From NCBI GenBank assembly GCA_002356515.1, contig AP017605.1, forward strand, positions 5,565,020-5,629,019: a stretch of 64,000 bases of DNA. The letters run 5' to 3'. A program made the translations under genes and the position numbers. Under the pieces are notes generated by a model. That model made no database searches. It was not told where the DNA came from and saw only the letters and a program-made list of their open reading frames with translations. This DNA is from Mesorhizobium loti (lineage in GTDB: Bacteria; Pseudomonadota; Alphaproteobacteria; Rhizobiales; Rhizobiaceae). This document shows positions 1 to 64,000 of this stretch, piece by piece (the first letter of the stretch is position 1; every line of letters starts with the position of its first letter).

Positions 1-282
1 GATACTGGATTTTATCGACTACGGAATAATCCGAAGCTGGCTGGCCGTGAGCCGTCTCGTTTCTGGCCGGCTCATTTGCGGCCGGCCTCCTTCGATCGCC
101 TGCCAACGCGGGGCTTCTGGAACAGCTGACTTCAACCCGCCATGAAAAGGGCCTCAGCCAGGCCAAGGCTGCTGAGGCGCTTCGTCACTGGCAGCGCGAT
201 TGCCTTGGGTGCGCCGGATGGACTCCCCCAAGATTGCCGGTGTGTGGCGTTGCCGCTCACCGCGGGCGAGTGGCACCGAGCC

Positions 283-2637
283 CTACGCGGTCTGCGCTTT
301 TTCCCGAATTGCGCGTGCTGCAGCCACCATGTTCACCAAGGCAGGGCGGACCTCCTCCCACCTGCGCGTTTTGAGACCGCAGTCGGGATTCACCCACAGT
401 TGGCCATCCGACAATCGCTCGCGCGCAATCATGATGAGGTTGGAAATCTCCCCCACTTCCGGGACCCGCGGCGAGTGAATGTCATAGACGCCGGGACCGA
501 TCTCGTTCGGATACTTGAAGGTTCGCAGCGTATCGAGCAGTTCCATCTGCGAGCGCGAGGTTTCAATGGAGATCACATCGGCATCCATTGCAGCAATCGC
601 GTCCACGATGTCGCCGAACTCGGAGTAGCACATATGGGTGTGAATCTGGGTCGCATCGCCAACCGCCGTTGAAGCCAGCCGGAAGCATTCGACGGCCCAG
701 TCGAGATAGGCCTGCCAGTCGGCCTCGCGTAGCGGCAAGCCCTCGCGCAGTGCGGCTTCGTCGATCTGGATCATCTTGGCGCCGGCCTTTTCGAGGTCGC
801 TCACTTCATCGCGAATGGCGAGCGCGACTTGGCGGCAGACGGCTGAGCGCGGAAGGTCGTCTCGGACGAAGGACCAGTTGAGGATCGTCACCGGGCCGGT
901 AAGCATGCCCTTCACCGGCTTTGGCGTCAGCGACTGGGCGTATCGCCACCAGTGTAGTGTCATCGGATTTTGTCGCGACACATCGCCAATGATGATCGGG
1001 GGTCGCACAAAGCGCGAGCCATAGCTCTGCACCCACCCATGCTGCGTGAAGGCAAAGCCGCGGAGCTGCTCGGCGAAATACTGCACCATATCGTTGCGCT
1101 CGAATTCGCCGTGGACCAGCACGTCGAGTCCGATCTCTTCTTGCCAGCGAACGGCGGCTTCTATCTCTTTTTTCAGGAAGGCCTCATAGTCGACGTAACT
1201 CAGCTCGCCCTTGGCATGGGCTGCCCGCGCCTTGCGAACCTCGGCTGTTTGCGGGAAGGAGCCGATCGTCGTGGTGGGGAAGGATGGCAAGCCAAACGTG
1301 TCGCCCTGAAGCTTGGAGCGCACGTCGAATGCGCTCTTCCGGCGCGTCATGGCGACCTTGATGCTGGCGACCCGACCTTCAACGAGCGGATCATGCACCT
1401 TAGCGGATGTCGCGCGAGCGGCGGCAGCCTCAGCCGACGCCTCCAGTTCGGCGGCGACCGCGTCCCGGCCTTCAGCCAGGGCACGGGCGAGCACGACCAG
1501 CTCGTCGGTTTTTTGCGCCGCGAAGGCGAGCCACGATTTCACGTCCGCATCGAGGGCCGTCTCCATGTCCAGGTCGATCGGCACATGCAGCATCGAGCAG
1601 GACGGGGCGATCTCCACGCGGTCCAGCGGCCAGCCGGCGACGATCGGCTTGATGCGGTCAAGTATGGCAGGCAGGTTCGCGCGCCAGACGTTGCGGCCGT
1701 CGATCAGCCCGAGCGAGAGCACAAGGTCCTTCTGCGCAAGCCGGCCGACGGTCTCCAACTGCTCTGGAGCGCGCACGAGATCGACGTGCAGTCCCGCCAC
1801 GGGCAGAGAAATTGCGGTCTCGAGATTGTCTCCCAGCGATCCGAAATAGGTAGCGACCATGATCTTCAACTCCGGTGCTGCTTTTGACAGCCGGCAGTAG
1901 GCGAATTGGAGCGCATCCCGTTCGTTGGGAACCAGATCGACCACGAGCGCCGGCTCATCGATCTGCACCCAATCGGCTCCCGCGAGCTTCAGCCTCCGCA
2001 GGAGCTCCTCGTAGACGGGCAGCAGCCGTGGCAGGAGCGCGATAGGGTTGAAACCTTCCTCAGGTGACTTCGCCAACTTGAGAAAGGTAACCGGTCCAAG
2101 CAGGACCGGGCGCGTGTGGATGCCGAGCGCCTTGGCCTCGAGGAAATGATCGACCGGTTTCGCCGACGAGAGGGCAAAGCTCTGATCGTCGGTAAGTTCC
2201 GGCACAATGTAGTGATAGTTGGTGTCGAACCATTTGGTCATTTCCATCGCGGCAAGGCCATGCCTGTTGGCCGCATGCTCGTCACCGGCATGTCCACAAT
2301 CCGCGGCCTGACCTTGGTTGCCGCGCGCCATTGCGAAATAGGTATCGAGTGGGACCTCGCCGTCAGTCCAGGCGCATCGTGCCGGCACGGCGCCGACCAT
2401 GGTGACGGTGTCGAGCACATGGTCGTAAAGCGAGAAATCGTTGGACGGGATTTTCGACACGCCGCGATCGTGCTGCTCCCTCCAGCTAGCGGCGCGTAGC
2501 GCCTTCGCCGTCGCGAGCAGGTCGGCTGCGGGAGATTTTCCGGACCAGTAGCTTTCAAGCGCGAATTTGAGTTCCCGCCGTCGACCGATACGCGGCACGC
2601 CGAGCGTTGCCACTGGAATTTGTTGAGAGACAGTCAT
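283..2637 (-). CDS. metE: Cobalamin-independent methionine synthase MetE
   Basis: Transfers the methyl group of 5-methyltetrahydropteroyltriglutamate to homocysteine, the last step of methionine synthesis, in the cytosol and without B12. The 784-residue product has the family length and two-barrel layout: the N-terminal half begins TVSQQIPVATLGVPRIG, and the C-terminal catalytic half has FPTTTIGSFPQT, the zinc-ligand stretch IHTHMCYSEF and a late PDCGLKTR. The reading frame extends 18 codons upstream of 2637, but the family N-terminus begins at the ATG at 2637. A cobalamin riboswitch lies directly upstream on the same strand, so expression is expected to fall when B12 is available, the usual arrangement in organisms that also own MetH. 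It looks like a full, intact gene. Confidence 0.97.
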   Translation of the reverse strand: MTVSQQIPVATLGVPRIGRRRELKFALESYWSGKSPAADLLATAKALRAASWREQHDRGVSKIPSNDFSLYDHVLDTVTMVGAVPARCAWTDGEVPLDTYFAMARGNQGQAADCGHAGDEHAANRHGLAAMEMTKWFDTNYHYIVPELTDDQSFALSSAKPVDHFLEAKALGIHTRPVLLGPVTFLKLAKSPEEGFNPIALLPRLLPVYEELLRRLKLAGADWVQIDEPALVVDLVPNERDALQFAYCRLSKAAPELKIMVATYFGSLGDNLETAISLPVAGLHVDLVRAPEQLETVGRLAQKDLVLSLGLIDGRNVWRANLPAILDRIKPIVAGWPLDRVEIAPSCSMLHVPIDLDMETALDADVKSWLAFAAQKTDELVVLARALAEGRDAVAAELEASAEAAAARATSAKVHDPLVEGRVASIKVAMTRRKSAFDVRSKLQGDTFGLPSFPTTTIGSFPQTAEVRKARAAHAKGELSYVDYEAFLKKEIEAAVRWQEEIGLDVLVHGEFERNDMVQYFAEQLRGFAFTQHGWVQSYGSRFVRPPIIIGDVSRQNPMTLHWWRYAQSLTPKPVKGMLTGPVTILNWSFVRDDLPRSAVCRQVALAIRDEVSDLEKAGAKMIQIDEAALREGLPLREADWQAYLDWAVECFRLASTAVGDATQIHTHMCYSEFGDIVDAIAAMDADVISIETSRSQMELLDTLRTFKYPNEIGPGVYDIHSPRVPEVGEISNLIMIARERLSDGQLWVNPDCGLKTRRWEEVRPALVNMVAAARAIREKAQTA

Positions 2638-2744
2638 GCCATACCCCGATGGTTGGGGCGTGGGGACAAGGAACGCGCGAGTAGGCGGCACGAAGTCAGG
2701 CTACCGCGGCCACCGAGACACCCCGCCCGTGGACGTTGTTCGTC

Positions 2745-2915
2745 GTGGCAGGTCTCCTGGCTCGCGGGTCAAAGCCTCTGCCCGTCTTCCCGAGGCCGTT
2801 CGCCTCAGTGACACCAATGGGCTTGGCTCGCCGCTAACAGTTGCGGGGGCAGCGCCGGCATCGCACCGGCTTCCCTCTTAGCTCCGCTACGGCAGTGCCG
2901 CGCGGAGAACCATGA
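2745..2915 (-). promoter_or_regulatory. Cobalamin (AdoCbl) riboswitch upstream of metE
   Basis: Read on the minus strand, the leader shows the B12-element signatures in order: AAGAGGGAA, GGTGCGATGCCGGCGCTGCC, CCCGCAACTGT, CACTG, GGGAAGACGGGCAGAG and the closing GAGCCAGGAGACCTGCC. It ends about 110 bases before the metE start. Known members of this class repress the downstream B12-independent enzyme when adenosylcobalamin binds. The boundaries are approximate. Confidence 0.93.
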
Positions 2916-3039
2916 CATGCGCACAATTACAGCCTCTTCGCTCCTTGTCAATACACATATAACGACATGTTTATGTTATGATGCGAATAGTGCCTTGCGC
3001 TGATCGGTCTCTTTCGCCCAAAGCCGCATACGATGCGGC

Positions 3040-3165
3040 CTCTCATCAGTGCAGGCTCGGAGAGGTTCTTGTCCCTATCGGCGACGCCGGATCAGATCGA
3101 GGTCGCCGGGCTGAAGGGCGTAAAGTCGGGCCAGGTCGTCACGGTCCGCCGGGAATCGCAGTATT
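3040..3165 (-). pseudogene. Fragment resembling the N-terminus of a Tn3-family transposase
   Basis: One minus-strand frame reads RFPADRDDLARLYALQPGDL followed by DLIRRRR and then a stop. This is the pattern of the N-terminal DUF4158 region of Tn3-family TnpA (Asp-rich start, LARxYxLxxxDLxLIxRRR). Only about 30 codons are recognisable. It lies immediately downstream of a P450 fragment, suggesting that a transposon insertion or deletion truncated that gene. The similarity is judged by eye on a short stretch. Confidence 0.4.
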
Positions 3166-3185
3166 TGTACTCCGCTCGGCTTCGC

Positions 3186-3385
3186 TCAGCGTGCTTGCGT
3201 ATTCGCCGAAATCAGCGCGCTAATGACCATGGCCGGAAGCGGAAAGGAGAGGTGGCGCCGCAGGTCGGCGGGCTGGGGCTGGGCCTCCAGCGTCTCGAAC
3301 AACTGCGCGGCGATCGCCTCCACCTGCTGCGCGAGCAGCTTCACCCTGCGGTTGCTGAAGGCTGCGCTACGATCGTGCGTAACCG
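3186..3385 (-). pseudogene. Cytochrome P450 internal fragment
   Basis: About 55 codons on the minus strand read like the helix C-to-E part of a bacterial P450: SAAFSNRRVKLLAQQ, then EAIAAQLFETLEAQ, then ADLRRHLSFPLPAMVIS. Similarity ends abruptly and the frame closes at 3186. There is no heme-binding segment. The sequence differs from the intact P450 just upstream, so it is a second gene. Symbiosis islands often carry the gibberellin operon, which contains several P450s (CYP112, CYP114, CYP117); this could be a stump of one of them, but that assignment is inference. Confidence 0.6.
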
Positions 3386-3467
3386 GTCATGCTCGCCCCC
3401 TCGTTGCGAGACCAGCCACCCCGGCGAACCGAGAATCACCGAATCCGGGGTGAATGCCGCACTCTCT

Positions 3468-4700
3468 CTAAGTGACGGAAGGGCGGAAGCTGACCGGCAG
3501 GCGCTGCGGGCAGCGAATGACGTAAGACGGCATGTAGACGACGTCCTCCGCGGCGATGGTCAGCGCCAGATCCTCCAGCCGCCCGAACAGCGCGGGGAAG
3601 GCGCAGCGCAATTCCAGGCGCGCCAGCGCAGCGCCCAGGCAGGCATGCGGCCCCTCGCCGAATGACAGGTGCGGGTTGTGCCGCCGGGTGAGATCGAACC
3701 TGTCGGCGCCGGGACCGAAGGCCTTTTCGTCCCGGTTCGCCGCATGGAACGCCATCAGGACGGCATCGCCGCGGCGGACCATGCATCCGTCGATCTCCAC
3801 GTCCTGGGTGGCATAGCGGAACGGGAGATTGGCCGCAGAGCTGCCCCAGCGCAGGATCTCCTCGATCGCCTGTGACCACGGAACTTGGCCGCTGCGCACC
3901 AGGTGCAGTTGCTGCGGATGCGTCAGCAATGCCAGCACGCCATTTCCGATGACGCCGGCGGTGGTCACGAAGCCCGCAGAGAGCACCATGAACAGCATGT
4001 CGATCAGCTCGGTGTCGGAAACGAGCTCGCCATTGTCACGCGCGACGATCAGGGCCGAAGCCAGATCATCGCCGAGCTGGCCCCGCTTGAGCGCGATCAG
4101 GCGACGGAAGAACTCCGGGATGCGCTGCCGCGTCTGTCGCACCTCTTCGGCTGTGGCGGAGGTGTTGGCCAGGCTGTAGGTGAGCGCGACGATCTCTTCG
4201 CGCTGTTCGTCCGGCAAACCGAACAGTTCGGCGATCACGTTGGTGGGCAGCGGAGCGGCGAACTCGCACATCAGATCGGCACTGCCGCCGCGCTGCGCTA
4301 TCTCGGCCAGGAGTCGATCGACGCATTGTTCGACCCGTGGCGCCAGCAAGGCGATACGACTGGGCGCGAAGCTGCTGGACAGCAGGCCGCGCAAGCGCCG
4401 GTGATCGGCGCCGTGCGCCGCGGTCATGTTGTCCACTTTGCATATCCCGATCAGCGGATGATCCTCGGGAATCTCGCCGTCCTGCAGCGCCCGCCACTGT
4501 CGCCAGTCCTTGTTGAAACGCTGGTCGGAAAGCATCTGCCTGAGCGTCTGGTGACGGCCTGCCGCCCAGGTCACCACATCGCCTGGCAGCGACACTCGCG
4601 CCATCCCCCCCTGCTGCAGAATCGCAGAAGAAAGACGATCAAGTTGCGTGGGAGCGGCCGGCACACCGATCACGTCGCAATGATCGTTTTCTACGCGCAT
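3468..4700 (-). CDS. Cytochrome P450 monooxygenase
   Basis: A 410-residue soluble class I P450, which would need a ferredoxin and reductase encoded elsewhere. The heme loop HLSFGEGPHACLG places the thiolate Cys near residue 354. The ExxR helix K appears in AIEEILRWGS, and helix I reads SAGFVTTAGVIGNG, where the usual acidic residue before Thr is replaced (V-T-T), a departure that may affect oxygen activation. The start at 4700 is chosen because AAGGAG sits 8 bases upstream; an in-frame ATG 45 bases further out lacks this. The substrate is unknown. Rhizobial symbiosis regions carry several P450s (CYP127 and the gibberellin-operon members); CYP127 is possible but I could not test it. A P450 fragment follows downstream. 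Confidence 0.93.
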   Translation of the reverse strand: MRVENDHCDVIGVPAAPTQLDRLSSAILQQGGMARVSLPGDVVTWAAGRHQTLRQMLSDQRFNKDWRQWRALQDGEIPEDHPLIGICKVDNMTAAHGADHRRLRGLLSSSFAPSRIALLAPRVEQCVDRLLAEIAQRGGSADLMCEFAAPLPTNVIAELFGLPDEQREEIVALTYSLANTSATAEEVRQTRQRIPEFFRRLIALKRGQLGDDLASALIVARDNGELVSDTELIDMLFMVLSAGFVTTAGVIGNGVLALLTHPQQLHLVRSGQVPWSQAIEEILRWGSSAANLPFRYATQDVEIDGCMVRRGDAVLMAFHAANRDEKAFGPGADRFDLTRRHNPHLSFGEGPHACLGAALARLELRCAFPALFGRLEDLALTIAAEDVVYMPSYVIRCPQRLPVSFRPSVT

Positions 4701-4797
4701 GCCAACAACTCCTTTAAGAACCATCGCGGGTCCACTTCTCGGCACGGATGATCCGCGCGCGGACTTCGAAAAGTGCCCCTTTCAGCGTGGTTCGTCC

Positions 4798-5490
4798 TTA
4801 GAAGCGGTAGGTCAGACCTGCGCCTATCAACCAGGGATCGAGCTTGGCCTTGCCTGTGAGCTTGGTGCCGGCGACAGTGACGTCGAAGTCGGGCTCAAGG
4901 AAAAGCTTCTTCACGTCGAAATTGACGCCCCAGTGCTGATCTACCATGTAGTCGAATCCAACCTGCAGCGCGGCGCCGAATGTGTTCTTGACCTTGAGAT
5001 CATCGGCGCTGCCGACTTGCTGATGATAGAAGATCGTATAGTTCACGCCGGCGCCGACATAGGGCTTGAAGGCGCCGAAATCGGTAAAATGATACTGCAA
5101 TGTGAGCGTGGGCGGCAGCAGCCAAACCTTGCCGACCTTGCCCAGCCCGCCGATCGCACCTTGGCCATCGATGTTGGCATAGGTGGTGCCGAGTATGAGT
5201 TCGGCGGCGATGTTGTCCGTGAAGAAATATGAGATATCGAGTTCCGGCGTCACGGTGTCCGAATATGAAAGACCGGAGCCGGGCACCGCATTGACATAGC
5301 CCGAATCCTCGGTGATCACCCCCAACGCACGCAGACGGATCTGCCAGGGGCTTGGCGCTTCCGCGACGCAGGCTTCTGCCTGCGGGACGCTCGCGGCTTG
5401 ATGAACATCTGCCGCGCCGGCCTGTCCCGCAACGATGAGGACGACAGCCGCTGTTACTGCCCGCGCCACCCCAATTCGCGCTCTCGCCAT
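4798..5490 (-). CDS. OmpW-family outer membrane protein
   Basis: Encodes a 230-residue eight-stranded beta-barrel protein of the OmpW family. It has a signal peptide (ARARIGVARAVTAAVVLIVAG, cleavage after AGAA-like sites) and then the family features: WQIRLRALGVITED, a TPELDISYFFTDNIAAEL strand pair, LPPTLTLQYHF, FKPYVGAGVNYT, and a C-terminal aromatic residue (LTYRF) recognised by the barrel assembly machinery. AAGGAGAG precedes the ATG. Family members form narrow hydrophobic channels; no specific substrate can be inferred. It is apparently monocistronic. Confidence 0.93.
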   Translation of the reverse strand: MARARIGVARAVTAAVVLIVAGQAGAADVHQAASVPQAEACVAEAPSPWQIRLRALGVITEDSGYVNAVPGSGLSYSDTVTPELDISYFFTDNIAAELILGTTYANIDGQGAIGGLGKVGKVWLLPPTLTLQYHFTDFGAFKPYVGAGVNYTIFYHQQVGSADDLKVKNTFGAALQVGFDYMVDQHWGVNFDVKKLFLEPDFDVTVAGTKLTGKAKLDPWLIGAGLTYRF

Positions 5491-5615
5491 ACTTTTCTCT
5501 CCTTGATCTTCAGAAGCGACGCACTGCGCCTTGATTGAATCCTGCTCGCATCAATCGAGATTGACGGAGCGCTCATGCGGGAGAGCCCCCGCATATGTCG
5601 TGCCAAATGAGAAGA

Positions 5616-5870
5616 TCATTGCAAAACCACGCGATCATTCTGATAGCGCTGTGTCTCATGTCCGACTTCGTCGAAGATCCGACAATAAGTGCGGCCGTAG
5701 TCGCCGCCGGGTAGCCGAATGCAGTCACCAGTCGCCTCGGTTCTGGGACGGTAACGGGCTGCACATTTCAAAAATCTCGGAGATTTCGCGCACGTATCGC
5801 AGATTGGGACACTGGACACCCAGATCGGCTTGCCCGCGTAGCAGCGGCAGTTGTCTATGGACCCGGCCAT
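5616..5870 (-). CDS. Possible small cysteine-rich protein
   Basis: An 84-codon open frame with seven cysteines and a coherent, high-GC3 codon pattern (CRCYAGKPIWVSSVP, ICDTCAKSPRFLKCAARY, GDCIRLPGGDYGRTYCRIF). It is not recognised as any family. An in-frame TTG lies two codons upstream of the ATG. There is no clear ribosome binding site or signal peptide, so it may be a decayed gene or chance. It is listed because the residue composition is protein-like and it fills an otherwise empty stretch between OmpW and the duplicated region at 6.1 kb. Confidence 0.3.
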   Translation of the reverse strand: MAGSIDNCRCYAGKPIWVSSVPICDTCAKSPRFLKCAARYRPRTEATGDCIRLPGGDYGRTYCRIFDEVGHETQRYQNDRVVLQ

Positions 5871-6138
5871 CTGCAAACGCGATGGTATCGTCCGGAATAT
5901 TATATTGGCGAACTGAACACCACGTCGCGCATACTTGCAGCCGGCGGGGACAAACTCCCATACGGCCTGTAGAGATATCCTTGGGTGCCTACAATGAGCG
6001 AAGTACCACTACCTTCGATTCTCGATACGACCGGCGTGAGCACGGGGCCTGCTTTATGCGGACGCGGCGCCTGGTCCCTCGGCCGGATGGTTCGCTGAGG
6101 CACCGGATAAATCTGCTCTCCCTGCCGGGAAGTCCCAA

Positions 6139-6232
6139 AGAATGGATCCAGATGATTTTGGAAATAAAACGCCAAAGGGCGGGATTTCAAACTTTGTCAT
6201 GAAGGAGGCGCCGCGCACCTGGACAATACAAT
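6139..6232 (+). pseudogene. Truncated duplicate of the start of the gene at 6622
   Basis: The DNA and its translation (DDFGNKTPKGGISNFVMKEA) match the beginning of the 6622-7278 gene (SDLADDKRQGELSSFVMREV) base by base with scattered substitutions. After about 30 codons the match stops and the sequence becomes AT-rich. Together with the repeated leader at 6412-6481 it marks an old tandem duplication of the unit [this gene - porin leader]. Confidence 0.7.
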
Positions 6233-6411
6233 GCGGCAACAGTGAAGCATGTATCGGCGTTAAAAGGCGCCAGTCAAAGTTTGTACCGAATGTACAGTTT
6301 TATGAATGTGCTAACCTTCAATATGCCAAAGTAAAATACGAAGGCTCAAGCGCGATAAACTTTGAATACACAAATTGTCGTCGCGAATAGCGTCGCGTTG
6401 TGAAGAATCCG

Positions 6412-6481
6412 CTGCGATGTGCATCTGTTTCGATCGTGGGGGGGCAAAGAGAGTCGTCCATCGACGTTCTCCCCTTTTTTA
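6412..6481 (+). repeat. Copy 1 of the porin leader element, with terminator-like hairpin
   Basis: Shares GCGATG-GCATCT-TTTCGATCGTGGGG and TCGTCCATCGACGT with 7503-7572, the leader of the porin gene. In this copy the run of seven G pairs with CTCCCC and is followed by TTTTTT, so it could act as an intrinsic terminator. No porin follows it. Confidence 0.7.
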
Positions 6482-6621
6482 TTGTGAGGCACAAGTCGAA
6501 ACCGCAAGACGGCTGCTAGGTCGCGAGCATAGGAAGACGCAACACATCTCCGTCCTCCAAGCTTCATGTCTTCAACGCTCTTTCAGCGGCTTGCTGAGGG
6601 AATGCATCGGGAAAGCCACAC

Positions 6622-7278
6622 ATGTCCGGGTCGAGTGATCTTGCGGATGACAAGCGCCAGGGCGAGCTTTCAAGCTTCGTCATGAGGGAGGTGCAGCGCA
6701 TTCTCGCCCAATGGGATGAGGCGAGGCAGGGTGAAAGGGCGGCTGCTTCGCCTTCGGATTCTGCTCCCGACGATTCCACCGCTGTGGCCGCTGAATTGCT
6801 TGGCAGGCTCGAGGCCGAAGTAGCGCGACGGCTAAACAGTACGGCGATTGAGATCGCTTCGCGACCCCGGCCAGCCGATCATCCGCTCGGACATCCGATT
6901 TTGAAAGATTTTCCGAAAGAAGGCGCCCGGATTGCGGAGTGGGCCGGTCCAGTCGCGGGGTCGACGCATCTCGAGAGACGCTTTGGAATACCGCGGTCAA
7001 CGCTGCATTGGTGGAAGCGGCACAATGATGTGGTTGCCTTTCGCAGAGGCTCCCGCAAGCATGTGTTTCCCCTGGCTCAGTTCATCGACGGCAGGCCTAT
7101 GCCCGGGATCCGGGAGGTCCTTTCCTCGATCTCCGATCCCAGATTGGCTTGGCTGTGGCTGATCAGCCCATCGCCTCTTCTCAAGGGGCGAGTTCCTGTC
7201 GAATTGCTCAGGGAAGGCATGAACATAGAAGCTGTTACGTCGGCCGCCGAGGCTGTTTCTCTGATTAAAACCATCTGA
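6622..7278 (+). CDS. Unknown DNA-binding-like protein with a DUF2384-like C-terminus
   Basis: Encodes 218 residues and is not confidently assigned. Residues 1-50 are polar, the middle contains HLERRFGIPRSTLHWWKRHN and VVAFRRGSRKHVFPLAQF, which look like a helix-turn-helix followed by a small beta motif, and the C-terminus (LAWLWLISPSPLLKGRVPVE, LLREG) resembles the toxin-binding domain of the Xre/MbcA/ParS antitoxins (DUF2384). It could therefore be a regulator or an orphan antitoxin-like protein. No toxin gene (RES domain) lies next to it; a porin follows. A fragment of the same gene lies 480 bases upstream, so the locus has been duplicated. Confidence 0.6.
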   Translation: MSGSSDLADDKRQGELSSFVMREVQRILAQWDEARQGERAAASPSDSAPDDSTAVAAELLGRLEAEVARRLNSTAIEIASRPRPADHPLGHPILKDFPKEGARIAEWAGPVAGSTHLERRFGIPRSTLHWWKRHNDVVAFRRGSRKHVFPLAQFIDGRPMPGIREVLSSISDPRLAWLWLISPSPLLKGRVPVELLREGMNIEAVTSAAEAVSLIKTI

Positions 7279-7297
7279 CGATTCGTTATGCATCGGT

Positions 7298-7333
7298 TGC
7301 TGTTTGCGCACTTCGGTACGCACGCAAACAGCA
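7298..7333. repeat. Inverted repeat after the 6622 gene
   Basis: TGCTGTTTGCG and CGCAAACAGCA form a perfect 11-bp stem around a 14-base loop, 20 bases after the stop codon. No T-tract follows, so it may stabilise the transcript end or bind a protein rather than act as a classic terminator. Short direct repeats of ATTTGTGCA follow at about 7350-7385. Confidence 0.55.
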
Positions 7334-7502
7334 GATGTATCAATTGTGCGATTTGTGCAGATGTATAGTTGTCCAATTTGTGCAAGTAATACTGGCGATT
7401 TAGTGATAAAAATGCAACTGATACTTCGTTATGTGGCTGGCAAACGGAATTTGAACTTGCACTAATTCCCCCGGTGAATAGCGTTCGAGCAGGGAAGGAT
7501 GC

Positions 7503-7572
7503 ATCGCGATGCGCATCTTTTTCGATCGTGGGGACAGGGAGCGGTTCGTCCATCGACGTCCTCGCCCTTTTC
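7503..7572 (+). repeat. Copy 2 of the porin leader element
   Basis: The partner of 6412-6481. It lies within the 5' untranslated region of the porin gene, ending about 24 bases before the start codon. Conservation across the duplicated copies suggests a structured leader or a binding site for a small RNA, which is common for porin mRNAs; that role is inference. Confidence 0.55.
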
Positions 7573-7595
7573 AAATCAATGAATGGAGATCAAAT

Positions 7596-8747
7596 ATGAA
7601 CATCAAGAGCCTTCTTCTCGGCTCAGCTGCGGCCCTGATCGCAGTTTCCGGTGCGCGCGCCGCCGACGCCGTCGTCGTCGCCGAGCCGGAACCGGCTGAA
7701 TACGTCAAGATTTGCGACGTCTACGGCGCTGGCTACTTCTACATCCCCGGCACCGAAACCTGCCTGCGCATCGGCGGCTATGTCCGTTATGATATGAGCG
7801 CCGGCGATGTCGGCAGCTTTGATGGCGCACGTTCGACAGACGTTCTCAACGGCAAGGACCAGGGCACCTGGCACAAGAATGCCCGCTTCTCGCTGAGGAC
7901 CTGGACTGGCCAGGAAACCGAGCTCGGCACGTTGAAGACCTACACCCAGACGAAATTCAACTTCGGCAACTCCGCTTATTACGCTGGGAGTGAAGGCAAT
8001 CCCGCCCACAACAAGGGCGTTACGATGGATTTTGCCTGGATCCAGCTTGGTGGGCTCCGTGTCGGTTTGGATGATTCGGCCTTTGACTCGTTCATCGGCT
8101 ATGCCGGCAATGTCCTCAACGACACCATCGTTCCCTACGGCGATTTCTCGACCAACCTCATCCAGTACAATTTCGATGCCGGCAACGGTTTCTCGGCCGT
8201 GGTCTCGCTCGAAGAAGGTTCGGTGGACGGCAACAATGTTTTCTACGTGGGCACGATCGACAGCTATATTCCGCATGTCGTCGGTGGCGTGAAGTACACG
8301 CAGGGCTGGGGCGCCATCACCGGCGTCGTCGCCTATGACAGCAACTACGAAGAAGTGGTCGGCAAGGTTCGTGCTGACTTCAATGTGACCAGCGAGCTCT
8401 CACTGTTTGCCATGTTCGGCTACGGCACCGACAAGCACTCGCTCGCAGTCGCCAGCGGCCGCGACTTCTACAAGCAGTGGGGCGGTCACTGGGCCTGGTG
8501 GGCCGGCGGCACCTACAAGTTCAATCCCAAGACGTCGTTCAACTTGCAGGTTTCGGGTGACCAGGACAAGAATTACGGCGTGGCGGCAAACGTCGCTTAC
8601 GACGTCGTCCCCGGCCTCACGGTCACCGCGGAAGTTGACTACGATCACTTTGGTCACTTCAACGACGGCACCCCGTTCGGCAACTGGACCGCTGCCGACA
8701 AGAAGAACAGCGTCGGCGGTTTGCTTCGCTTCCAGCGCTCGTTCTGA
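7596..8747 (+). CDS. Alpha-proteobacterial porin (Omp2b/RopA type)
   Basis: Encodes a 383-residue outer-membrane trimeric porin for general diffusion of small solutes. It starts with MNIKSLLLGSAAALIAVSGARAADA, a clear signal peptide, then the family signature VKICDVYGAGYFYIPGTETC-LRIGGYVRYD with the conserved cysteine pair, repeated beta-strand patterns, and ends LLRFQRSF with terminal Phe. The start is placed at 7596 because the signal peptide begins there and GGAGA precedes it, although the frame is open 29 codons upstream. The leader contains an element duplicated upstream at 6412. A hairpin terminator lies 140 bases after the stop. Confidence 0.95.
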   Translation: MNIKSLLLGSAAALIAVSGARAADAVVVAEPEPAEYVKICDVYGAGYFYIPGTETCLRIGGYVRYDMSAGDVGSFDGARSTDVLNGKDQGTWHKNARFSLRTWTGQETELGTLKTYTQTKFNFGNSAYYAGSEGNPAHNKGVTMDFAWIQLGGLRVGLDDSAFDSFIGYAGNVLNDTIVPYGDFSTNLIQYNFDAGNGFSAVVSLEEGSVDGNNVFYVGTIDSYIPHVVGGVKYTQGWGAITGVVAYDSNYEEVVGKVRADFNVTSELSLFAMFGYGTDKHSLAVASGRDFYKQWGGHWAWWAGGTYKFNPKTSFNLQVSGDQDKNYGVAANVAYDVVPGLTVTAEVDYDHFGHFNDGTPFGNWTAADKKNSVGGLLRFQRSF

Positions 8748-8888
8748 GGATTGAAGGACCGGGTCCCGACCTTCGCGGCGGCGACTACGAGCCTTCAATT
8801 TGCGGCTGAACCATTGTGGTGAGGCTTGAAGAGGTTGTCGGCGGATTGCTTGATCACGGACCTCCAATCCGAGCATTTCGTCGATGAG

Positions 8889-8918
8889 AAGGGCGCCCCG
8901 TTCCCGGGCGCCCTTTTT
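8889..8918 (+). terminator. Rho-independent terminator downstream of the porin gene
   Basis: AAGGGCGCC and GGGCGCCCTT form a GC-rich stem around an 8-base loop, ending in TTTTT. Confidence 0.8.
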
Positions 8919-8941
8919 AATGCGTTATCAAGAGTGGCGCG

Positions 8942-9100
8942 CAAGCGAGCTGGATGGGCAGAATCCGCCACCAGTTGCTCGAGCGTAAGCCAGCACGGTT
9001 GGTCACAGTCGCTGTCGCCAACAAGGTTGCGCGGATCGCCTGGGCGGTGATGGCGCGTGAGGAAAACGACCGCGCAACGCTGTCAATGGCTCGAGGGTAA
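8942..9100 (+). pseudogene. C-terminal fragment of an IS110/IS1111-type transposase
   Basis: The frame reads WMGRIRHQLLERKP, then VTVAVANKVARIAWAVMARE and closes at TAA 9100. This is the conserved C-terminal end of IS110-family transposases (LLxRKPxKLVxVALANKxARIAWAxL). The upstream part is missing, so this is the stump of an insertion sequence. Confidence 0.7.
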
Positions 9101-9431
9101 CGACGGTCGCGCGAAATGACATCCAGTTTGGGCAGGGAAGATGAAGGGGCCGTCCACACTGAATCACGACAGATCGCACCGTTAATGGCGTTTTCAATCG
9201 GTCTCTGAGGGCGCTCGAACAATCCCACCAATCCGCTGCCCGCCCTGCTGCAGGCCCCTCTCCGGGCGGCAATTAATCCTGCTTCGGTTTGAAATTCGCT
9301 ACGAGAGCACGATATCGTTGTGATGACCAACCTGGATTGATCATCAAGTGGCCGATACCGCCATAGAATGCGGCGAAAAGGCGCGTGGCCGTTCTGAACC
9401 TCCGGGCCGGCCGCCGCGCAATCGTGCGGTG
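9101..9431. other. No gene recognised
   Basis: I see no convincing coding sequence or RNA. Open frames here are shadows of one another. It may contain further decayed insertion-sequence DNA and the promoter of the AraC-type gene. Confidence 0.4.
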
Positions 9432-10223
9432 ATGAAGCACTCCGATGTCCTTGGCGGGCTCGACTACCTGGCGGCGGACTATCACCGGCAGGATTTCTCC
9501 AAGCATGTCCACAACGAGTATCTGATCGGGCTGATCGAGCGAGGCGTCCATGATGTCTGGTGCCGAGGTGAGATTTGGCACGCCGGTAGCGGCACCGTCG
9601 CGACCTTCGCGCCCGGCGAACCGCACTTCGGGGGTGCTGGTGACGATCTTGGCTGGAGCCAGAAGATCTTCTACATGCCCGATGGCCTTGTCCGGCAAGT
9701 CCTTGGAGACAGCGGCCAAAACGAACCCGGAACGATCGACTTCAGGAGCCCGTTCCAGGAGAATGCGGTCGTTGCGCACGGCCTCGGCACGCTATGGCGC
9801 CTGCTTGAACATGGGCATAGCTCGGCACTGGAGATCGAGGAGTATCTGATCCGTTTCCTGCCCCACGTCTTCGCAGAGGCCGGCAGGTCGCGCGTTGCAG
9901 GGCCAAAATTCGTGCCACCGAGGTTCCGCGACGTATGTGACTTCATCCATGCCCACTTTGACGAAGTTCTGCAGCTCGCCGCCCTGGCCGCCCTCGCCGG
10001 ATGCTCCAAGGCGACGTTGATCGATGGCTTCAAGGCGCATTTCGGGTTGCCCACCACCCGCTACCTGATCCAGGTCCGCATCGAGGAGGCGCGACGGCTG
10101 CTGAGGCGAGGCCAGCACGTCGCCGATGTCGCCGTCGCGGTAGGGTTCGCGGACCAGAGCCACCTGACCCGGCACTTCAAGGCGGTGCTGGGGGTGACGC
10201 CGGCGCGTTACCTCTCGGTTTGA
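9432..10223 (+). CDS. AraC-family transcriptional regulator
   Basis: Encodes 263 residues from the ATG at 9432 (the frame is open to 9348, and those extra 28 residues look non-conserved). The N-terminal cupin-like sensor (KHVHNEYLIGLIERG, APGEPH) is followed by two helix-turn-helix units typical of AraC/XylS: LAALAGCSKATLIDGFKAHF and VADVAVAVGFADQSHLTRHF, ending GVTPARYL. It lies 47 bases upstream of a threonine aldolase on the same strand, so it may regulate that gene or its amino-acid substrate pathway. The effector is unknown. Confidence 0.92.
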   Translation: MKHSDVLGGLDYLAADYHRQDFSKHVHNEYLIGLIERGVHDVWCRGEIWHAGSGTVATFAPGEPHFGGAGDDLGWSQKIFYMPDGLVRQVLGDSGQNEPGTIDFRSPFQENAVVAHGLGTLWRLLEHGHSSALEIEEYLIRFLPHVFAEAGRSRVAGPKFVPPRFRDVCDFIHAHFDEVLQLAALAALAGCSKATLIDGFKAHFGLPTTRYLIQVRIEEARRLLRRGQHVADVAVAVGFADQSHLTRHFKAVLGVTPARYLSV

Positions 10224-10270
10224 ATATCGTTCAATAAAGCGCGCGGCGAACCGTCTAGCTTGGACGCTCA

Positions 10271-11386
10271 ATGGATGAAAAGAGCGTCAACACCATGAAC
10301 GAAAGCAAGCAGACCCGCCCCCGCGGCTTCACCAGCGACAACATCGCCGGCGTCTCCCCCGAGGTGATCGCAGCCATCACCGCGTGCGCGTCGGGTCAGG
10401 CGCTTCCCTACGGCAACGATGAGCTGACGCATACCGTCGAGCGCCAGCTCGCCGAGGTGTTCGAGCATGCGGTCGACGTGTTCCTCGTTTCGACGGGGTC
10501 GGCGGCGAACGCGCTGGCGCTCGCGGCGATTACGCCGCCATGGGGCAGCATCCTCTCGCACGCCGACGCGCACATCAACCGCGACGAGTGCGGCGCGCCG
10601 GAGTTCTACACCGCCGGTGCGAAGTTGGTGCAGCTTCCAGGCGAGGCGGGCAAAATCGACATCGACGCCTTGGCGGCCAATGCAACGCGCATGGTGGGCG
10701 ATATCCACTCGGTCCAGCCCTCCAGCGTCAGCATCACGCAGGCGACCGAGATGGGATCGGTCTACGCGCTCGACGAGATCAAGGCCATCAGCCATATCTG
10801 CCGGTCAGCGAACCTGCCGCTCCACATGGACGGTGCTCGCTTCGCCAACGCCCTCGTCACTCTGCGCTGCTCGCCGGCCGAGATGACGTGGAAGGCCGGC
10901 GTCGACCTTGTGTCATTTGGCGCCACGAAGAATGGAACGTTTGGGGTCGATGCGGTCGTCTCGTTCCGCGGAGATCTCGCGAGCACGATCGCCTTTCGCC
11001 AAAAGCGGGCCGGCCAGTTGAGTTCCAAGATGCGCTTCATGGCGGCGCAAATGGACGGTTATCTGAGGGACGGTGTCTGGCTTCGCAACGCGGTCCATGC
11101 CAATGCGATGGCATCGGCGCTCGCGCGGGGGTTGGCCCTGGTGCCAGGCGTGAAAATCCAGCAGCGTCCCGAGGCCAACATCCTGTTCTGCCGACTTCCC
11201 ACGTCCCTGATCCGGGGGCTGCTCGACATGGGATTCCGCTTCTACCATGATCGCTGGGAGCCCGGGATCGTGAGGTTCGTCACCTCTTTCGCGACGACCG
11301 AGGCCGACGTGTCCGACTTGATCGGCGCGGCAACCAGCCTCTGCGCACCGGTCGGCTCGGCTCGTGTTCCGGCTGGCGCCGAATGA
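10271..11386 (+). CDS. ltaE: Low-specificity L-threonine aldolase-like PLP enzyme
   Basis: Cleaves L-threonine (and allo-threonine) to glycine and acetaldehyde with pyridoxal phosphate. Encodes 371 residues. Family marks: TSDNIAGVSPEV at the start, YGNDELTHTVE, the STGSAAN phosphate-binding loop, HMDGARFANAL with the PLP-pyridine Asp at 187, and SFGATKNG with the Schiff-base Lys at 220. An ATG eight codons later (10295) is an alternative start. It directly follows the AraC-type gene. Relatives acting on other beta-hydroxy amino acids cannot be excluded. Confidence 0.9.
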   Translation: MDEKSVNTMNESKQTRPRGFTSDNIAGVSPEVIAAITACASGQALPYGNDELTHTVERQLAEVFEHAVDVFLVSTGSAANALALAAITPPWGSILSHADAHINRDECGAPEFYTAGAKLVQLPGEAGKIDIDALAANATRMVGDIHSVQPSSVSITQATEMGSVYALDEIKAISHICRSANLPLHMDGARFANALVTLRCSPAEMTWKAGVDLVSFGATKNGTFGVDAVVSFRGDLASTIAFRQKRAGQLSSKMRFMAAQMDGYLRDGVWLRNAVHANAMASALARGLALVPGVKIQQRPEANILFCRLPTSLIRGLLDMGFRFYHDRWEPGIVRFVTSFATTEADVSDLIGAATSLCAPVGSARVPAGAE

Positions 11387-11779
11387 GTGTGGCGACCGTC
11401 GAGCGCTCTCGCCGCCCGTCACGGATGTCCTCTTTGCTCGACTGCATTGATGATCCGAGCGTTCTGGCCGCACCGGCATCTCAGGCTGTATCTCTTGTCT
11501 CAGGCCTTTTAGACTTGCAGCTTCATCCTACCTCGGCAAGGCGGCTTCACCGTACGTTACGAAGTAACCGGGTTGATTTTCTGTAAGAAGGTCCCCTATC
11601 TGCGCAATTCACTTCAAGTCATCCGTAATCCGGCATGCCTGTAATATTTATTTTGCATTTTTTTATCATATTTTTGATGAAAAATGCTGTTCACTCGTCC
11701 GAGTTACTTAAAAGAGTGAGTCGGATCTGCGCTGATGACAGGGCATGAATCGGGATTTTGACCACTAGCAGGAGAAAAT
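11387..11779. other. AT-rich intergenic stretch
   Basis: No gene is recognised. The stretch 11640-11700 is strongly AT-rich (TATTTATTTTGCATTTTTTTATC) and probably holds the promoter of the acetyltransferase gene at 11780. Confidence 0.5.
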
Positions 11780-12235
11780 ATGCCTTTCATATCTACTCGC
11801 CGCGCCAACGCAACGGACGCAGGGACGGTCGTCCGTTTTATTCACGCGCTACTCGATGAACTCACTGGCGGGAAAGCGCCCGCGCCCGACGACGTGAGAC
11901 AAAGCGCGCAGATAATGCTTGCCGACGCTGGCGTGGTCGCAGTGATCGCAAGTGCAGATGACGAGCCGGTCGGCATCATGGTGCTGAATGAATGCACGGC
12001 AATCTATGCAGGAGGCAAGTTCGGCTATATTTCGGAGCTGTATGTTCGACCCGAAAAGCGCTCCAAAGGGATTGCCCCTCAACTGCTTGAGGTCGCCTCG
12101 CGGGAAGGCCATGCGCGTGGTTGGAAGCGACTTGAGCTTGCAGCGCCCAGGCAACCAAAATGGAAGCGCACGCTCGATTTCTACCTGCGCAACGGGTTCG
12201 AGGAACTCGGCCCTCGGCTCTTTCGGATTATCTAG
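11780..12235 (+). CDS. GNAT-family N-acetyltransferase
   Basis: Encodes 151 residues with the GNAT fold order: TRRANATDAGTVVRFIHALL at the start, a central strand VGIMVLNE, motif A YISELYVRPEKRSKGIAPQL with the acetyl-CoA pyrophosphate loop (R-x-x-G-I-A), and a C-terminal WKRLELAA / FYLRNGFEELG. AGGAGA precedes the ATG. The substrate is unknown; relatives acetylate small amines, antibiotics or protein N-termini. It stands alone before an integrase fragment. Confidence 0.88.
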   Translation: MPFISTRRANATDAGTVVRFIHALLDELTGGKAPAPDDVRQSAQIMLADAGVVAVIASADDEPVGIMVLNECTAIYAGGKFGYISELYVRPEKRSKGIAPQLLEVASREGHARGWKRLELAAPRQPKWKRTLDFYLRNGFEELGPRLFRII

Positions 12236-12259
12236 ACTAGAGAGTTTGCTATGGGCTGC

Positions 12260-12475
12260 TCAAAGCAACCTGCACGATCTCAGCGGATTGAGGTCCGGCG
12301 TGGTCGCTGCCTGCCGCTGCAATCGAACCAGCATCGTCATCGTAAATGTGTGCCTCGGATAATGCAGGGTTCCCGTCACGCCGGCCGCCCGGAACGCATC
12401 GGCAAAAACCGCCGTTAATCGGGTCACGCTAACGGCGTTTCCTTGAGTGTTGAGGAACAGAGCCGAGGGCGGCAA
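12260..12475 (-). pseudogene. C-terminal fragment of a tyrosine recombinase (integrase)
   Basis: The frame reads ALFLNTQGNAVSVTRLTAVF, then GVTGTLHYPRHTFTMTMLVR and LQRQAATTPDLNPL. This is the box II region (H-x-x-R-H) of phage-type integrases; the first catalytic Arg and the final Tyr are missing. Its right edge coincides with the start of a nod-leader-like sequence at about 12470, so the junction records a recombination event. Confidence 0.75.
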
Positions 12476-12540
12476 TTTTGTGCCAACCTACAGGGGCGCT
12501 GCATAGACGACCGCACGTGACGTGCACCCGGTTACGCTGC
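12470..12540 (+). repeat. Degenerate nod-box end plus nod leader upstream of the omptin gene
   Basis: CAATTTTGTGCCAACCTACAGGGGCGCTGCATAGACGACCGCACGTGACGTGCACCCG aligns with the right end of the nod box at 35998 and the leader that follows it (GATTTTACCAAACTTCCAGGGCGCTGCATAGATGACCGCACTTGACATGCGCCCG). The left half of the nod box is lost at the integrase fragment, so NodD control is unlikely to persist. Confidence 0.65.
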
Positions 12541-12580
12541 GTATAACCAAATGGCGGATCATTCCCATGAGGGTAGTCCT

Positions 12581-13549
12581 ATGAAGTTGTACGCGAAAGT
12601 CTTTGGTGGAGCGGCAGCGTTGCTCGCTGCCTGGCCGGCGATGGCCAGCGACGCGGTGGCGAGCGAACCGGCGCCCTACAATCCCAATTTCTCTTTCGTT
12701 GGCGGCGTCGGCGTCATCGACATCGAGGCCAACGAGCTGGTCTATCAGGCTCCCGGCAGCGGCTCGAAGCTGAGCCACCTTATCTGGGAAAGCACCTCTG
12801 CGGTCATTTCAGCCGAGATGACGGCGCGCAGCGAGGCCGGCTGGACCGCCAAGATTTCCAGCCAGATCGCCTTCAGCGGCGACAGCTACATGGAAGACTA
12901 TGACTGGAACCCGTCATTCTCGACCAATGATGGCTGGAACGACTGGAGCAACCGTTCGCGCCATTCCGACACCGATCTTGATTACTTCTATTCGGCAACC
13001 GTCGCGCTCGGCCACGATTTCCAGTTCAGCGACCAGCTGCTGATCAACGTCAACGGTGGTTTCAAGTACACCTCGGTCAAGTGGACTGCCTATGGCGGCT
13101 CCTATGTCTACAGCGTTGCCGGCTTCCGGGATTCGGTTGGCGACTTCCCAAGAGACGCAAAGGCCATCAGCTACCAGCAGAAATTGCCGGTCGCCTTCGC
13201 CGGCATCGATGCGGCCTATGTCCAGGATCGCTGGAACTTCGGCTTTGCGCTGAAGGGCGGCACGACCTTCTCGGCCGGCGCTACCGATCATCACTGGATG
13301 CGTGACCTGCGCTTCGAGGATGATTTCGAATCGGCGCCGGTTCTGATGGTCGGCGGCAGCGTCGGCTACCAGTACAACGAGCGGACCAGCTTCTTCGTCT
13401 CCGGTTCCTACGTAAAGGTGTTCACCGCTCGCGGCGACTACAACACCTATGACATTGCGACCGGCGCAGAGACTGGCGGCGAAGACGACTGGATCGGCGG
13501 CGATTTTGCCGCGGCGACAGTGATGGTCGGCATCAAGACCTCGTTCTGA
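12581..13549 (+). CDS. Omptin-family outer membrane aspartyl protease
   Basis: Encodes 322 residues with a signal peptide (MKLYAKVFGGAAALLAAWPAMASDA) and a 10-strand barrel of the OmpT/Pla family. Family marks: ANELVYQ, SKLSHLIWES, then MEDYDW with catalytic-type Asp106 and Asp108, RHSDTDL, and DHHW with Asp236 and His238 matching the OmpT Asp210/His212 pair; it ends VGIKTSF. Omptins cleave between basic residues on surface or host peptides and need rough LPS. The start at 12581 is preceded by GAGGG; an upstream in-frame ATG at 12551 lacks a signal peptide. It lies behind a fossil nod leader. A protease at the surface of a symbiont could process host antimicrobial peptides, but that is speculation. 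Confidence 0.9.
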   Translation: MKLYAKVFGGAAALLAAWPAMASDAVASEPAPYNPNFSFVGGVGVIDIEANELVYQAPGSGSKLSHLIWESTSAVISAEMTARSEAGWTAKISSQIAFSGDSYMEDYDWNPSFSTNDGWNDWSNRSRHSDTDLDYFYSATVALGHDFQFSDQLLINVNGGFKYTSVKWTAYGGSYVYSVAGFRDSVGDFPRDAKAISYQQKLPVAFAGIDAAYVQDRWNFGFALKGGTTFSAGATDHHWMRDLRFEDDFESAPVLMVGGSVGYQYNERTSFFVSGSYVKVFTARGDYNTYDIATGAETGGEDDWIGGDFAAATVMVGIKTSF

Positions 13550-13974
13550 TTGAACGAGTGCGACCGGAACGCCAAACCGATGTCCGCACGGCGCAGAAAT
13601 CTGATGCGCCCGCGCGCCTGACGGCGCGTGCCGGGTGCTCGTGAACCGAGCCCGCTTTTTCTTCGCCAGGCTCAGGCGGTCTCGGCCATCCGGCTTCGCC
13701 CCCTGGCGCGGGCAGCCTGTCGGCTGCTGACGGTCGCCGCCCTGCCGGCCGGCGCGGTTTGTCTGTTGGCCTTTCCCGGCGGCGCGGGGTGGGCGGCACT
13801 CCCTTCTAGGCCCGCCGCGGCGTCCCGCAACCCTTCGCTTGCGCTTCGGGTCCTCCTCTTCGTTCCGGTCCTTCGGATGCGGTCCGCCTCCGACGGCGGG
13901 CCTTTCCGGTCGCGTCTCGCCGCCCACCCCACTTGCGGGGAAAGGCGCGGGATTGAAGAGCGGAGGACCAGACG
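13550..13974. other. GC-rich ICE-type leader before ardC
   Basis: No gene is recognised. The stretch is very GC-rich with many C/T tracts (for example CGTTCCGGTCCTTCGG), resembling the long leaders before other ICE genes in this window such as the DUF736 gene. It probably holds the ardC promoter. Confidence 0.5.
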
Positions 13975-14937
13975 ATGCGTGCAAAACACCAGCGTTCCGA
14001 CAGCCGAGAGGCTGGCGCGGGCAGGGGCGGGCGCTCGGGCAGCAGCCTTTATCAGGAGATCACGGACCGCATCATTGCCGAACTGGAGCGCGGCACCGTG
14101 CCATGGGTCAAGCCATGGGGCAGCGCAAAGGCCGACCTCGGCCTGCCCAGCAACGCGGCCACCGGGCGCCGCTATTCCGGCATCAACATCCTCATCCTGT
14201 GGGGCGCCGTCATCGAGCGCAGCTATCCCGGCCAGAACTGGCTGACCTTCCGGCAGGCGCTTGCCCTTGGCGCCAATGTCAGGAAGGGCGAGCGCGGCAC
14301 AACAATCGTGCATGCCGACCGCTTTGTCCCAAAGGGCGAGCAGGAGCGCGCCAAGACAGACGGCGACGAGCCGCAGGCGGTGCCGTACTTGAAGCGCTTC
14401 ACCGTCTTCAACGTCGCGCAGTGCGACGGCCTGCCCGAGCACCTTTATGGCAACGCCGAACCGCTGCCCGAACGCGAGATCATCCCGCAGGCCGAGGCGC
14501 TTATTCGAGCAAGCGGCGCGGATTTCCGCATCGGCGGCGATCGCGCTTTCTACATGCCGGGCAGTGACTCCATTCAGGTGCCGCCGCAGCCGGCATTCTT
14601 TCAGCAGATCGACTATTACCGCACCTGCTTCCACGAGCTTGGCCACTGGACCGGCCACCCGGCGCGGCTGGCGCGCGACCTCTCCGGCGCCTTCGGTTCC
14701 AAGACCTATGCGCGCGAGGAATTGGTTGCCGAAATCACCGCAGCCTTTGTCTGCTCGACCCTCGGCATCGAGCCGACCGTGCGCCATGCCGACTATATCG
14801 GCACATGGCTGAAGGTGCTGCGCGAGGACAATCGCGCCATCTTCCGCGCCGCCAGCCTTGCCTCCAAGGCCGCCGATTTTCTTCTGGGCTTCAACGCCGA
14901 GGCCGAAGGCGCGCAACAAGACGAGATCGCGGCATGA
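13975..14937 (+). CDS. ArdC-like antirestriction / ssDNA-binding zincin
   Basis: Encodes 320 residues. The N-terminal domain (LYQEITDRIIAELERGTVPW, the DUF1738 signature, with SGINILILW and GERGTTIVHADRF) is followed by a zinc-metallopeptidase-like domain with CFHELGHWTGH (His220, Glu221, His224). Relatives (ArdC of plasmid pSa, TraC) bind single-stranded DNA and protect incoming DNA from restriction during conjugation. It heads a same-strand module with a small frameshifted gene (overlapping by 4 bases), a DUF2958 gene and a ParB-like gene, typical of rhizobial ICEs. Confidence 0.9.
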   Translation: MRAKHQRSDSREAGAGRGGRSGSSLYQEITDRIIAELERGTVPWVKPWGSAKADLGLPSNAATGRRYSGINILILWGAVIERSYPGQNWLTFRQALALGANVRKGERGTTIVHADRFVPKGEQERAKTDGDEPQAVPYLKRFTVFNVAQCDGLPEHLYGNAEPLPEREIIPQAEALIRASGADFRIGGDRAFYMPGSDSIQVPPQPAFFQQIDYYRTCFHELGHWTGHPARLARDLSGAFGSKTYAREELVAEITAAFVCSTLGIEPTVRHADYIGTWLKVLREDNRAIFRAASLASKAADFLLGFNAEAEGAQQDEIAA

Positions 14938-15130
14938 GCGCGCGCGATCCCGACACCCTGCAGACCGAGCCAACGCCGCAAGGCGAGCAGACGCTCATTC
15001 CCGGTGTCCAGCCACCACGCGCGACCGCCTCGCCCTTTTGGCCGACGCGCCGATGCGCCCACGCGCGGCGCAAAAGCCGCTCGATATCGGGCTGTTCGAT
15101 GACGCCAGAAATCAACGCGACCTGTTTTGA
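14934..15130 (+). pseudogene. Small ICE protein gene with a one-base frameshift
   Basis: Begins at ATG 14934, overlapping the ardC stop, as MSARDPDTLQTEPTPQGEQT then LIPGVQP. The sequence then continues only in the -1 frame as TTRDRLALLADAPMRPRAAQ then KPLDIGLFDDARNQRDLF and a stop at 15130. The two halves join smoothly around 15010-15015 (CCAGCCACCACGCG) if one base is missing. The intact form would be about 66 residues. It may be a true mutation, a sequencing error, or a -1 slippage site on CCACCAC. The function of the family is unknown. Confidence 0.7.
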
Positions 15131-15143
15131 GAGGAGTTTTCCC

Positions 15144-15563
15144 ATGATCCTGATCACCGACGAGCTTTGCGCCCTGCTGCTCGCCAATGGCGCAACCGAC
15201 ACCGAAACCGACCATGTCCCGGTGGTCAAACTGTTCGATCCGACCGGCCCAGCGACCTGGCTTCTCACCGAACTCGACGCCGACGGCGACACCCTTTTCG
15301 GCCTTTGCGACCTCGGCTTCGGCTTCCCCGAACTCGGCAGCGTCAGTCTTGCCGAGCTTGCAAGCGTCAAGGGGCGGCTTGGCCTCGGCTTCGAGCGCGA
15401 CCTCTGCTTCAAGGCGCGCTTTCCGCTCTCCGTCTACGCCCAAGCAGCGTGCAGCGCCGGCCACATCACCGAAGCCGAGCGGCTGCTGCGACAGGCGGCA
15501 GAAGCCCTTGGCAACGCCCATTCCAAGCTTCCGCTCGACACGGCGGAACAGACGCGCCGCTAG
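15144..15563 (+). CDS. DUF2958 family protein
   Basis: Encodes 139 residues. Family signature: LITDELCALLLANG, PVVKLFDPTGPATWLLTELD, DGDTLFGLCDLGFGFPELGS, and ERDLCFKARFPLSVYAQAA. GAGGAG lies 8 bases before the ATG. DUF2958 genes recur between ardC and parB-like genes on mobile elements of alpha-proteobacteria; the biochemical role is unknown. The frame is open upstream through the neighbouring frameshifted gene, but that part is a shadow. Confidence 0.85.
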   Translation: MILITDELCALLLANGATDTETDHVPVVKLFDPTGPATWLLTELDADGDTLFGLCDLGFGFPELGSVSLAELASVKGRLGLGFERDLCFKARFPLSVYAQAACSAGHITEAERLLRQAAEALGNAHSKLPLDTAEQTRR

Positions 15564-15641
15564 GCGCGAAAACCGTCCCGCCGCGCCGGCTTGCAGCCTC
15601 TGCGGCGGGGCAATCCCACCCCGCAACGAAGGAGACAAACC

Positions 15642-17372
15642 ATGCAACTTGCCCACATTCCGCTTGATAAGCTCAACATTTCCGCGCTCAACATGCGCCA
15701 TTCCAAACGCGCGCCCGACGTGTCGGACATCCTGCCGTCGGTTCGCGCGCGCGGCGTCCTGGTGCCGCTTTTGGTGCGGCCCAACGGCACACCGGAAAGC
15801 TTCGAGATCGTCGCCGGCCGGCGCCGCTATTTCGCCGCCAAATCGCTCGCCGACGAGCGCGGCCAGGGCAATGCCTTGCCCTGCGCCATCATGGAAGACG
15901 GCGACGACGCCGACGCGCTCGAGGCCTCGCTGATCGAAAACTTCGCCCGGCTCGATCCCGACGAGGTGTCGCAGTGGGAGACGTTTTCGCGGCTGATCAA
16001 GGAGCGCCGCGGCGTTGGTGACATCGCCGCCACCTTCGGCATCACCGAGCTTCTGGTCAAACGCATTCTGGCGCTCGGCGATCTTCTGCCCAAAATCCGC
16101 GAGGCCTATCGGCGCGCCGACATCGACGCCGAGACGGCGCGCCATCTGACCATGGCCTCCAAGGCGCAGCAGAAGGATTGGCTGGCGCTTTATGCCGACC
16201 CCGAGCAATACGCTCCGCGCGGCCACCAATTGAAACAATGGCTGTTCGGCGGCCAGTCGATTTCTACCAAGGTGGCGCTGTTCCCCATCGAGGACTATCC
16301 GGGCCTGATCGTCTGCGACCTGTTCGGCGAGGACAGCTATTTCGCCGATGCCGACCTGTTCTGGCAAAAGCAGAACGAGGCGATTGCCGCCAAACGCGAT
16401 GCCTATCTGGAAGCCGGCTGGCCCGAGGTCGCCGTGCTGGAACCGGGGCAGCATTTCCAGTCATGGGACCATGAAAAGACGCCGAGGAAGAAGGGCGGCA
16501 AGGTCTTCATATCGGTCTCGCATCGCGGCGCGGTCGAATGCCACGAGGGCTGGCTGTCGCGCAAGGAAGCCCGCCGCGCCCGCGCGCAAGGCGAGGGCGG
16601 CGCGCACGACGAAACGCCCGCCAAGCCGTCGCGACCGGAACTCACCGGGCCGATGCAGAACTATGTCGATCTGCACCGCCACGGTGCCGTGCGTACCGCC
16701 ATGCTCGACCATCCGTGTGTCGCGCTGCGCCTGATGGTGGCGCATGCCATCGCAGGCTCGGGCCTGTGGCAGGTTCGCCGCGAGCCGCAGCGCACCGCCA
16801 ATGAAGCGGTGGCGGCAAGCATTGCTGCGTCCAGGGCCGAAGCCGCATTCGCCGAAAAACGGCGCGCGGTGCTGGCGCTGCTTGGGCAGGCCGACGAGGA
16901 GGGCGCGATAGCCGGCGGCAATGGCGACGCCTTTGCGCTTGCCGCAGTCTTTGCCCGTTTGCTGGCACTTTGCGACGACGACGTCATGCGCGTTCTCAGC
17001 CTTGTCATGGCCGAGACGCTCGAAGCCGGCAGCGCCGTCGTCGAGGCGCTCGGCAACCATCTGGGCATCGACATGGGCGCGTGGTGGCAAGCGGACGACG
17101 CCTTCTTCGACCTGCTGCGCGACAAGGAGATCGCCAATGCGATGCTGGCCGACCTCGCCGGCAAGCCTGTCGCCGACGGCAATGTCGCCGAGAAGGTCAA
17201 GACGCAAAAGAAGATCATCCGCGATTGCCTGTCGGGCGAGAACGGCCGCGAGAAAACCGACAACTGGATGCCCAACTGGATGAAATTCCCGGTCGAAAGC
17301 TACACGAAACGCGGCGGCTTCCGCACCGCCGATCAATGGGCGAGCGTGCAGCCGCTGTTCGTCCGCCAATAG
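15642..17372 (+). CDS. ParB/RepB-family nuclease-domain protein of the ICE
   Basis: Encodes 576 residues from ATG 15642, where AAGGAG precedes and the ParB N-domain begins (LAHIPLDKLNISALNMRHSK). The box GVLVPLLVRPN, FEIVAGRRRYFAAK and ASLIENFARLDPDEVSQWE are ParB CTP-binding and partition motifs, followed by a HTH (VGDIAATFGITELLVKRILA). The long C-terminal half, ending KRGGFRTADQWASVQPLF, is typical of plasmid/ICE ParB-like proteins of unknown exact role, probably in partition or regulation of the excised element. A decayed copy of its last 30 codons lies at 42451-42540. Confidence 0.9.
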   Translation: MQLAHIPLDKLNISALNMRHSKRAPDVSDILPSVRARGVLVPLLVRPNGTPESFEIVAGRRRYFAAKSLADERGQGNALPCAIMEDGDDADALEASLIENFARLDPDEVSQWETFSRLIKERRGVGDIAATFGITELLVKRILALGDLLPKIREAYRRADIDAETARHLTMASKAQQKDWLALYADPEQYAPRGHQLKQWLFGGQSISTKVALFPIEDYPGLIVCDLFGEDSYFADADLFWQKQNEAIAAKRDAYLEAGWPEVAVLEPGQHFQSWDHEKTPRKKGGKVFISVSHRGAVECHEGWLSRKEARRARAQGEGGAHDETPAKPSRPELTGPMQNYVDLHRHGAVRTAMLDHPCVALRLMVAHAIAGSGLWQVRREPQRTANEAVAASIAASRAEAAFAEKRRAVLALLGQADEEGAIAGGNGDAFALAAVFARLLALCDDDVMRVLSLVMAETLEAGSAVVEALGNHLGIDMGAWWQADDAFFDLLRDKEIANAMLADLAGKPVADGNVAEKVKTQKKIIRDCLSGENGREKTDNWMPNWMKFPVESYTKRGGFRTADQWASVQPLFVRQ

Positions 17373-17616
17373 GTGCCAAGCCGGGCGGCGGCTCTTTTTA
17401 AGCGCCGCCGCCCCGTTTGTCTGCCGCTGGAATATTGGCTGATGCGCACGGCGATCCGAACAGCATGTGCCACGCGCAAGGCTATTGTGCGTTGCACAAA
17501 AACCGACGCGCGGCTACACGTCCTTCCGTTGCGGGAATCGGGCTTGGACCAGCGGCGAGGCAGTGAGAACCGATGCTTCGTCGATATCATATTGCATTCA
17601 TAGCTGAGGACCCTTC

Positions 17617-18591
17617 ATGACCCTTTCGAGCCCTGACAAATCCGGCGCCGCCAGTCTCGAGGCCATCGCGCGAAACGGCGGCGTGCTGCGCCGCATCGCC
17701 GTGCGCATTCCGACCTATCTGTCGGACATTCGCGAGAACCCAGCATGGCTGCCGATGTTCGTGCTCGCCCGCACCATGCCGGCGCGCCGGATGCACTGGC
17801 GTGGGGCAAAGCCGGTTCGCGTGTCGCAAAAAGCCCACGACACGATGTTTGCCGGCGTCGATCGCCAGGAAATTGTCGAGGCGCTGCGGTCGGACGGGTT
17901 GTTTTGCGGGCTCGTCCTGCCGACTTCCATCCATAAGGAGATCGCCGCCTTCGCCCGCTACACGCCTTGTTTCGGCAATTTCGATCGCCGTCTCGAATTC
18001 ATGGCTGAGGACCATGCCGAGGCCGAGAAGCGTTTCGGCCGCCCCTTGCTCAGCGGCCACTTATTCGAACACATCCTCGGCTGCAAGGCAGCGGTCGCCA
18101 TCCAGAACGATCCGCTGCTGCTCGACATCGCCGCGCATTATCTGGGCGCTCAGGCGAAATTGATCACCACACGCGTGTGGTGGAGCTTCCCGACCAGCGA
18201 GGCTTCCGACGCCGACAAGAACCGTGCCTCGCTCGGCAAGTATCATTTCGACCTCGATGACTGGCGGATGCTGAAATTCTTCTTCTACCTGACGCCGGTC
18301 GACGAAGGCACCGGCCCGCATGTCTATGTCCGTGGCAGTCATAACCGCCGCGCCATCAAGCATCAGCTGACGCTGCTTGTCGGCCATCCGGCGCAGGAGG
18401 TTCTCAAGGTCTATGGCGACGACAGTCCCGTCACGCTGACCGGCGAAGCCGGCCTCGGCTTCGTCGAGGATCCGTTCGGCTTCCATATGGGCACCGTGCC
18501 TTCGCGCACGCCACGACTGATGATGGAAGTCGGCTTCGGCGTCTCGCCGCCCTCGCGCCGGCGCTTCCATGGCGAGCCGGTTATTCGCTGA
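17617..18591 (+). CDS. Phytanoyl-CoA dioxygenase (PhyH)-family protein
   Basis: Encodes 324 residues. It looks like a non-heme iron, 2-oxoglutarate-dependent dioxygenase: YHFDLDDW supplies His210 and Asp212, and GFHMGTVPSRTPRLMMEV supplies the distal His290 and the 2-oxoglutarate-binding Arg300. The core FFFYLTPVDEGTGPHVYVRG is characteristic of PhyH relatives. GAGGA precedes the ATG. The substrate cannot be deduced. It sits alone between the ParB-like gene and a flavin hydroxylase on the same strand. Confidence 0.82.
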   Translation: MTLSSPDKSGAASLEAIARNGGVLRRIAVRIPTYLSDIRENPAWLPMFVLARTMPARRMHWRGAKPVRVSQKAHDTMFAGVDRQEIVEALRSDGLFCGLVLPTSIHKEIAAFARYTPCFGNFDRRLEFMAEDHAEAEKRFGRPLLSGHLFEHILGCKAAVAIQNDPLLLDIAAHYLGAQAKLITTRVWWSFPTSEASDADKNRASLGKYHFDLDDWRMLKFFFYLTPVDEGTGPHVYVRGSHNRRAIKHQLTLLVGHPAQEVLKVYGDDSPVTLTGEAGLGFVEDPFGFHMGTVPSRTPRLMMEVGFGVSPPSRRRFHGEPVIR

Positions 18592-19007
18592 TCTCGCAAA
18601 AAGTCCTTAATAGCCTTCCCCAGATCAGACGCCTGGTTCTCCCTTGGGCTGGCTGGTGCCATGGCGTCGTCATGGGATCAGCTGGCACGACTGGATTGGA
18701 TCGATGTCATCTGACGCCGGTTGGGCCTCGACTGACCCAGATCAAGGCCACGCCCTTGTCGGCGTGGTTTGATCGCCCAGTCCTTCACGGGAAAACGCAT
18801 GGGCTGACCGACAGCCTGGTCGTCGCTCCCATCATCTTGACAATCCAGATCATACAGCAGGCAAATGACGCTTCACCAGCCAGGAACCGACGTGAGAACC
18901 GCGCTTGAGGCGATGCGGGCAATAGATCACAGCGCAATCGATGCACGACCTGCGGCTCGACTCCCCCAACATCTCACGAAGAGAACCGACGCGCTGGCGG
19001 CACGCTG
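18592..19007. other. No gene recognised
   Basis: Contains only short overlapping frames with no protein-like pattern. It presumably holds the promoter of the flavin hydroxylase gene. Confidence 0.4.
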
Positions 19008-20189
19008 ATGGCCGGCTGTGACGACAGCTTCGACATTATTGTCGTGGGCGCCGGGCCGGTCGGACTTTCCTTCGCCGCATCGCTTGCCTATAGCCAGCTC
19101 AAACTGGCGGTTGTGGAAGGGCAGGCCCTGGAAAGACTGGCAAGTCCGGCTTTCGACGGCCGCGAGATCGCGCTCACCCACGCCTCGATTGGAATCCTTC
19201 GCGAGCTCGGAGCCTGGGATGTTATCTCCGCTTCGGACAAGTCACCGCTTCAAGGCGCACGCGTCCTCAACGGATCGAGCCCGTTTGCGTTGTGTTTCGA
19301 TTCCCCCGGCGGATCCGCGGAACCACTGGGCGTTCTGGTCCCGAATTGCCAGATCCGCGATGCCCTGTTCAAGATCATCCGCTTGCGGGGCCATGCCCGG
19401 CTGCTGTGCGGCCACTCGGTCGTGCGTGCAACAAACAGCCGTCAAGGAGCAGTGATAACGCTCTCCAATGGCAGGCAGCTGAGCGCTCGCCTTCTCGTTG
19501 CAGCCGATTCGCGTTTTTCCGCCACCCGCAATCTGCTCGGCATTGGCGCCGATATCAATCGGCTTGGCAACTCGATGCTGATTTGCCGGGTGAGGCACGA
19601 GCGCCCCCACCACCAGATCGCGATCGAATGGTTCGATCACCATCAGACGGTGGCGATGTTGCCCCTCGCGCCAGGCGTGTCGTCGCTGCTTTTGACTTTG
19701 CCCTCAAACGAGGCCGACGGACTGCTTGCCCTCGACGACGAGTTGTTCCTGAGGGAGTTGACAAAGCGCTGTCGAGGGCGCCTCGGCAACATGAGCCTGG
19801 CAAGCCAACGCTATATCTATCCGTTGGCCACGACCTGGGCGCACAGGTTCCGGGCGCCGAGCTTCGCATTGATCGGCGACGCTGCCATCGGCATGCACCC
19901 GGTGACCGCGCATGGCTTCAACATCGGCCTTGGCGGCCAGAAGCAGCTCGCCCGGGGTATAGAGACCGCATGGCGCGACCGTCGCGACATTGCCGACCCC
20001 GACATGCTCCACAGATATGAAAGCCGACTGCGCCTGTCGGCGGCGCCGCTCTACCATGCTACGAATATCCTCGTCGGACTCTACTCAAGCGAGCATCCGG
20101 CGGCACGGCTTGCAAGGCATGTGGGGCTGCGCCTCGGCCAACATCTTCCCTTTGTCCGTCATGGCATTGCGGCCATGCTGAGGCGGTGA
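19008..20189 (+). CDS. UbiH/UbiF/COQ6-family FAD-dependent hydroxylase
   Basis: Encodes 393 residues. The N-terminal Rossmann motif is VVGAGPVGLSFAASL, the second FAD motif is FALIGDAAIGMHPVTAHGFN, and GREIALTHASIGILRELGAW is the substrate-side signature of ubiquinone-pathway hydroxylases. It probably hydroxylates the ring of a ubiquinone intermediate or a related aromatic compound. It resembles the UbiM branch known in some alpha- and beta-proteobacteria, but this sub-assignment is uncertain. No clear ribosome site precedes the ATG. It lies just upstream of the first nod box on the same strand, with no obvious link to nodulation. Confidence 0.82.
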   Translation: MAGCDDSFDIIVVGAGPVGLSFAASLAYSQLKLAVVEGQALERLASPAFDGREIALTHASIGILRELGAWDVISASDKSPLQGARVLNGSSPFALCFDSPGGSAEPLGVLVPNCQIRDALFKIIRLRGHARLLCGHSVVRATNSRQGAVITLSNGRQLSARLLVAADSRFSATRNLLGIGADINRLGNSMLICRVRHERPHHQIAIEWFDHHQTVAMLPLAPGVSSLLLTLPSNEADGLLALDDELFLRELTKRCRGRLGNMSLASQRYIYPLATTWAHRFRAPSFALIGDAAIGMHPVTAHGFNIGLGGQKQLARGIETAWRDRRDIADPDMLHRYESRLRLSAAPLYHATNILVGLYSSEHPAARLARHVGLRLGQHLPFVRHGIAAMLRR

Positions 20190-20390
20190 ACCCCGGTCAC
20201 CATAGTGCCAGCATCAGCGTGCGGCGTCGTAGCAGGCGGGCGCGTGTGGTTCGATGGGAGCGGTCGCGGCTGCGCGGGATCAGCTTGATGAAGACGGGGC
20301 TGCTGAATGCCGCGAGCCTCTTCCATCGCGGATCGTCAACGTGTCAATCGCCGTGTGTGTGCGAATCCACGCCCAATTCCGCCTTCGATG

Positions 20391-20439
20391 TGTTCACTGC
20401 GTGGATGGTTGTCATCCAAACAATCAATTTTGCCAATCC
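20391..20439 (+). promoter_or_regulatory. nod box upstream of nodS
   Basis: TGTTCACTGCGTGGATGG..GTCATCCAAACAATCAATTTTGCCAATCC keeps the ATC-N-AAACAATC-ATTTT-CCAATC core of the NodD binding site. The left palindrome arm (consensus CATCCAT) is degraded to TGTTCAC. NodD with a flavonoid is expected to activate nodS from here. Confidence 0.85.
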
Positions 20440-20560
20440 TGCTGACCCAATTAGGAGCGTGACCGAAATCAACTGCCTCGGCCCGCAGTACGGTCCCGAC
20501 CCTACCGACATCTGACGGCATTTGCAGCGCCGGTGATTGCTGCCTTAGCTAGGTGCGAAT

Positions 20561-21166
20561 TTGACCCAAATCGATCATGAACTGCTGAATCGAGAAATGG
20601 CCGCAGACGATCCATGGCGGCTCGATGGCAACCCGTTCGAGCGGGAGCGCCACACCCAAATTCTCCGGTTGTCACTTGCGCAAGGTCGAGTCGCGAATGC
20701 GCTCGAAGTCGGGTGCGCTGCCGGCGCTTTTACGGAGCGGCTAGCCCCCATTTGCCAGCGGCTCACTGTGATCGATGTCGTGGAGCCAGCGATTACCCGA
20801 GCACGTTTACGCATGAAGGAGACGCCGCACATCAGCTGGATAATTTCCGATGTTCAACAGTTTTCGAGTGATGAGCTGTTCGACCTGATCGTCGTTGCGG
20901 AGGTTCTTTACTACGTCGGAGACCTCGTTCAGATCCGCGCGGCAGTCCGCAACCTGGTAGGTCTGCTTGCGCCAGGCGGGCAGCTGGTTTTCGGGTCGGC
21001 ACGTGACGCCAATTGCCAACGCTGGGGGCACGCTGCTGGTGCAGAGACCACCATCGCCATGCTGAACGAATCGTTGACCGAGATCGAGTGCATCGAGTGC
21101 CGGGGCGCGTCGATCAATGAAGACTGCCTGCTGGCTCTCTTCCGAAAGCCGATTTCCGCTGCCTGA
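20561..21166 (+). CDS. nodS: NodS N-methyltransferase
   Basis: Encodes 201 residues and uses S-adenosylmethionine to methylate the free amine of the deacetylated chitooligosaccharide during Nod factor synthesis. Signature: DDPWRLDGNPFERERHTQIL, then the SAM-binding loop ALEVGCAAGAFTERL (about residues 47-61) and FDLIVVAEVLYYVGD. The start is TTG 20561, preceded by AGGTG and reaching the expected N-terminus; ATG 20597 is an alternative that would trim 12 residues. It follows a nod box by about 120 bases. The stump of nodU follows, so an ancestral nodSU operon is likely. Confidence 0.94.
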   Translation: MTQIDHELLNREMAADDPWRLDGNPFERERHTQILRLSLAQGRVANALEVGCAAGAFTERLAPICQRLTVIDVVEPAITRARLRMKETPHISWIISDVQQFSSDELFDLIVVAEVLYYVGDLVQIRAAVRNLVGLLAPGGQLVFGSARDANCQRWGHAAGAETTIAMLNESLTEIECIECRGASINEDCLLALFRKPISAA

Positions 21167-21185
21167 TAAAACACTGGGAGACACT

Positions 21186-21230
21186 GTGCGCTTCTGCGGT
21201 GTCAAGCTGACCCAATATGTGGACGTATAA
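21186..21230 (+). pseudogene. nodU: nodU 5' stump after nodS
   Basis: GTG 21186 opens VRFCGVKLTQYVDV and then stops. This matches the NodU carbamoyltransferase N-terminus (MRICGIKLTHDGAV). It sits 20 bases after nodS, where nodU is found in other rhizobia. The rest of the gene is unrecognisable. Evidence rests on about nine codons plus position. Confidence 0.6.
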
Positions 21231-22206
21231 GAGCGCCCGATGCAACAAGTAGCTGGATCCGGTTGATGGTAACAACCGCTGACTACATCCGGCTTCTTCA
21301 TGCGGCTCGATGTTCAGCGCCGCGAGCCTCGAGGGGTTTTCGCCCGCTTCCACCTCAACGGCCCCAGACGTCGGCCGAAGCCTTTCCGGTCCAGACATCA
21401 GGTTCGGAAGCGGCGGGGTGACCGTTCCCCACCTCTGCCATTTTGCGTAACGGCTTTACCCAATAAATGACCCATAGATGCCCACATGAAGCGAAGTCCT
21501 TATTTTGCATGGCTCCCTATGCGGGACGGGCTCCACGGCTGCCGCCACCGAACCTCAAAGGTGTTTCGGCCCAGGTAGGTGACGATCCCTAGCCGGGAAA
21601 GCGGCACTCCTCGTCGGGGGCCGTCGGTCCCGTGTCCCGCCTTATGCGGCGCTATGCTGACACTCCTACGGCTGCCCTTTTAACCGATCTCGTCGTTGCA
21701 GTCAGTCCCGCGTCCCGGCCCTTCGGCCGGCGCAAGTGCTGACGCTCCTTAGGCTGCCTTTCTGTGTGCGGCGATTTTTGATCCCTCGCACGGAATGAAG
21801 ACTTAGGGGCCAGCTCCTTCGCGCACTTCAGGCCTCAGGTGCTCAAGCTGTGTGTTCCAGTCGGCCAAAACCTCAAACAATTCGTTCGAAGTAGCGCCAT
21901 CCGGGCGCGCCCTCCTTCCCGCTCTCCAGGTGCTTTCACCGACAGTCCGGTTGACTGGCAACACTCGAAAGCATTGACCAGACGATTCCTGTTGGCGAGC
22001 GCGATAGAGCTTCGCGGAACCTGTTTGCCGCCGGCGATCCAGAGCTGCGCGATCGCCATGCATCATCGCGTGCGCCAACGGTCGCCGCGTTTGCTGACGC
22101 CTAACAGTCGGGCCGTCCTCCACTTGATCGCTGCTTCGGCACGGGCGCAGCCACGCGCTGGCGGCCGCTCTTGAATCAGGTTGTGTCACCGACAGCTGCC
22201 ATCGGT
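21231..22206. other. Non-coding or decayed stretch between nodS and nodA
   Basis: Nearly 1 kb without a recognisable gene. It should contain the remains of nodU but I can trace only its first codons. GC-rich C/T-tract DNA at 21500-21780 resembles ICE leaders elsewhere in the window. No RNA gene was found. Confidence 0.5.
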
Positions 22207-22272
22207 GCCGCCGCTTATCGGGCCAATCGAGCACGACCAGAAGGTTCAGATCAGGCTTTGAAAGGCATGGTT
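22207..22272 (-). pseudogene. nodD: nodD 5' stump opposite the nodA nod box
   Basis: On the minus strand CATGCCTTTCAAAGCCTGATCTGAACCTTCTGGTCGTGCTCGA matches the first 15 codons of the two intact nodD genes ([15 protein letters not shown]) with a frameshift after four codons. It sits in the divergent position expected for nodD next to a nod box. The remainder is deleted. Confidence 0.8.
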
Positions 22273-22276
22273 TTAA

Positions 22277-22325
22277 CATCCATAGCGTGGATGCTCGCGA
22301 TCTAAACAATCAATTTTACCAATCC
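22277..22325 (+). promoter_or_regulatory. nod box of the nodACIJ-nolO operon
   Basis: CATCCATAGCGTGGATG followed by CTCGCGATCTAAACAATCAATTTTACCAATCC is a near-perfect 49-base nod box with both palindromic halves intact. NodD binding here should drive nodA-nodC-nodI-nodJ and probably nolO. Confidence 0.95.
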
Positions 22326-22415
22326 GGGAGGGCCGTTCATAGACCCATGACATGCACCGCCATTGCTCTACCGCGTGAGGTGCACAAAAGAACCCGAAAA
22401 AGAGGAAGTCTTCGC

Positions 22416-23009
22416 ATGCGCCCTGACGTGCAGTGGAGGTTATGCTGGGAAAATGAGTTGCAGCTTCCCGATCACCTCGAACTCTCTGAGTTCTTCCGGA
22501 AGACCTATGAGCCGACCGGAGCTTTTAATGGGAAGCAATTCGCAGGCGGTCGAAGTTGGGCCGGTGCAAGGCCGGAGCTCCGCGTAATCGGCCGTGATGT
22601 GCACGGGGTAGCGGCTCACTTGGGCCTGCTGCGCCGATACATCAAAGTTGGCGACGATGATCTGCTTGTCGCTGAACTCGGTCTATACGGGGTGCGTCCG
22701 GATCTTGAGGGGCTGGGAATCGCCCATTCGATCAGCGTGATGTATCCAGTGCTGCAGCAGCTTGGCGTTCCATTCGCGTTCGGCTCGGTGCGGCCCGCGC
22801 TCCGGAACCATGTTTCGAGGTTCTGCCGCAAAGGCTTGGCGAACATTTTGTCGGGCGTTCGCGTGCGTTCAACCCACCCGGACGTGTACCTCGATCTGCC
22901 TCCCACGCGAGTCGACGACAACGTACTCGTCCTGGTGCTCCCAATTGGACGCTCAATGAGCGAGTGGCCGGCCGGCACTTTGATCGATCGGAACGGTCCA
23001 GAGCTATGA
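22416..23009 (+). CDS. nodA: NodA N-acyltransferase
   Basis: Attaches the fatty acyl chain to the free amino group at the non-reducing end of the chitooligosaccharide backbone; a cytosolic protein and determinant of host range. Encodes 197 residues, the family length. Start [20 protein letters not shown] is preceded by GAGGAAG; the frame is open further upstream but NodA begins here. Conserved blocks [34 protein letters not shown] and [16 protein letters not shown] are present. The stop overlaps an ATG (ATGA) that once began nodB. It is the only intact nodA of at least four traceable copies. Confidence 0.97.
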
Positions 23010-23121
23010 AGGACACCCGCTACGACGTCAGTCAGCGCGACCCGCCCCCATGGCGTTGATCGAGCTGATTCCAGCATTGGCCGCGGTTTTACTATCCGCC
23101 CGCTTCCCTCAAATTCACTGA
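23006..23121 (+). pseudogene. nodB: nodB stump between nodA and nodC
   Basis: ATG 23006 overlaps the nodA stop exactly as nodB does at 31502. After 16 codons the frame is broken, but the last 19 codons (LIPALAAVLLSARFPQIH, stop at 23119-23121) line up with the end of intact NodB (LIPALDACGYEIRSLPEHH). Roughly 185 internal codons are deleted. This shows that the operon was once nodABCIJ. Confidence 0.82.
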
Positions 23122-23136
23122 AAAATCTGACATCTC

Positions 23137-24411
23137 ATGAACCTATTTGCCTCAGCCAGTACTGTTGCCATCTGCTCTTACGCGCTGCTGTCGACCGTCT
23201 ATAAAACCGCGCAGGTCTTTTATACCCTGCCTACAAACGTACCGCCGACCTCGGGCGACCCGCCCAGCGGTGAGCCTTGGCCGAGCGTCGATGTCATTAT
23301 CCCGTGCTACAACGAGGCGCCTCGCACCCTCTCGGACTGCCTGGCTTCCATTGCAAGTCAGGACTACGCCGGCAAACTGCAGGTCTATGTTGTTGATGAC
23401 GGTTCTGCAAACCGCGATGCCCTCGTGGGTGTACACGAGGAATACGCGGGCGACCCGAGGTTCAACTTCGTTGCGCTCCCAAAGAATGTCGGAAAGCGCA
23501 AGGCGCAGATTGCCGCCATTCGCCGCTCGTGCGGAGATTTGGTGCTGAATGTAGATTCGGACACGATACTCGCCCCGGACGTCATCACCAGGCTTGCGCT
23601 AAAGATGCAAGATCAAGCGGTCGGCGCCGCCATGGGCCAGTTGGCGGCTAGCAATCGCAGTGAAACTTGGCTGACGCGGTTGATCGACATGGAATACTGG
23701 CTCGCCTGTAACGAAGAGCGGGCAGCGCAGGCTCGGTTCGGTGCCGTCATGTGTTGCTGCGGTCCGTGTGCCATGTACCGGCGATCCGCGCTTGTTTCGC
23801 TGCTGGATCAGTACGAGACGCAGCGCTTTCGAGGGAAGCCGAGCGACTTCGGCGAGGACCGCCACCTTACGATCCTGATGCTGAAAGCAGGCTTTCGAAC
23901 AGAGTATGTCCCGGAGGCCGTCGCGGCAACAGTCGTTCCCAACAGCATGGGTCCCTATCTGCGCCAACAGCTTCGCTGGGCCCGGAGCACTTTCCGTGAC
24001 ACGTTGCTGGCGTTCCAACTGCTGCGCGGCCTTAATATTTATCTCACATTGGACGTGATTGGCCAGAATATTGGCCCATTATTGCTCTCTTTGTCGATTC
24101 TGGCGGGGCTCGCGCAATTCGTAACGACAGGTACTGTGCCTTGGACGGCATGCCTGATGATTGCAGCCATGACTATAGTTCGCTGCAGCGTGGCAGCGTT
24201 TCGTGCGCGCCAACTTCGATTTCTCGGGTTCTCGCTCCACACACTCATCAACATCTTTCTCTTGCTCCCCTTGAAAGCATACGCGCTGTGTACATTAAGC
24301 AACAGCGATTGGTTGTCGCGAAGCTCTGCGGCCAATGTGCAAGACACCGGCGACGCCCTTCCAAAGCCAAACCTGGTGGGATCTGACGCCGCTTACAGCG
24401 AACAGCAATAG
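23137..24411 (+). CDS. nodC: NodC N-acetylglucosaminyltransferase (chitin oligosaccharide synthase)
   Basis: Polymerises UDP-GlcNAc into the tetra- or pentameric backbone of Nod factors at the inner membrane. Encodes 424 residues. An N-terminal membrane helix (residues 5-25) precedes the GT2 domain with [15 protein letters not shown] (Asp87/88), DSD (140-142), GED (239-241) and the processive-enzyme motif QQLRW (277-281). Several C-terminal membrane helices span about 300-395. It is transcribed with nodA; a nodB stump fills the gap. The Shine-Dalgarno sequence is weak. Confidence 0.97.
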
Positions 24412-24436
24412 TTACTTGATCGCAGGTAGAAGAGTT

Positions 24437-25483
24437 TTGAGCCAGGACCAGAAACATCAAGTGTTGAAGCGTAAGTTGGGCCCAGAGGATTTGCGGCGGC
24501 TCGAGACTCCTGCGATCGAACGGGAGTCTCACGGGCAAACAAGCGCGAAAAGCTCCGTGCCTGACTCTGCGTCAACCGTGGCAGTCGATTTTGCCGGCGT
24601 AACCAAGTCGTATGGGAACAAGATCGTTGTCGACGAACTGTCGTTCTCCGTTGCGTCGGGAGAGTGTTTCGGCCTCCTCGGACCAAACGGGGCGGGCAAA
24701 AGCACGATTGCGCGTATGCTCCTCGGCATGACATGCCCTGACGCGGGCACGATCACGGTGCTTGGCGTCCCGGTGCCGGCGCGCGCTCGGCTGGCACGCA
24801 GGGGCATTGGCGTGGTCCCGCAATTCGACAATCTTGACCAGGAATTCACCGTACGCGAGAACCTGCTGGTGTTCGGACGCTACTTCGGCATGAGCACACG
24901 TCAGAGCGAAGCGGTCATCCCGTCGCTTCTCGAGTTCGCTCGCCTCGAGCGCAAGGCGGATGCGCGCGTCTCGGAACTGTCCGGCGGCATGAAGCGATGC
25001 CTGACAATGGCGCGGGCGTTGATCAACGACCCCCAGCTCATTGTGATGGACGAGCCGACCACCGGCCTCGATCCGCACGCGCGCCACCTGATCTGGGAGC
25101 GGCTGCGCGCCCTGTTGGCACGCGGCAAGACGATTATCCTGACGACGCATTTCATGGAAGAGGCTGAGCGATTATGCGATCGGCTGTGCGTGCTCGAAAA
25201 GGGCCGCAACATCGCCGAAGGCGGCCCGCAGGCGCTGATCGACGAGCATATCGGATGCCAGGTCATGGAGATTTATGGCGGCGATCCGCACGAGTTGCTT
25301 TCGCTGGTCAAGCCACATTCCCAGCGCATCGAGGTCAGCGGCGAAACCCTTTATTGCTATGCGCCAGACCCTGACCAGGTGCGCACGCAACTGCAGGGGC
25401 GAGCAGGTCTGCGTCTTCTTCTGCGTCCAGCCAATCTCGAGGATGTTTTCTTGCGGCTGACCGGGCGCGAGATGGAGGAGTGA
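24437..25483 (+). CDS. nodI: NodI ATP-binding subunit of the Nod factor exporter
   Basis: An ABC-transporter ATPase that with NodJ exports lipo-chitooligosaccharides. Encodes 348 residues from TTG 24437 ([20 protein letters not shown]), preceded by AGGTAGAAGAG; the frame is open upstream but overlaps nodC, and no ATG fits the known N-terminus, so the TTG start is likely but not certain. Walker [13 protein letters not shown], signature [11 protein letters not shown], Walker [14 protein letters not shown] and the switch His in [10 protein letters not shown] are intact. It is followed within 3 bases by nodJ. Confidence 0.95.
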
Positions 25484-25486
25484 ACG

Positions 25487-26275
25487 ATGATTGAAGGTTT
25501 TGCGGCGGCGCTGCCGGCCAATGCGTGGAACTGGGTTGCGGTATGGCGACGCAACTATCTGGCATGGAAGAAAGTCGCACTCGTGTCGCTTCTCGGTAAC
25601 CTCGCCGATCCTATGATCTACCTTTTCGGCCTAGGCACCGGCCTCGGCATAATGGTCGGCCGCGTCGACGGTGCGTCGTATATCGCCTTTTTGGCGGCCG
25701 GCATGGTCGCGGTAAGTGCGATGACCGCCTCTACCCTGGAAACATTGTACGCGGCTTTCGCTCGCATGCATTCTCAACGCACATGGGAAGCCATGCTGTA
25801 TACGCACGTTACCCTCGGCGACATCGTTCTGGGTGAACTGGCGTGGGCAGCCACCAAGGCCTTCATGGCCGGTACGGCTATTACCATCGTCACCGCAACC
25901 TTGGGCTATGCCGCCTGGCCGTCCGTACTCTATGCGCTGCCAATCATTGCTCTGACAGGGTGCGTATTTGCGAGCCTCGCGATGATCGTCACCGCACTTT
26001 CGCCCAGCTACGATTACTTCGTGTTTTACCAGACGCTTGTCCTCACACCTATGCTGTTCCTGTCGGGCGCCGTTTTCCCATTGAACCAGCTGCCTGGCGC
26101 CTTTCAGCAGATAGCGCGATGCATGCCGCTGTCACATGCGATCGACCTCATTCGTCCGGTTATGCTTGATCGCCCGATCAGCGGCATCGCCCTGCACGTC
26201 GGTGTGCTCGGCCTGTACGCGCTGTTGCCATTCTTCCTCTCGATGGCGCTGTTGCGCCGCCGACTAATGCGCTGA
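25487..26275 (+). CDS. nodJ: NodJ membrane subunit of the Nod factor exporter
   Basis: An ABC-2 type permease of 262 residues with about six membrane segments (for example [70 protein letters not shown]). The [14 protein letters not shown] motif near the C-terminus is the ABC-2 signature. GGAGGAG overlaps the end of nodI, so the two are translationally coupled. It works with NodI in the inner membrane. Confidence 0.96.
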
Positions 26276-26296
26276 CGAAAGAGAGTGAGGCAAACA

Positions 26297-26461
26297 ATGC
26301 GCTACGGACTTCGTGCTGCAAATAAAAACGACATCGCCAACGCAAATCGGCATCCAACCCAGGGTCTTCGTGGCATCCACTCAATCTCTCAACGTTATGG
26401 AACGCCCGGGACCTCGATCACAGGATCTCATGTTGATCCAGGCGTAAGAGAATTTCTTTGA
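26297..26461 (+). CDS. Possible small ORF between nodJ and nolO
   Basis: A 54-codon frame starting MRYGLRAANKNDIANANRHP with GAGTGAGG 6 bases upstream of the ATG and lying 21 bases after nodJ. No similarity is recognised. It may be translated within the nod operon or may be the remains of another nod gene. The rest of the 303-base nodJ-nolO gap shows nothing else. Confidence 0.25.
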   Translation: MRYGLRAANKNDIANANRHPTQGLRGIHSISQRYGTPGTSITGSHVDPGVREFL

Positions 26462-26578
26462 GGTTGGTGATGTCTGACTGGCGTTCGCGGCGGCGAACGA
26501 CAACGCAGCCTGTGTTTTTGATCAAACGGCCTTGAGACAGGCCAATTCAGTCTTCCTGTACGATAAACGGAGAGCGAG

Positions 26579-28600
26579 ATGCTGTGTCTAGGATTGAGCG
26601 GCGGATTAGACAAAGTCTATGAAAACCGATTCCAGATTGCGAATACATTCATGCACGATGGCGCTGCGGTGCTCGTCCGAGACGGACAGGTCATCGCGGC
26701 CGTAGAAGAGGAGCGCCTCAATCGGATCAAGCACTCCAACAAGCTCCCAATCAGTTCGGTTCAATACTGTCTTTCAGCCGCTGGGGTTCAGCTCAGCGAA
26801 ATCGATCATGTGGCGTACTACGCTACCGAAGCCTATTGCAACGCCATGCTCGAAAACATGCTTGCTTCCGAGCCCGACGCCTCCATTCCGTTGGATGCCA
26901 AATTTTTGGTGCAGCAGCTGTTGGCGCAGGAGTTCGGTAGCGAGCTCGACCCTTCGCGTATCTCATTCGTAAGTCATCATCAGGCGCACGCCGTGAGTGC
27001 TTTTGCAATGTCGGGCTTCGAGCAAAGTCTGATTTTCGCGATTGATGGCTCTGGTGATTTCCAGTCGGGTCTTGTGGCGGTAGGATCTGGTGCTGAAATT
27101 TCGCAACTCGCGACTTTCCCAGAGAACAATTCCCTTGGGCTATTTTATCTCGAGGTGATCCGGTATCTCGGCTACGGCTTGTTCGATGAATATAAGGTAA
27201 TGGGGCTTGCCCCCTACGGCGATCCCGTTCCCTATCGCGAGCTTTTCGAGCAGTTCTATGAACTGTCTGCAAACGGCGAGTATCGCGTCCACCTGGACCG
27301 CATCGGTCCGACTTTGCTTCGCACCATTCAGGTCCGGCAAAAGGGAATGCCATTCACTCAGCAGCACAAAGATGTGAGTGCGTCGCTACAGGAAGCACTC
27401 GAACGCATCGTGTTTCACATTCTTCGGCATCATCGTGAGGCCACGGGGATGACGCGGCTGTGCCTGGCCGGTGGCGTTGCGCACAATTGCTCCATGAACG
27501 GCAAGCTGCTCTATTCAGGCCTTTTCGAAGACATCTTCGTGCAGCCCGCGTCGCATGACGCTGGCTGCGCATTGGGCGCTGCATTAATCGTGTCTGGTGA
27601 GTTGGGCCGCCCCGCGCCGCGTGCGCGATTGCAGGAGGTTTATTGGGGGCCGGATCTCGCGAGCGATCATGCTGTGGAAGAGGAACTAAAGGCATGGGCG
27701 GGGCACCTGGAGTTTGAACGCACTGAGGAGGTGGCGGATAGGGCAGCCGAGTGGATGGCCGGTGGCGCCGTGATCGGCTGGGTGCAAGGTCGTTCGGAGT
27801 TCGGGCCGCGCGCGCTCGGAAATCGCAGCATTCTTGCCGACCCCAGGCCCGCCACAAACAAGGACCGGATCAACGCCATGGTCAAGAAGCGGGAAGGGTA
27901 TCGCCCGTTCGCCCCATCAGTGCTGGAGGAGGATGCGCGCGAATTTTTCGACCTCCCAGGCAGTGCGAGCGAATTTCCCTTCATGAATTTCGTGGTCCGT
28001 GTGCGCGACTCCAAGCGTGGTTTGCTCGGCGCCATCACGCACGTCGACGGTACGGCTCGGCTGCAAACAGTATCGCGCAAGGCCAGTCCGGCCTACTGGG
28101 ACGTCATCAATGCCTTCAAGCAGCGCACTGGCATCCCAATTCTGCTCAACACGTCCTTTAACAACAATGCCGAGCCGATCGTGGATTCAGTTGCAGACTC
28201 GATTGCCACGTTCCTGACGACAGGGTTGGATGGACTTGTGGTCGGGCCGTTCCTCGTCAAAAAACGGGCCGCAACGCTGGAGGATTGGACTGCGCTCGCG
28301 GTTTCATTGCCGCCTTATGTATCCCTGTATAAGGTCCGCGCTCACACGGCGCTGGATCGCCAGGAGACCGTCTGCGAAATCCGAACGGATCACTCCAGCC
28401 GTGACGGTGTGCGTATTTCACCTGAATTGTTCGATCTGCTGACGCGAATCGAGGGCGAAGCCGTGCTCGCGGATCTCCTCGATACAATTACGCTGGATCA
28501 GGCCCAGCGCGAGGCTCTCACAGGAGAACTGCGACGGTTGTGGGAGCAGCGCCGCGTTCGGATGCGTCCCTCGCAAGCTGCTCGCGTCCATCAAAACTGA
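26579..28600 (+). CDS. nolO: NolO carbamoyltransferase (Nod factor decoration)
   Basis: Adds a carbamoyl group to the non-reducing terminal sugar of Nod factors, using carbamoyl phosphate and ATP. Encodes 673 residues, close to NolO (about 680) and longer than NodU (about 560). N-terminal start LCLGLSGGLDKVYENRFQIA and AVLVRDGQVIAAVEEERLNR, the HHQAHAVSAF histidine cluster, IDGSGDF, LCLAGGVAHNCSMNGK (the YrdC-like/Kae1-type nucleotide fold) and the C-terminal GRSEFGPRALGNRSILADPR are all NodU/NolO hallmarks. GGAGAG precedes the ATG. It probably belongs to the nodACIJ transcript. Confidence 0.94.
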   Translation: MLCLGLSGGLDKVYENRFQIANTFMHDGAAVLVRDGQVIAAVEEERLNRIKHSNKLPISSVQYCLSAAGVQLSEIDHVAYYATEAYCNAMLENMLASEPDASIPLDAKFLVQQLLAQEFGSELDPSRISFVSHHQAHAVSAFAMSGFEQSLIFAIDGSGDFQSGLVAVGSGAEISQLATFPENNSLGLFYLEVIRYLGYGLFDEYKVMGLAPYGDPVPYRELFEQFYELSANGEYRVHLDRIGPTLLRTIQVRQKGMPFTQQHKDVSASLQEALERIVFHILRHHREATGMTRLCLAGGVAHNCSMNGKLLYSGLFEDIFVQPASHDAGCALGAALIVSGELGRPAPRARLQEVYWGPDLASDHAVEEELKAWAGHLEFERTEEVADRAAEWMAGGAVIGWVQGRSEFGPRALGNRSILADPRPATNKDRINAMVKKREGYRPFAPSVLEEDAREFFDLPGSASEFPFMNFVVRVRDSKRGLLGAITHVDGTARLQTVSRKASPAYWDVINAFKQRTGIPILLNTSFNNNAEPIVDSVADSIATFLTTGLDGLVVGPFLVKKRAATLEDWTALAVSLPPYVSLYKVRAHTALDRQETVCEIRTDHSSRDGVRISPELFDLLTRIEGEAVLADLLDTITLDQAQREALTGELRRLWEQRRVRMRPSQAARVHQN

Positions 28601-28954
28601 TGCCAAAAGCTGGACGACAGATAACAGTTGCCGAAACACCGTTCTGTCCAAGCATCTTCATATGACTGTGCCCAGGCTGCGAGCATGCATAACGCCTATG
28701 GCAGTCGAGGATCAGTAATGGATTTGCTTGCCGGTGGCTCAAGACAGCACCAATTCGTCGTTTCTCGACGGCGGACCCGGTTCGGTGACTGCCTATGGTC
28801 TTCGGCATCAGCCTGGTGTTACGCATAGCGGACGGGACGTGCGAGCGGGCTGCGCCGCTCGCGGGATAAGGCGGCGGCCCTACGGCGCGCCAAGCCGGCA
28901 TATTCGTCGTTGAGATGCTTTTGGCAAAATGCGTTGGTGAGGCGACGATCATGT
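28601..28954. other. No gene recognised
   Basis: Between nolO and a decayed PLP-enzyme gene. Only short frames. A palindrome GCGAGCGG..CCGCTCGC near 28838-28860 resembles a REP-type hairpin and may end the nolO transcript. Confidence 0.4.
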
Positions 28955-29400
28955 CTTAGCGCGCCTTGACCTTCGGCCCCCTCGTTGGCGATGCCCGACA
29001 TCTCCTTTCGGGCAATCGCCTGATCGGGATGCGAGTCGAGGAAGGGGAGCTCACCTAACCCACGGCCGAATGCCCGTCGCGCACCTGCGCGATCGCAAGC
29101 GCCGTGGTGCTGTGCCATTCCATGCGAAGCGCGAGAGTCCTTTTCAGCCCGCGCAGAACCAGGAAGGAGGACATGGTCGAGAGCGCCGCGCCGGTGATGT
29201 AGCGCAAGCCCGTTTCGTACAGCGTGTGGAGGCTTCCGCGGCGCCGAGGATTGCGCCGCCAAGGCGGCGGCCTCATTCGCCGCAACACTTTCGATCGTAG
29301 GTCGAGCTCAGGAAGACGCGTGGTTGACCGGCATTGGGAAAACCAGCCGGATCGTAGCCGTGATGGATCGCGAGGGTAGCGAAGCCGAATTTGGCATCGT
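28955..29400 (-). pseudogene. Decayed Cys/Met-metabolism PLP enzyme (methionine gamma-lyase-like)
   Basis: Three minus-strand pieces in two or more frames recall the trans-sulfuration enzyme family: KFGFATLAIHHGYDPAGFPN with FLSSTYDRK (N-terminus, 29392-29290), RYITGAALSTMSSFLVLRGL with LALRMEWHSTTALAIAQ (29200-29070), and LPFLDSHPDQAIARKEMSGI (29040-28965). The catalytic Lys region and much else are deleted. An intact MocR-type regulator lies divergently beside it, suggesting the former target of that regulator. Confidence 0.65.
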
Positions 29401-29525
29401 TCGCAGATGTGCCACTTTCCGGTCTTGGATTGCGGTCTCGGGCATCGGCTTCAGACGTGCCTTGGCTTTCGGAAGGAGTGGCTGCAAACTGGTTGATATG
29501 GAATGTCCAGTTGGCAGGAAAAGAA

Positions 29526-30995
29526 ATGGTCCAGTCTCCAGGTCCCGGTGCTTCAACCCGCTCGCATGGCATGGGCGCGCGCCAGATCTACGAAGCGCTT
29601 CGCGAGCAGATCCTCAGAGGCGTTTACGGCACCGGAAGCCAGCTGCCGTCCTCCCGTGGTCTCGCCGAGGAACTTGGCGTCTCGCGAACGACCGTCACCG
29701 TCGCCTACGAGCAGCTGGCCGCGGAAGGTTTCATCGACATCCGTCAAGGCGCGCGCCCTCGTGTCGCATCCTCACTGCTGGGACATGAGCTGACCGCCAA
29801 TCCCCCAAAACGGTTCGGCCCGGTTCACTTGTCAAGCTATGGCGAACGGCTGCGTGGTACTCCGCGCTGGCCGGATTACCTGCCGAACACGCTGAAGGTT
29901 GATTTCCGCTATGGCGTCCTGGCGCCCTCAGATTTCCCCGCATCGGTTTGGAAGCGCGCGATGAACGCGGCGATGGCGCAGCGGCCGGCACGGCTCGCCT
30001 ATGACGATCCGTGCGGTTCGAGCCGGCTCCGCCAAGCGCTTCAGGGCTATCTCTGGCGCGCCCGTACTGTGCGCTGCGACCCCGAGCAGATCGTCATCGT
30101 CAATGGTTCGCAGCAGGGCCTCGATCTCTGCGCGCGCCTGCTGCTCGACCCCGGGGACAGCTTCGTCATCGAGGACCCCTGCTACAGGATGGCGCGCCAG
30201 GTCTTTGCCAGTACAGGTGCCACGCCCGTTCCCGTCGAGGTTGACGATCACGGCATGCAAACGGAGCAACTGGCGGGGGTCGCGGCCCGGCTGGCCTATG
30301 TGACGCCCTCGCATCAGTTTCCGCTCGGCGGCGTCATGCCGATCCCGCGGCGGCATCAGCTTCTGGAATGGGCGCGGGAGCAGGGCGCCTATGTCATCGA
30401 GGACGACTACGACAGCGAATATCGCTACGATATCAGCCCCGTTCCCCCGCTGCATAGCCTCGAGGATCATGGGGCCGTCATCTACCTCGGCACCATCTCC
30501 AAGACGCTCTCGCCGATGCTGCGGATCGGTTATCTCGTCGTCCCGGCGGAATTCCTGCAGGTTTTCGAAACCGCCAAGCAGCTTGCCGACCGGCATTCTC
30601 CGATGGCGGGGCAGGAGTCATTGGCCTCTCTGATCGAGAGCGGTGGCTATGAAAGCCATGTGCGCCGCGTGCGCCGCATCAACGGCGAGCGCCGGGAGGC
30701 ATTGCTGACCGCCCTCAAGCGGAGTTTTCAAGGTCGGATCGCCGTCCAGGGGGCAGAGGCTGGACTGCACGTCGTCATATGGTTCAACGACCTGCCGCGA
30801 TCGCGTGAAACGGCGTTGGTCGAAGCTGCCCAATACGCGGGTCTGGGTCTGCACCCGATTTCGCCGCTTTATCATCGGCAGTCGGGAGCAGGCGAAGCCG
30901 ACCGCGTCGGGCTTGTCATGGGCTATTCCGCCCTGAGCATCCGGCAGATCGAAAAAGGCGTCGAGATGCTGCGCGACGTCGTCGCTCGACTCTGA
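29526..30995 (+). CDS. MocR/PdxR-type regulator (GntR HTH fused to aminotransferase domain)
   Basis: Encodes 489 residues. The N-terminal winged helix ([50 protein letters not shown]) is followed by a fold-type I aminotransferase domain with [46 protein letters not shown] and [15 protein letters not shown] containing the PLP-binding Lys. MocR proteins sense PLP or amino acids; relatives near PaiB-like and LysE genes are common. Start 29526 is preceded by AGGAAAAG; the frame is open further upstream but that part overlaps the broken divergent gene. It is intact although its divergent neighbour is dead. Confidence 0.92.
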
Positions 30996-31007
30996 GACGC
31001 TGACGGT

Positions 31008-31140
31008 TCCGCACGCGGGTTAGAACGCATTCGCGGCCGCTCATCGTAAACAGTTCATCGTTGAAATAGTCGCGCGGCCGGGCGACGGCCGCGCTCATGG
31101 CCGGCTGACTAAGGTTGATGCTGCTGCCGCCGCCGTGAGG
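31008..31140 (-). pseudogene. nodD: nodD internal 5' fragment opposite the nodB nod box
   Basis: The minus strand reads [20 protein letters not shown] then [15 protein letters not shown], the DNA-binding region of NodD, with near-identical DNA to both intact nodD genes (35.8 kb and 38.1 kb). The first 23 codons and everything after about codon 68 are missing or scrambled. It sits divergently from the nod box at 31170. Confidence 0.88.
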
Positions 31141-31169
31141 TTGCACGCGATCCAAGCCTTTGTCTCATC

Positions 31170-31218
31170 TATCCGCAACGTGGATGCTTGTCATCGAAAC
31201 AATCGATTTTGCCGATTA
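31170..31218 (+). promoter_or_regulatory. nod box upstream of nodB
   Basis: TATCCGCAACGTGGATGCTTGTCATCGAAACAATCGATTTTGCCGATT matches the nod box with a few changes in the left palindrome and CCGAT instead of CCAAT at the right end. It should place nodB under NodD control through the residual nodA leader. Confidence 0.9.
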
Positions 31219-31271
31219 TACAGAACGTCCCATAGGAAGAATTCAAGGATGCAGCCCTAAGGAGATTGTCG

Positions 31272-31505
31272 ATGCGTGCGTTGGCTCCGAGGAGCATTTT
31301 CTGGTGTGCTGGTCTGCGCCGAACATCAAGCGAGCCGATCCCCTTTTCGACCAGGTACATCGGTGATCGGCGCAAGCTGCATCGCGTCGGCTCTTCGCGA
31401 CAAGCTCCCCCCGATAGCGTAGGCCCCTACCTCAAGGATCGGGGTTATGCCGATTGCGAATGGCCGACCGGTACAACAATTGACCGCAAGGGTTCGCAGC
31501 TATGA
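31272..31505 (+). pseudogene. nodA: nodA stump still in frame up to nodB
   Basis: AAGGAG precedes ATG 31272 (MRALAP), in the position and spacing of the nodA start. The frame stays open and ends in the true NodA C-terminus (CEWPTGTTIDRKGSQL), with TGA overlapping the nodB ATG. The middle does not resemble NodA, so about 120 codons have been lost or replaced. Because the frame is open throughout, its translation may still feed ribosomes into nodB. Confidence 0.8.
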
Positions 31506-32161
31506 GACGTCTCGATGACAGATGGAAGGTGCAGAGTGAATGCGCTGACGGCACCGGGCGTCGAAGCGTTTATCTGACGTTTGACGACGGTCCCAATCCA
31601 TGTTTCACACCACAGATACTCGATGTGCTGGCGCAAAATCGGGTGCCAGCGACATTCTTCGTCATTGGTGCTTACGCCGCAGAGCATCCGGAACTCATCC
31701 AGCGAATGATCGCAGAAGGGCATGAGGTAGGCAACCACACGATGTCTCATCCGGACCTGTCCAAATGCGGTTTGGGCGAAGTGCAACGTGAAGTATTTGA
31801 GGCGAACCAGGCCATCATGCTGGCATGCCCGCAGGCCTCGATCCGCTACATTCGCGCGCCATACGGCGCCTGGAGCGAAGAAGTGTTCACTGCCTCAGAG
31901 ATCGCGGGGCTGGCGGCCCTTCATTGGTCGATCGACCCAAGAGACTGGTCGCGCCCCGGCACCGACGCGATCGTCGATGCAGTGCTCGCCTCGGTACGCC
32001 CCGGCGCAATCGTGCTCTTGCACGACGGATGCCCTCCCGACGAGTCGACACGGAGCACTCAAGCCAGTCTGCGCAACCAGACCGTTATGGCGCTGTCCAA
32101 TCTGATTCCTGCATTAGATGCCTGCGGATATGAAATTCGCTCGCTTCCAGAACATCACTGA
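31502..32161 (+). CDS. nodB: NodB chitooligosaccharide deacetylase
   Basis: Removes the N-acetyl group from the non-reducing end of the chitin oligomer so that NodA and NodS can act. Encodes 219 residues, a carbohydrate esterase family 4 (NodB homology) domain: VYLTFDDGPNP (Asp28/Asp29), the metal pair in NHTMSHPDL (His79, His83), IRYIRAPYGAWSEE, HWSIDPRDWSRPG and IVLLHDGCPPDE. It is flanked by a nodA stump (4-base overlap) and a nodC stump, so it is the surviving B of a nodABC copy. Confidence 0.97.
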   Translation: MRRLDDRWKVQSECADGTGRRSVYLTFDDGPNPCFTPQILDVLAQNRVPATFFVIGAYAAEHPELIQRMIAEGHEVGNHTMSHPDLSKCGLGEVQREVFEANQAIMLACPQASIRYIRAPYGAWSEEVFTASEIAGLAALHWSIDPRDWSRPGTDAIVDAVLASVRPGAIVLLHDGCPPDESTRSTQASLRNQTVMALSNLIPALDACGYEIRSLPEHH

Positions 32162-32178
32162 AATGCGAGATCCCACGG

Positions 32179-32375
32179 ACCTGCTTTCCCAGCCAGTACC
32201 TGTGTGGTCTCGCTTATGAAGGCTTACAGGCCGTTTGCGCCCTGCGAACAAGCACTTCGTCGACATTGGACAAACTGGTCGGCTCCGACCGGTTGGCTAA
32301 GGGTAGTGTTGTCACCTGCTACAGTGAAAACCCGCGCAGGCTCTCGGCATGCCTAGCATCGCCGGTAGGTTCACT
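32179..32375 (+). pseudogene. nodC: nodC 5' stump after nodB
   Basis: DNA after nodB (ACCTGCTTTCCCAGCCAGTACC) resembles the start of intact nodC (ACCTATTTGCCTCAGCCAGTACT), and a later frame reads SVVTCYSENPRRLSACLASP, matching NodC residues 52-72 ([20 protein letters not shown]). The rest is gone. The 275 bases that follow hold an 8-bp hairpin (GGCACCGG/CCGGTGCC, 32513-32533) and nothing else recognisable. Confidence 0.75.
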
Positions 32376-32650
32376 TTTCGACGATTGTTTGCATGTATGG
32401 TTCACTTTGCGTTGGATCAATTTCATTGGGCTTGCCGCAGGCTCACATAGCGACCAAGCGGGATCGCTGGCTGCGTCCAAAAGGTTTGGCAAGCAATTCG
32501 CATACCGTGACCGGCACCGGGGATTCCGGTGCCCTGATCCGGCGCGCGATGCCATCTTTCACCAACTGGACTACCTCAATAGCTTCTGACTGGCTGTTTC
32601 CAATAGGCCAGCTTGCCGATACCTGACTTGGTAACGCAAGGAGTTTCGCG

Positions 32651-33274
32651 ATGTACATCCCTCCCGCTTTCCGCGACGACGACAAGGAATGCCTGCGCGC
32701 GACCATTCGCGCGGCGCTGCTGGCGAACTTCGTTACCGTCACGGCGGAAGGGCCGCTCGCAACGCCACTGCCCCTCTTCCTTGACGAGAGCGAGGGCGAG
32801 CACGGCGTGATCTACGGGCACCTGGCGAAGGCCAATCCCCAGTGCCGTGTTCCGCCGCTGGGCGACGGCTTGGCCATCTTCATGGGGCCGGACGCTTACG
32901 TGACGCCGGCATGGTATGCGACCAAGCGGGAAACCGGGAAGGTCGTCCCGACCTGGAATTACGTCGCCGTCCACGCCTATGGCCCGGTCGAGTTCTTCGA
33001 GGATGCGGGAAGATTGCTGGACGTCGTGAATCGGCTGACCGACCACCACGAGGGCGAGCGCGCCTCGCCTTGGGCGGTGTCGGACGCGCCGCCGGATTTT
33101 ATACAGGCGCAACTCCGCGGAATCGTCGGCCTGCGCATGCCAATCACGAGGCTGGAGGGCAAGCGCAAAATGAGCCAGAACCGGAACGCGGCCGACCGCG
33201 CTGGCGTGGCGGCGGGCCTTGCGGCGAGCGAGCGGGCATCTGACCGCGCCGTCGCCGCTCTCATCCCAAAATAA
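32651..33274 (+). CDS. FMN-binding PaiB-like protein
   Basis: Encodes 207 residues of the PaiB/FMN-binding negative regulator family: start MYIPPAFRDDD, LATPLPLFLDESEG, GHLAKANPQ, GPDAYVTPAWYATKRETGKV with VPTWNYVAVHAYG, and IVGLRMPITRLEGKRKMSQN. This is a flavin reductase-like split barrel; the Bacillus founder affects protease and sporulation genes, but for most relatives the role is unknown. AAGGAG lies 7 bases before the ATG. It is followed closely by a LysE exporter on the same strand; a MocR regulator lies upstream beyond the nodB module, which appears to have been inserted between them. Confidence 0.9.
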   Translation: MYIPPAFRDDDKECLRATIRAALLANFVTVTAEGPLATPLPLFLDESEGEHGVIYGHLAKANPQCRVPPLGDGLAIFMGPDAYVTPAWYATKRETGKVVPTWNYVAVHAYGPVEFFEDAGRLLDVVNRLTDHHEGERASPWAVSDAPPDFIQAQLRGIVGLRMPITRLEGKRKMSQNRNAADRAGVAAGLAASERASDRAVAALIPK

Positions 33275-33301
33275 TCATGAACTTCGTCGGAATCGACCAT
33301 C

Positions 33302-33952
33302 ATGCCAGAACTGACCCCACTCGCCCTGTACCTCGCCGCGGCCTCCGTGCTCGCCATCACCCCCGGTCCGGGCATCTTCTACGTTGCCGCGCGCACGCTC
33401 GCCGGTGGTCGTCGGGAAGGTATCGCTTCCAGCTTCGGCACGGGGTTGGGGGGCATGATCCACGTCCTCGCCGCAAGCTTAGGTGTTTCCGCGATCGTGC
33501 TCGAGAGCTCGGAACTGTTCTCCGCATTAAAGCTGTTCGGCGCGGTCTACCTCGTCTGGCTCGGCTTTCGCACCTTTCAAGCCGCCCGCCTCAAGGGAGC
33601 GACTGGCGGCGATGACGGCGCCGCAGTGGGTCCAGTCGGACCCCGGCGGGCGTTTCGTGAAGGGGTACTGGTCGAGGCGCTCAACCCGAAGACGGCAGTC
33701 TTTTTCCTCGCCTTCATTCCGCAGTTCGTGAATCCGAGCGCAGGGCTCGTAGCTCTGCAATTCGTGGTGCTTGGCTCCGTGTCCATTGCGCTCAACACGC
33801 TCGCCGACATCGTGGTTGCCGTCGTGGCCAGCGGCATTCAAGACGGCGCGGCAGCGCGTCCCGGGTTGATCCGCCGCCTGAGGGAGACGTCAGGTGGCGC
33901 GATGATCGCGCTGGGCGTCGGCCTCGCTCTGGCGAAACACCCTGCTGCCTGA
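33302..33952 (+). CDS. LysE/RhtB-family amino-acid exporter
   Basis: Encodes 216 residues with about six membrane segments. Signature: LALYLAAASVLAITPGPGIF (the TPGPxxxxV motif), GIASSFGTGLGGMIHVLAAS, LFGAVYLVWLGFRTF and NPKTAVFFLAFIPQFV. Exports amino acids or homoserine lactone-like compounds across the inner membrane; the substrate is unknown. It starts 27 bases after the PaiB-like gene, probably one transcript. Confidence 0.92.
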   Translation: MPELTPLALYLAAASVLAITPGPGIFYVAARTLAGGRREGIASSFGTGLGGMIHVLAASLGVSAIVLESSELFSALKLFGAVYLVWLGFRTFQAARLKGATGGDDGAAVGPVGPRRAFREGVLVEALNPKTAVFFLAFIPQFVNPSAGLVALQFVVLGSVSIALNTLADIVVAVVASGIQDGAAARPGLIRRLRETSGGAMIALGVGLALAKHPAA

Positions 33953-34215
33953 CTTTGGCGGGTACCTTGCGGAAGCAGTTGGATGGCTGCGAGCGAGTTC
34001 GGTCATTGCACCTATTTAACCATGTCTCAGGAGGCGCGGCACCGCCGTTTGGGTGAACGTCGGCTCATAAATGAGAGAAAAACATAGCGTGAGAGAAACG
34101 TGAGTACGACTGCCTCGCCTCGCTCATGCCCATCATTTCGGACCTCGCGAATCAACGCACGGTAGAAGCCAGTCAGCCGAGAATGACGCCCGTTTCATGG
34201 AAGGAAAGCCAAGCC

Positions 34216-35028
34216 ATGCGCGAAGCATCGCCCCGCTTTGCACTCGATTATTTGGCGACGCCCGGACTTGACGTCAGGGCACTTTTCGCTTTTGCCCGCG
34301 ACCAGGGCCTAACCGATGTCCAGATCCGCAGCCAACCGGGCAGCAATGCTATTGCACGCGGCATGCCGGCGGCGGACGTCCGGTCTGCGGCCGCCGACAC
34401 AGGCGTTGGGATTATTTCCGTCAATGCCCTCCAGCGCTTCAATGAGTGGACCCCCGCCCGCAGGGCCGAGGCGAGCAAGCTCGCCGATTATGCAGCGGCC
34501 TGCGGAGCCAAGACGCTCATGCTGGTGCCGGTCAACGACGGCTCCTGGCCCGCCAATGTCGAGCGCCGGGGCGATCTCCGCGTCGCCTTGAAGGCGCTCA
34601 AGCCGATCCTCCAGTCGCGCGGTCTGATCGGTCTCATCGAGCCGCTGGGCTTCCGGACCTGCTCGCTTCGATCGAAGAACGAAGCGGCTAAGGCCATTGC
34701 CGCCATTGATGGCCAATCCGTCTTCCGCCTCGTGCACGACACGTTCCACCACACGCTTGCCGGGGAGACGTTCTTCTCCTCCGAGCTGACCGGTCTCGTC
34801 CACATTTCAAGCGTGAACGATCCGATCCACTGGATTTACCCGGATCGCGTCTTAGTCGGTTCCGACAATGGCAGCCAGATCCGGGCGCTGCTTGATGGCG
34901 GCTATGGGGGGCCCTTCTCATTCGCACCGTTTGTCGATGCAGCCCACCCGCTGGACGACCTCGCAGGCGCACTTGCCGCGAGCGTCGCTCTCTTCCGACA
35001 CGGGCTATTGACGCGAGTGCCGGCGTGA
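34216..35028 (+). CDS. TIM-barrel sugar isomerase/epimerase (IolI/MocC-like)
   Basis: Encodes 270 residues of the AP endonuclease 2 / xylose isomerase-like barrel. Pattern of metal ligands: LMLVPVNDG, GLIGLIEPLGF (Glu), RLVHDTFHHTLAG (Asp, His), LVHISSVNDP (His) and DRVLVGSDNG. Relatives act on inosose or other keto-sugars, and MocC-type proteins take part in rhizopine use, but the substrate here is not determined. ATG 34216 is preceded by AAGGAAA; the frame is open 30 codons upstream. It converges on nodD with 14 bases between stops. Confidence 0.78.
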   Translation: MREASPRFALDYLATPGLDVRALFAFARDQGLTDVQIRSQPGSNAIARGMPAADVRSAAADTGVGIISVNALQRFNEWTPARRAEASKLADYAAACGAKTLMLVPVNDGSWPANVERRGDLRVALKALKPILQSRGLIGLIEPLGFRTCSLRSKNEAAKAIAAIDGQSVFRLVHDTFHHTLAGETFFSSELTGLVHISSVNDPIHWIYPDRVLVGSDNGSQIRALLDGGYGGPFSFAPFVDAAHPLDDLAGALAASVALFRHGLLTRVPA

Positions 35029-35042
35029 GACGCGGGAGTAAA

Positions 35043-35987
35043 TTAGGGCTGCCTGGGGCGCCTTTTGGCGTCCCCCGGAGAAGTCATTCGAGACGCCTCC
35101 TGTAGCAATATCTCTCGCAGCCAGATGCTTGCCGGATCACTGTTGTGAAGGGCGGGCCATTGAACGGCCTCGGTGAACGTGGGTAGTGGCAGCGGAAGTT
35201 CGATGATCCGCAGGGGGAAGGTTTTTTTGAAATGCTGAACCAGCCGGAAGGGCATGGTCGCTATACGAGCTGTGCCTGAGACCATCGGCGGGATCATGCT
35301 AAAGGCCTGCACAACGATCTCGACACGTCTCTTGAGACCATGCTCAAGAAAAAACTGTTCCTCGATGGAGGGCTTCAGCGTCCGCCCGAACTTGACCGCA
35401 ACGTGCCTCATCGACATGTATCTCTCGAATGTAAGCTGCCGTGGCAGCTGCTTGTTCGTGGAGCAGCCCACGCACACGAGCGTCTCGTCGAACAGCGCCG
35501 CTCTTGGATGGGCACTTGACATGAACAATTCTGGAAAAATCAGAAAATCGACGTCACCGCGCCGGAGAAGCTCATCGGGGTCGTCGTCGATAGGCAACAA
35601 TTCGAAGCTGACGGCGGGTGCTTCGCGTGCAACCCGCTCCACGACCTTTTCAAAAAACACGAGTGTGGCGAAATCGGAAAGAATGATCCTGAAACGGCGA
35701 TCGGATTGAGCCGGATTAAACGGATCCCAAGAGATAATCGAGCACTGGATTTGCAAGAGTGCGCTGCGAACTGCGGGGGCGAGTGTTTCCGCACGCGGGG
35801 TTAGAACACGTTCGCGGCCGCTCGTCGTAAACAGTTCATCGTTGAAATAGTCGCGCAGCCGGGCGACGGCCGCGCTCATGGCCGGCTGACTAAGGTTGAT
35901 GCTGCTTGCCGCCGCCGTGAGGGTCCGCTCGGTCAGCAGTGCGTCGAGCACGACGAGAAGGTTCAGATCAAGGCCCTTGAAGCGCAT
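35043..35987 (-). CDS. nodD: NodD LysR-type regulator, copy next to nolL
   Basis: Encodes 314 residues from [15 protein letters not shown]. The winged HTH ([31 protein letters not shown]) binds nod boxes, and the C-terminal co-inducer domain responds to legume flavonoids. It reads away from the nod box that lies just upstream (35998-36046), the classical divergent nodD arrangement, so it probably overlaps its own control region. Relative to the other copy it differs mainly between residues 120 and 220 and carries a 13-residue tail ([13 protein letters not shown]). Three extra codons upstream (MKA) are in frame but MRFKGL is the conserved start. Confidence 0.96.
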
Positions 35988-35997
35988 GGCTTTCACT

Positions 35998-36046
35998 TAT
36001 CCATAGCGTGGATGCTCGCGATCTAAACAATCGATTTTACCAAACT
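35998..36046 (+). promoter_or_regulatory. nod box upstream of the nodA pseudogene and nolL
   Basis: TATCCATAGCGTGGATGCTCGCGATCTAAACAATCGATTTTACCAAAC is almost identical to the nodACIJ nod box, with both halves intact. It should drive nolL through about 650 bases of decayed nodA. Confidence 0.93.
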
Positions 36047-36078
36047 TCCAGGGCGCTGCATAGATGACCGCACTTGAC

Positions 36079-36540
36079 ATGCGCCCGATCACGCCACTGC
36101 TTCTGCAGCGTGTGCTGGGAAATGACTTGTAAGTAGCCGATCATGTCGAACTCTCCGCCTTCTTCCAAAAGGCCTATGGGCGACAGGGGCTTTCAGGCGG
36201 TTGTAGCTGGGCCGGTGCAGGGCCGAAGGTTCGCGCAATCGGCTCTGATGTGCACGGCGTAGCAGCTCACTAGGACCTGCTGCGCCATTTCTTCACGGTT
36301 GGCGAGGTTGATTGCTTGGTAGGCGAACTCGGATCGTACAGGATGCATCCGGATCTTGAGAGACTCGGAATGAGTCGTTCTATCCGCGTCATGCGTCCGG
36401 TGCTGCAGCAGCGTGGCATTCCATTCGCTTTTGGCATGGTTCGGCACCCGCTGCGAAACCATCTTGAGAGGTTTTGCAGAGACGGCCAGACGACCATAGT
36501 GCCGGGCGTTCGCATCGCCACACATGATCGCGACCGCCAA
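36079..36540 (+). pseudogene. nodA: nodA pseudogene before nolL
   Basis: ATG 36079 (MRP) and later DNA align along most of intact nodA, but the first third has frameshifts and stops. From 36316 one frame reads VGELGSYRMHPDLERLGMSR, then SIRVMRPVLQQRGIPFAFGM and RHPLRNHLERFCRDG, corresponding to NodA residues 85-150. The C-terminus is lost. It keeps the leader motif GGGCGCTGCATAGATGACCGCAC, also found at 12490. Confidence 0.9.
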
Positions 36541-36703
36541 TGCGCTCGAGGTTTGCGATCAGGCACTGGGATGTTGTCCGCTCGGTTGCAGCCAATCGGC
36601 CCTCCATACCACGCCGCGATCGGCGTGATTTTCGATCCTTTGCACCGCGCTCGCCGTGCCCAGAAACGGCAAGTAGCAACTGCAACAGATAGGCTGGAGT
36701 CTG

Positions 36704-37825
36704 ATGCTTGATAACATAAGAGCCGGAGCGAAGGGACGCGGCTCGTGCCCAGCAGGGACAAACAACCGAGACCTAAGCTTCGATTTCGCCAAAGGCATAC
36801 TCATTACTTTGGTGATAATTGGGCACTTGTTACAATATTTAATCTACCAGGGCACCGACGCTTTCTGGCTGTCGCCGTATTTCAAGTCGATCTACATGTT
36901 TCATATGCCTCTCTTTATGGCGATAAGCGGATATCTTTCTTCTGGGGCAATTTTGCGAAAATCGTTCACCCAAGGTGTCGGTGAGCGGGCAATGCAGCTA
37001 CTACTGCCAATGCTTTTTTGGTGTACGTTGATTTGGACGTTAAAGTCCGCAGTTATTTTTCCCATGAAGAGTTTAACTGATATATTGTTGGATTTGTCGA
37101 CGGAAGTTATTGGAACCTATTGGTTCATATGGGCGGCATTTATTTCGTTCATTCTGATTAGAGTTCTTACAACTTTCAACCGTCTATCGATATGGATCAT
37201 AAGCGCATCTGCAATTGCGGTCGCATTCGCACCCATCACGTTATCAATAACCCCGTTGTTAAAGTACACTTACCCATTTTATTGTTTAGGGTTCCTGTTT
37301 GCCCAGCCGATCGGATGGCAGAATGGCGTCATCTGGCGTCACAAATGGATTTTTGTTGTCTTATTTTCGATAGCGGCTTTCATATGCTTCCTCGGGTGGG
37401 GCAAGGAGACTTATGCCTACAACAATCTCGTTTTAATTCATGATGAACAGTCAGCTAAACAAGTTTTTCTGATGTTCTCTGGCTCTTTGGCGGCTTCCGC
37501 GGTAGCAATGCAGTCTATGTTCCAATGCTGGAGACTTGTCTATTCGACTAGAGTAGCTCGCTTTGTCGCGGTGCAGCTTGGTCAGAGCACGCTGCTGCTT
37601 TACCTGGTCCAGGGTGCCGTGTTTCGCCTCATGGATTTGATACAGTTTGGAGAAGTCTGGAATCTCACGACCAGAATCACCTTCGCAACTGTGCTTGGAG
37701 TGGCGATTGTCGTCATAGCGATGGCAATTCGCAGTATTGCGCGCAACCTCGGATATGTGTCGCGGATCGTTGTCGGAGCGCCGCCACGCCCAAGTCTGCT
37801 CAAATCTCAATCTGTAATCAATTAG
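36704..37825 (+). CDS. nolL: NolL O-acetyltransferase (Nod factor fucose acetylation)
   Basis: Encodes a 373-residue inner-membrane acyltransferase 3 family protein with around ten membrane helices. The opening DLSFDFAKGILITLVIIGHL carries the conserved His of the family, and SIYMFHMPLFMAISGYL the conserved substrate-side motif. NolL acetylates the fucose on the reducing end of Nod factors; the related NodX acts on the reducing GlcNAc, so symbol choice rests on the nodD-nolL context. GGAG lies 6 bases upstream of the ATG. The gene is visibly more AT-rich than its neighbours, a sign of separate acquisition. It is under the nod box at 35998. Confidence 0.9.
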   Translation: MLDNIRAGAKGRGSCPAGTNNRDLSFDFAKGILITLVIIGHLLQYLIYQGTDAFWLSPYFKSIYMFHMPLFMAISGYLSSGAILRKSFTQGVGERAMQLLLPMLFWCTLIWTLKSAVIFPMKSLTDILLDLSTEVIGTYWFIWAAFISFILIRVLTTFNRLSIWIISASAIAVAFAPITLSITPLLKYTYPFYCLGFLFAQPIGWQNGVIWRHKWIFVVLFSIAAFICFLGWGKETYAYNNLVLIHDEQSAKQVFLMFSGSLAASAVAMQSMFQCWRLVYSTRVARFVAVQLGQSTLLLYLVQGAVFRLMDLIQFGEVWNLTTRITFATVLGVAIVVIAMAIRSIARNLGYVSRIVVGAPPRPSLLKSQSVIN

Positions 37826-37829
37826 CCAC

Positions 37830-37864
37830 GTGAAAAATTCGCATCTGTAATCGACATGTTTCAT
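37830..37864 (-). pseudogene. nodB: nodB 5' stump (third nodA/nodB junction)
   Basis: Minus strand ATGAAACATGTCGATTACAG (MKHVDYRCEF) overlaps the TGA of the nodA fragment beside it by the ATGA junction and resembles the typical NodB start (MKHLDYIHEV). Only about 10 codons remain before nolL. Confidence 0.6.
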
Positions 37865-37995
37865 AGCTCCGGACCTATCCGATCGACTGTTGTACCGGTC
37901 GGCCATTCGCTCGTCGGCCGCGCTATCCCCATAACTACGACGAGCACGTCCTCCACGCGCGCGGGCGGCAGGTCGGGACACAACACCTCTGAGTG
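37861..37995 (-). pseudogene. nodA: nodA 3' fragment, inverted
   Basis: The minus-strand frame ends CPDLPPARVEDVLVVVMGIA then RPTSEWPTGTTVDRIGPEL, the NodA C-terminus (compare [20 protein letters not shown]). It lies between a degenerate nod box and a nodB stump, reading towards nolL. Confidence 0.85.
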
Positions 37996-38004
37996 GGACC
38001 GTAA

Positions 38005-38053
38005 ACGAGCGCCCATAATGGTCACGATGACAAACAACCACGTTACGGACAGA
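38005..38053 (-). promoter_or_regulatory. Degenerate nod box upstream of the second nodD
   Basis: Minus strand CATCTGTCCGTAACGTGGTTGTTTGTCATCGTGACCATTATGGGCG keeps the CGTGG..TTGTCATCG pattern of the nod box at 31170, but the AAACAATCGATTTT core is lost. Probably no longer an efficient NodD site for the minus strand. Confidence 0.55.
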
Positions 38054-38059
38054 TGAGGC

Positions 38060-38965
38060 ATGCGTTTCAAAGGCCTTGATCTGAACCTTCTCGTCGTGCT
38101 CGACGCACTGCTGACCGCGCGCAACCTCACGGCCGCGGCAAGCAGCATCAACCTTAGTCAGCCGGCCATGAGCGCGGCCGTCGCCCGGCTGCGCAACTAT
38201 TTCAACGATGAACTGTTTACGATGAGCGGCCGCGAACGCGTTCTAACCCCGCGTGCGGAAACACTCGCCCCCGCTGTTCGTGGCGCACTCTTGCACATCC
38301 AATGCTCGATTATTTCTTGGGATCCGTTTAATCCGGCTCAATCCGATCGCCGCTTCAGGATCATTCTTTCCGATTTCGCCACACTCGTGTTTTTTGAAAA
38401 GGTCGTGGAGCGGGTTGCACGCGAAGCACCCGCCGTCAGCTTCGAATTGCGGCCGCTCGACAACGACCCCGATGAGCTTCTCCGGCGCGGTGACGTCGAT
38501 TTTGTGATTCTTCCGGAATTTTTCATGTCGAGCGCCCATCCAAGAGCGGCGCTGTTCGACGAGACATTCGTGTGCGTGGGCTGCCCCACGAACAAGCAGT
38601 TGCCACGTCAGCTTACATTCGAGAGATACGTGTCGATGAAACACATTGCGTTCAGGGTCGGCGGTGCCCAGATGCCATCCATCGAGGAACAGTTTTTGCT
38701 TGAGCATGGTCTCAAGAGACGTGTTGAGATCGTCGTACAGGCCTTTAGCATGATCCCGCCGATGGTCTCAGGCACAGCTCGGATAGCGACCATGCCCTTC
38801 CGGCTGGTTCAGCATTTCAAAAAAACCTTCCCCTTGCGGATCATCGAACTTCCGCGGCCACTACCCACGTTCACCGAGGCCGTCCAATGGCCCACCCTCC
38901 ACAACAGTGATCCGGCAAGCATCTGGATGCGGCAGATAATGTTGCAGGAGGCATCCCGCATGTGA
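38060..38965 (+). CDS. nodD: NodD LysR-type regulator, second copy
   Basis: Encodes 301 residues, [20 protein letters not shown] to LQEASRM. Nearly identical to the copy at 35.0-36.0 kb in the DNA-binding and C-terminal parts, with clusters of differences around residues 190-210 (for example [20 protein letters not shown]). It lacks that copy's C-terminal tail. GAGG precedes the ATG. The divergent nod box is degraded and only a nodA fragment remains on the other side, so this regulator acts on nod boxes elsewhere. Two NodD proteins with different inducer ranges are common in Mesorhizobium. Confidence 0.96.
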
Positions 38966-39074
38966 AGTCGCGGGCACTCCTGGTCTCAGTCTAGATTTAC
39001 TCAGCGCCTCATACGGGTGCGAACCGGCGTGCAAAATTGGGTCTGACGCACATTCGATGATTTTGCATGACGGC

Positions 39075-39214
39075 GTGCCACGTGTTTCCCCATGCTGGCA
39101 GCCGGCAACACCAAAAACATGAAGTGGAAGAAGTACTTTTACCGCAAGCTATGCGAGGCTGAAGGTTTTCGCCATGCGCCGCACCGAATTGCGGGGATAC
39201 TGAGCGTGAGATAA
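39075..39214 (+). pseudogene. nifQ: nifQ 3' fragment
   Basis: The frame reads CFPMLAAGNTKNMKWKKYFY then RKLCEAEGF, the C-terminal region of NifQ (molybdenum donor for FeMo-cofactor), before it loses the expected CxxPxCxxC cluster and stops at 39214. Short but distinctive. Confidence 0.6.
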
Positions 39215-39480
39215 CTCGTCTCGTCCTCCTTCCGAATTCCGGTAAGCCGCCTTACCAAGGGCAGGCGGCGCTTGAGATTCCGCCGCTGGAAATCCGTCGC
39301 GCGGGGCTGTCGACGTTCAATCGCGGCTGGATCACAGTTGGTGAATACAACTACGATATCGCCGAACGATCCTCTATTTCGGGCCGAATCAGAAGCTGCG
39401 GGGCATGTTCGGCCCCGAGCTTCATGTAAGAGATCAGGCGCGCGATCCGCCCGATGCTCGCCGCAAGACAGAGCCGCATA
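39206..39480 (+). pseudogene. Decayed conserved gene of unknown function
   Basis: One frame reads LLPNSGKPPYQGQAALEIPP, then RAGLSTFNRGWITVGEYNYD and IAERS; the next part continues in another frame as YFGPNQKLRGMFGPELH. The two join after a single frameshift near 39374. The pattern is protein-like and codon use is high-GC, but I do not recognise the family. The 250 bases beyond, up to the MFS gene stop, show nothing further. Confidence 0.5.
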
Positions 39481-39713
39481 GACCGCGTCGCCATGCCAGA
39501 GCGGTCGACGGACGAGGCGGTCCGGTTCGGTCCCGCACTCTTAGGTTCTCTCGTCGGCACCATCATTCGAAACGCCCCCGCCGGTCGAAATCGACCGGAC
39601 AACAGCGTCCGATCACCCGGAGACGAGGCCTGCAACCGCCAAAAATCGTGCGTAGGATCGCACCGCGCGGCTGATGATTGCATCTTTCCCGCGCTGCACT
39701 GATGGCCTCTCTG

Positions 39714-40940
39714 TCAGGTGGTCTGAGGTTCGCGCTTCGGGCCGAGCAAGAACACTGTCAGGGCGCCGAGGAACGAGGCAACGGCGCTGTAGGCAAGGGA
39801 ACTGGCGACGCCGGCATTGTCCATCAGTAGTCCGCCGAAAATCGCGCCCGCTGCGATGGCTACCTGGAACGTTGCGGCCATCAGCCCACCGGCGCTTTCG
39901 GCCTGCTCGGGAGCGGCGTGCAGCACCATCCATGTCTGCAGTCCCACCGGCACCGCGCCGAAGGCAAAGCCCCATACTGTAACCGCAATCGCCGTGGCCC
40001 AAGCCGATGCTCCCAGCGTCAGCAGCGAGACAGTGGCCATCGCTATGAACAGGGGAGGCAGGGCCGCGGCTGCCTTGAGGCTGTGCTCGGCCAGGAATCC
40101 GCCGGCCAAATTGCCGAAGAAGCCGCCGATGCCAAAGACGAGCAACACCAGCGAGATCGTCTCGATATCAAGCGCGGGAAACTTCTCAAGGAAGGCGCGG
40201 ATATAGGTGAAGCCGGCGAAGTGCCCGGAAGCGACCAGCAGGACGACCAACATCGCGACTTTGATCATCGGATTCTTGGCCACATCCAGCAGACTGCGGA
40301 AGCTGGCCACTCCAATCGGAGGCAGCCTCGGAATGGTTATGAGTTGCACTACCAGCGTAACGGCGCCGACGACCGCAGCGATCATGAAGGCGGTTCGCCA
40401 TCCCCAGATATCGCCGACATAGGCGCCGATTGGAGCCGCGCAAACGGTAGCGCAGGTAACGCCGGTGAGGATGATCGACATGGCGCGCCGCAGGAGGTGA
40501 CTTGGAACGAGCCGCATCGCCAGCGCTGCCGAAATCGACCAGAACCCTCCGAGTGCTATGCCGAGCACGACGCGGGCGGCCAGGAGAACCGGCAGCGACC
40601 CCGCGACGGCCGATAGAACGTTCGACAGGATCAGCAGCAGCGTCATCGCCCATATGACGATCCTGCGGTCCAGGGGCCTTGTGATGACGGCCATCGTCGG
40701 CGCCGAGATCGCCCCCACGATGGCGGTCGTTGTCAGCGCCTGTCCGACTGCACCCTCGGTGATAGAGAGATCATGCGCGAGCGGCGTCAGCACGCTGGCA
40801 GGCAGAAACTCTGCCGTCACAAGCCCAAAGGTGCCTAAGGCAAGCGAAATGACTGCACCCCATGCGGGACCAGACCGTTGATCTGGCTGTTTTGGGTCAT
40901 GCAGAACTCCGTCCATGAAGCCCGTAGCGGATTCGGTCAT
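39714..40940 (-). CDS. MFS transporter (DHA1-type drug/sugar efflux)
   Basis: Encodes 408 residues with 12 predicted membrane segments. Family marks: AVISLALGTFGLVTAEFLPA, the loop PLDRRIVIWAMT (motif A-like), ARVVLGIALGGFWSISAALA and GYVGDIWGWRTAF-like PIGAYVGDIWGWRTAFMIAA. The pattern is that of the AraJ/SotB/NepI efflux group; the substrate is unknown. ATG 40940 (MTESATGF) is chosen because the 29 upstream in-frame residues look like untranslated DNA. No operon partners. Confidence 0.9.
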   Translation of the reverse strand: MTESATGFMDGVLHDPKQPDQRSGPAWGAVISLALGTFGLVTAEFLPASVLTPLAHDLSITEGAVGQALTTTAIVGAISAPTMAVITRPLDRRIVIWAMTLLLILSNVLSAVAGSLPVLLAARVVLGIALGGFWSISAALAMRLVPSHLLRRAMSIILTGVTCATVCAAPIGAYVGDIWGWRTAFMIAAVVGAVTLVVQLITIPRLPPIGVASFRSLLDVAKNPMIKVAMLVVLLVASGHFAGFTYIRAFLEKFPALDIETISLVLLVFGIGGFFGNLAGGFLAEHSLKAAAALPPLFIAMATVSLLTLGASAWATAIAVTVWGFAFGAVPVGLQTWMVLHAAPEQAESAGGLMAATFQVAIAAGAIFGGLLMDNAGVASSLAYSAVASFLGALTVFLLGPKREPQTT

Positions 40941-41039
40941 CAACAGGGTCTCCAGTTTGGATGTGCTGCAAACTCGGGTTGCTGCGTTGACCCGGATTAA
41001 CGCCAGAAGCGCCATTCCCTGCGGCATTGCACGGACGAG

Positions 41040-41462
41040 GGGATGTTAATCGCTTCGCGATATTTTGTGACGGTGCGGCGCGCAAATCGATGGCCCTTTC
41101 CTTGGGCCGGACGACGATGTCGTCGTCGGAAAGCGCGTCATCTTGCGATTCGTCGGCGATTGTCGCCTTGATCCGATGGCGGACAGCTTCGGGGGGGACC
41201 GCGCGTCGCCACCTTGGGAGGACGCGCTCGCGACGGTGAAAAAATACTTCAGTTCGAACACTTCGCGCGGGGTCTGCATGTATGTGTTCGACGTCACCCG
41301 GCTTACCGTCGCCTGATGCACTTTGATCGCGTCGGCGACAGTCCTGGGCCCGAGAGGCCGCACTTGGTCGATGCCGTGTTCCAAAAAAGGCATCCTCCTG
41401 GCGGAGGCGGGTAAGCGACAATTGGGCGAGCGCCACGGCTCCGTCAGTCTCGAACCAGCCAT
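41040..41462 (-). pseudogene. rpoN: rpoN (sigma-54) C-terminal remnant
   Basis: One minus-strand frame reads LGPRTVADAIKVHQATVSRV then TSNTYMQTPREVFELKYFFT, the HTH and start of the RpoN-box region. Another continues AVRHRIKATIADESQDDALS then DDDIVVRPKE, matching RpoN further on. The RpoN box itself (ARRTVAKYRE) is lost. Frameshifts make it non-functional. Confidence 0.8.
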
Positions 41463-41470
41463 AGCAAATC

Positions 41471-42300
41471 AGATACCGGAGGAGGGACGTCTGGAGGGGA
41501 CGTTCGGCGCAAACGTGCACGGTCTCCTTGGGCGCTTGTATGGAACTTCGCGTTTTTGCCATGGTTCTGTTCATAGCTTTCTACGTGCTTTGGTGGGCTC
41601 TAACGGATAACAGCAAGCGCTATGCCATTTCACTTGGGGGCACCGAATCGGACTATCTTTTGCCGAAGCCCTGTCGGCTTGAGCAGGGGCGCCGTGCATT
41701 GACCGAGACCGAGCGCGCCGCACAATCGCTTGGTCACCCGGACCGAGCAAAGGTGCTGTACTGTCGGAGTAGTCAGAACTTCCGCGCCGGCAAGGGAAGG
41801 CGAAAGCCGTTCCGGACGGGCCGAGCCGATGCATTGCCGCACGCCGGCATCGACCGCGTAAGGCTTTGTCTCTGGCGTGTAATTGCGTGCGCAGGCTGCG
41901 ATCTGCGAAGACGCGGCCGTCGCGCCTACGATCGCGCTGTTGCTGCTCCCCCTGTCGAGGAAGGCCTTTGACACCTCCGAGCTCTTCAGCACGGCGCGCC
42001 GGTCTCCACGCCCTGAGGATCGAGTCCGGCTGGGCGTCACGGCGTTTGCGAGATTGAGATTCCTTGATTTGCTCCCTCGTGCGCGCCTATCCGAAAACAT
42101 TGTTGTGTCCCGAAGGCTGACAAGAATGTCGCAAGCGCGACCAAAAGATCGCCACGGCCCACAGGGGCAATTGCGACCAGTGGCCTTCTTCGGAAATCGG
42201 GGGAGCAATACCCTTTCCTCGTCGACTTCGGACGCGGGCTCAGCCGTGCCCGCCGCGCCGCTAGGAACGACCTAACCTTGGCGGATGGCGGCTGGCCGAT
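41471..42300. other. No gene recognised
   Basis: About 0.8 kb of GC-rich DNA with overlapping frames. A plus-strand frame at 41537 begins with a hydrophobic segment (ELRVFAMVLFIAFYVLWWAL) but soon turns into arginine-rich noise. It may hold decayed ICE genes. Confidence 0.4.
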
Positions 42301-42302
42301 CA

Positions 42303-42445
42303 CCCGGGTATGTCCGCGTCGATAAAAGAAAAGCGTCTGGTCTCAGCCAGGCGGACCTCGCGAAGGCCATCGGTATCAATTTGGTCGAATTCCTCGATCA
42401 CGCCGAGACGATCGGTTTCGCTCCAATGGAACCAGCTGGCGCGGA
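42303..42445 (+). pseudogene. Xre-type HTH regulator fragment
   Basis: The frame reads KRKASGLSQADLAKAIGINL then VEFLDHAETIGFAPMEP. The first part resembles the start of an Xre helix-turn-helix and the second the conserved end of such small regulators (VEFLxxAxxxGFDPxEA); the recognition helix between them is missing. The frame runs on into the parB remnant. Confidence 0.5.
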
Positions 42446-42450
42446 TTCGA

Positions 42451-42540
42451 CCAAGTTCCCAACCGAAAACACACGAAACGCGGCGGCTTCCGACCGCCGA
42501 TCAATGGGCCGAGGCCCGGTCGCTGTTACCCTCGAATGAG
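42451..42540 (+). pseudogene. 3' end remnant of a ParB-like gene
   Basis: AAGTTCCCAACCGAAAACAC..ACGAAACGCGGCGGCTTCC..GACCGCCGATCAATGGG aligns with the last 30 codons of the intact ParB-like gene at 15.6-17.4 kb (AAATTCCCGGTCGAAAGCTA..ACGAAACGCGGCGGCTTCCGCACCGCCGATCAATGGG), with two one-base indels. It lies directly upstream of the transfer module. Confidence 0.8.
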
Positions 42541-43070
42541 TCCGCCATGCCGAGGCGGCTCGTCGATAGCCGCGGGTTGGCGCCTCTCCGGGGCGGCGTT
42601 GGCTGCACGTTCCGCCCCTTGGACCCCGCTTCCGGCAACAACATCCGGCCGCCAAAGCTCGCCCTTGTCAGTGCTCGATTACCACGCCGAGATGCCTGCT
42701 GGGGCTCCCGGTGCACGGGCACATTTATCGATCCGGCACGGTGTTGAGCGTGCGGAACCCGCCGCACGCGTTCCGATCGCTTGTTGTGCTCACCCGATCA
42801 CGCGACCTGTCCCCGCACGTCTTGAGGACATTCCCCTGCGGCTGGCTCATTTACCTATGGGCGGTTCCAGCCCGCCCGAAACCCTCGCCACCAGCTTTTT
42901 TCCCCGCCGCATGACGCGGCTTCCTCGCGCCGCTTCGCTTCAAAAAAGCTGCCCGCTCGGGTCCTTCGCTGCCGCTGCGGCCCTGCCGGGTTCGGGCGGT
43001 CCGGACGCGCCCATCACGGTCCGCCATCGCAGGGGAATGGTCCCCGGCGACAGCAGAAGGAGACAGGAAA
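42541..43070. other. GC-rich ICE leader before the DUF736 gene
   Basis: No gene is recognised. C/T-rich DNA of the type seen before ardC; AGAAGGAGACAG at its end is the ribosome site of the next gene. Confidence 0.5.
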
Positions 43071-43394
43071 ATGACCGCGATCGGTTACGTCAACAAGCAG
43101 GAAAACGGCAGCTACAAAGGCCAGCTCAGGACGCTCAGCGTCCGCGCCGACATCGACATCGTGCCCAATCGGAGCAAGTCCGCCGACAACCATCCCGACT
43201 TCCGGGTGCTGACGCAGGGCGTGGAGGTCGGCGCCGGCTGGATCCGAACCGGGGAGACTTCCGGCAACGACTATGTGAGCTTGTCCATCGCCGCACCGGA
43301 GTTCGGTCCCCGCAAGCTCTACGCCAATCTCGGCCGCGCCGCCGGCCAAGACGATCAAGACACCTACGCCGTCATCTGGAACCCGGCCGACTGA
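43071..43394 (+). CDS. DUF736 family protein
   Basis: Encodes 107 residues. Family signature: AIGYVNKQENGSYKGQLRTL, DIDIVPNRSKSADNHPDFRV with GVEVGAGWIR, and DYVSLSIAAPEFGPRKLYAN. AAGGAG lies before the ATG. DUF736 genes are a constant of rhizobial plasmids and ICEs beside transfer genes; the function is unknown. Confidence 0.92.
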   Translation: MTAIGYVNKQENGSYKGQLRTLSVRADIDIVPNRSKSADNHPDFRVLTQGVEVGAGWIRTGETSGNDYVSLSIAAPEFGPRKLYANLGRAAGQDDQDTYAVIWNPAD

Positions 43395-43556
43395 CCGGCC
43401 GGCTCAAGCCCTCGCGCCGCAACTCGGCGCGGGGGTTCCCGCCGACGCTCGCCCGAAGGGGCGGCGAAAACTCCCACCCGACTCTTCGCCCGTCCCCAGG
43501 ACGACCTCGCTCGCCGATCCTCGCGGTCGCTTGTCCGAAGCGAAACGAGGACCATC

Positions 43557-43826
43557 ATGGACGACGAAAACGACCGCGCGGCCCGCGCCAAGAAGGGCAG
43601 TCCGTTTCTGAACACCGCGCAGGCTGCCTTCTATATCGGCCTGTCCCAGCGCACCCTGGAAAAGATGCGGCTGACCGGCGGCGGCCCGAAATACCGCAAG
43701 CACGGCCGCTATGTCCGCTACCACATCGACGAACTCGACGACTGGTCGAAAGGCCGCCCGCCAGAACCCGGCTCCGACGATGACAAGGGCGGGTCCGGCT
43801 CAGCCGACGAGGGAGCCCGCTCATGA
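43557..43826 (+). CDS. rdfS: RdfS-like excisionase (recombination directionality factor)
   Basis: Encodes 89 residues, the size reported for RdfS of the M. loti symbiosis ICE. It contains an AlpA/MerR-like winged helix: LNTAQAAFYIGLSQRTLEKM, GGGPKYRKHGRYVRYHIDEL. RdfS tips the integrase towards excision and in ICEMlSym R7A is co-transcribed with traF and the transfer genes, as here: traF overlaps by 4 bases. In that element its expression is under quorum-sensing control via FseA; those regulators are not in this window. Confidence 0.87.
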   Translation: MDDENDRAARAKKGSPFLNTAQAAFYIGLSQRTLEKMRLTGGGPKYRKHGRYVRYHIDELDDWSKGRPPEPGSDDDKGGSGSADEGARS

Positions 43827-44371
43827 GCCAGCGGCCTTCCATCCATCTGATCGGCAGCCGTTTGCGGCGCGTTCGGGCGCGCAACGCAATCGCCATCGCC
43901 GCGATTGGCCTGAGCCTGACAGGCTTCACGGCGCTCCCAAAGCCGTCTCCCTTGCTGGTCTGGAACGCCTCGGCTAGCGCGCCGGTCGGTCTCTATCGCG
44001 TTGGGTCTGGCACGCCTGCGCGCGGCGATCTTGTGCTCGCCCGCCCGCCTGGCTTCGTTGCCTATCTCGCCGACCAACGCGGCTATCTGCCTCGCAATAT
44101 ACCGCTGGTGAAGCGTCTCGCCGCGCTGCCGGACGAGCATGTCTGCGCCTTTAGTAATGCCATCATCATCGGCGGCGAGATCGTCGCCCGTCGGCTCAAA
44201 ATCGACACGCAAGGCCGTCCGCTGCCCTGGTGGAACGGCTGCCGAGCGCTCGCCCATGACGAGGTTTTCCTGCTCGGCAACGAGAAAAATCACTCCTTCG
44301 ACAGTCGCTATTTCGGGCCGGTGCCGGCCGAAAACATCATCGGGAGGCTGGTGCCGCTATGGACCGAATGA
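43823..44371 (+). CDS. traF: TraF-like S26 signal peptidase for conjugative pilin processing
   Basis: Encodes 182 residues. One membrane helix (residues 21-40) anchors a periplasmic S26-type protease: the catalytic Ser52 lies in NASASAPVGLYRV, followed by GDLVLARPP and the general-base Lys in IPLVKRLAALPDEHV, then FLLGNEKNHSFDSRYFGPVP. Plasmid TraF proteins process and cyclise pilin. Overlaps rdfS by 4 bases and the next gene by 13, so it is a tight operon. Confidence 0.92.
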   Translation: MSQRPSIHLIGSRLRRVRARNAIAIAAIGLSLTGFTALPKPSPLLVWNASASAPVGLYRVGSGTPARGDLVLARPPGFVAYLADQRGYLPRNIPLVKRLAALPDEHVCAFSNAIIIGGEIVARRLKIDTQGRPLPWWNGCRALAHDEVFLLGNEKNHSFDSRYFGPVPAENIIGRLVPLWTE

Positions 44372-45042
44372 CCCTCCTGATGCTCGGCATGATCGCCGTC
44401 GCGCCATGCGCCTGTTCCGCCTCGACCGGCGCTGAGCCGGCCGTCATCTCCCAAAGTCCGCAGCTGCAACGATGGCAGCACTTCGTATCGGAAGCAAGCG
44501 CACGCTTCCACATTCCCCAGGCCTGGATTTGCGCCGTCATCGATGCCGAAAGCCGCGGCAAGACCGTCCTCGATGGCCGTCCCATCACCTCCCGCGCCGG
44601 CGCCATGGGCCTCATGCAGGTGATGCCCGGCACCTATCAGGAGATGCGCGTCGAGCACGGGCTGGGAGCCGACCCGCACGATCCGCGCGACAACATCTTG
44701 GCCGGAACCGCCTATCTCAGCGCCATGTATAAGCGTTTCGGATTCCCCGGCCTGTTTGCCGCCTACAACGCTGGACCCGAGCGCTATGAAGGCCATTTGA
44801 AGCTTCGAAGGCCGCTGCCGAAAGAGACCGTTGCCTATCTGAAACAGCTTGAGGCGACGGGGATTTCGGCGGCCGACATGAACGAATTCAAAGGCCAATC
44901 CACAACTTCAAAGGGGCGGAACGCTCCCTCCGGACGCTCTTTGTTCTTCCTTCGCGACGGTGTTCGCGCCGGTGAAACGAATGGCGGCCTTTTCGTGCCG
45001 CTCGGCAGGGATCGCGCGCGGAAAAAGAAGCACAATGGCTAG
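44359..45042 (+). CDS. Lytic transglycosylase of the transfer system
   Basis: Encodes 227 residues. A hydrophobic leader with Cys17/Cys19 (LMLGMIAVAPCACS) suggests export, possibly as a lipoprotein. SLT domain: HIPQAWICAVIDAESRGKTV with catalytic Glu64, RAGAMGLMQVMPGTYQEM and NILAGTAYLSAMYKRF / LFAAYNAGPERYEGH. Cleaves peptidoglycan to let the conjugative type IV channel through (TrbN/VirB1-like). The C-terminal 50 residues are basic and low in complexity. Confidence 0.93.
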   Translation: MDRMTLLMLGMIAVAPCACSASTGAEPAVISQSPQLQRWQHFVSEASARFHIPQAWICAVIDAESRGKTVLDGRPITSRAGAMGLMQVMPGTYQEMRVEHGLGADPHDPRDNILAGTAYLSAMYKRFGFPGLFAAYNAGPERYEGHLKLRRPLPKETVAYLKQLEATGISAADMNEFKGQSTTSKGRNAPSGRSLFFLRDGVRAGETNGGLFVPLGRDRARKKKHNG

Positions 45043-45105
45043 CGATGTTGAGGGCATCCGGGAGGGGCCAGGGACGCTTAAGGCGAGGGGCGCGTAAGGC
45101 AAGAT

Positions 45106-45139
45106 AAAGGCACCGCCTCCATGAGGCGGCGAAGCCTTT
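45106..45139. repeat. Nested hairpin upstream of the relaxase gene
   Basis: AAAGGC and GCCTTT enclose CCGCCTC/GAGGCGG with a 3-base loop. No T-tract follows. It could be an attenuator or part of an origin of transfer, since oriT often lies next to the relaxase gene; the choice is open. Confidence 0.5.
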
Positions 45140-45232
45140 GTCTGCACATCCTTTTTGCCGGAGGCTGCCGGCGGCGCCAGGAGGGTGGGCCAGCGAGACC
45201 CAGGTTTCGCTTGAATTTGCCCGGAGGCTGGT

Positions 45233-47203
45233 ATGCAGGACGATGAGTTCAGGCCGAAGCTCGGCAAGATCGGCTCGCGCGGCTCGAAAGCAGGCAAGCG
45301 CTATGCCGGCCAGGTCAAGGCAGCGATCAACCGAGCCGGCGGCCGCCTCCAGCGCGGCGGTCGCTTCACGGGGAGCCGGACAGGCCGCGGCGGGGCGGCG
45401 GCCGCGCTGCTCAAGTCACGCGACCGGTATGCCGCCTTCCGGCAGCGGCGGGTGATGGTCAAGGCGCGGATAGTGAAGCTGGCCGGCAAGGGTGCGGACG
45501 GAGCGCGTGCGCATCTGCGCTACATCCAGCGCGATGGCGTCACCAGGGAAGGCGAACCCGGCAAACTCTATGGCCCCGGCAGGGATCGCATCGACAGTAA
45601 GGCCTTCGTCGATCGCGCGGATAGCGACCGGCATCAATTCCGCTTTATCGTCGCACCGGAAGACAGCATTGAGTATGACGACCTCAAGCCGCTGACGCGG
45701 CGGCTCATGGCGCAGATGGAGGAGGATCTCGGCACCAGGCTCGACTGGGTTGCCGTCGACCATTTCAACACCGGCCATCCGCACACCCATATCATTGTCC
45801 GCGGCAAGGATGATCGCGGCGAAAACCTCGTCATCGCGCGGGAGTATATTTCGAGCGGCATCCGCGACCGGGCGGCCGAACTGGTGAGCCTCGACCTCGG
45901 TCCCCGTACCGACCGCGAGATTGAACAGCGCTTGCGCCAGGAAATGGAGCAGGAACGCTTCACCAGCATCGACCGGCAGCTGCTGCGCATGCGCGATGAG
46001 GACCGACTTGTTTCTACGGACGGCCGCGACGCCTTTCGCCAGGCGCTGCATCAAGGCCGTCTGCGCAAGCTCGAGCGGATGGGCTTAGCCGAGGAGGTCG
46101 ACCCGGTCCGCTGGCGCCTGGATGATGAGCTGGAAGCCACGCTGCGCCGCACCGGCGAACGCGGCGACATCATCAAGACCATGCACCGCGAGCTGACTGG
46201 CAAGGGGCTCGCTCGCAGTGCCGCCGATTACCTTGTCCACGATCGACGTGAAGAGCCCTCCACACCGGTCGTCGGCCGCCTCGTCGCGCGCGGGCTCGCC
46301 GACGAAATCAACGATCGGCATTACCTCATCGTCGACGGCGTTGACGGCAAAAGCCATTGGATAGACATCGGCAAAGGCGAGTTGACAGAACCGACGCCCG
46401 ACGGCTGCATCGTGCGTGTTACGTCTAGGGATACCAAGCCCAGGCAAGTCGACCGTACAATCGCCGACATCGCTACCGCACACGGCGGCCGTTACAGCGT
46501 CGATATGCACCTCAAGCATGATGCGTTCGCCACCGAAAGCTTTGCCGAGACGCATATCCGCCGGCTGGAGGCGATCCGGCGCTCCACCGGCGGCGTGGAG
46601 CGAGAGCCGAATGGCACCTGGATCATCGCGCCGGATCATCTCGATCGTGTCGCGGAATACGAGCGCCTGCGGGCCAGGGTCGAGCCTGTGATAGTCGAGA
46701 AGCTCTCATCAATGCCGCTGGAACGCCAAGTCAGCTTCGAAGGCGCCACCTGGCTCGACCGGAACCTGGTTGCCGAGAGACCGGAGCCGTTGCGCAACTC
46801 AGGCTTCGGGCATGAGGTGCGGGAGGCGCATGCCCGTCGGCGGCAGTGGCTGATCGCGCAAGGCCTCGCGCACGAAGAACAGGACCGGGTCGTCTATCGT
46901 GCCAACATGATTTCGATCCTGCGCCAGCGCGAGCTGAACCGTGTCGCCGGCCAGCTGTCGGATCAGCTCGGTCTCTCGTATGCCGAAGCGCAGCCTGGAG
47001 AACGAATAGAAGGCACGCTGCGCCGATCGGTCGAGCTTGCCAGCGGCAAATATGCCGTGATCGAGAAGTCGCGCGAGTTCACGCTCGTGCCATGGAGGCC
47101 GGTGCTTGATCGGTACATCGGAAAGGAGGTTTCCGCTGTGGCGCGTGGGGAGGCTATCTCATGGACCCTCGGACGGCAGAGGAGCGGACATGGGGTTTCG
47201 TAA
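45233..47203 (+). CDS. rlxS: RlxS-type relaxase (VirD2-like, DUF3363)
   Basis: Encodes 656 residues. The N-terminal nuclease domain (MOBP-like) has AHLRYIQRDGV, HQFRFIVAPEDS and the metal triad in DHFNTGHPHTHIIVRGKDDR (His182, His184, His186, also His177), then REYISSGIRDRAAELVSLDL; the C-terminal half is the DUF3363 domain. It nicks at oriT and pilots the single strand into the recipient. Homologous to RlxS, the essential relaxase of ICEMlSym R7A, and in the same order after rdfS-traF-transglycosylase. GGAGG precedes the ATG. Confidence 0.92.
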   Translation: MQDDEFRPKLGKIGSRGSKAGKRYAGQVKAAINRAGGRLQRGGRFTGSRTGRGGAAAALLKSRDRYAAFRQRRVMVKARIVKLAGKGADGARAHLRYIQRDGVTREGEPGKLYGPGRDRIDSKAFVDRADSDRHQFRFIVAPEDSIEYDDLKPLTRRLMAQMEEDLGTRLDWVAVDHFNTGHPHTHIIVRGKDDRGENLVIAREYISSGIRDRAAELVSLDLGPRTDREIEQRLRQEMEQERFTSIDRQLLRMRDEDRLVSTDGRDAFRQALHQGRLRKLERMGLAEEVDPVRWRLDDELEATLRRTGERGDIIKTMHRELTGKGLARSAADYLVHDRREEPSTPVVGRLVARGLADEINDRHYLIVDGVDGKSHWIDIGKGELTEPTPDGCIVRVTSRDTKPRQVDRTIADIATAHGGRYSVDMHLKHDAFATESFAETHIRRLEAIRRSTGGVEREPNGTWIIAPDHLDRVAEYERLRARVEPVIVEKLSSMPLERQVSFEGATWLDRNLVAERPEPLRNSGFGHEVREAHARRRQWLIAQGLAHEEQDRVVYRANMISILRQRELNRVAGQLSDQLGLSYAEAQPGERIEGTLRRSVELASGKYAVIEKSREFTLVPWRPVLDRYIGKEVSAVARGEAISWTLGRQRSGHGVS

Positions 47204-47252
47204 TGGCGCGCACATCGCCGCCCGGCGGCAACGGAGACATTCGCGCGTCTGC

Positions 47253-48812
47253 TTAGGCGGCGGAGACATCGCTTAGCTGTACGATGCTCTTGCCGTATTT
47301 GCGCCTGTAAGCGGCAATGAAATCGTCATCGCTACAGATGCAGCGGCCGCTGGAATCCTTGGCCTTCGGATCGTGCAAGCGGGAGCCAAGTGGGCGCAGA
47401 AGATTCACCCGAGTGCTCGTCGTCGGGCCCACGGGAAAACCCGCGCTGTGTTTGACGAGCTCGGCGGCAAGCATAATCCCGGCAAGCGCTGACTGGAAGG
47501 CCATCGGAACCACGGTTCGAACGCGGCGACTTCCATCACTGAGCTGGAACACCAGACCGCCGCAGATAGCCTGCTGATAAAAGGAACGCAGGGGCTGGCC
47601 AACAAACGGGGCTAGCGGTTCAAACGGCACAGCCATCGCTGTAGCCACCCGAACTACAAAGTCGTTGGGAACTCCGGCATTGGTCTGCAGGAGCGTTTTC
47701 ACCTGCTCGTGTGCTTCCGGTATTCCGAGTTCCTCGGCAATCAGCTGGTGCTCGTCCTTGGATTTCCCGGACGGCAGGTACATGCAACAAAGGCAAGCTT
47801 GGCCGTCATCGAACCCGTGCCGCGAGATGCCGAGGTCGTGCTCCTGCGTCCAGGCATTCGCGATCCATCGGGGCAGAGCACCTTGGACCGCCAGACGGTC
47901 GGCGGCGGTGTCAAGCGCCACACCCACTCGGTCGAAGACCCAGTCGCCGTGGCGCGCAACATATTCTGCCCACGTCAGCGGGTGCGCCTCGACCCCAATG
48001 GCCGTCGATCTAAGGGCGGTGGCTGCAAGAACCGCCTTGGACATGCCAATCTCCGCCTGGCCGGCCAATACGTAGCGCTGCAGGTTTGAGAGTTCGATTG
48101 CTTCGTGATCGATTACATGCAGACGACCCGTGAGACCGGGTTGTCTCGCTAGCGCCCAAAGCGAGCCATGGCCTATCGCACCGAGCCCAACGAGGTGCGT
48201 TTCGCCAAGGTCGACAGGTATGTCGATCGGGCCTGCCTCGCCGGCTTTGGTCTTGTCGTAGCTGTATAACGAGAGGTCGATGGTTTCGTCTAACTCGGCG
48301 CCGGTCAGCTGGGCGGCGAAGATGGTTCGAAAGACGTTGGCGGCGCCGAAGCAACTGGCGGCGCCAGCTCCATAGGGCAGCAAACTCGAGCCGGAGCCCA
48401 CCGGGTCCGTACGCGACAGCTTTGCCGCCCAACCGTCCGATCCCATGAAAAAGGTCGGGCACCGTAGTGGTGGGCGCGTCACCCCTGCAACTACGCAGAT
48501 GGTGGCAGACTTGCCGGAACGCCGGATGCCAACTTTTGGATTTATCGACTTTGCCAAGCGCTCCAGCGCTTGGGCTTGAAAGCTTGCCGCGCTGCCCAGC
48601 GGGAGTATCGCCAGAACTGGATAGAGCCTGGCGAGCAACCTCACCGCAAGATCTAGTGTCGCCTGGCCTTCGGCGCAGGAAGCGGCTTGATCGTCAAAGG
48701 CGACGGCCACGACCTGCTTTTCAAGAGCTGCTTTAAAGTCCTCCAGATGAAAATCGGCTAGGACCTGAGATGCCGCCGTGGCGGCGCGGTCGATGAAGTT
48801 AGCGAGTGCCAT
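47253..48812 (-). CDS. E1-like ThiF/UBA adenylyltransferase, ubiquitin-like operon 1
   Basis: Encodes 519 residues. A 200-residue N-terminal extension precedes the E1 Rossmann core: LVGLGAIGHGSLWALAR (GxGxxG at 209-214), HVIDHEAIELSNLQRYVLAG (Asp235, Asn243, Arg246), Lys259 and ALDTAADR (Asp301). A Cys cluster at 340-343 (ACLCCMY) may supply the catalytic thiol. Expected to adenylate the C-terminus of the Ubl encoded three genes upstream and pass it to the E2. Last gene of a four-gene operon (Ubl-E2-JAB-E1) with 3 bases between it and the JAB gene. Comparable operons (described as bacterial ubiquitination-like, Bub, or BIL) are linked to antiphage defence. Confidence 0.88.
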   Translation of the reverse strand: MALANFIDRAATAASQVLADFHLEDFKAALEKQVVAVAFDDQAASCAEGQATLDLAVRLLARLYPVLAILPLGSAASFQAQALERLAKSINPKVGIRRSGKSATICVVAGVTRPPLRCPTFFMGSDGWAAKLSRTDPVGSGSSLLPYGAGAASCFGAANVFRTIFAAQLTGAELDETIDLSLYSYDKTKAGEAGPIDIPVDLGETHLVGLGAIGHGSLWALARQPGLTGRLHVIDHEAIELSNLQRYVLAGQAEIGMSKAVLAATALRSTAIGVEAHPLTWAEYVARHGDWVFDRVGVALDTAADRLAVQGALPRWIANAWTQEHDLGISRHGFDDGQACLCCMYLPSGKSKDEHQLIAEELGIPEAHEQVKTLLQTNAGVPNDFVVRVATAMAVPFEPLAPFVGQPLRSFYQQAICGGLVFQLSDGSRRVRTVVPMAFQSALAGIMLAAELVKHSAGFPVGPTTSTRVNLLRPLGSRLHDPKAKDSSGRCICSDDDFIAAYRRKYGKSIVQLSDVSAA

Positions 48813-48815
48813 TGT

Positions 48816-49304
48816 TCAACTCGTTATTGTGATCATTCGCGACAGTGCCGCGGAAGGGAGCGCATTCCAGTTGGCTTTTCCGTCGAGCCGATAGGCGGCG
48901 ACTCGAGCAAAATCGAAAGGCTCGCGGGCGAAATTCGGCACTACCAGCGACAGACACCCAACCGTGGTAGCAACCGCATAAGCATCGTCGGTCGTCGAAT
49001 GGTAGGCTCGGCCCGGATGGCTATGGATCTGGGCCAAGAGTTTCAGGCCGCTATTGTAGAGCCAGACATTAAGCCGGTGCAGTTCCTCGGCCGGAACCAT
49101 CACGCAAACACCATCGCCCGTCCGAATGTGACGCTGCGCCGGGAGCACGGTCTCTGTTACGGCAAAATGCTGGTCTTGCTGAACGCCGACCCAGAGCGCC
49201 ATCCCCTCATTGCCTTCGCGACCAACCGAGCGCAGATGCGCATGCACAGTCGAGATGCAGTGGCGCGGGAGCGTCACGGTCGTTACATCCATCAAAACGC
49301 TCAT
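48816..49304 (-). CDS. JAB/MPN-domain isopeptidase, ubiquitin-like operon 1
   Basis: Encodes 162 residues. JAMM zinc motif: Glu33 in NEGMALWVGV, then LLAQIHSHPGRAYHSTTDD giving His94, His96 and Asp106 with Ser103. This is the deubiquitinase-type partner that trims the Ubl precursor or removes it from targets. ATG 49304 overlaps the TGA of the E2 gene; a longer in-frame start exists but would lie inside that gene. Confidence 0.9.
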   Translation of the reverse strand: MSVLMDVTTVTLPRHCISTVHAHLRSVGREGNEGMALWVGVQQDQHFAVTETVLPAQRHIRTGDGVCVMVPAEELHRLNVWLYNSGLKLLAQIHSHPGRAYHSTTDDAYAVATTVGCLSLVVPNFAREPFDFARVAAYRLDGKANWNALPSAALSRMITITS

Positions 49305-49918
49305 TCCGGGATGGCGGATGGGGGTCCTACCATCGCTCCCACTGAGATTTGGAACTGATACTGTATCTGCTCCACGGGGCCGGTCCCGTACTTGATGATC
49401 TTGTCCAGGATAAAGGCCAAACAGCCTTCGCCAGAACCCCGGTGGAGAAGCCATGAGTCACCTGAATGGGCTGGATTGTCGTGGTATTCCCGGACGCCTG
49501 CCATGCACAGGAATGGCGTATGTTCCGCACTGTTGGCCTGGAGGAAGTCCGCTAGCGACAGAGCTTTCTGCTGCATGAGGACCGAAATCATATCCGGTGG
49601 GGTTCCGGGTAGATGCGGTCGTCTGAGCATACTTAGCAGTAAATCCTTGCGGGCAACCGGCCGGCGGGTAAAGGGGTCGACGAAGACTACCGACGGAGGT
49701 CGGAGGTCGTAATTGGAGAAGTCGATCTCGACAGCTGCACCGATTATCTGTGGCCTTATCTTGGGCGGTGCGAAGATGAAGAAGGCAGTAGGGAATCTCG
49801 CCTCGATCAGGAAACAACCCTGAGCCCGGTAAGCGCCCGCTTGTGTTTGGAACCAGCCGATCTGCCGATCGAATTTCGCTCGCGAGACCGCAGGGTCCAC
49901 AGTCTGGATTTCAGGCAC
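49301..49918 (-). CDS. E2-like protein, ubiquitin-like operon 1
   Basis: Encodes 205 residues from GTG 49918, which overlaps the end of the Ubl gene by 8 bases. The C-terminal half has FLCMAGVREYHDNPAHSGDS then WLLHRGSGEG, a Cys138 followed by the conserved HxxPxHSGDxW block of a prokaryotic E2 family; the N-terminal half has an E2-like beta sheet (CFLIEARFPTAFFIFAPP, PPSVVFVDPFTRRP). Expected to accept the Ubl from the E1. Family assignment rests on motif and operon position, so the role is probable rather than shown. Confidence 0.75.
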   Translation of the reverse strand: MPEIQTVDPAVSRAKFDRQIGWFQTQAGAYRAQGCFLIEARFPTAFFIFAPPKIRPQIIGAAVEIDFSNYDLRPPSVVFVDPFTRRPVARKDLLLSMLRRPHLPGTPPDMISVLMQQKALSLADFLQANSAEHTPFLCMAGVREYHDNPAHSGDSWLLHRGSGEGCLAFILDKIIKYGTGPVEQIQYQFQISVGAMVGPPSAIPE

Positions 49919-50195
49919 CTGCTACACCCGCCTTCAGGCTGAGGAACAGGGTCACAATGTTCGCGAAACCGAAATCGCCAACTTTTTTGTCAACGTCGAG
50001 CAGGTTGCCGGCCTCATCCTTGAATTCCCAATTCTCGGCCGGCTGGGCGACGTTCTGCGTGTTCTCAAGGGCTTTGGCACGAACGACGTGAAGCGGCTGG
50101 TTGGGATTGGCTTCGACCTGCGTGGGCTGGCCGTTCACCACCACCGTGATCTCGATCTTGCCGCCGTGATCGCCCTTACCCGAATCCTTCGACAT
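49911..50195 (-). CDS. DUF2604-type ubiquitin-like protein, operon 1
   Basis: Encodes 94 residues from ATG 50195 with AGGAG upstream; the longer open frame has no support. After a polar 13-residue start comes one beta-grasp domain: KIEITVVVNGQPTQVEANPN, QPLHVVRAKALENTQN, NWEFKDEAGNLLDVDKKVGD, NIVTLFLSLKAG. It ends GVAGA, so trimming of one residue (by the JAB protein) would expose a Gly for activation. First gene of the operon, probable modifier of phage or host proteins. Confidence 0.85.
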   Translation of the reverse strand: MSKDSGKGDHGGKIEITVVVNGQPTQVEANPNQPLHVVRAKALENTQNVAQPAENWEFKDEAGNLLDVDKKVGDFGFANIVTLFLSLKAGVAGA

Positions 50196-50918
50196 TTGTC
50201 CTACTCCTGTGGCTTGCCAACCGGCCCCAGGCGCTTGTGCCCACCCGCTAGTGAGACCGGCGATCTTCAATCGTCCACTCGGCGCCACGGGCCGCGAGTA
50301 CGCAAAAGACAGGGGATAAGCTACCGAATCGGTGCTACCTTCTTTTATGCGTGACTTGAGCGGCAAGTAAACGGGCTGAAATTGCGCTTCACAACTATAA
50401 TCGATTAGAGCAATACGAAAATATTGGCGATACACCTATTTCATGTGCTCTTTCACGCGCCTGCTCCACTGACAGCCCCCGTGCAAGTCCGCCTGCCGGT
50501 ATGATTTCAGGTTCGATTGGGCGGGCGCTGTGACCGTTTGGCTGCGGCGGCTTCTAGCCGCTGCAATCTTGACGGAGGGTTTATCGAATAGGCAATCACG
50601 TGGAGCTTTAGAGCTGGTGATCAGAGCTCGGCCTATTCGAAAGGTGGCTCGGAAGCAGGTCGCCGTGACCAACTCCGGGTACCGGGATAGTCGCGACGAG
50701 AAGACGGGACTGTCCGGATTGACGTGAGTGGCTGCACCGAACCGTCGTCCGGGTGTGCCCGAAGAGTGATGTTATCCAGCTAACTTGTTGCGAGTGGAAG
50801 AGTAGAGTTAAGCAACTGATAATGCAACATTATCGTTCGTTTTATGGGCACGACAGGCTGTGCGTTTTAGGCCGAAATCGATGGCGTAAAGCGCACGGCC
50901 GCTTTACCCTCCAAAACC
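50196..50918. other. Divergent intergenic region between the Ubl operon and DUF1403
   Basis: No gene is recognised in 0.7 kb. It must hold the promoters of both flanking operons. A perfect 9-bp inverted repeat CGAATAGGC/GCCTATTCG at 50585-50593 and 50631-50639 encloses GAGCTTTAGAGCTGG..CAGAGCTC, itself partly palindromic, and could be a regulator site or an RNA hairpin. Confidence 0.5.
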
Positions 50919-51875
50919 ATGATTCGCCTCGATCCCGCGACCGCCAGCCCTACCACCACGCCGACTGTGCCTACCTGGGCGCTTGCCGCCGGCGGCGCGC
51001 CGAGCGACGCCGACGCCGCCTTCCAGGCCGGCGCCGCCCTGGGCGCCCTCGACGGCCTCGCCCGAGCACAATTTTCCTGGGCCGGGGCTTGGCGGCAGCG
51101 GCTGGCGCTCAATTGCGCCGCCACCGGCATGCGGCTCGCCGGCCGCGCCGAGGACGCGGCCGCCTTGCGCGACGCCTGGCACCTGCGCCCGGCCGGCGCC
51201 GATCCCGGCCCCGCCGGCGCCGTCTTTGGCGCCTGGCGGCGTTTGGCCGGGCAGCCGCCCGTCGCTACCCCCGACCGGCTCGAAAAGATACTCGACCAGC
51301 TGGGTCTCCATTGGGACGTCGAGGCGCTGGCCGCGCTTTGTGAACACATCGACGACCTGGCGCGCTCGGGGCGGCCGGCGCCGTTCGCCGCCGCGGCGAT
51401 CGCCGCTCACGTCGTCGCCATGCGTCCCGATGCCGAGCTTTTGGCCTGGTGGCTCGCCGACTTGGTGCTGGCGCAAAGCCTGCGCTGGCCGCGGCCGCTG
51501 CCGCTCCTGATGGCGCAGGCCTTTGGCCCGTCCTTCCGCGCCGAGGCCGGCGGCGGCCAGCGCATCCGACCCGGGGAGAAAGATTTTGAGCGGGCGGTCT
51601 GCGTGGCGCTCGTCCAAGCGGCGGCGGAGGCCTGCCGGCTAGCCGCCGACCTGTCGCGTCGCGCCGCAAGACTCCTGGCGGTGGCGCCGAAATTGCGCGC
51701 CAAGGGTGCCGGCGAGGTGATCTTCCTGCTGCTCAACGAAGACGCTGTCTCCGGCTCGCTGACGACCAAGAATCTGTCGCGTTTTGCAGCACGACGGCTG
51801 TTCGAGCGCCTCCAGCAGCTCGATGCCGTGCGCGAGCTGTCGGGCCGCCCCACCTTCCGGCTCTATGGACTCTAG
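50919..51875 (+). CDS. DUF1403 family protein
   Basis: Encodes 318 residues, very alanine-rich. Family signature: PTWALAAGGAPSDADAAFQA GAAL, WRQRLALNCAATGMRLAGRA, LHWDVEALAALCEHIDDLAR, AELLAWWLADLVLAQSLRWP, and the C-terminal winged-helix-like LTTKNLSRFAARRLFERLQQ. It is paired with an ScpB-like gene 2 bases downstream in many alpha-proteobacterial mobile elements; the function is unknown, perhaps chromosome or ICE segregation. Confidence 0.85.
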   Translation: MIRLDPATASPTTTPTVPTWALAAGGAPSDADAAFQAGAALGALDGLARAQFSWAGAWRQRLALNCAATGMRLAGRAEDAAALRDAWHLRPAGADPGPAGAVFGAWRRLAGQPPVATPDRLEKILDQLGLHWDVEALAALCEHIDDLARSGRPAPFAAAAIAAHVVAMRPDAELLAWWLADLVLAQSLRWPRPLPLLMAQAFGPSFRAEAGGGQRIRPGEKDFERAVCVALVQAAAEACRLAADLSRRAARLLAVAPKLRAKGAGEVIFLLLNEDAVSGSLTTKNLSRFAARRLFERLQQLDAVRELSGRPTFRLYGL

Positions 51876-51877
51876 CG

Positions 51878-52564
51878 ATGAGCGAAGCGTCCGCCCGTCG
51901 CAAGCCAAACGATCAGCCGGCGCTGCTCGACACCGAGCTCGACCACCTGCCGCCGGAATTGCGCTGGCGCGAATGGATGGGCCGCGTGGAGGCAGTGATC
52001 TTTGCTGCAAATGAACCGGTGCCGCGCGAGGTGCTGGCGCGCGTCGTCGGCAAAAGCTGCAATCTCGAGCTGGTCATCGACGACATCCGCGCCGAGCTCG
52101 CCGGCCGCCCCTATGAGCTGGTCGCGGTCGCCGGCGGCTGGCAGCACCGGACCAAGAAGGCCTTTGCCGACGTCATCCGCGGTGCATTCGGCACGCCTGC
52201 GGGGCAGGGGTCGAAAGAATTGTCGCAATCCGAAGCGCTCGTTTTGATGTGCATTGCCTATTTCCAGCCGATTACCCGTGGGGAACTGTCGAGCTTCTTC
52301 GGCAAGGAAGTGTCGCGGGACCTGATCGGGGTGCTGCGCGCGCAGGCGCTGATCGCCTCGGGGCCGCGTTCGCAGCAGCCAGGCGCGCCCTACACCTATG
52401 TGACGACCAAAAATTTCCTGTCGCAGTTCGGGCTCGACACGCTGCGTCAGCTGCCGGATTTCGAGGCGCTCGAGGATGCAGGGCTGCTGTCGAAGGAGAA
52501 GCTTTTGGTCGGTGATATCCCCGGATCACTCGCTGCTCGTTCGGCCGATATGGAGCTGCCCTGA
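51878..52564 (+). CDS. ScpB-like segregation/condensation protein
   Basis: Encodes 228 residues with tandem winged helices of the ScpB family: RVEAVIFAANEPVPREVLAR, LVIDDIRAELAGRPYELVAV AGGW, LSQSEALVLMCIAYFQPITR then GELSSFFGKEVSRDLIGVLR, and TYVTTKNFLSQFGLDTLRQL. The housekeeping ScpB is part of the SMC condensin; this ICE copy, coupled to DUF1403, probably acts on the element. It starts 2 bases after the DUF1403 stop. Confidence 0.88.
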   Translation: MSEASARRKPNDQPALLDTELDHLPPELRWREWMGRVEAVIFAANEPVPREVLARVVGKSCNLELVIDDIRAELAGRPYELVAVAGGWQHRTKKAFADVIRGAFGTPAGQGSKELSQSEALVLMCIAYFQPITRGELSSFFGKEVSRDLIGVLRAQALIASGPRSQQPGAPYTYVTTKNFLSQFGLDTLRQLPDFEALEDAGLLSKEKLLVGDIPGSLAARSADMELP

Positions 52565-52919
52565 CAATGGTTGAGGCCTTCCTTCTCGCCGCCCCACAAT
52601 TTCGAACGGGCTCCAGTGGATATATCCGGCCCTCACCGTGGCACGCTGGAAGCCTTCGCTGCCGCTTTGCCTGATCATTTATTCGATCGACCATCGCGCT
52701 GCCGCACGGGACCCGCACACAACATTGCCTGCGTGTATCGGGCTTTTGTCCGGTAACAATCAGGCGAATTTCCCAACTTGACGACGCGTTGGTGCGATGC
52801 CAGATCGACGCCATCTCCTGGATGCTACGCGAGACTTGAAAATAGCCGAAGGCCGACACGTACGGAGGCGGCCTTAAACAGGCGAGGGGACTTGTATCTC
52901 GAGTGGGCGGACATCCTCC
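52565..52919. other. No gene recognised
   Basis: Convergent gap between scpB and the second E1 gene. Overlapping short frames only; no clear terminator. Confidence 0.4.
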
Positions 52920-54311
52920 TCAGGCCAATCCGGCGGTGCCAAACAGAACGATGTCATGAGCTTCGCGCAGCACCAGGCTACGATGCTGTGGTGCCCTAAG
53001 ATCCAAATTGACGACGGTGGGGCGAACACCATCGGCGACCATCCGGATCGTTTGCGAAATCAGGACGGCAGCAGCAATCATACCGACAAAGGGAGCGCCC
53101 ACCGCCACTTGTCCCAACCGCGTCAGGCCGCATTCGTCGAGGTCGCCGCGATCATGGAGATCCTTATAAGCAGGCGGGCGCCCAGCTAGGGCAACGGGCG
53201 CATTTCCTTGAGGCCCCGCCTCGTCCACCTCCGGGCCGTCGGCCCAGATATCGAGCGCCTTGTTTGGCGCCGGGAAGCTATGGGTCCTGATCAGCCGGAA
53301 ATCTTCCACGCCGCTACCGAGGCCGGCCTCGAAAACCGTCGCAAAGCCCGCGCCTTCGAGGATGGCTCGCGCCTGGGGGTTGTCCACGCCGCAAAGCGCC
53401 AGCAGGGGTTCGTCGTGGCCAACACGCAGGTCGGAAGCGAACCTCCGCTCGACCATCCTGGACTGGAAACCGCGGGCCTCAGCCCAGTCAGCGCAGATGC
53501 GGGTCTTCAGCCGCCCGGCGTCTGTAGCGAAAGTGAGAACGGATGTGCTCTCGGTCGACGGCCCGGCCCGGTCGACGTCCTGAAGGAACACGCGGACATT
53601 TGACGGATCGGCAAAAGGCAGGAGCCCGATCGTCCATAGGAAAGCCTGGCCGAGATGGCCAAGCCCAATCACCCAGAAATCCGATGGGAACTGTGCCACG
53701 ACAGGTCCATCAGACGCCGGCGATCTCCAATCGGCGGACCGTTTGAGATCCCATAGCGACATCCCGATCGATCTGTAGCCTGCCATCGGCCCGCCATCGA
53801 AATGGGCGAAGACTTCCGACACGGCCAGCGCTCCAGCAAGCACGCCAGCGGGAGCAAACTCGGCAGAGTCGGGAAGGGCAGGGGCGTCGAACGGCACCAG
53901 GCCGGCTCGCCAGCCTTCGAATGTTGTTCTGATAGCAAAACCCGCGCGATCGAGCGCCGGCGGAGCTCCGATGCTGACAAGCGGAACGCCTTGCGGGATG
54001 TCTTCGACGACGATGCCCTGAAGGTGTCCTACCGCGTCAGCCAGGGTCGCACCGGCAACGACCGGCAACGTCAAAGGCGCGTCCAGGACGCCCGACACCG
54101 TAACGCCGCCAAGGAAGGTGCGGCGAGCGCAATTGAGAGCGGTGAGCAGCGCCGCCTGATGGGTCGGGCTCGAGGCTGCGCTCTCGCCGATGAAAAGATG
54201 CATCCGGAAAGAATGCAACCGCTGCTCGGCTTCCTCCGCGGTAGCGGCCGTGCCGCGATCCATGAACAGCTTGGCGGACCTGTTCAGGGTGTCAATGATA
54301 TCTTCAACCAT
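52920..54311 (-). CDS. E1-like ThiF-domain protein, ubiquitin-like operon 2 (BilD-like)
   Basis: Encodes 463 residues from ATG 54311, which overlaps the JAB gene by 8 bases and has AAGGAA upstream. The N-terminal 230 residues form an inactive or accessory half; the second half has the E1 core FWVIGLGHLGQAFLWTIG, VFLQDVDRAGPSTESTSV and LCGVDNPQARAILEGAGF. C-terminal PPAYKDLHDRGDLDECGL TRL gives a Cys-containing loop. It should adenylate the ISG15-like protein encoded upstream. Gene order Ubl-E2-JAB-E1 matches the BilA-B-C-D antiphage system. Confidence 0.85.
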   Translation of the reverse strand: MVEDIIDTLNRSAKLFMDRGTAATAEEAEQRLHSFRMHLFIGESAASSPTHQAALLTALNCARRTFLGGVTVSGVLDAPLTLPVVAGATLADAVGHLQGIVVEDIPQGVPLVSIGAPPALDRAGFAIRTTFEGWRAGLVPFDAPALPDSAEFAPAGVLAGALAVSEVFAHFDGGPMAGYRSIGMSLWDLKRSADWRSPASDGPVVAQFPSDFWVIGLGHLGQAFLWTIGLLPFADPSNVRVFLQDVDRAGPSTESTSVLTFATDAGRLKTRICADWAEARGFQSRMVERRFASDLRVGHDEPLLALCGVDNPQARAILEGAGFATVFEAGLGSGVEDFRLIRTHSFPAPNKALDIWADGPEVDEAGPQGNAPVALAGRPPAYKDLHDRGDLDECGLTRLGQVAVGAPFVGMIAAAVLISQTIRMVADGVRPTVVNLDLRAPQHRSLVLREAHDIVLFGTAGLA

Positions 54312-54828
54312 GGATTGTTCCTTCAATGCGCAGTGTGGGCCGCAGAAGCGACCGTTTGAGTGCGGTCCAGCGAAAACGGCCCAGGTAGCGATAGAGCCCG
54401 ATCTCCTCGAACCTAATCGGCTTGGCGGCAAAGCGAGGCAGGATCATCGCGATGTGACCCGGCTCGGCGATCATCGGGTGCAGCCGATCAGATTCGCTTT
54501 GCCCGGCACTGCCGGGGTGGGTGTGAACGTCGGCCACGACAACCTCGCCACGTTCACGGCAGATGTTCCACAAATCCGCCATCGAGCCGCCGTCGATCTC
54601 GATGATGCCGGTATCGAACGCGTGAGGATCGATCTCGTCGTAGAACACGATAGAGGTGATCCTGCGGTGCGCAGTACTCGGTCCCAGAAGGAAAGCGCCG
54701 CTTTCCCGGTGGTTGCCGCCACGCGCTCGCAGCCCTTGAAGAAGTTCGAGCCACAGGTCGACCGGGATCGAGAGATCAGGCGGCTGGCCGAACAGGCGCG
54801 AAATAAGCGAACGAAGCCAAAAGGTCAT
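54304..54828 (-). CDS. JAB/MPN isopeptidase, ubiquitin-like operon 2 (BilC-like)
   Basis: Encodes 174 residues. JAMM motif: Glu42 in RESGAFLLG, His102 and His104 in VVVADVHTHPG, Ser111 and Asp114 in SESDRLHP. Probably removes the Ubl from targets or matures it. ATG 54828 starts inside the end of the E2 gene (53-base overlap); an ATG at 54843 is also possible. Confidence 0.9.
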   Translation of the reverse strand: MTFWLRSLISRLFGQPPDLSIPVDLWLELLQGLRARGGNHRESGAFLLGPSTAHRRITSIVFYDEIDPHAFDTGIIEIDGGSMADLWNICRERGEVVVADVHTHPGSAGQSESDRLHPMIAEPGHIAMILPRFAAKPIRFEEIGLYRYLGRFRWTALKRSLLRPTLRIEGTIHG

Positions 54829-55252
54829 GGATGATCCCCACATAGTGAACAATTCCGCTGGCGGGCTTCCAGAGCAGTTCGGGATGCTCCACGATCCATT
54901 GCTCGTGCCCGGGCAACGCCATTCGGTCACACGGTAAATAAAGGGCCGCAGCGTTCCAGTTTGGATTGAACGCCGCCGCCACCCGGCCCGAACCCTTCGG
55001 CCAATATTCTGCGGCAAGCGGCGCGCCGGTCTCTATGTCGCAAGGCCTGGCGTTCGGCAGTTGCGCTGGATAGCCGTCCAGAAGAAAACGGAACCCCCAC
55101 TCGGTGCCATCGCGCGCTCTTATCGCGAAGTCGGCAGTCGGCCACGCCACGCGCAGCAAGCGCCATTGTTGTTTGATCGTGCCGAGCTGGAAATCAGGGC
55201 GCTCCAGGTGTTCCCGGAACGCCCTTTCCTCGGCTGTCACCAAGGCCTCCAT
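54776..55252 (-). CDS. E2-like conjugating enzyme, ubiquitin-like operon 2 (BilB-like)
   Basis: Encodes 158 residues. E2-fold pattern: EWGFRFLLDGYPAQLPNARP (the YPxxxP turn), then FNPNWNAAALYLPCDRMALP with the candidate catalytic Cys108, GHEQWIVEHPELLW and a helical C-terminus. The start overlaps the Ubl stop as TGATG. Differs clearly from the E2-like protein of operon 1, so the two operons are not recent copies of each other. Confidence 0.82.
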   Translation of the reverse strand: MEALVTAEERAFREHLERPDFQLGTIKQQWRLLRVAWPTADFAIRARDGTEWGFRFLLDGYPAQLPNARPCDIETGAPLAAEYWPKGSGRVAAAFNPNWNAAALYLPCDRMALPGHEQWIVEHPELLWKPASGIVHYVGIIHDLLASFAYFAPVRPAA

Positions 55253-55722
55253 CAGCCCTGCACCAACTTCTTGCGGACCAGGTCGAACACAATGGCGCAG
55301 CTTTCACCGGTGAAGCTGCCCAGATGTGCATTCTGCGGCGGCTGGACGCGGCTACCATGGATCTGGAGGACGTGCTCCTCGGCCTCCTCCTTGCCAAGGC
55401 CCGCCCTTTCCACGGCCCAGCGCGTCACCTTGGCGATCGTCGCCGAGGGCGCAAACTTGTGCTTGAAGGCTTCCGTCTTGTAGTGGACCGTGACGTCGAC
55501 CTTGCGGCAGCGGTGGGCATGGAACACCGGGTGATCATGGCCATGGAGCGGGTGGTGGTGCTCCAGGGGCTCGTCGTCGTCCTCCTTGAAAATCAGGAGC
55601 TCGGCGACATCGATACCGCGCTCCTTCACCAAGGCAAGGAGATCACCGACGACGGCAGCTCCTTCCAGTTCGAGGCGATCGAGAGGCTCGGCTCCGGCCG
55701 CGAAAAAGATTACAGTCTTCAT
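55252..55722 (-). CDS. ISG15-like double ubiquitin-like protein, operon 2 (BilA-like)
   Basis: Encodes 156 residues with two apparent beta-grasp units: KTVIFFAAGAEPLDRLELEG with VVGDLLALVKERGIDVAELL (1-50), a His-rich linker (EHHHPLHGHDHPVFHAH), and VDVTVHYKTEAFKHKFAPSA with TRWAVERAGLGKEEAEEHVL up to IVFDLVRKKLVQG. Ends in a single C-terminal Gly, ready for activation. The double-Ubl form is the defining trait of bacterial ISG15-like (BIL) systems, shown to conjugate onto phage structural proteins and impair virions. The His-rich linker could bind metal, an unusual feature. Confidence 0.85.
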   Translation of the reverse strand: MKTVIFFAAGAEPLDRLELEGAAVVGDLLALVKERGIDVAELLIFKEDDDEPLEHHHPLHGHDHPVFHAHRCRKVDVTVHYKTEAFKHKFAPSATIAKVTRWAVERAGLGKEEAEEHVLQIHGSRVQPPQNAHLGSFTGESCAIVFDLVRKKLVQG

Positions 55723-55883
55723 TTATCAGTTTCCTCTGTTTCGGCACGGCAACAGGCCGCCCTTGAACATTGGATCGGCTGAGCTCCCTCAAAGCGGAAA
55801 GGCCGCTGCCAAGATTTTTCGAAGATTGATTTTCGCCGCTAGTGCTTCGGCCGCCAAACGGTGCTGCCGAGGAAAGGTCCCGG

Positions 55884-58800
55884 TCAGGCTTCGGCGTTCG
55901 GCGCGGCGCAAATGAAGAGGTAAGGACAGCGCGGGCAGCGGAAATCGTCCTTCCTTGGCTCGTAGAGCCCGTCCCGAATATCTGCGATCGCCGCCTCGCA
56001 GTCGTCCAGACGCTTGTCGAACTTCGCCTTTGTCTGGCCAATCTCAAGCACGGAGCCCAGGAGCAGGTAATGGTTCTCGACACGCGTCTGGGGGCCGAGC
56101 GTCTCTTCGACGGCTTTGAGAAGAAGGGTCGCTGACAGCCGATCCGCATCACCGGTCGATTGCCGCCCCGAACGGATTGTCTTGACAACGTGGTTGTCGC
56201 CGTCGCGAACGACGCGGTCCACCTCCAGGCCGACGATCTCGCCACCAATGGCCGTGGAGAGGCGGCCATTGGTGGCGGCCGCTCCAGCCGCCGAAGCGTG
56301 CAACCGATCGAGCATCGACATGGTCAGCTTGCGATATGCAGCGCCAAACATGTGCTCTTCGAGCTCGCTTTCACGCCACGCCTGGTCAAAAATCGCAGCG
56401 GCTTCGGCGCGATCATATTCGACGCCTTCGCCGAGTTGGCGAACGAAGGCGATCACCTTTTGCACGCAGCCATGCGCGGCAAGATATGCGCCCGCCTTGG
56501 ATCGCTGTGACAGGCCCAGGACGCGCGCGTAGAAGAAGCGGCGCGGACATTGGGAGTAGCGCTCCACATCATCTGCTGTCAGCTCATCAGGGGCAGCCGG
56601 AAGGCGAATAGGGTGGTAGCTCGGCGGGGGCAATTTGCGGATCACGCCGGCGATGGAATGACCCGGGCCGACGGGAACACGCTCGAGAAATTTTGATGGA
56701 TTGGCCTTCCGGCCGTTTCGCGTGGTCGGCCGATAGAGTCTGAGGTGCCTCTTTGCCCTCGACATGGCAACAAAGAGGATGCACTCCTCCTCCGCCTCGT
56801 GAGCGTCCTCCTCCTCGGGGCCTAGCATTCCGACCGGCGCGGGGCAGGCCGGCGGTCGGTTTGGTGCGGGAACCGCTCCAGCGTAAAGCCCCGGCAGGTG
56901 GACCGCCTCGAACTCCAGGCCCTTGGATGCGTGAACGGTCATAAGGCGCACCCCGTCCAGCCCGCCCAGTTCGGGCGGAAGCTGTCTGAGGTCGCGCTCG
57001 TCGGCAAGCATGATCATGTGGCGGATGCGATCAAGGGCGCGGCGGATCGGTGTTCCCTTACCGTGGAGGGGCATGGCACGCAGCGCATCGAGGAGTTGGC
57101 GCACAGCGACCCGACGCAGGTCATCGGACGGCGACTGACCCGACAGAACCGTCCTTACATAGTCGCTTGTGTCAAAAAGAAACCGGCTAAGCGCCAGCCA
57201 GGGTGTGGTGCCTTGGGTGGTCCCTTGCAGGTGACGGGCCAACATCATCAGTCCGGCAAGCCCGGCCGGTGAAATTTCGTTCAAGCTCTCTATTTTTCTG
57301 AGAAGATCGAGAACCCGCTGCTCGGTAGTGCGTGCGGCCCCAATGACCTTCAGCACATCCTCCAGGGGAATGCGATATTCGGGAAGACCAGCGATACGCA
57401 CCAGGCCGGTGCCCGCGCTGTCGGAAATGATCGAAAGTAGGGAAAGCAGATCGCGAACCTCTGCGCGCTCAAAAAGCGGCCCGAGATAAAGAACGGGTAT
57501 TCCCCGTGCCTCGAGCTCCTCGGCAACAGTGGCAAGCAAGCCGTTGCTTCTGGCAAGAACAGTCTGGGAGCGAAGCGAAACGCCTCTTGCCTCGAGCTCG
57601 CGGATTGACCCGGCAAGGACGTCCATCTCGGCCTGGGTGTCGGCGCATGGAAAAATGGATGGGCTCTCACCGATCGAACCGATTGCGGCATGCAGCGTGC
57701 TGGTGCCTGCGAAGGCGCTGACTTTCATGGTGGCGCCAAAGGCCGTGTAGGCCTCGACGATCTCTTCGCTTGAGCGGTAGTTCTCTTCCAGGCCGTCCCT
57801 TGTTCCCACGGAGTAGTCAGCTTCAAACCTGGCTATGTTTGCCGCGGATGCGCCACGGAACCGGTAGATGGACTGACGGGCGTCGCCTACGACCCACAGA
57901 TTGCTGCCTTCTGCAACGATTTCCTTGACAAGCATCGCGCTGGCGCGGTTCACGTCCTGGTATTCATCTATATGGACGTGGGTGAAGCGCTTGCGCATTC
58001 CCTCCCGAAAATCCTGGTCCGAGCGCATCAACAGTGTCGGTCGCATGATCAGATCGCCATAGTCGACCGCCCGGTCCTTGATGAGCTGGTTTTGATAGTG
58101 CTCGTAGACCAGTGCTACTTCGCGCGCCTTCTCGGCAGCCACCACTTCGTCATCCGTCTGTGCCCTCACGCGCATTTGTTCGGCAGCCCGAGCGTAGTCT
58201 TTCCAGGTCCACAATTCGTCCTTGGCGCGCGCGATCGCTCGCAATATGTCGCGAAGCACCAGCGCTGGCTCGAAGAGATTGAGGTAGTGCTTCAGATCAA
58301 GGGCTGGCAGGACCTCCTCAAGCATTGCCACGCCTTCACTGGCGTCGACGATCTTTGGATCGTCCGAGACACCGAAAAGCGCGTGGTGCTTGCGGATCGT
58401 GTCCAATCCGAAAGCATGAAATGTTCCGGTCCAGACATTGACGGCGCTTGAGCCTGCCACGCGCTGGACGCGTTCCGCCAGTTCCAGTGCTGCCCTGTTT
58501 GAGAACGTAAGAGCCAGGATCTTCTCGGGTGGGACCTTGTCCGCGATCAGAGAGACGATCCTCGCGGTGAGGGTCTTGGTCTTCCCGGTTCCAGGTCCGG
58601 CCCCAAGCAGGAACGGCGACCCGCGATGATCGACCGCACGGGCCTGCGATTCATTGCAACTGTCGTTTGCGGGACTGAACGTCTCGGCAGTGGGCTGTAC
58701 GTCAGGCAGGAGCAGGCCGTCGGCAAGCTGCTGCAGGGTAGTGTCATAGCGCACCTTGAGGTCTTCAGAGATGCGACTTGCATTCATTCCTTGCAGAAAT

Positions 58801-59225
58801 AGTTGTTTGGCGAGCGGCCGCGGCAAAATCAGCTCTCGTCCAAAACTGTTGGCCTGGGCCTCTCGGCGCTCCTTGATGCCATAAGTCTCAATGCGCTGGC
58901 TGGGATCCCCGCCATTCGCTTCTGAGCGGGGATAATAGCCCTTCTCAACACCATCATGGACTTTGAAGTGACCAATCTCATGGGCAATCACCTCGGCCAG
59001 CTCGTCATCGGCCAGGTCATTACGCACGAATATGAATTTGAACTGACGATCGAGCGCGCCATGCGCACCGTCCAGCTCATGGTAGTCCGGTTCATGTGGT
59101 CGGATGGTGAGCCCGAGGTGTTTTGCCGCCCCGCGAGCAACCTCGATTGCTGTCAGAGAATCCGACAGTGAGGCGTCTTTCCTGAGCGCCCGAGCAAGTG
59201 CGCGAATTGCTGCAAACTGGTCCAA
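55884..59225 (-). CDS. ImmA/IrrE peptidase - UvrD helicase - PD-(D/E)XK-like fusion
   Basis: Encodes 1113 residues in three parts. Residues 1-175: zincin of the ImmA/IrrE type (VIAHEIGHFKVHDG, His82, Glu83, His86; Glu122 in EAQANSFGRELILP). Residues 190-900: SF1 UvrD/Rep helicase with GAGPGTGKTKTL (208-219), HIDEYQDVNRA, GDARQSIYRFRGA, LMTVHASKGLEFEAVHLPGL and CILFVAMSRAKRHL. Residues 915-1113: an AddB-like nuclease and Fe-S region with SQCPRRFFYARVLGL and the closing CPRCPYLFIC (1097, 1100, 1106), but at the active site GLEVDRVVRDGDNHVVKTIR lacks the D/E-x-K pair, so DNA cleavage is doubtful. Co-directional with two small genes upstream and 160 bases before the BIL-like operon. Likely a defence or DNA-repair protein whose peptidase could relieve a regulator on DNA damage. 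Confidence 0.85.
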   Translation of the reverse strand: MDQFAAIRALARALRKDASLSDSLTAIEVARGAAKHLGLTIRPHEPDYHELDGAHGALDRQFKFIFVRNDLADDELAEVIAHEIGHFKVHDGVEKGYYPRSEANGGDPSQRIETYGIKERREAQANSFGRELILPRPLAKQLFLQGMNASRISEDLKVRYDTTLQQLADGLLLPDVQPTAETFSPANDSCNESQARAVDHRGSPFLLGAGPGTGKTKTLTARIVSLIADKVPPEKILALTFSNRAALELAERVQRVAGSSAVNVWTGTFHAFGLDTIRKHHALFGVSDDPKIVDASEGVAMLEEVLPALDLKHYLNLFEPALVLRDILRAIARAKDELWTWKDYARAAEQMRVRAQTDDEVVAAEKAREVALVYEHYQNQLIKDRAVDYGDLIMRPTLLMRSDQDFREGMRKRFTHVHIDEYQDVNRASAMLVKEIVAEGSNLWVVGDARQSIYRFRGASAANIARFEADYSVGTRDGLEENYRSSEEIVEAYTAFGATMKVSAFAGTSTLHAAIGSIGESPSIFPCADTQAEMDVLAGSIRELEARGVSLRSQTVLARSNGLLATVAEELEARGIPVLYLGPLFERAEVRDLLSLLSIISDSAGTGLVRIAGLPEYRIPLEDVLKVIGAARTTEQRVLDLLRKIESLNEISPAGLAGLMMLARHLQGTTQGTTPWLALSRFLFDTSDYVRTVLSGQSPSDDLRRVAVRQLLDALRAMPLHGKGTPIRRALDRIRHMIMLADERDLRQLPPELGGLDGVRLMTVHASKGLEFEAVHLPGLYAGAVPAPNRPPACPAPVGMLGPEEEDAHEAEEECILFVAMSRAKRHLRLYRPTTRNGRKANPSKFLERVPVGPGHSIAGVIRKLPPPSYHPIRLPAAPDELTADDVERYSQCPRRFFYARVLGLSQRSKAGAYLAAHGCVQKVIAFVRQLGEGVEYDRAEAAAIFDQAWRESELEEHMFGAAYRKLTMSMLDRLHASAAGAAATNGRLSTAIGGEIVGLEVDRVVRDGDNHVVKTIRSGRQSTGDADRLSATLLLKAVEETLGPQTRVENHYLLLGSVLEIGQTKAKFDKRLDDCEAAIADIRDGLYEPRKDDFRCPRCPYLFICAAPNAEA

Positions 59226-59825
59226 TCAAGCTTCCAGGTGCGCGAGCCAAAACTGTTTGTCATCTGGACTGAGGTCCGAACTTCGGATCGCTTCGGCGAA
59301 GCTTATCTTCGCACCCGTGCGCCTGCCGGAAGGCGCGAAATAATCAGCCGCGGCGTTGATCTGACCCGATGCCAGATGTGACCAGACGTCTGCCATACTC
59401 GCGCCGGTGGCGTCTGCAAGCCAGGCAATCAACTTTCCCGGAATGGTGGTCTCGTCAATGCGGCCCCTGACAAGCTGACGCAGGATAATCAGGTCGACGC
59501 GGCATCGTTCAGCCAATGCTTGTAGGTCATCAGTTGACAGTTTCTCGAACGGGTCGATCGCAGCAGGCATCGTCAGCTGCCAAAACCGCTCCAACAATAT
59601 TGTATGCTCCGAAACTGTCTGTTGAACGGTAAGGATGTCGTCCGACAAATCACTTCCATCCGAAGCGAACCATTCGGCGGCAAAGGCCAGAATCTCGGCG
59701 CGCAGTTGCGGGTTCTCGTTTGCGATCTGATTGATGCGGTCAGCGGTGGCGCCATCCTCGAGCTCGAGGTGCACGCCGGCCAGTATATCGTCAAGCTGAT
59801 CCATAGGGATTGGGTTGCTGTTCAT
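59226..59825 (-). CDS. Unknown protein coupled to the peptidase-helicase fusion
   Basis: Encodes 199 residues, acidic. Not recognised. It contains LSTDDLQALAERCRVDLIIL RQL followed by TIPGKLIAWLADATGASMAD, which could be an atypical helix-turn-helix, and ends in a polar tail (DDKQFWLAHLEA). The stop touches the start of the fusion gene and the start lies 4 bases after the sigma-like gene, so the three are one transcript. Because ImmA/IrrE peptidases usually pair with an HTH repressor substrate, it is a candidate partner of that peptidase; this is inference from position. Confidence 0.7.
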   Translation of the reverse strand: MNSNPIPMDQLDDILAGVHLELEDGATADRINQIANENPQLRAEILAFAAEWFASDGSDLSDDILTVQQTVSEHTILLERFWQLTMPAAIDPFEKLSTDDLQALAERCRVDLIILRQLVRGRIDETTIPGKLIAWLADATGASMADVWSHLASGQINAAADYFAPSGRRTGAKISFAEAIRSSDLSPDDKQFWLAHLEA

Positions 59826-59829
59826 GGCC

Positions 59830-60594
59830 TCACTCTTTCCCGCGCCTTTGGCGTGGCGCGCTCTCCTCGCTCGCCCGGGCCTTCCGGCTCGCGCTCTTGA
59901 TCAAATATCGGACGTTGCGGTCCGTGCAGCCCATCTGCTCGCCTGCTTCCTTCTCGGTCAGGCCAGCCTGATGAACGTAGAATATGGCCAGGCGCTCCTT
60001 TTCGGTGAGCAACTCGTAGATCTGGTTCAACATAGCCTTGGCTTCCGCCAAAGGCATCGACCCACCCTTGGCCAGGCTCAGCGAATCCGCAGCCTCCTCG
60101 CCGGTCAGGTCGGAGCCCGGTTCGATCAGGTCCTCGCGCGCGACCTCGGTTCTCGTGCGAAGCCGAACGGCGGCCTTTGCAGTCAGATAAAGCCGCTCCG
60201 CACCGAGCTTGAAACTCATCTCGAAGATGTCTAGGCGGTCGGTTTCTATCAACTTCAATGCCTTGTCCTTGACCAGATCGTCCACGCGCTCCCTGTCCAG
60301 GTCCGACATATCCCTTGTCATTGAAGCGCCGGCCCGCTGCAGCCTTGAGAAGAACGCAACGATCAGGGCATCATATTGCGCAGTAGGTCGGTTCGGCTTG
60401 CAGTTTCGCATCAGGTAGACAAGCGTCTGAGGCCGCAGCTTGCCCGCCGCAGCCAGAGCAAACGCCTTTGGCAGCGGCCATTCAAGGACCGCCTCTATCT
60501 CGGCCGCCACCGCGTCCGGCCGGACGTAGCGCTCGCCTTGTTTGTTCGATCCCGCCAGTGGCTTCACCGGGCTCTCCCTTGGCAATCCAGTCAT
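59830..60594 (-). CDS. Sigma-70 region-4-like regulator
   Basis: Encodes 254 residues from ATG 60594 (the frame is open 79 codons upstream without support). The C-terminal 60 residues have LNQIYELLTEKERLAIFYVH and QAGLTEKEAGEQMGCTDRNV RYLIKSASRKAR, the sigma region 4 helix-turn-helix. The upstream part is helical with no clear region 2, so it may be an ECF-like factor of unusual build or a DNA-binding regulator. First gene of the operon with the unknown protein and the peptidase-helicase fusion. Confidence 0.7.
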   Translation of the reverse strand: MTGLPRESPVKPLAGSNKQGERYVRPDAVAAEIEAVLEWPLPKAFALAAAGKLRPQTLVYLMRNCKPNRPTAQYDALIVAFFSRLQRAGASMTRDMSDLDRERVDDLVKDKALKLIETDRLDIFEMSFKLGAERLYLTAKAAVRLRTRTEVAREDLIEPGSDLTGEEAADSLSLAKGGSMPLAEAKAMLNQIYELLTEKERLAIFYVHQAGLTEKEAGEQMGCTDRNVRYLIKSASRKARASEESAPRQRRGKE

Positions 60595-61209
60595 CTGGTA
60601 CTCTTTGATCTGACGAAGAATGAAAAAGCGGAAAGAGGAATTTTCACTTTTTTCAAACCCGCGTTTCCACCCCGCCAACTTGAGTGCCGCGGGGGCCTGC
60701 CATCTTCGGTGATGTAGGCCCAGAAACGGGTTGTCTGAAGCGATTCGACCTTTGCAGCCAATTTTCACGAAACGAAGTTCGCGAAAATGCACTCGTTTTC
60801 GTCGATCAATATTTTCCACGGAATATTTCAAAACTATAGCGCCGGAATAACAGGCGGGACATTGTTTTGAACCAAAAGTCGGACCACGATTCGGTCAGCT
60901 GCTTGCTATGAGCCAGGATGAGTACCGCGAATTCTGAAGGGCGTCGGACCAGGCCTTTGCTCCGTGGGTGTGAGCGACATATGCTCCACGAGAAGATGGA
61001 GTGCGGCAGGACTGCAGCGCTTGCATCCCCGCATAATGCCAGAATGGATAGCGACTTTCCTCATCGACGCATCGAAACTGTTGCTCAAGGCAGACGGACT
61101 TTGCTACCGAAAACCAAGAGGCTTTCGCCGCTTGCCAAGACGGTTCGGCGAAAATTTGACTTGGCGTAAGCTTTCGCTTGAGCTTCCGTTCGCCAGGAGA
61201 GCATTCCGA
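60595..61209. other. Divergent promoter region
   Basis: No gene is recognised in 615 bases. It should contain the promoters of the sigma-like operon (left) and of the SbcD-like gene (right). The frame upstream of 61210 is open but carries no domain and is probably not translated. Confidence 0.5.
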
Positions 61210-62469
61210 ATGGCATTTCGATTTATCCACACGGCCGACATCCATCTCGATTCGCCGTTGCGCTCGCTTGCGCTGCGCAATCCCGAGCTCGCCGAACTCG
61301 TCGGAGATGCCAGCCGACAGGCCTTCACCGCGATCGTGGATCTGTGCCTTGCGGAGCATGTCGATGCTCTGGTCATTGCCGGCGATCTTTACGATGGCGA
61401 CCAGACCTCGATGAAGACGGCGCGCTTTCTGGCCGCTCAGATAGCGCGTCTCCATCAGGCCGGTATCAGGGTCTACATGATTCGCGGCAATCATGACGCC
61501 ATGTCGCGGATTACGAAGCAGCTCGTGTTGCCCGACACGGTGACCATTTTTGGAGGCCGCTGCCAATCCGTGATGCAGCCTGGCGCTGGGGTTGACGTCG
61601 CGTTCCATGGGCTGAGCTTCGCCAGCCCAAAGGCACCCGAAAGCCTGCTGCCCAAATTTGCCGCCCGGCAAGAGGGAGCTGCGAACATCGGCATCATGCA
61701 TACGAGCCTGGCCGGCTCCCCAGGCCATGACGTTTATGCACCTTGCAGCGTCGCCGACCTGCACGGCCACGGCTTTGACTACTGGGCGCTTGGCCACATT
61801 CACGTTCGTCAGGTGTATTCCGGCGCGAGCAAGCTCGTGATGCCAGGGATCCCTCAGGGGAGAGACGTCAATGAGGCCGGCGAGAAATCGGTCACCCTGG
61901 TGACCATTCGCGATGATCGCTCTGTCGAGATCGAGGAGAGGCTCACCAGTGTCGCGCAGTTCGAGCGGGTGCGCGTCGATCTGACCGGGGCGTCGGAATG
62001 GAGCGACGCCATCGTCCGTATCCGAGCAGGACTGGAGCAATCCCGGGAGGGTGCGAGATCGCGCTACCTTGTTGCCCGCCTTGGCTTGGTCGGCACTTCT
62101 GCCCTTTCATGGTCACTGATGCGCGACCGGGACTTGGCTGTCGCAGAAGCCGAACAGGCAGCCGAGCAGGTGGGCGATACCTGGGTGGAGAAGCTGGAGC
62201 TTGCTCTTTCGGCTCCCGGTGTCGGGGATTTGGAAAGCGTTGCAGATCCCACTTTGGAACTCGCACAATCCATGCGTGCCAATGCCGGCTCAGAAGCATT
62301 TCGGTCCGACGCGCGAGAATTCATATTGAAGACGATCGCGGACTTGCCGCCCGATGCCCGTGGTTTCGCCGGCAGGGACGAAGCGGGGCTCGAACAGTTT
62401 CTCGACGATGTGCTTGCCGGAAGCGTCGACCTGGTCACGGCAAGGCTCAAGGCCGGTGCAACGCGATGA
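61210..62469 (+). CDS. SbcD/Mre11-like DNA repair metallophosphoesterase
   Basis: Encodes 419 residues from ATG 61210 (AGGAGA 9 bases upstream). Calcineurin-like phosphoesterase motifs in order: FIHTADIHLDSPL (Asp10, His12), VIAGDLYDGDQ, VYMIRGNHDAMS, IGIMHTSLAG and YWALGHIHVRQV. The C-terminal 150 residues lack a known domain. It overlaps the following gene by 4 bases; together they resemble the SbcCD/YhaO-YhaN pair, which processes DNA ends. Confidence 0.92.
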   Translation: MAFRFIHTADIHLDSPLRSLALRNPELAELVGDASRQAFTAIVDLCLAEHVDALVIAGDLYDGDQTSMKTARFLAAQIARLHQAGIRVYMIRGNHDAMSRITKQLVLPDTVTIFGGRCQSVMQPGAGVDVAFHGLSFASPKAPESLLPKFAARQEGAANIGIMHTSLAGSPGHDVYAPCSVADLHGHGFDYWALGHIHVRQVYSGASKLVMPGIPQGRDVNEAGEKSVTLVTIRDDRSVEIEERLTSVAQFERVRVDLTGASEWSDAIVRIRAGLEQSREGARSRYLVARLGLVGTSALSWSLMRDRDLAVAEAEQAAEQVGDTWVEKLELALSAPGVGDLESVADPTLELAQSMRANAGSEAFRSDAREFILKTIADLPPDARGFAGRDEAGLEQFLDDVLAGSVDLVTARLKAGATR

Positions 62470-64000
62470 GATTGCGGCGCCTTGATCTGACCCGCTACGG
62501 CAAGTTCACCAACAAGGCGATCGACTTCGGAGAGAAACCGGCTTCAGGTCCCGATCTGCATATCGTTTTCGGGCTGAATGAGGCCGGTAAGTCGACGGCG
62601 CTTTCCGCGTATCTTGATCTGCTGTTTGGCATCGAGGAGCGCAGCCGCTACAATTTCCTGCACGAGTACAGCTCGATGCGCATCGGCGGACTGCTCGAAT
62701 TCGAGGGGAGGGCACTTGCCGTTTCCCGCACCAAAAGCCGCGGCAACTCGCTGCACGATGCCGAAGGCCGGCCACTGAGCGAGATTGCCATCTCGGCGCA
62801 CCTCGCGGGCTTGTCCCGCGATGCCTACAGCAGCATGTTCTCGCTGGATGACGAGACGCTGGAAGCAGGAGGCAAGGCGATCCTTGAATCGCGTGGCGAT
62901 CTCGGTAAGCTTCTCTTCACCGCCAGCGCCGGACTCGGGCATGCCAGCGATGTCTTAGCCGCATTGGAGTCGGAGGCAGACGGGCTTCACCGAAAACAGG
63001 CCCAGACCACAGAAATCGCGCTGCTGAAGAAGCGGTTCGCGGAGCTCAAGTCACGCAAGGAGACGATCGACACCTTGGCCTCGACATTCGAGGCCCTCGA
63101 GGCGGAACGGGTGGAAGCCCAGGAGAACTATGATTGCAGCCTCGCTGAACGATCGGTGTTGTCGGCGCGACTGGCTACAATCGACCGATATGTACGCGCG
63201 GCTCCGCTCCTGGCAGAAATCAGACGCAAGGCGAGCAGATTGGCTGAGTTGCCCGACATCCCGTCACCTCCCAGAACATGGAATGGCAGCATCGCGGAAT
63301 TGATCGATCAGGACGCGGGCTTAAGAACTCGTCTTCACGCAAACACCGATGAGATCGATCGGGCGAAGGCAAAGATCCAAGCAATTGCTGTCGACGACGC
63401 TGTGCTGGCGATTTCCGAACAGGTGCGCGGACTCGCCGATCGCAAGGCCCGCTATGTGTCCGCGGCCATGGATTTGCCGACCCGCAAGATGGAAGTTCAG
63501 ATGCTTGACCAAGTCGTGGCGAACTGTCTCGCCGCGCTCGGAAGAGCGGCCGAACAGGATCCGTCCCGACTCATCCTCCCAGCCTTTGTGGTCGGCACGC
63601 TTCGCAACATGGTTGAGCAACGCTCCGGCATCACGACGAGCTTGCGGATGGCCCGCGATGAGGCCGCTGCCGCGCTCGACGGGCTCAATGCTGCGCGAGG
63701 TCGCGTTGGCGAGGAGAGGGCGGTGCCCGAGCCCGCAAGAGCCAGGTTGATGGCAGCGGTGTCGGAGGCGAAGGCCAGTAGCCACACACGGGAGATAAGA
63801 GAGGCGCGCGCCTTGGAGGATGAGCGCCAAACAAAGCAGGTGGAAGCGATGCGGCGCCTCCAGCCGTGGTCCGGAGATGCGGACGCACTTTCGAAAATAT
63901 CGGTTCCGCCACCGACGCAGATGGCTGCATGGAAAGCACTGGCCGCGGATCTTCAAAGGGACAAGGCAGTCTTCTCCGAGCGACTGGCTGAGCATGAACA
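62466..64000 (+). CDS. YhaN/SbcC-like AAA ATPase, 5' part
   Basis: Starts at ATG 62466, overlapping the phosphoesterase gene, and stays open to the window end (511 codons seen). RecF/SMC-like N-terminus: RLRRLDLTRYGKFTNKAIDF, Walker A FGLNEAGKSTALSAYLDLLF (36-44), then MFSLDDETLEAGGKAILESR GDLGKLLF, the YhaN signature. From about residue 155 on, long Glu/Lys/Arg-rich helices predict a coiled coil. Walker B and signature motifs lie beyond the window. Partner of the upstream phosphoesterase. Confidence 0.92.
   Translation, partial: MRLRRLDLTRYGKFTNKAIDFGEKPASGPDLHIVFGLNEAGKSTALSAYLDLLFGIEERSRYNFLHEYSSMRIGGLLEFEGRALAVSRTKSRGNSLHDAEGRPLSEIAISAHLAGLSRDAYSSMFSLDDETLEAGGKAILESRGDLGKLLFTASAGLGHASDVLAALESEADGLHRKQAQTTEIALLKKRFAELKSRKETIDTLASTFEALEAERVEAQENYDCSLAERSVLSARLATIDRYVRAAPLLAEIRRKASRLAELPDIPSPPRTWNGSIAELIDQDAGLRTRLHANTDEIDRAKAKIQAIAVDDAVLAISEQVRGLADRKARYVSAAMDLPTRKMEVQMLDQVVANCLAALGRAAEQDPSRLILPAFVVGTLRNMVEQRSGITTSLRMARDEAAAALDGLNAARGRVGEERAVPEPARARLMAAVSEAKASSHTREIREARALEDERQTKQVEAMRRLQPWSGDADALSKISVPPPTQMAAWKALAADLQRDKAVFSERLAEHE

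Follow-up and report, generated by a model that had tools for sequence, protein, structure and literature searches.

Two neighbouring ubiquitin-like operons in a Mesorhizobium loti symbiosis element and a putative sigma factor/M78-helicase controller of one of them

Two kinds of ubiquitin-like operon in one element

Two ubiquitin-like (Ubl) conjugation operons lie side by side in a 64,000-nucleotide stretch of the Mesorhizobium loti genome (the window), raising the question of whether they work together, a possibility that an earlier note on this DNA had raised, or are separate systems, and how they are switched on. Gene calls and profile matches bore out the layout that the note had described: both operons run Ubl-E2-JAB-E1 on the minus strand (operon 1 at 47253-50195, the four BIL genes of operon 2 at 52920-55722), genes within each overlap or are no more than 3 bases apart, and DUF1403-scpB alone separates them. 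Pfam, PDB and PADLOC matches also upheld the distinction between a single-Ubl DUF2604 type (operon 1, Ubl ending in GVAGA) and a BIL type (operon 2, Ubl ending in Gly156). The location in a symbiosis element was likewise confirmed, as the window holds nodC at roughly 23.1-24.3 kb and next door a relaxase gene of the rlxS kind. The features of operon 1 and of the spacer are as follows.

47253..48812, minus strand: operon 1 E1 (BilD of the 8TYZ kind; PDB 8tyz_A, 1,052 bits over 1-518; PF14459 and ThiF; Cys417, GLGAIG)
about 48816..49304, minus strand: operon 1 JAB/JAMM deubiquitinase-like protein (BilC; PDB 8tyx_B, 307 bits; PF14464; H-x-H...S-x-x-D, Glu33)
49301..49918, minus strand: operon 1 E2 (BilB of the 8TYZ kind; PDB 8tyz_C, 362 bits; PF14455, 6.5e-88; Cys138, Glu144, His146, His151)
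49911..50195, minus strand: operon 1 Ubl (DUF2604; ATG at 50195; PDB 8tyx_A, 171 bits; PF10790, 1.9e-35)
50919..51875, plus strand: DUF1403 protein in the spacer (PF07183, 1.5e-110)
51878..52564, plus strand: ScpB-like protein, end of the shared ICE backbone (PF04079, 2.9e-32)

The four operon 1 proteins match, over nearly their whole length, the chains deposited as 'Ubl(BilA)', 'E2(BilB)', 'DUB(BilC)' and 'E1(BilD)' in PDB 8TYX/8TYZ. The catalytic residues named in PMC11354881, Cys138, Glu144, His146 and His151 of the E2 and Cys417 of the E1, were all found. Judged by these alignments, operon 1 is closely orthologous to the BilA-D proteins of 8TYX/8TYZ. It is a known Bil system distinct from operon 2 and shows no essential difference from the 8TYX/8TYY/8TYZ/8TZ0 BilABCD; what we add is its presence in nodC-bearing genomes and its proximity to rlxS. 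The solved set comes from Ensifer aridi and is often called type II BIL. It corresponds to operon type 6c of Iyer et al. 2006 (PMC1779556). The complete four-gene set was present in 48 of 50 loci, 40 of the 50 loci placed the operon near rlxS, and all 53 genomes with a canonical copy, among the 146 genomes of the genus surveyed, carry nodC. This type of operon is an accessory of symbiosis elements and travels with them. Control by nitrogen-fixation regulators was considered and dropped, as simple patterns found no sigma54 or NifA site in the 400 bp upstream of the operon at 14 loci.

M. loti CJ3Sym (L006) shares the backbone at 97% identity as far as 52519, and the match stops at the end of scpB, beyond which the 6.2 kb fetched gave no further match over 150 bp; the ORFs that follow scpB differ in the other listed elements (L005, L006, L027, L047, L050). 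A possible ICE end between the two operons was considered; the window and the next 20 kb hold no tRNA gene.

Is the neighbourhood of the two operons meaningful? Type I BIL, the type of operon 2, occurred in 9 of the 146 genomes and canonical type II in 53, and the two were found together in 2 genomes against 3.3 expected (Fisher p 0.49). Excluded beforehand were G016, G089, G136, G004, G104 and G111 from the PF14455 counts, G004, G104 and G111 from the BilB counts, G122 for its short contig, and six BilB plasmid records (one R. phaseoli duplicate, three of Xanthomonas, Variovorax WDL1 and S. medicae CP140967). Among the 146 genomes, intact adjacent copies exist at the present locus alone (G000), so the arrangement is as unusual as the note had supposed. 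In G123 the two types occupy separate contigs, and the approximately 8 kb fetched to each side of the type II operon contains no type I gene; G053 has a decayed pair. The note's proposal of a functional pair with cross-talk can point to the adjacency seen here, to decayed copies that likewise lie close together in Mesorhizobium LNHC252B00 (L048/L086) and to a multiubiquitin and ThiF system near operon 1 in strain 131-3-5. Nevertheless, co-occurrence is at chance level, the stretch after scpB is variable among elements and the two E2s belong to different families (PF14455 and PF24702). Because the pairing is not conserved, cross-talk gains no support, and we give it almost no credence; the earlier interpretation of the two operons is supported only in part.

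Operon 2 extends upstream of bilA

The earlier note had placed operon 2 at 52.9-55.7 kb. This holds for the BilA-D part; the start at the Ubl gene does not, since three further co-directional genes lie upstream of bilA and operon 2 is a unit of seven genes reaching to 60594.

52920..54311, minus strand: operon 2 E1 (BilD; PADLOC 9.2e-165)
54304..54828, minus strand: operon 2 JAB/JAMM protein (BilC; PADLOC 4.5e-62)
54776..55252, minus strand: operon 2 E2 (BilB, PF24702; PADLOC 8.5e-54)
55252..55722, minus strand: operon 2 Ubl (BilA; PADLOC 1.6e-48)
55773..55800, minus strand: P2, promoter-like motif before bilA, TTTCCGCTT-N12-GCCGATC (motif search)
55884..59225, minus strand: 1113-aa protein with M78 (IrrE-like) peptidase, UvrD helicase and degenerate PD-(D/E)XK/Fe-S domains (Pfam, active-site alignment)
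59226..59825, minus strand: all-helical protein of 199 aa, one segment of which weakly resembles a Cro/CI HTH; proposed partner or substrate of the M78 peptidase
59830..60594, minus strand: sigma-factor-like protein (putative ECF-like member of the sigma-70 family; sigma4, and sigma2 by model)
60607..60634, minus strand: P1, promoter-like motif 12 bp before the ATG of the sigma gene, TTTCCGCTT-N12-TCAGATC (motif search)

An SbcCD-like pair adjoins the three upstream genes at 60964-64000.

Profile matches in the order BilA-D assign operon 2 to type I BIL (Millman 2022; Hor 2024, cited in PMC12948488). Type I BIL is reportedly a four-gene system; operon 2 differs from it in the sigma, HTH-like and M78-UvrD genes and the paired motif. 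In the aligned families the C-terminal Gly of the Ubl is kept in 25 of 25 members, the JAB residues E43, H103, H105, S112 and D115 in 28 of 28, and the E1 ATP-site residues (GxGxxG, Asp, Lys) together with one cysteine, Cys394, in 28 of 28; the E2 Cys108 is present in the window protein and in 16 of 27 members.

The largest of the upstream genes encodes a helicase protein that retains the HExxH site of an M78 peptidase of the IrrE/CapP kind. The aligned family conserves its peptidase and helicase residues but no longer has the (D/E)xK residues of the nuclease. The HTH fold of the 199-aa protein is weak (an HTH_26 match in 2 of 30 family members; DdrO as the fourth, non-significant fold match), and in the sigma-factor-like protein the sigma4 domain was identified and sigma2 is predicted by model. 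Examination of 27 loci anchored on the M78-UvrD helicase revealed that 26 lead directly into a Ubl system, of three kinds (BIL, Bub-type and multiubiquitin-JAB-E1), in Proteobacteria and a cyanobacterium, and in other BIL operons the same upstream place is taken by M78 genes or HTH-M78 fusions. The sigma factor, the small partner and the DNA-unwinding protease appear to form a newly recognised module upstream of several Ubl systems, which appears to switch on operon 2. A search of titles and abstract openings, outside whose range lay the Bub surveys PMC12145246 and PMC12885553 and the BIL papers of 2024, returned no description of such genes with Ubl operons; PMC13373217 does not use the word 'helicase' and has 'UvrD' three times.

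The motif before the sigma gene recurs before Ubl genes as an asymmetric motif of two blocks, for which a spacer length of 12 bp takes about 70% of the weight in the motif model. The model was trained on 26 loci with near-identical ones left out; a second training set gave a shifted solution. The strict form built from P1 and P2 has no other occurrence in the genome. Scores for the motif are low in the 11 BIL operons without a sigma gene, and it is absent before operon 1 (score 2.1). The match of P1 and P2 makes it a candidate promoter of the operon 2 sigma factor.

A proposed switch and its alternatives

Operon 2 is probably the output arm of the seven-gene unit, under a protease/sigma switch of the DNA-damage type, with the three upstream genes as its controller. 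The M78-UvrD protein would bind and unwind DNA damaged or processed in phage infection, upon which its peptidase would cut or displace the product of the preceding gene, the small HTH-like partner, and so free the sigma factor. The freed sigma factor may then direct RNA polymerase to the two matching promoters, amplifying its own synthesis from P1 and allowing BIL proteins to be made from P2. Tagging of phage proteins is known for other BIL systems, and these proteins would in turn tag their targets. We lean slightly towards the broader reading of a modular immune switch, in which an M78-UvrD protein with a disabled nuclease would sense DNA, free a dedicated sigma factor and turn on whichever Ubl system is plugged in, BIL, Bub-type or multiubiquitin-JAB-E1, in Proteobacteria and cyanobacteria.

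The switch would parallel CapH+CapP, which like CapW and CapK+CapS is a controller of immune operons (PMC13373217). As with CapH+CapP, a small HTH-like gene is directly followed by an M78 gene, and the two precede BIL or Bub operons; here, however, one protein combines the peptidase with a UvrD helicase and a degenerate Fe-S nuclease domain, and a sigma factor would replace simple repression. PprI(IrrE)-DdrO, a protease/repressor pair of separate proteins in the Deinococcus DNA-damage response (PMC10904395), similarly pairs an M78 peptidase with an HTH partner but is not known to have a helicase fusion or a sigma factor.

Could the helicase protein instead be an effector, a Gabija-B-like or RecB-like enzyme directed against phage DNA, whose only link to the BIL genes is shared expression? 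PADLOC does rank GajB first for it (4.7e-67), it has a PDDEXK_1 match (3.5e-13) and the UvrD core of GajB, and the SbcCD-like pair is adjacent. Yet its family has lost the nuclease residues while keeping the M78 site, it carries M78 and degenerate nuclease domains additional to those of GajB, GajA was not among the neighbouring proteins scanned, and its gene occupies the place of CapH/CapP-like M78 genes in other BIL operons; we consider an effector role unlikely. Still less likely is that the sigma-like protein is an HTH regulator, or a PhyR-like mimic titrating an anti-sigma factor, rather than a working sigma factor, given that both DNA-binding domains were modelled and that the asymmetric two-block motif, with its mostly 12-bp spacer, precedes both the sigma and the Ubl genes.

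For bacterial Ubl systems, how expression is switched on is known for some controllers alone (CapW, CapH+CapP, CapK+CapS). The proposed sigma/M78-UvrD controller of operon 2 is specific and testable, with a predicted promoter, protease substrate and signal, and its genes are met again beside unrelated Ubl systems; if it acts as proposed, a dedicated sigma factor would head a bacterial ubiquitin-like immune pathway. Operon 1, in turn, shows that legume symbiosis islands and plasmids regularly carry the single-Ubl Bil system whose structure has been solved. Among the carriers is the model island ICEMlSymR7A (seen in CJ3Sym), in which the operon is open to deletion tests of its role.

Three genes upstream of the BIL operon

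Both ubiquitin-like (Ubl) conjugation operons described in the earlier note are present where it placed them, and three genes, here called the trio, lie upstream of operon 2 in the same direction. The window carries:

50195 to 47253, minus strand: operon 1 (DUF2604 Ubl, PF14455 E2, JAB protein, E1)
55722 to 52920, minus strand: operon 2 (PADLOC matches to BilA, BilB, BilC and BilD)
55800-55773, minus strand: P2, promoter-like motif, strict pattern
59225-55884, minus strand: 1,113-aa protein with M78/IrrE peptidase, UvrD helicase and PD-(D/E)XK-type domain ("helicase")
59825-59226, minus strand: 199-aa gene
60594-59830, minus strand: sigma-like gene
60634-60607, minus strand: P1, promoter-like motif, strict pattern
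60964-64000, plus strand: SbcCD-like pair (calcineurin-like phosphoesterase and YhaN/AAA_27)

The block of trio and operon 2 is 94-98% identical in genome G123 and 72-83% in G039; further families of the same order retain the gene order, with 35-48% identity for the helicase and Bil proteins. The SbcCD-like pair also adjoins trio-Ubl loci L086, L104/L134, L114, L115 and L149. Beyond the window, locus L088 holds a 5 kb ORF (12918-18041) for a repeat protein of 1,707 aa that, judged by eye, resembles C48/Ulp1-type proteases at its C-terminus; such domains occur in some rhizobial type III effectors.

Recurrence of the trio with Ubl systems was examined by two independent searches, anchored on the helicase and on BilB. 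Helicase matches were taken at E 1e-80 (genus), 1e-70 (even phylum sample) and 1e-60 (plasmids), giving 27 examined loci: 13/15 genus matches, 5/5 new phylum matches and 9/91 plasmid records, these nine picked by us for spread among 60 listed of the 91, with L104 and L134 being one locus. A Ubl system directly follows the helicase in 26 of the 27; in L133 an IS66-annotated ORF follows, with a multiubiquitin match 6.4 kb further, and the block in L111 is missing its first part. What follows the helicase is BIL, multiubiquitin+E1/E2+DUF6527, which we equate with Bub, or multiubiquitin+E2+JAB-E1, and one such locus is cyanobacterial (Leptolyngbya). The BilB-anchored set covered 30 of 37 available loci (15/21 plasmid records, 15/16 genome matches) and revealed the trio in 18, with parts broken in L086, L114 and L149, its first two genes only in L127, and none of it in 11.

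A promoter-like motif at P1 and P2

A two-block sequence is common to the gap between the helicase and Ubl genes (P2) and the stretch preceding the sigma gene (P1). The model trained by expectation-maximisation on 26 P2 gaps, from which the closest duplicates had been removed, was TTTCCGGTT-N12-nnCGATT. Its log-likelihood was 176; four mononucleotide shuffles reached 47-52 and three dinucleotide shuffles 64-66. P1 regions were kept out of training; a P1 site was found at within-locus p<0.05 in 12/38 loci (9/25 training-set loci having a P1 region), all 12 being BIL or JAB-E1 loci, and no Bub-type locus in the 38-locus scan had one at that threshold. With only ten Bub-type gaps used for training, the motif was found in 10/14 BIL P2 and 7/13 BIL P1 regions; the reverse training, from BIL to Bub-type, gave a shifted model found in 5/10 P2 and 0/10 P1 regions. 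The P2 score was below 8 in 5/39 loci (L114, L123, L125, L149, L150).

For the 11 BIL operons that lack the sigma gene, the highest motif score was 7.9, in L151, which has insertion sequences instead of upstream genes, and none of the other ten exceeded 6.4; L127, which keeps the sigma gene without the helicase, scored 23.2. The strict pattern occurs twice in the window's genome, at P1 and P2, and a reversed control pattern has zero matches there; because the pattern was built from these two sites, this result speaks to rarity.

The two Ubl operons and their pairing

Both operons are of known kinds. All four operon 1 proteins match BilA-D of PDB 8TYX/8TYZ near full length, and its E1 N-terminus carries the Pfam label Prok-E2_C. 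This region corresponds to the inactive adenylation domain of the structure. The review PMC11354881 names Cys417 of the E1 (a BilD) and Cys138, Glu144, His146 and His151 of the E2 (a BilB), and operon 1 carries all of these in that numbering. PMC1779556 (Iyer et al. 2006) places this kind of operon (E1, JAB, metal-binding protein) in Mesorhizobium loti, Rhizobium etli and NGR234.

The ATP-site residues of the operon 2 E1, whose absence the earlier note would have counted against its reading, are present and, with a Cys, identical in 28/28 aligned members; the JAMM residues of the JAB protein are likewise identical in 28/28, and the Ubl ends in Gly in 25/25. Cys108 of the E2 is present in 16/27 aligned members. 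Its context in operon 2 is Y-x-P-C-D-R, and Trp, Tyr or another residue stands in its place in 9/10 aligned trio-free BIL operons (L082 being the one that keeps it) and in L132 and L149. E2s without Cys108 may either have a Cys at another position or use a different chemistry.

The window lies within a 7.86-Mb contig of an 8.45-Mb genome in four contigs, with nodC at about 23.1-24.3 kb and a relaxase gene of the rlxS kind ending some 50 bp away from operon 1. The operon 1 E1 was found at 50 loci in a scan of named genomes, 48 with the full four-gene set and 40 with the relaxase within the fetched stretch; hosts were Mesorhizobium, Aminobacter, Ensifer/Sinorhizobium and Rhizobium, with one exception, a record titled 'Bacterium'. 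Among the plasmid matches are pNGR234a and R. etli p42a, the latter at 48% identity; in p42a, TIR-domain and caspase-family genes come after the operon 1-type genes (L055 12265-13623). M. loti CJ3Sym (L006), which carries ICEMlSymR7A according to PMC4572658, is also among the 50.

In a survey of 146 Mesorhizobium genomes, PF14455 matched in 59; with weak or partial (G016, G089, G136) and divergent (G004, G104, G111) matches set aside, all 53 kept fell within the 101 nodC-positive genomes over the cut-off (hypergeometric 7.5e-12, which overstates independence because in many genomes the E2 and NodC scores are almost the same, as if a single element were spreading). The E2s of G004, G104 and G111 form a divergent group with G021:C11:81463-81990, and those three also weakly match the BilB profile; no nodC passes the cut-off in G104 or G111.

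BilB of the operon 2 type was found in 12/146 genomes, of which three were dropped as weak matches on the divergent PF14455 genomes and nine kept. Both operon types occurred in two genomes versus 3.3 expected, and nothing found favours the cross-talk that the earlier note had raised. Intact adjacent operons were present only in the window's genome among the 146, which bears out the earlier note's view of the arrangement as unusual. In G123 the two lie on separate contigs, and the roughly 8 kb fetched to each side of the type II (DUF2604) operon hold no type I (BIL) gene; in Mesorhizobium LNHC252B00 (L086) a broken operon 1 E1 and a decayed type I block are 1.4 kb apart. Identity to CJ3Sym (97%) runs to 52519, ending at the scpB end, and ORFs after scpB differ in the other elements listed; operon 2 therefore has the look of cargo, occupying a variable site next to a conserved neighbour. 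The pairing is rare and looks accidental.

Ubl systems adjoin DUF1403-ScpB more than once: Mesorhizobium 131-3-5 has a multiubiquitin+ThiF system upstream of DUF1403 (L054 3625-5691), and Roseovarius THAF8 a trio-Bub block, then ScpB-DUF1403 (L153 13704-15253).

A proposed controller

Pfam places an M78 peptidase in five of the 11 trio-free BIL loci, two of these peptidases being fused to an HTH domain, and L129 has one by annotation. L137 has an Xre/RES pair, L126 an annotated HTH gene and L151 insertion sequences upstream; weak matches in L135 to a GHKL-ATPase and a wHTH gene resemble the arrangement of CapK+CapS, and in L082, where the operon is cut short, no controller was recognised. Divergent HTH-M78 fusion proteins lie beside the trio-free operons of L084 (11128-12276) and L136 (9485-10663). 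The trio thus stands in the position that known controllers take elsewhere.

The most economical explanation is a protease-sigma switch upstream of operon 2, in which a DNA signal would activate the M78 peptidase, this activation would cause loss of the 199-aa partner and release of sigma, and the released sigma would drive amplification at P1 and output at P2. Activation by ssDNA is established for PprI, the M78 peptidase of Deinococcus (PMC10904395), and for CapP (PMC13373217). The DNA signal, the partner as substrate, the specificity of sigma for the promoters and defence by the operon 2 BIL system are proposed steps of this account; the chief alternative makes the helicase protein itself an effector. 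A literature search that reached neither the two Bub surveys nor the first BIL publications found no description of the trio controller. The unexpected part of the locus is this proposed controller, not the two Ubl operons.
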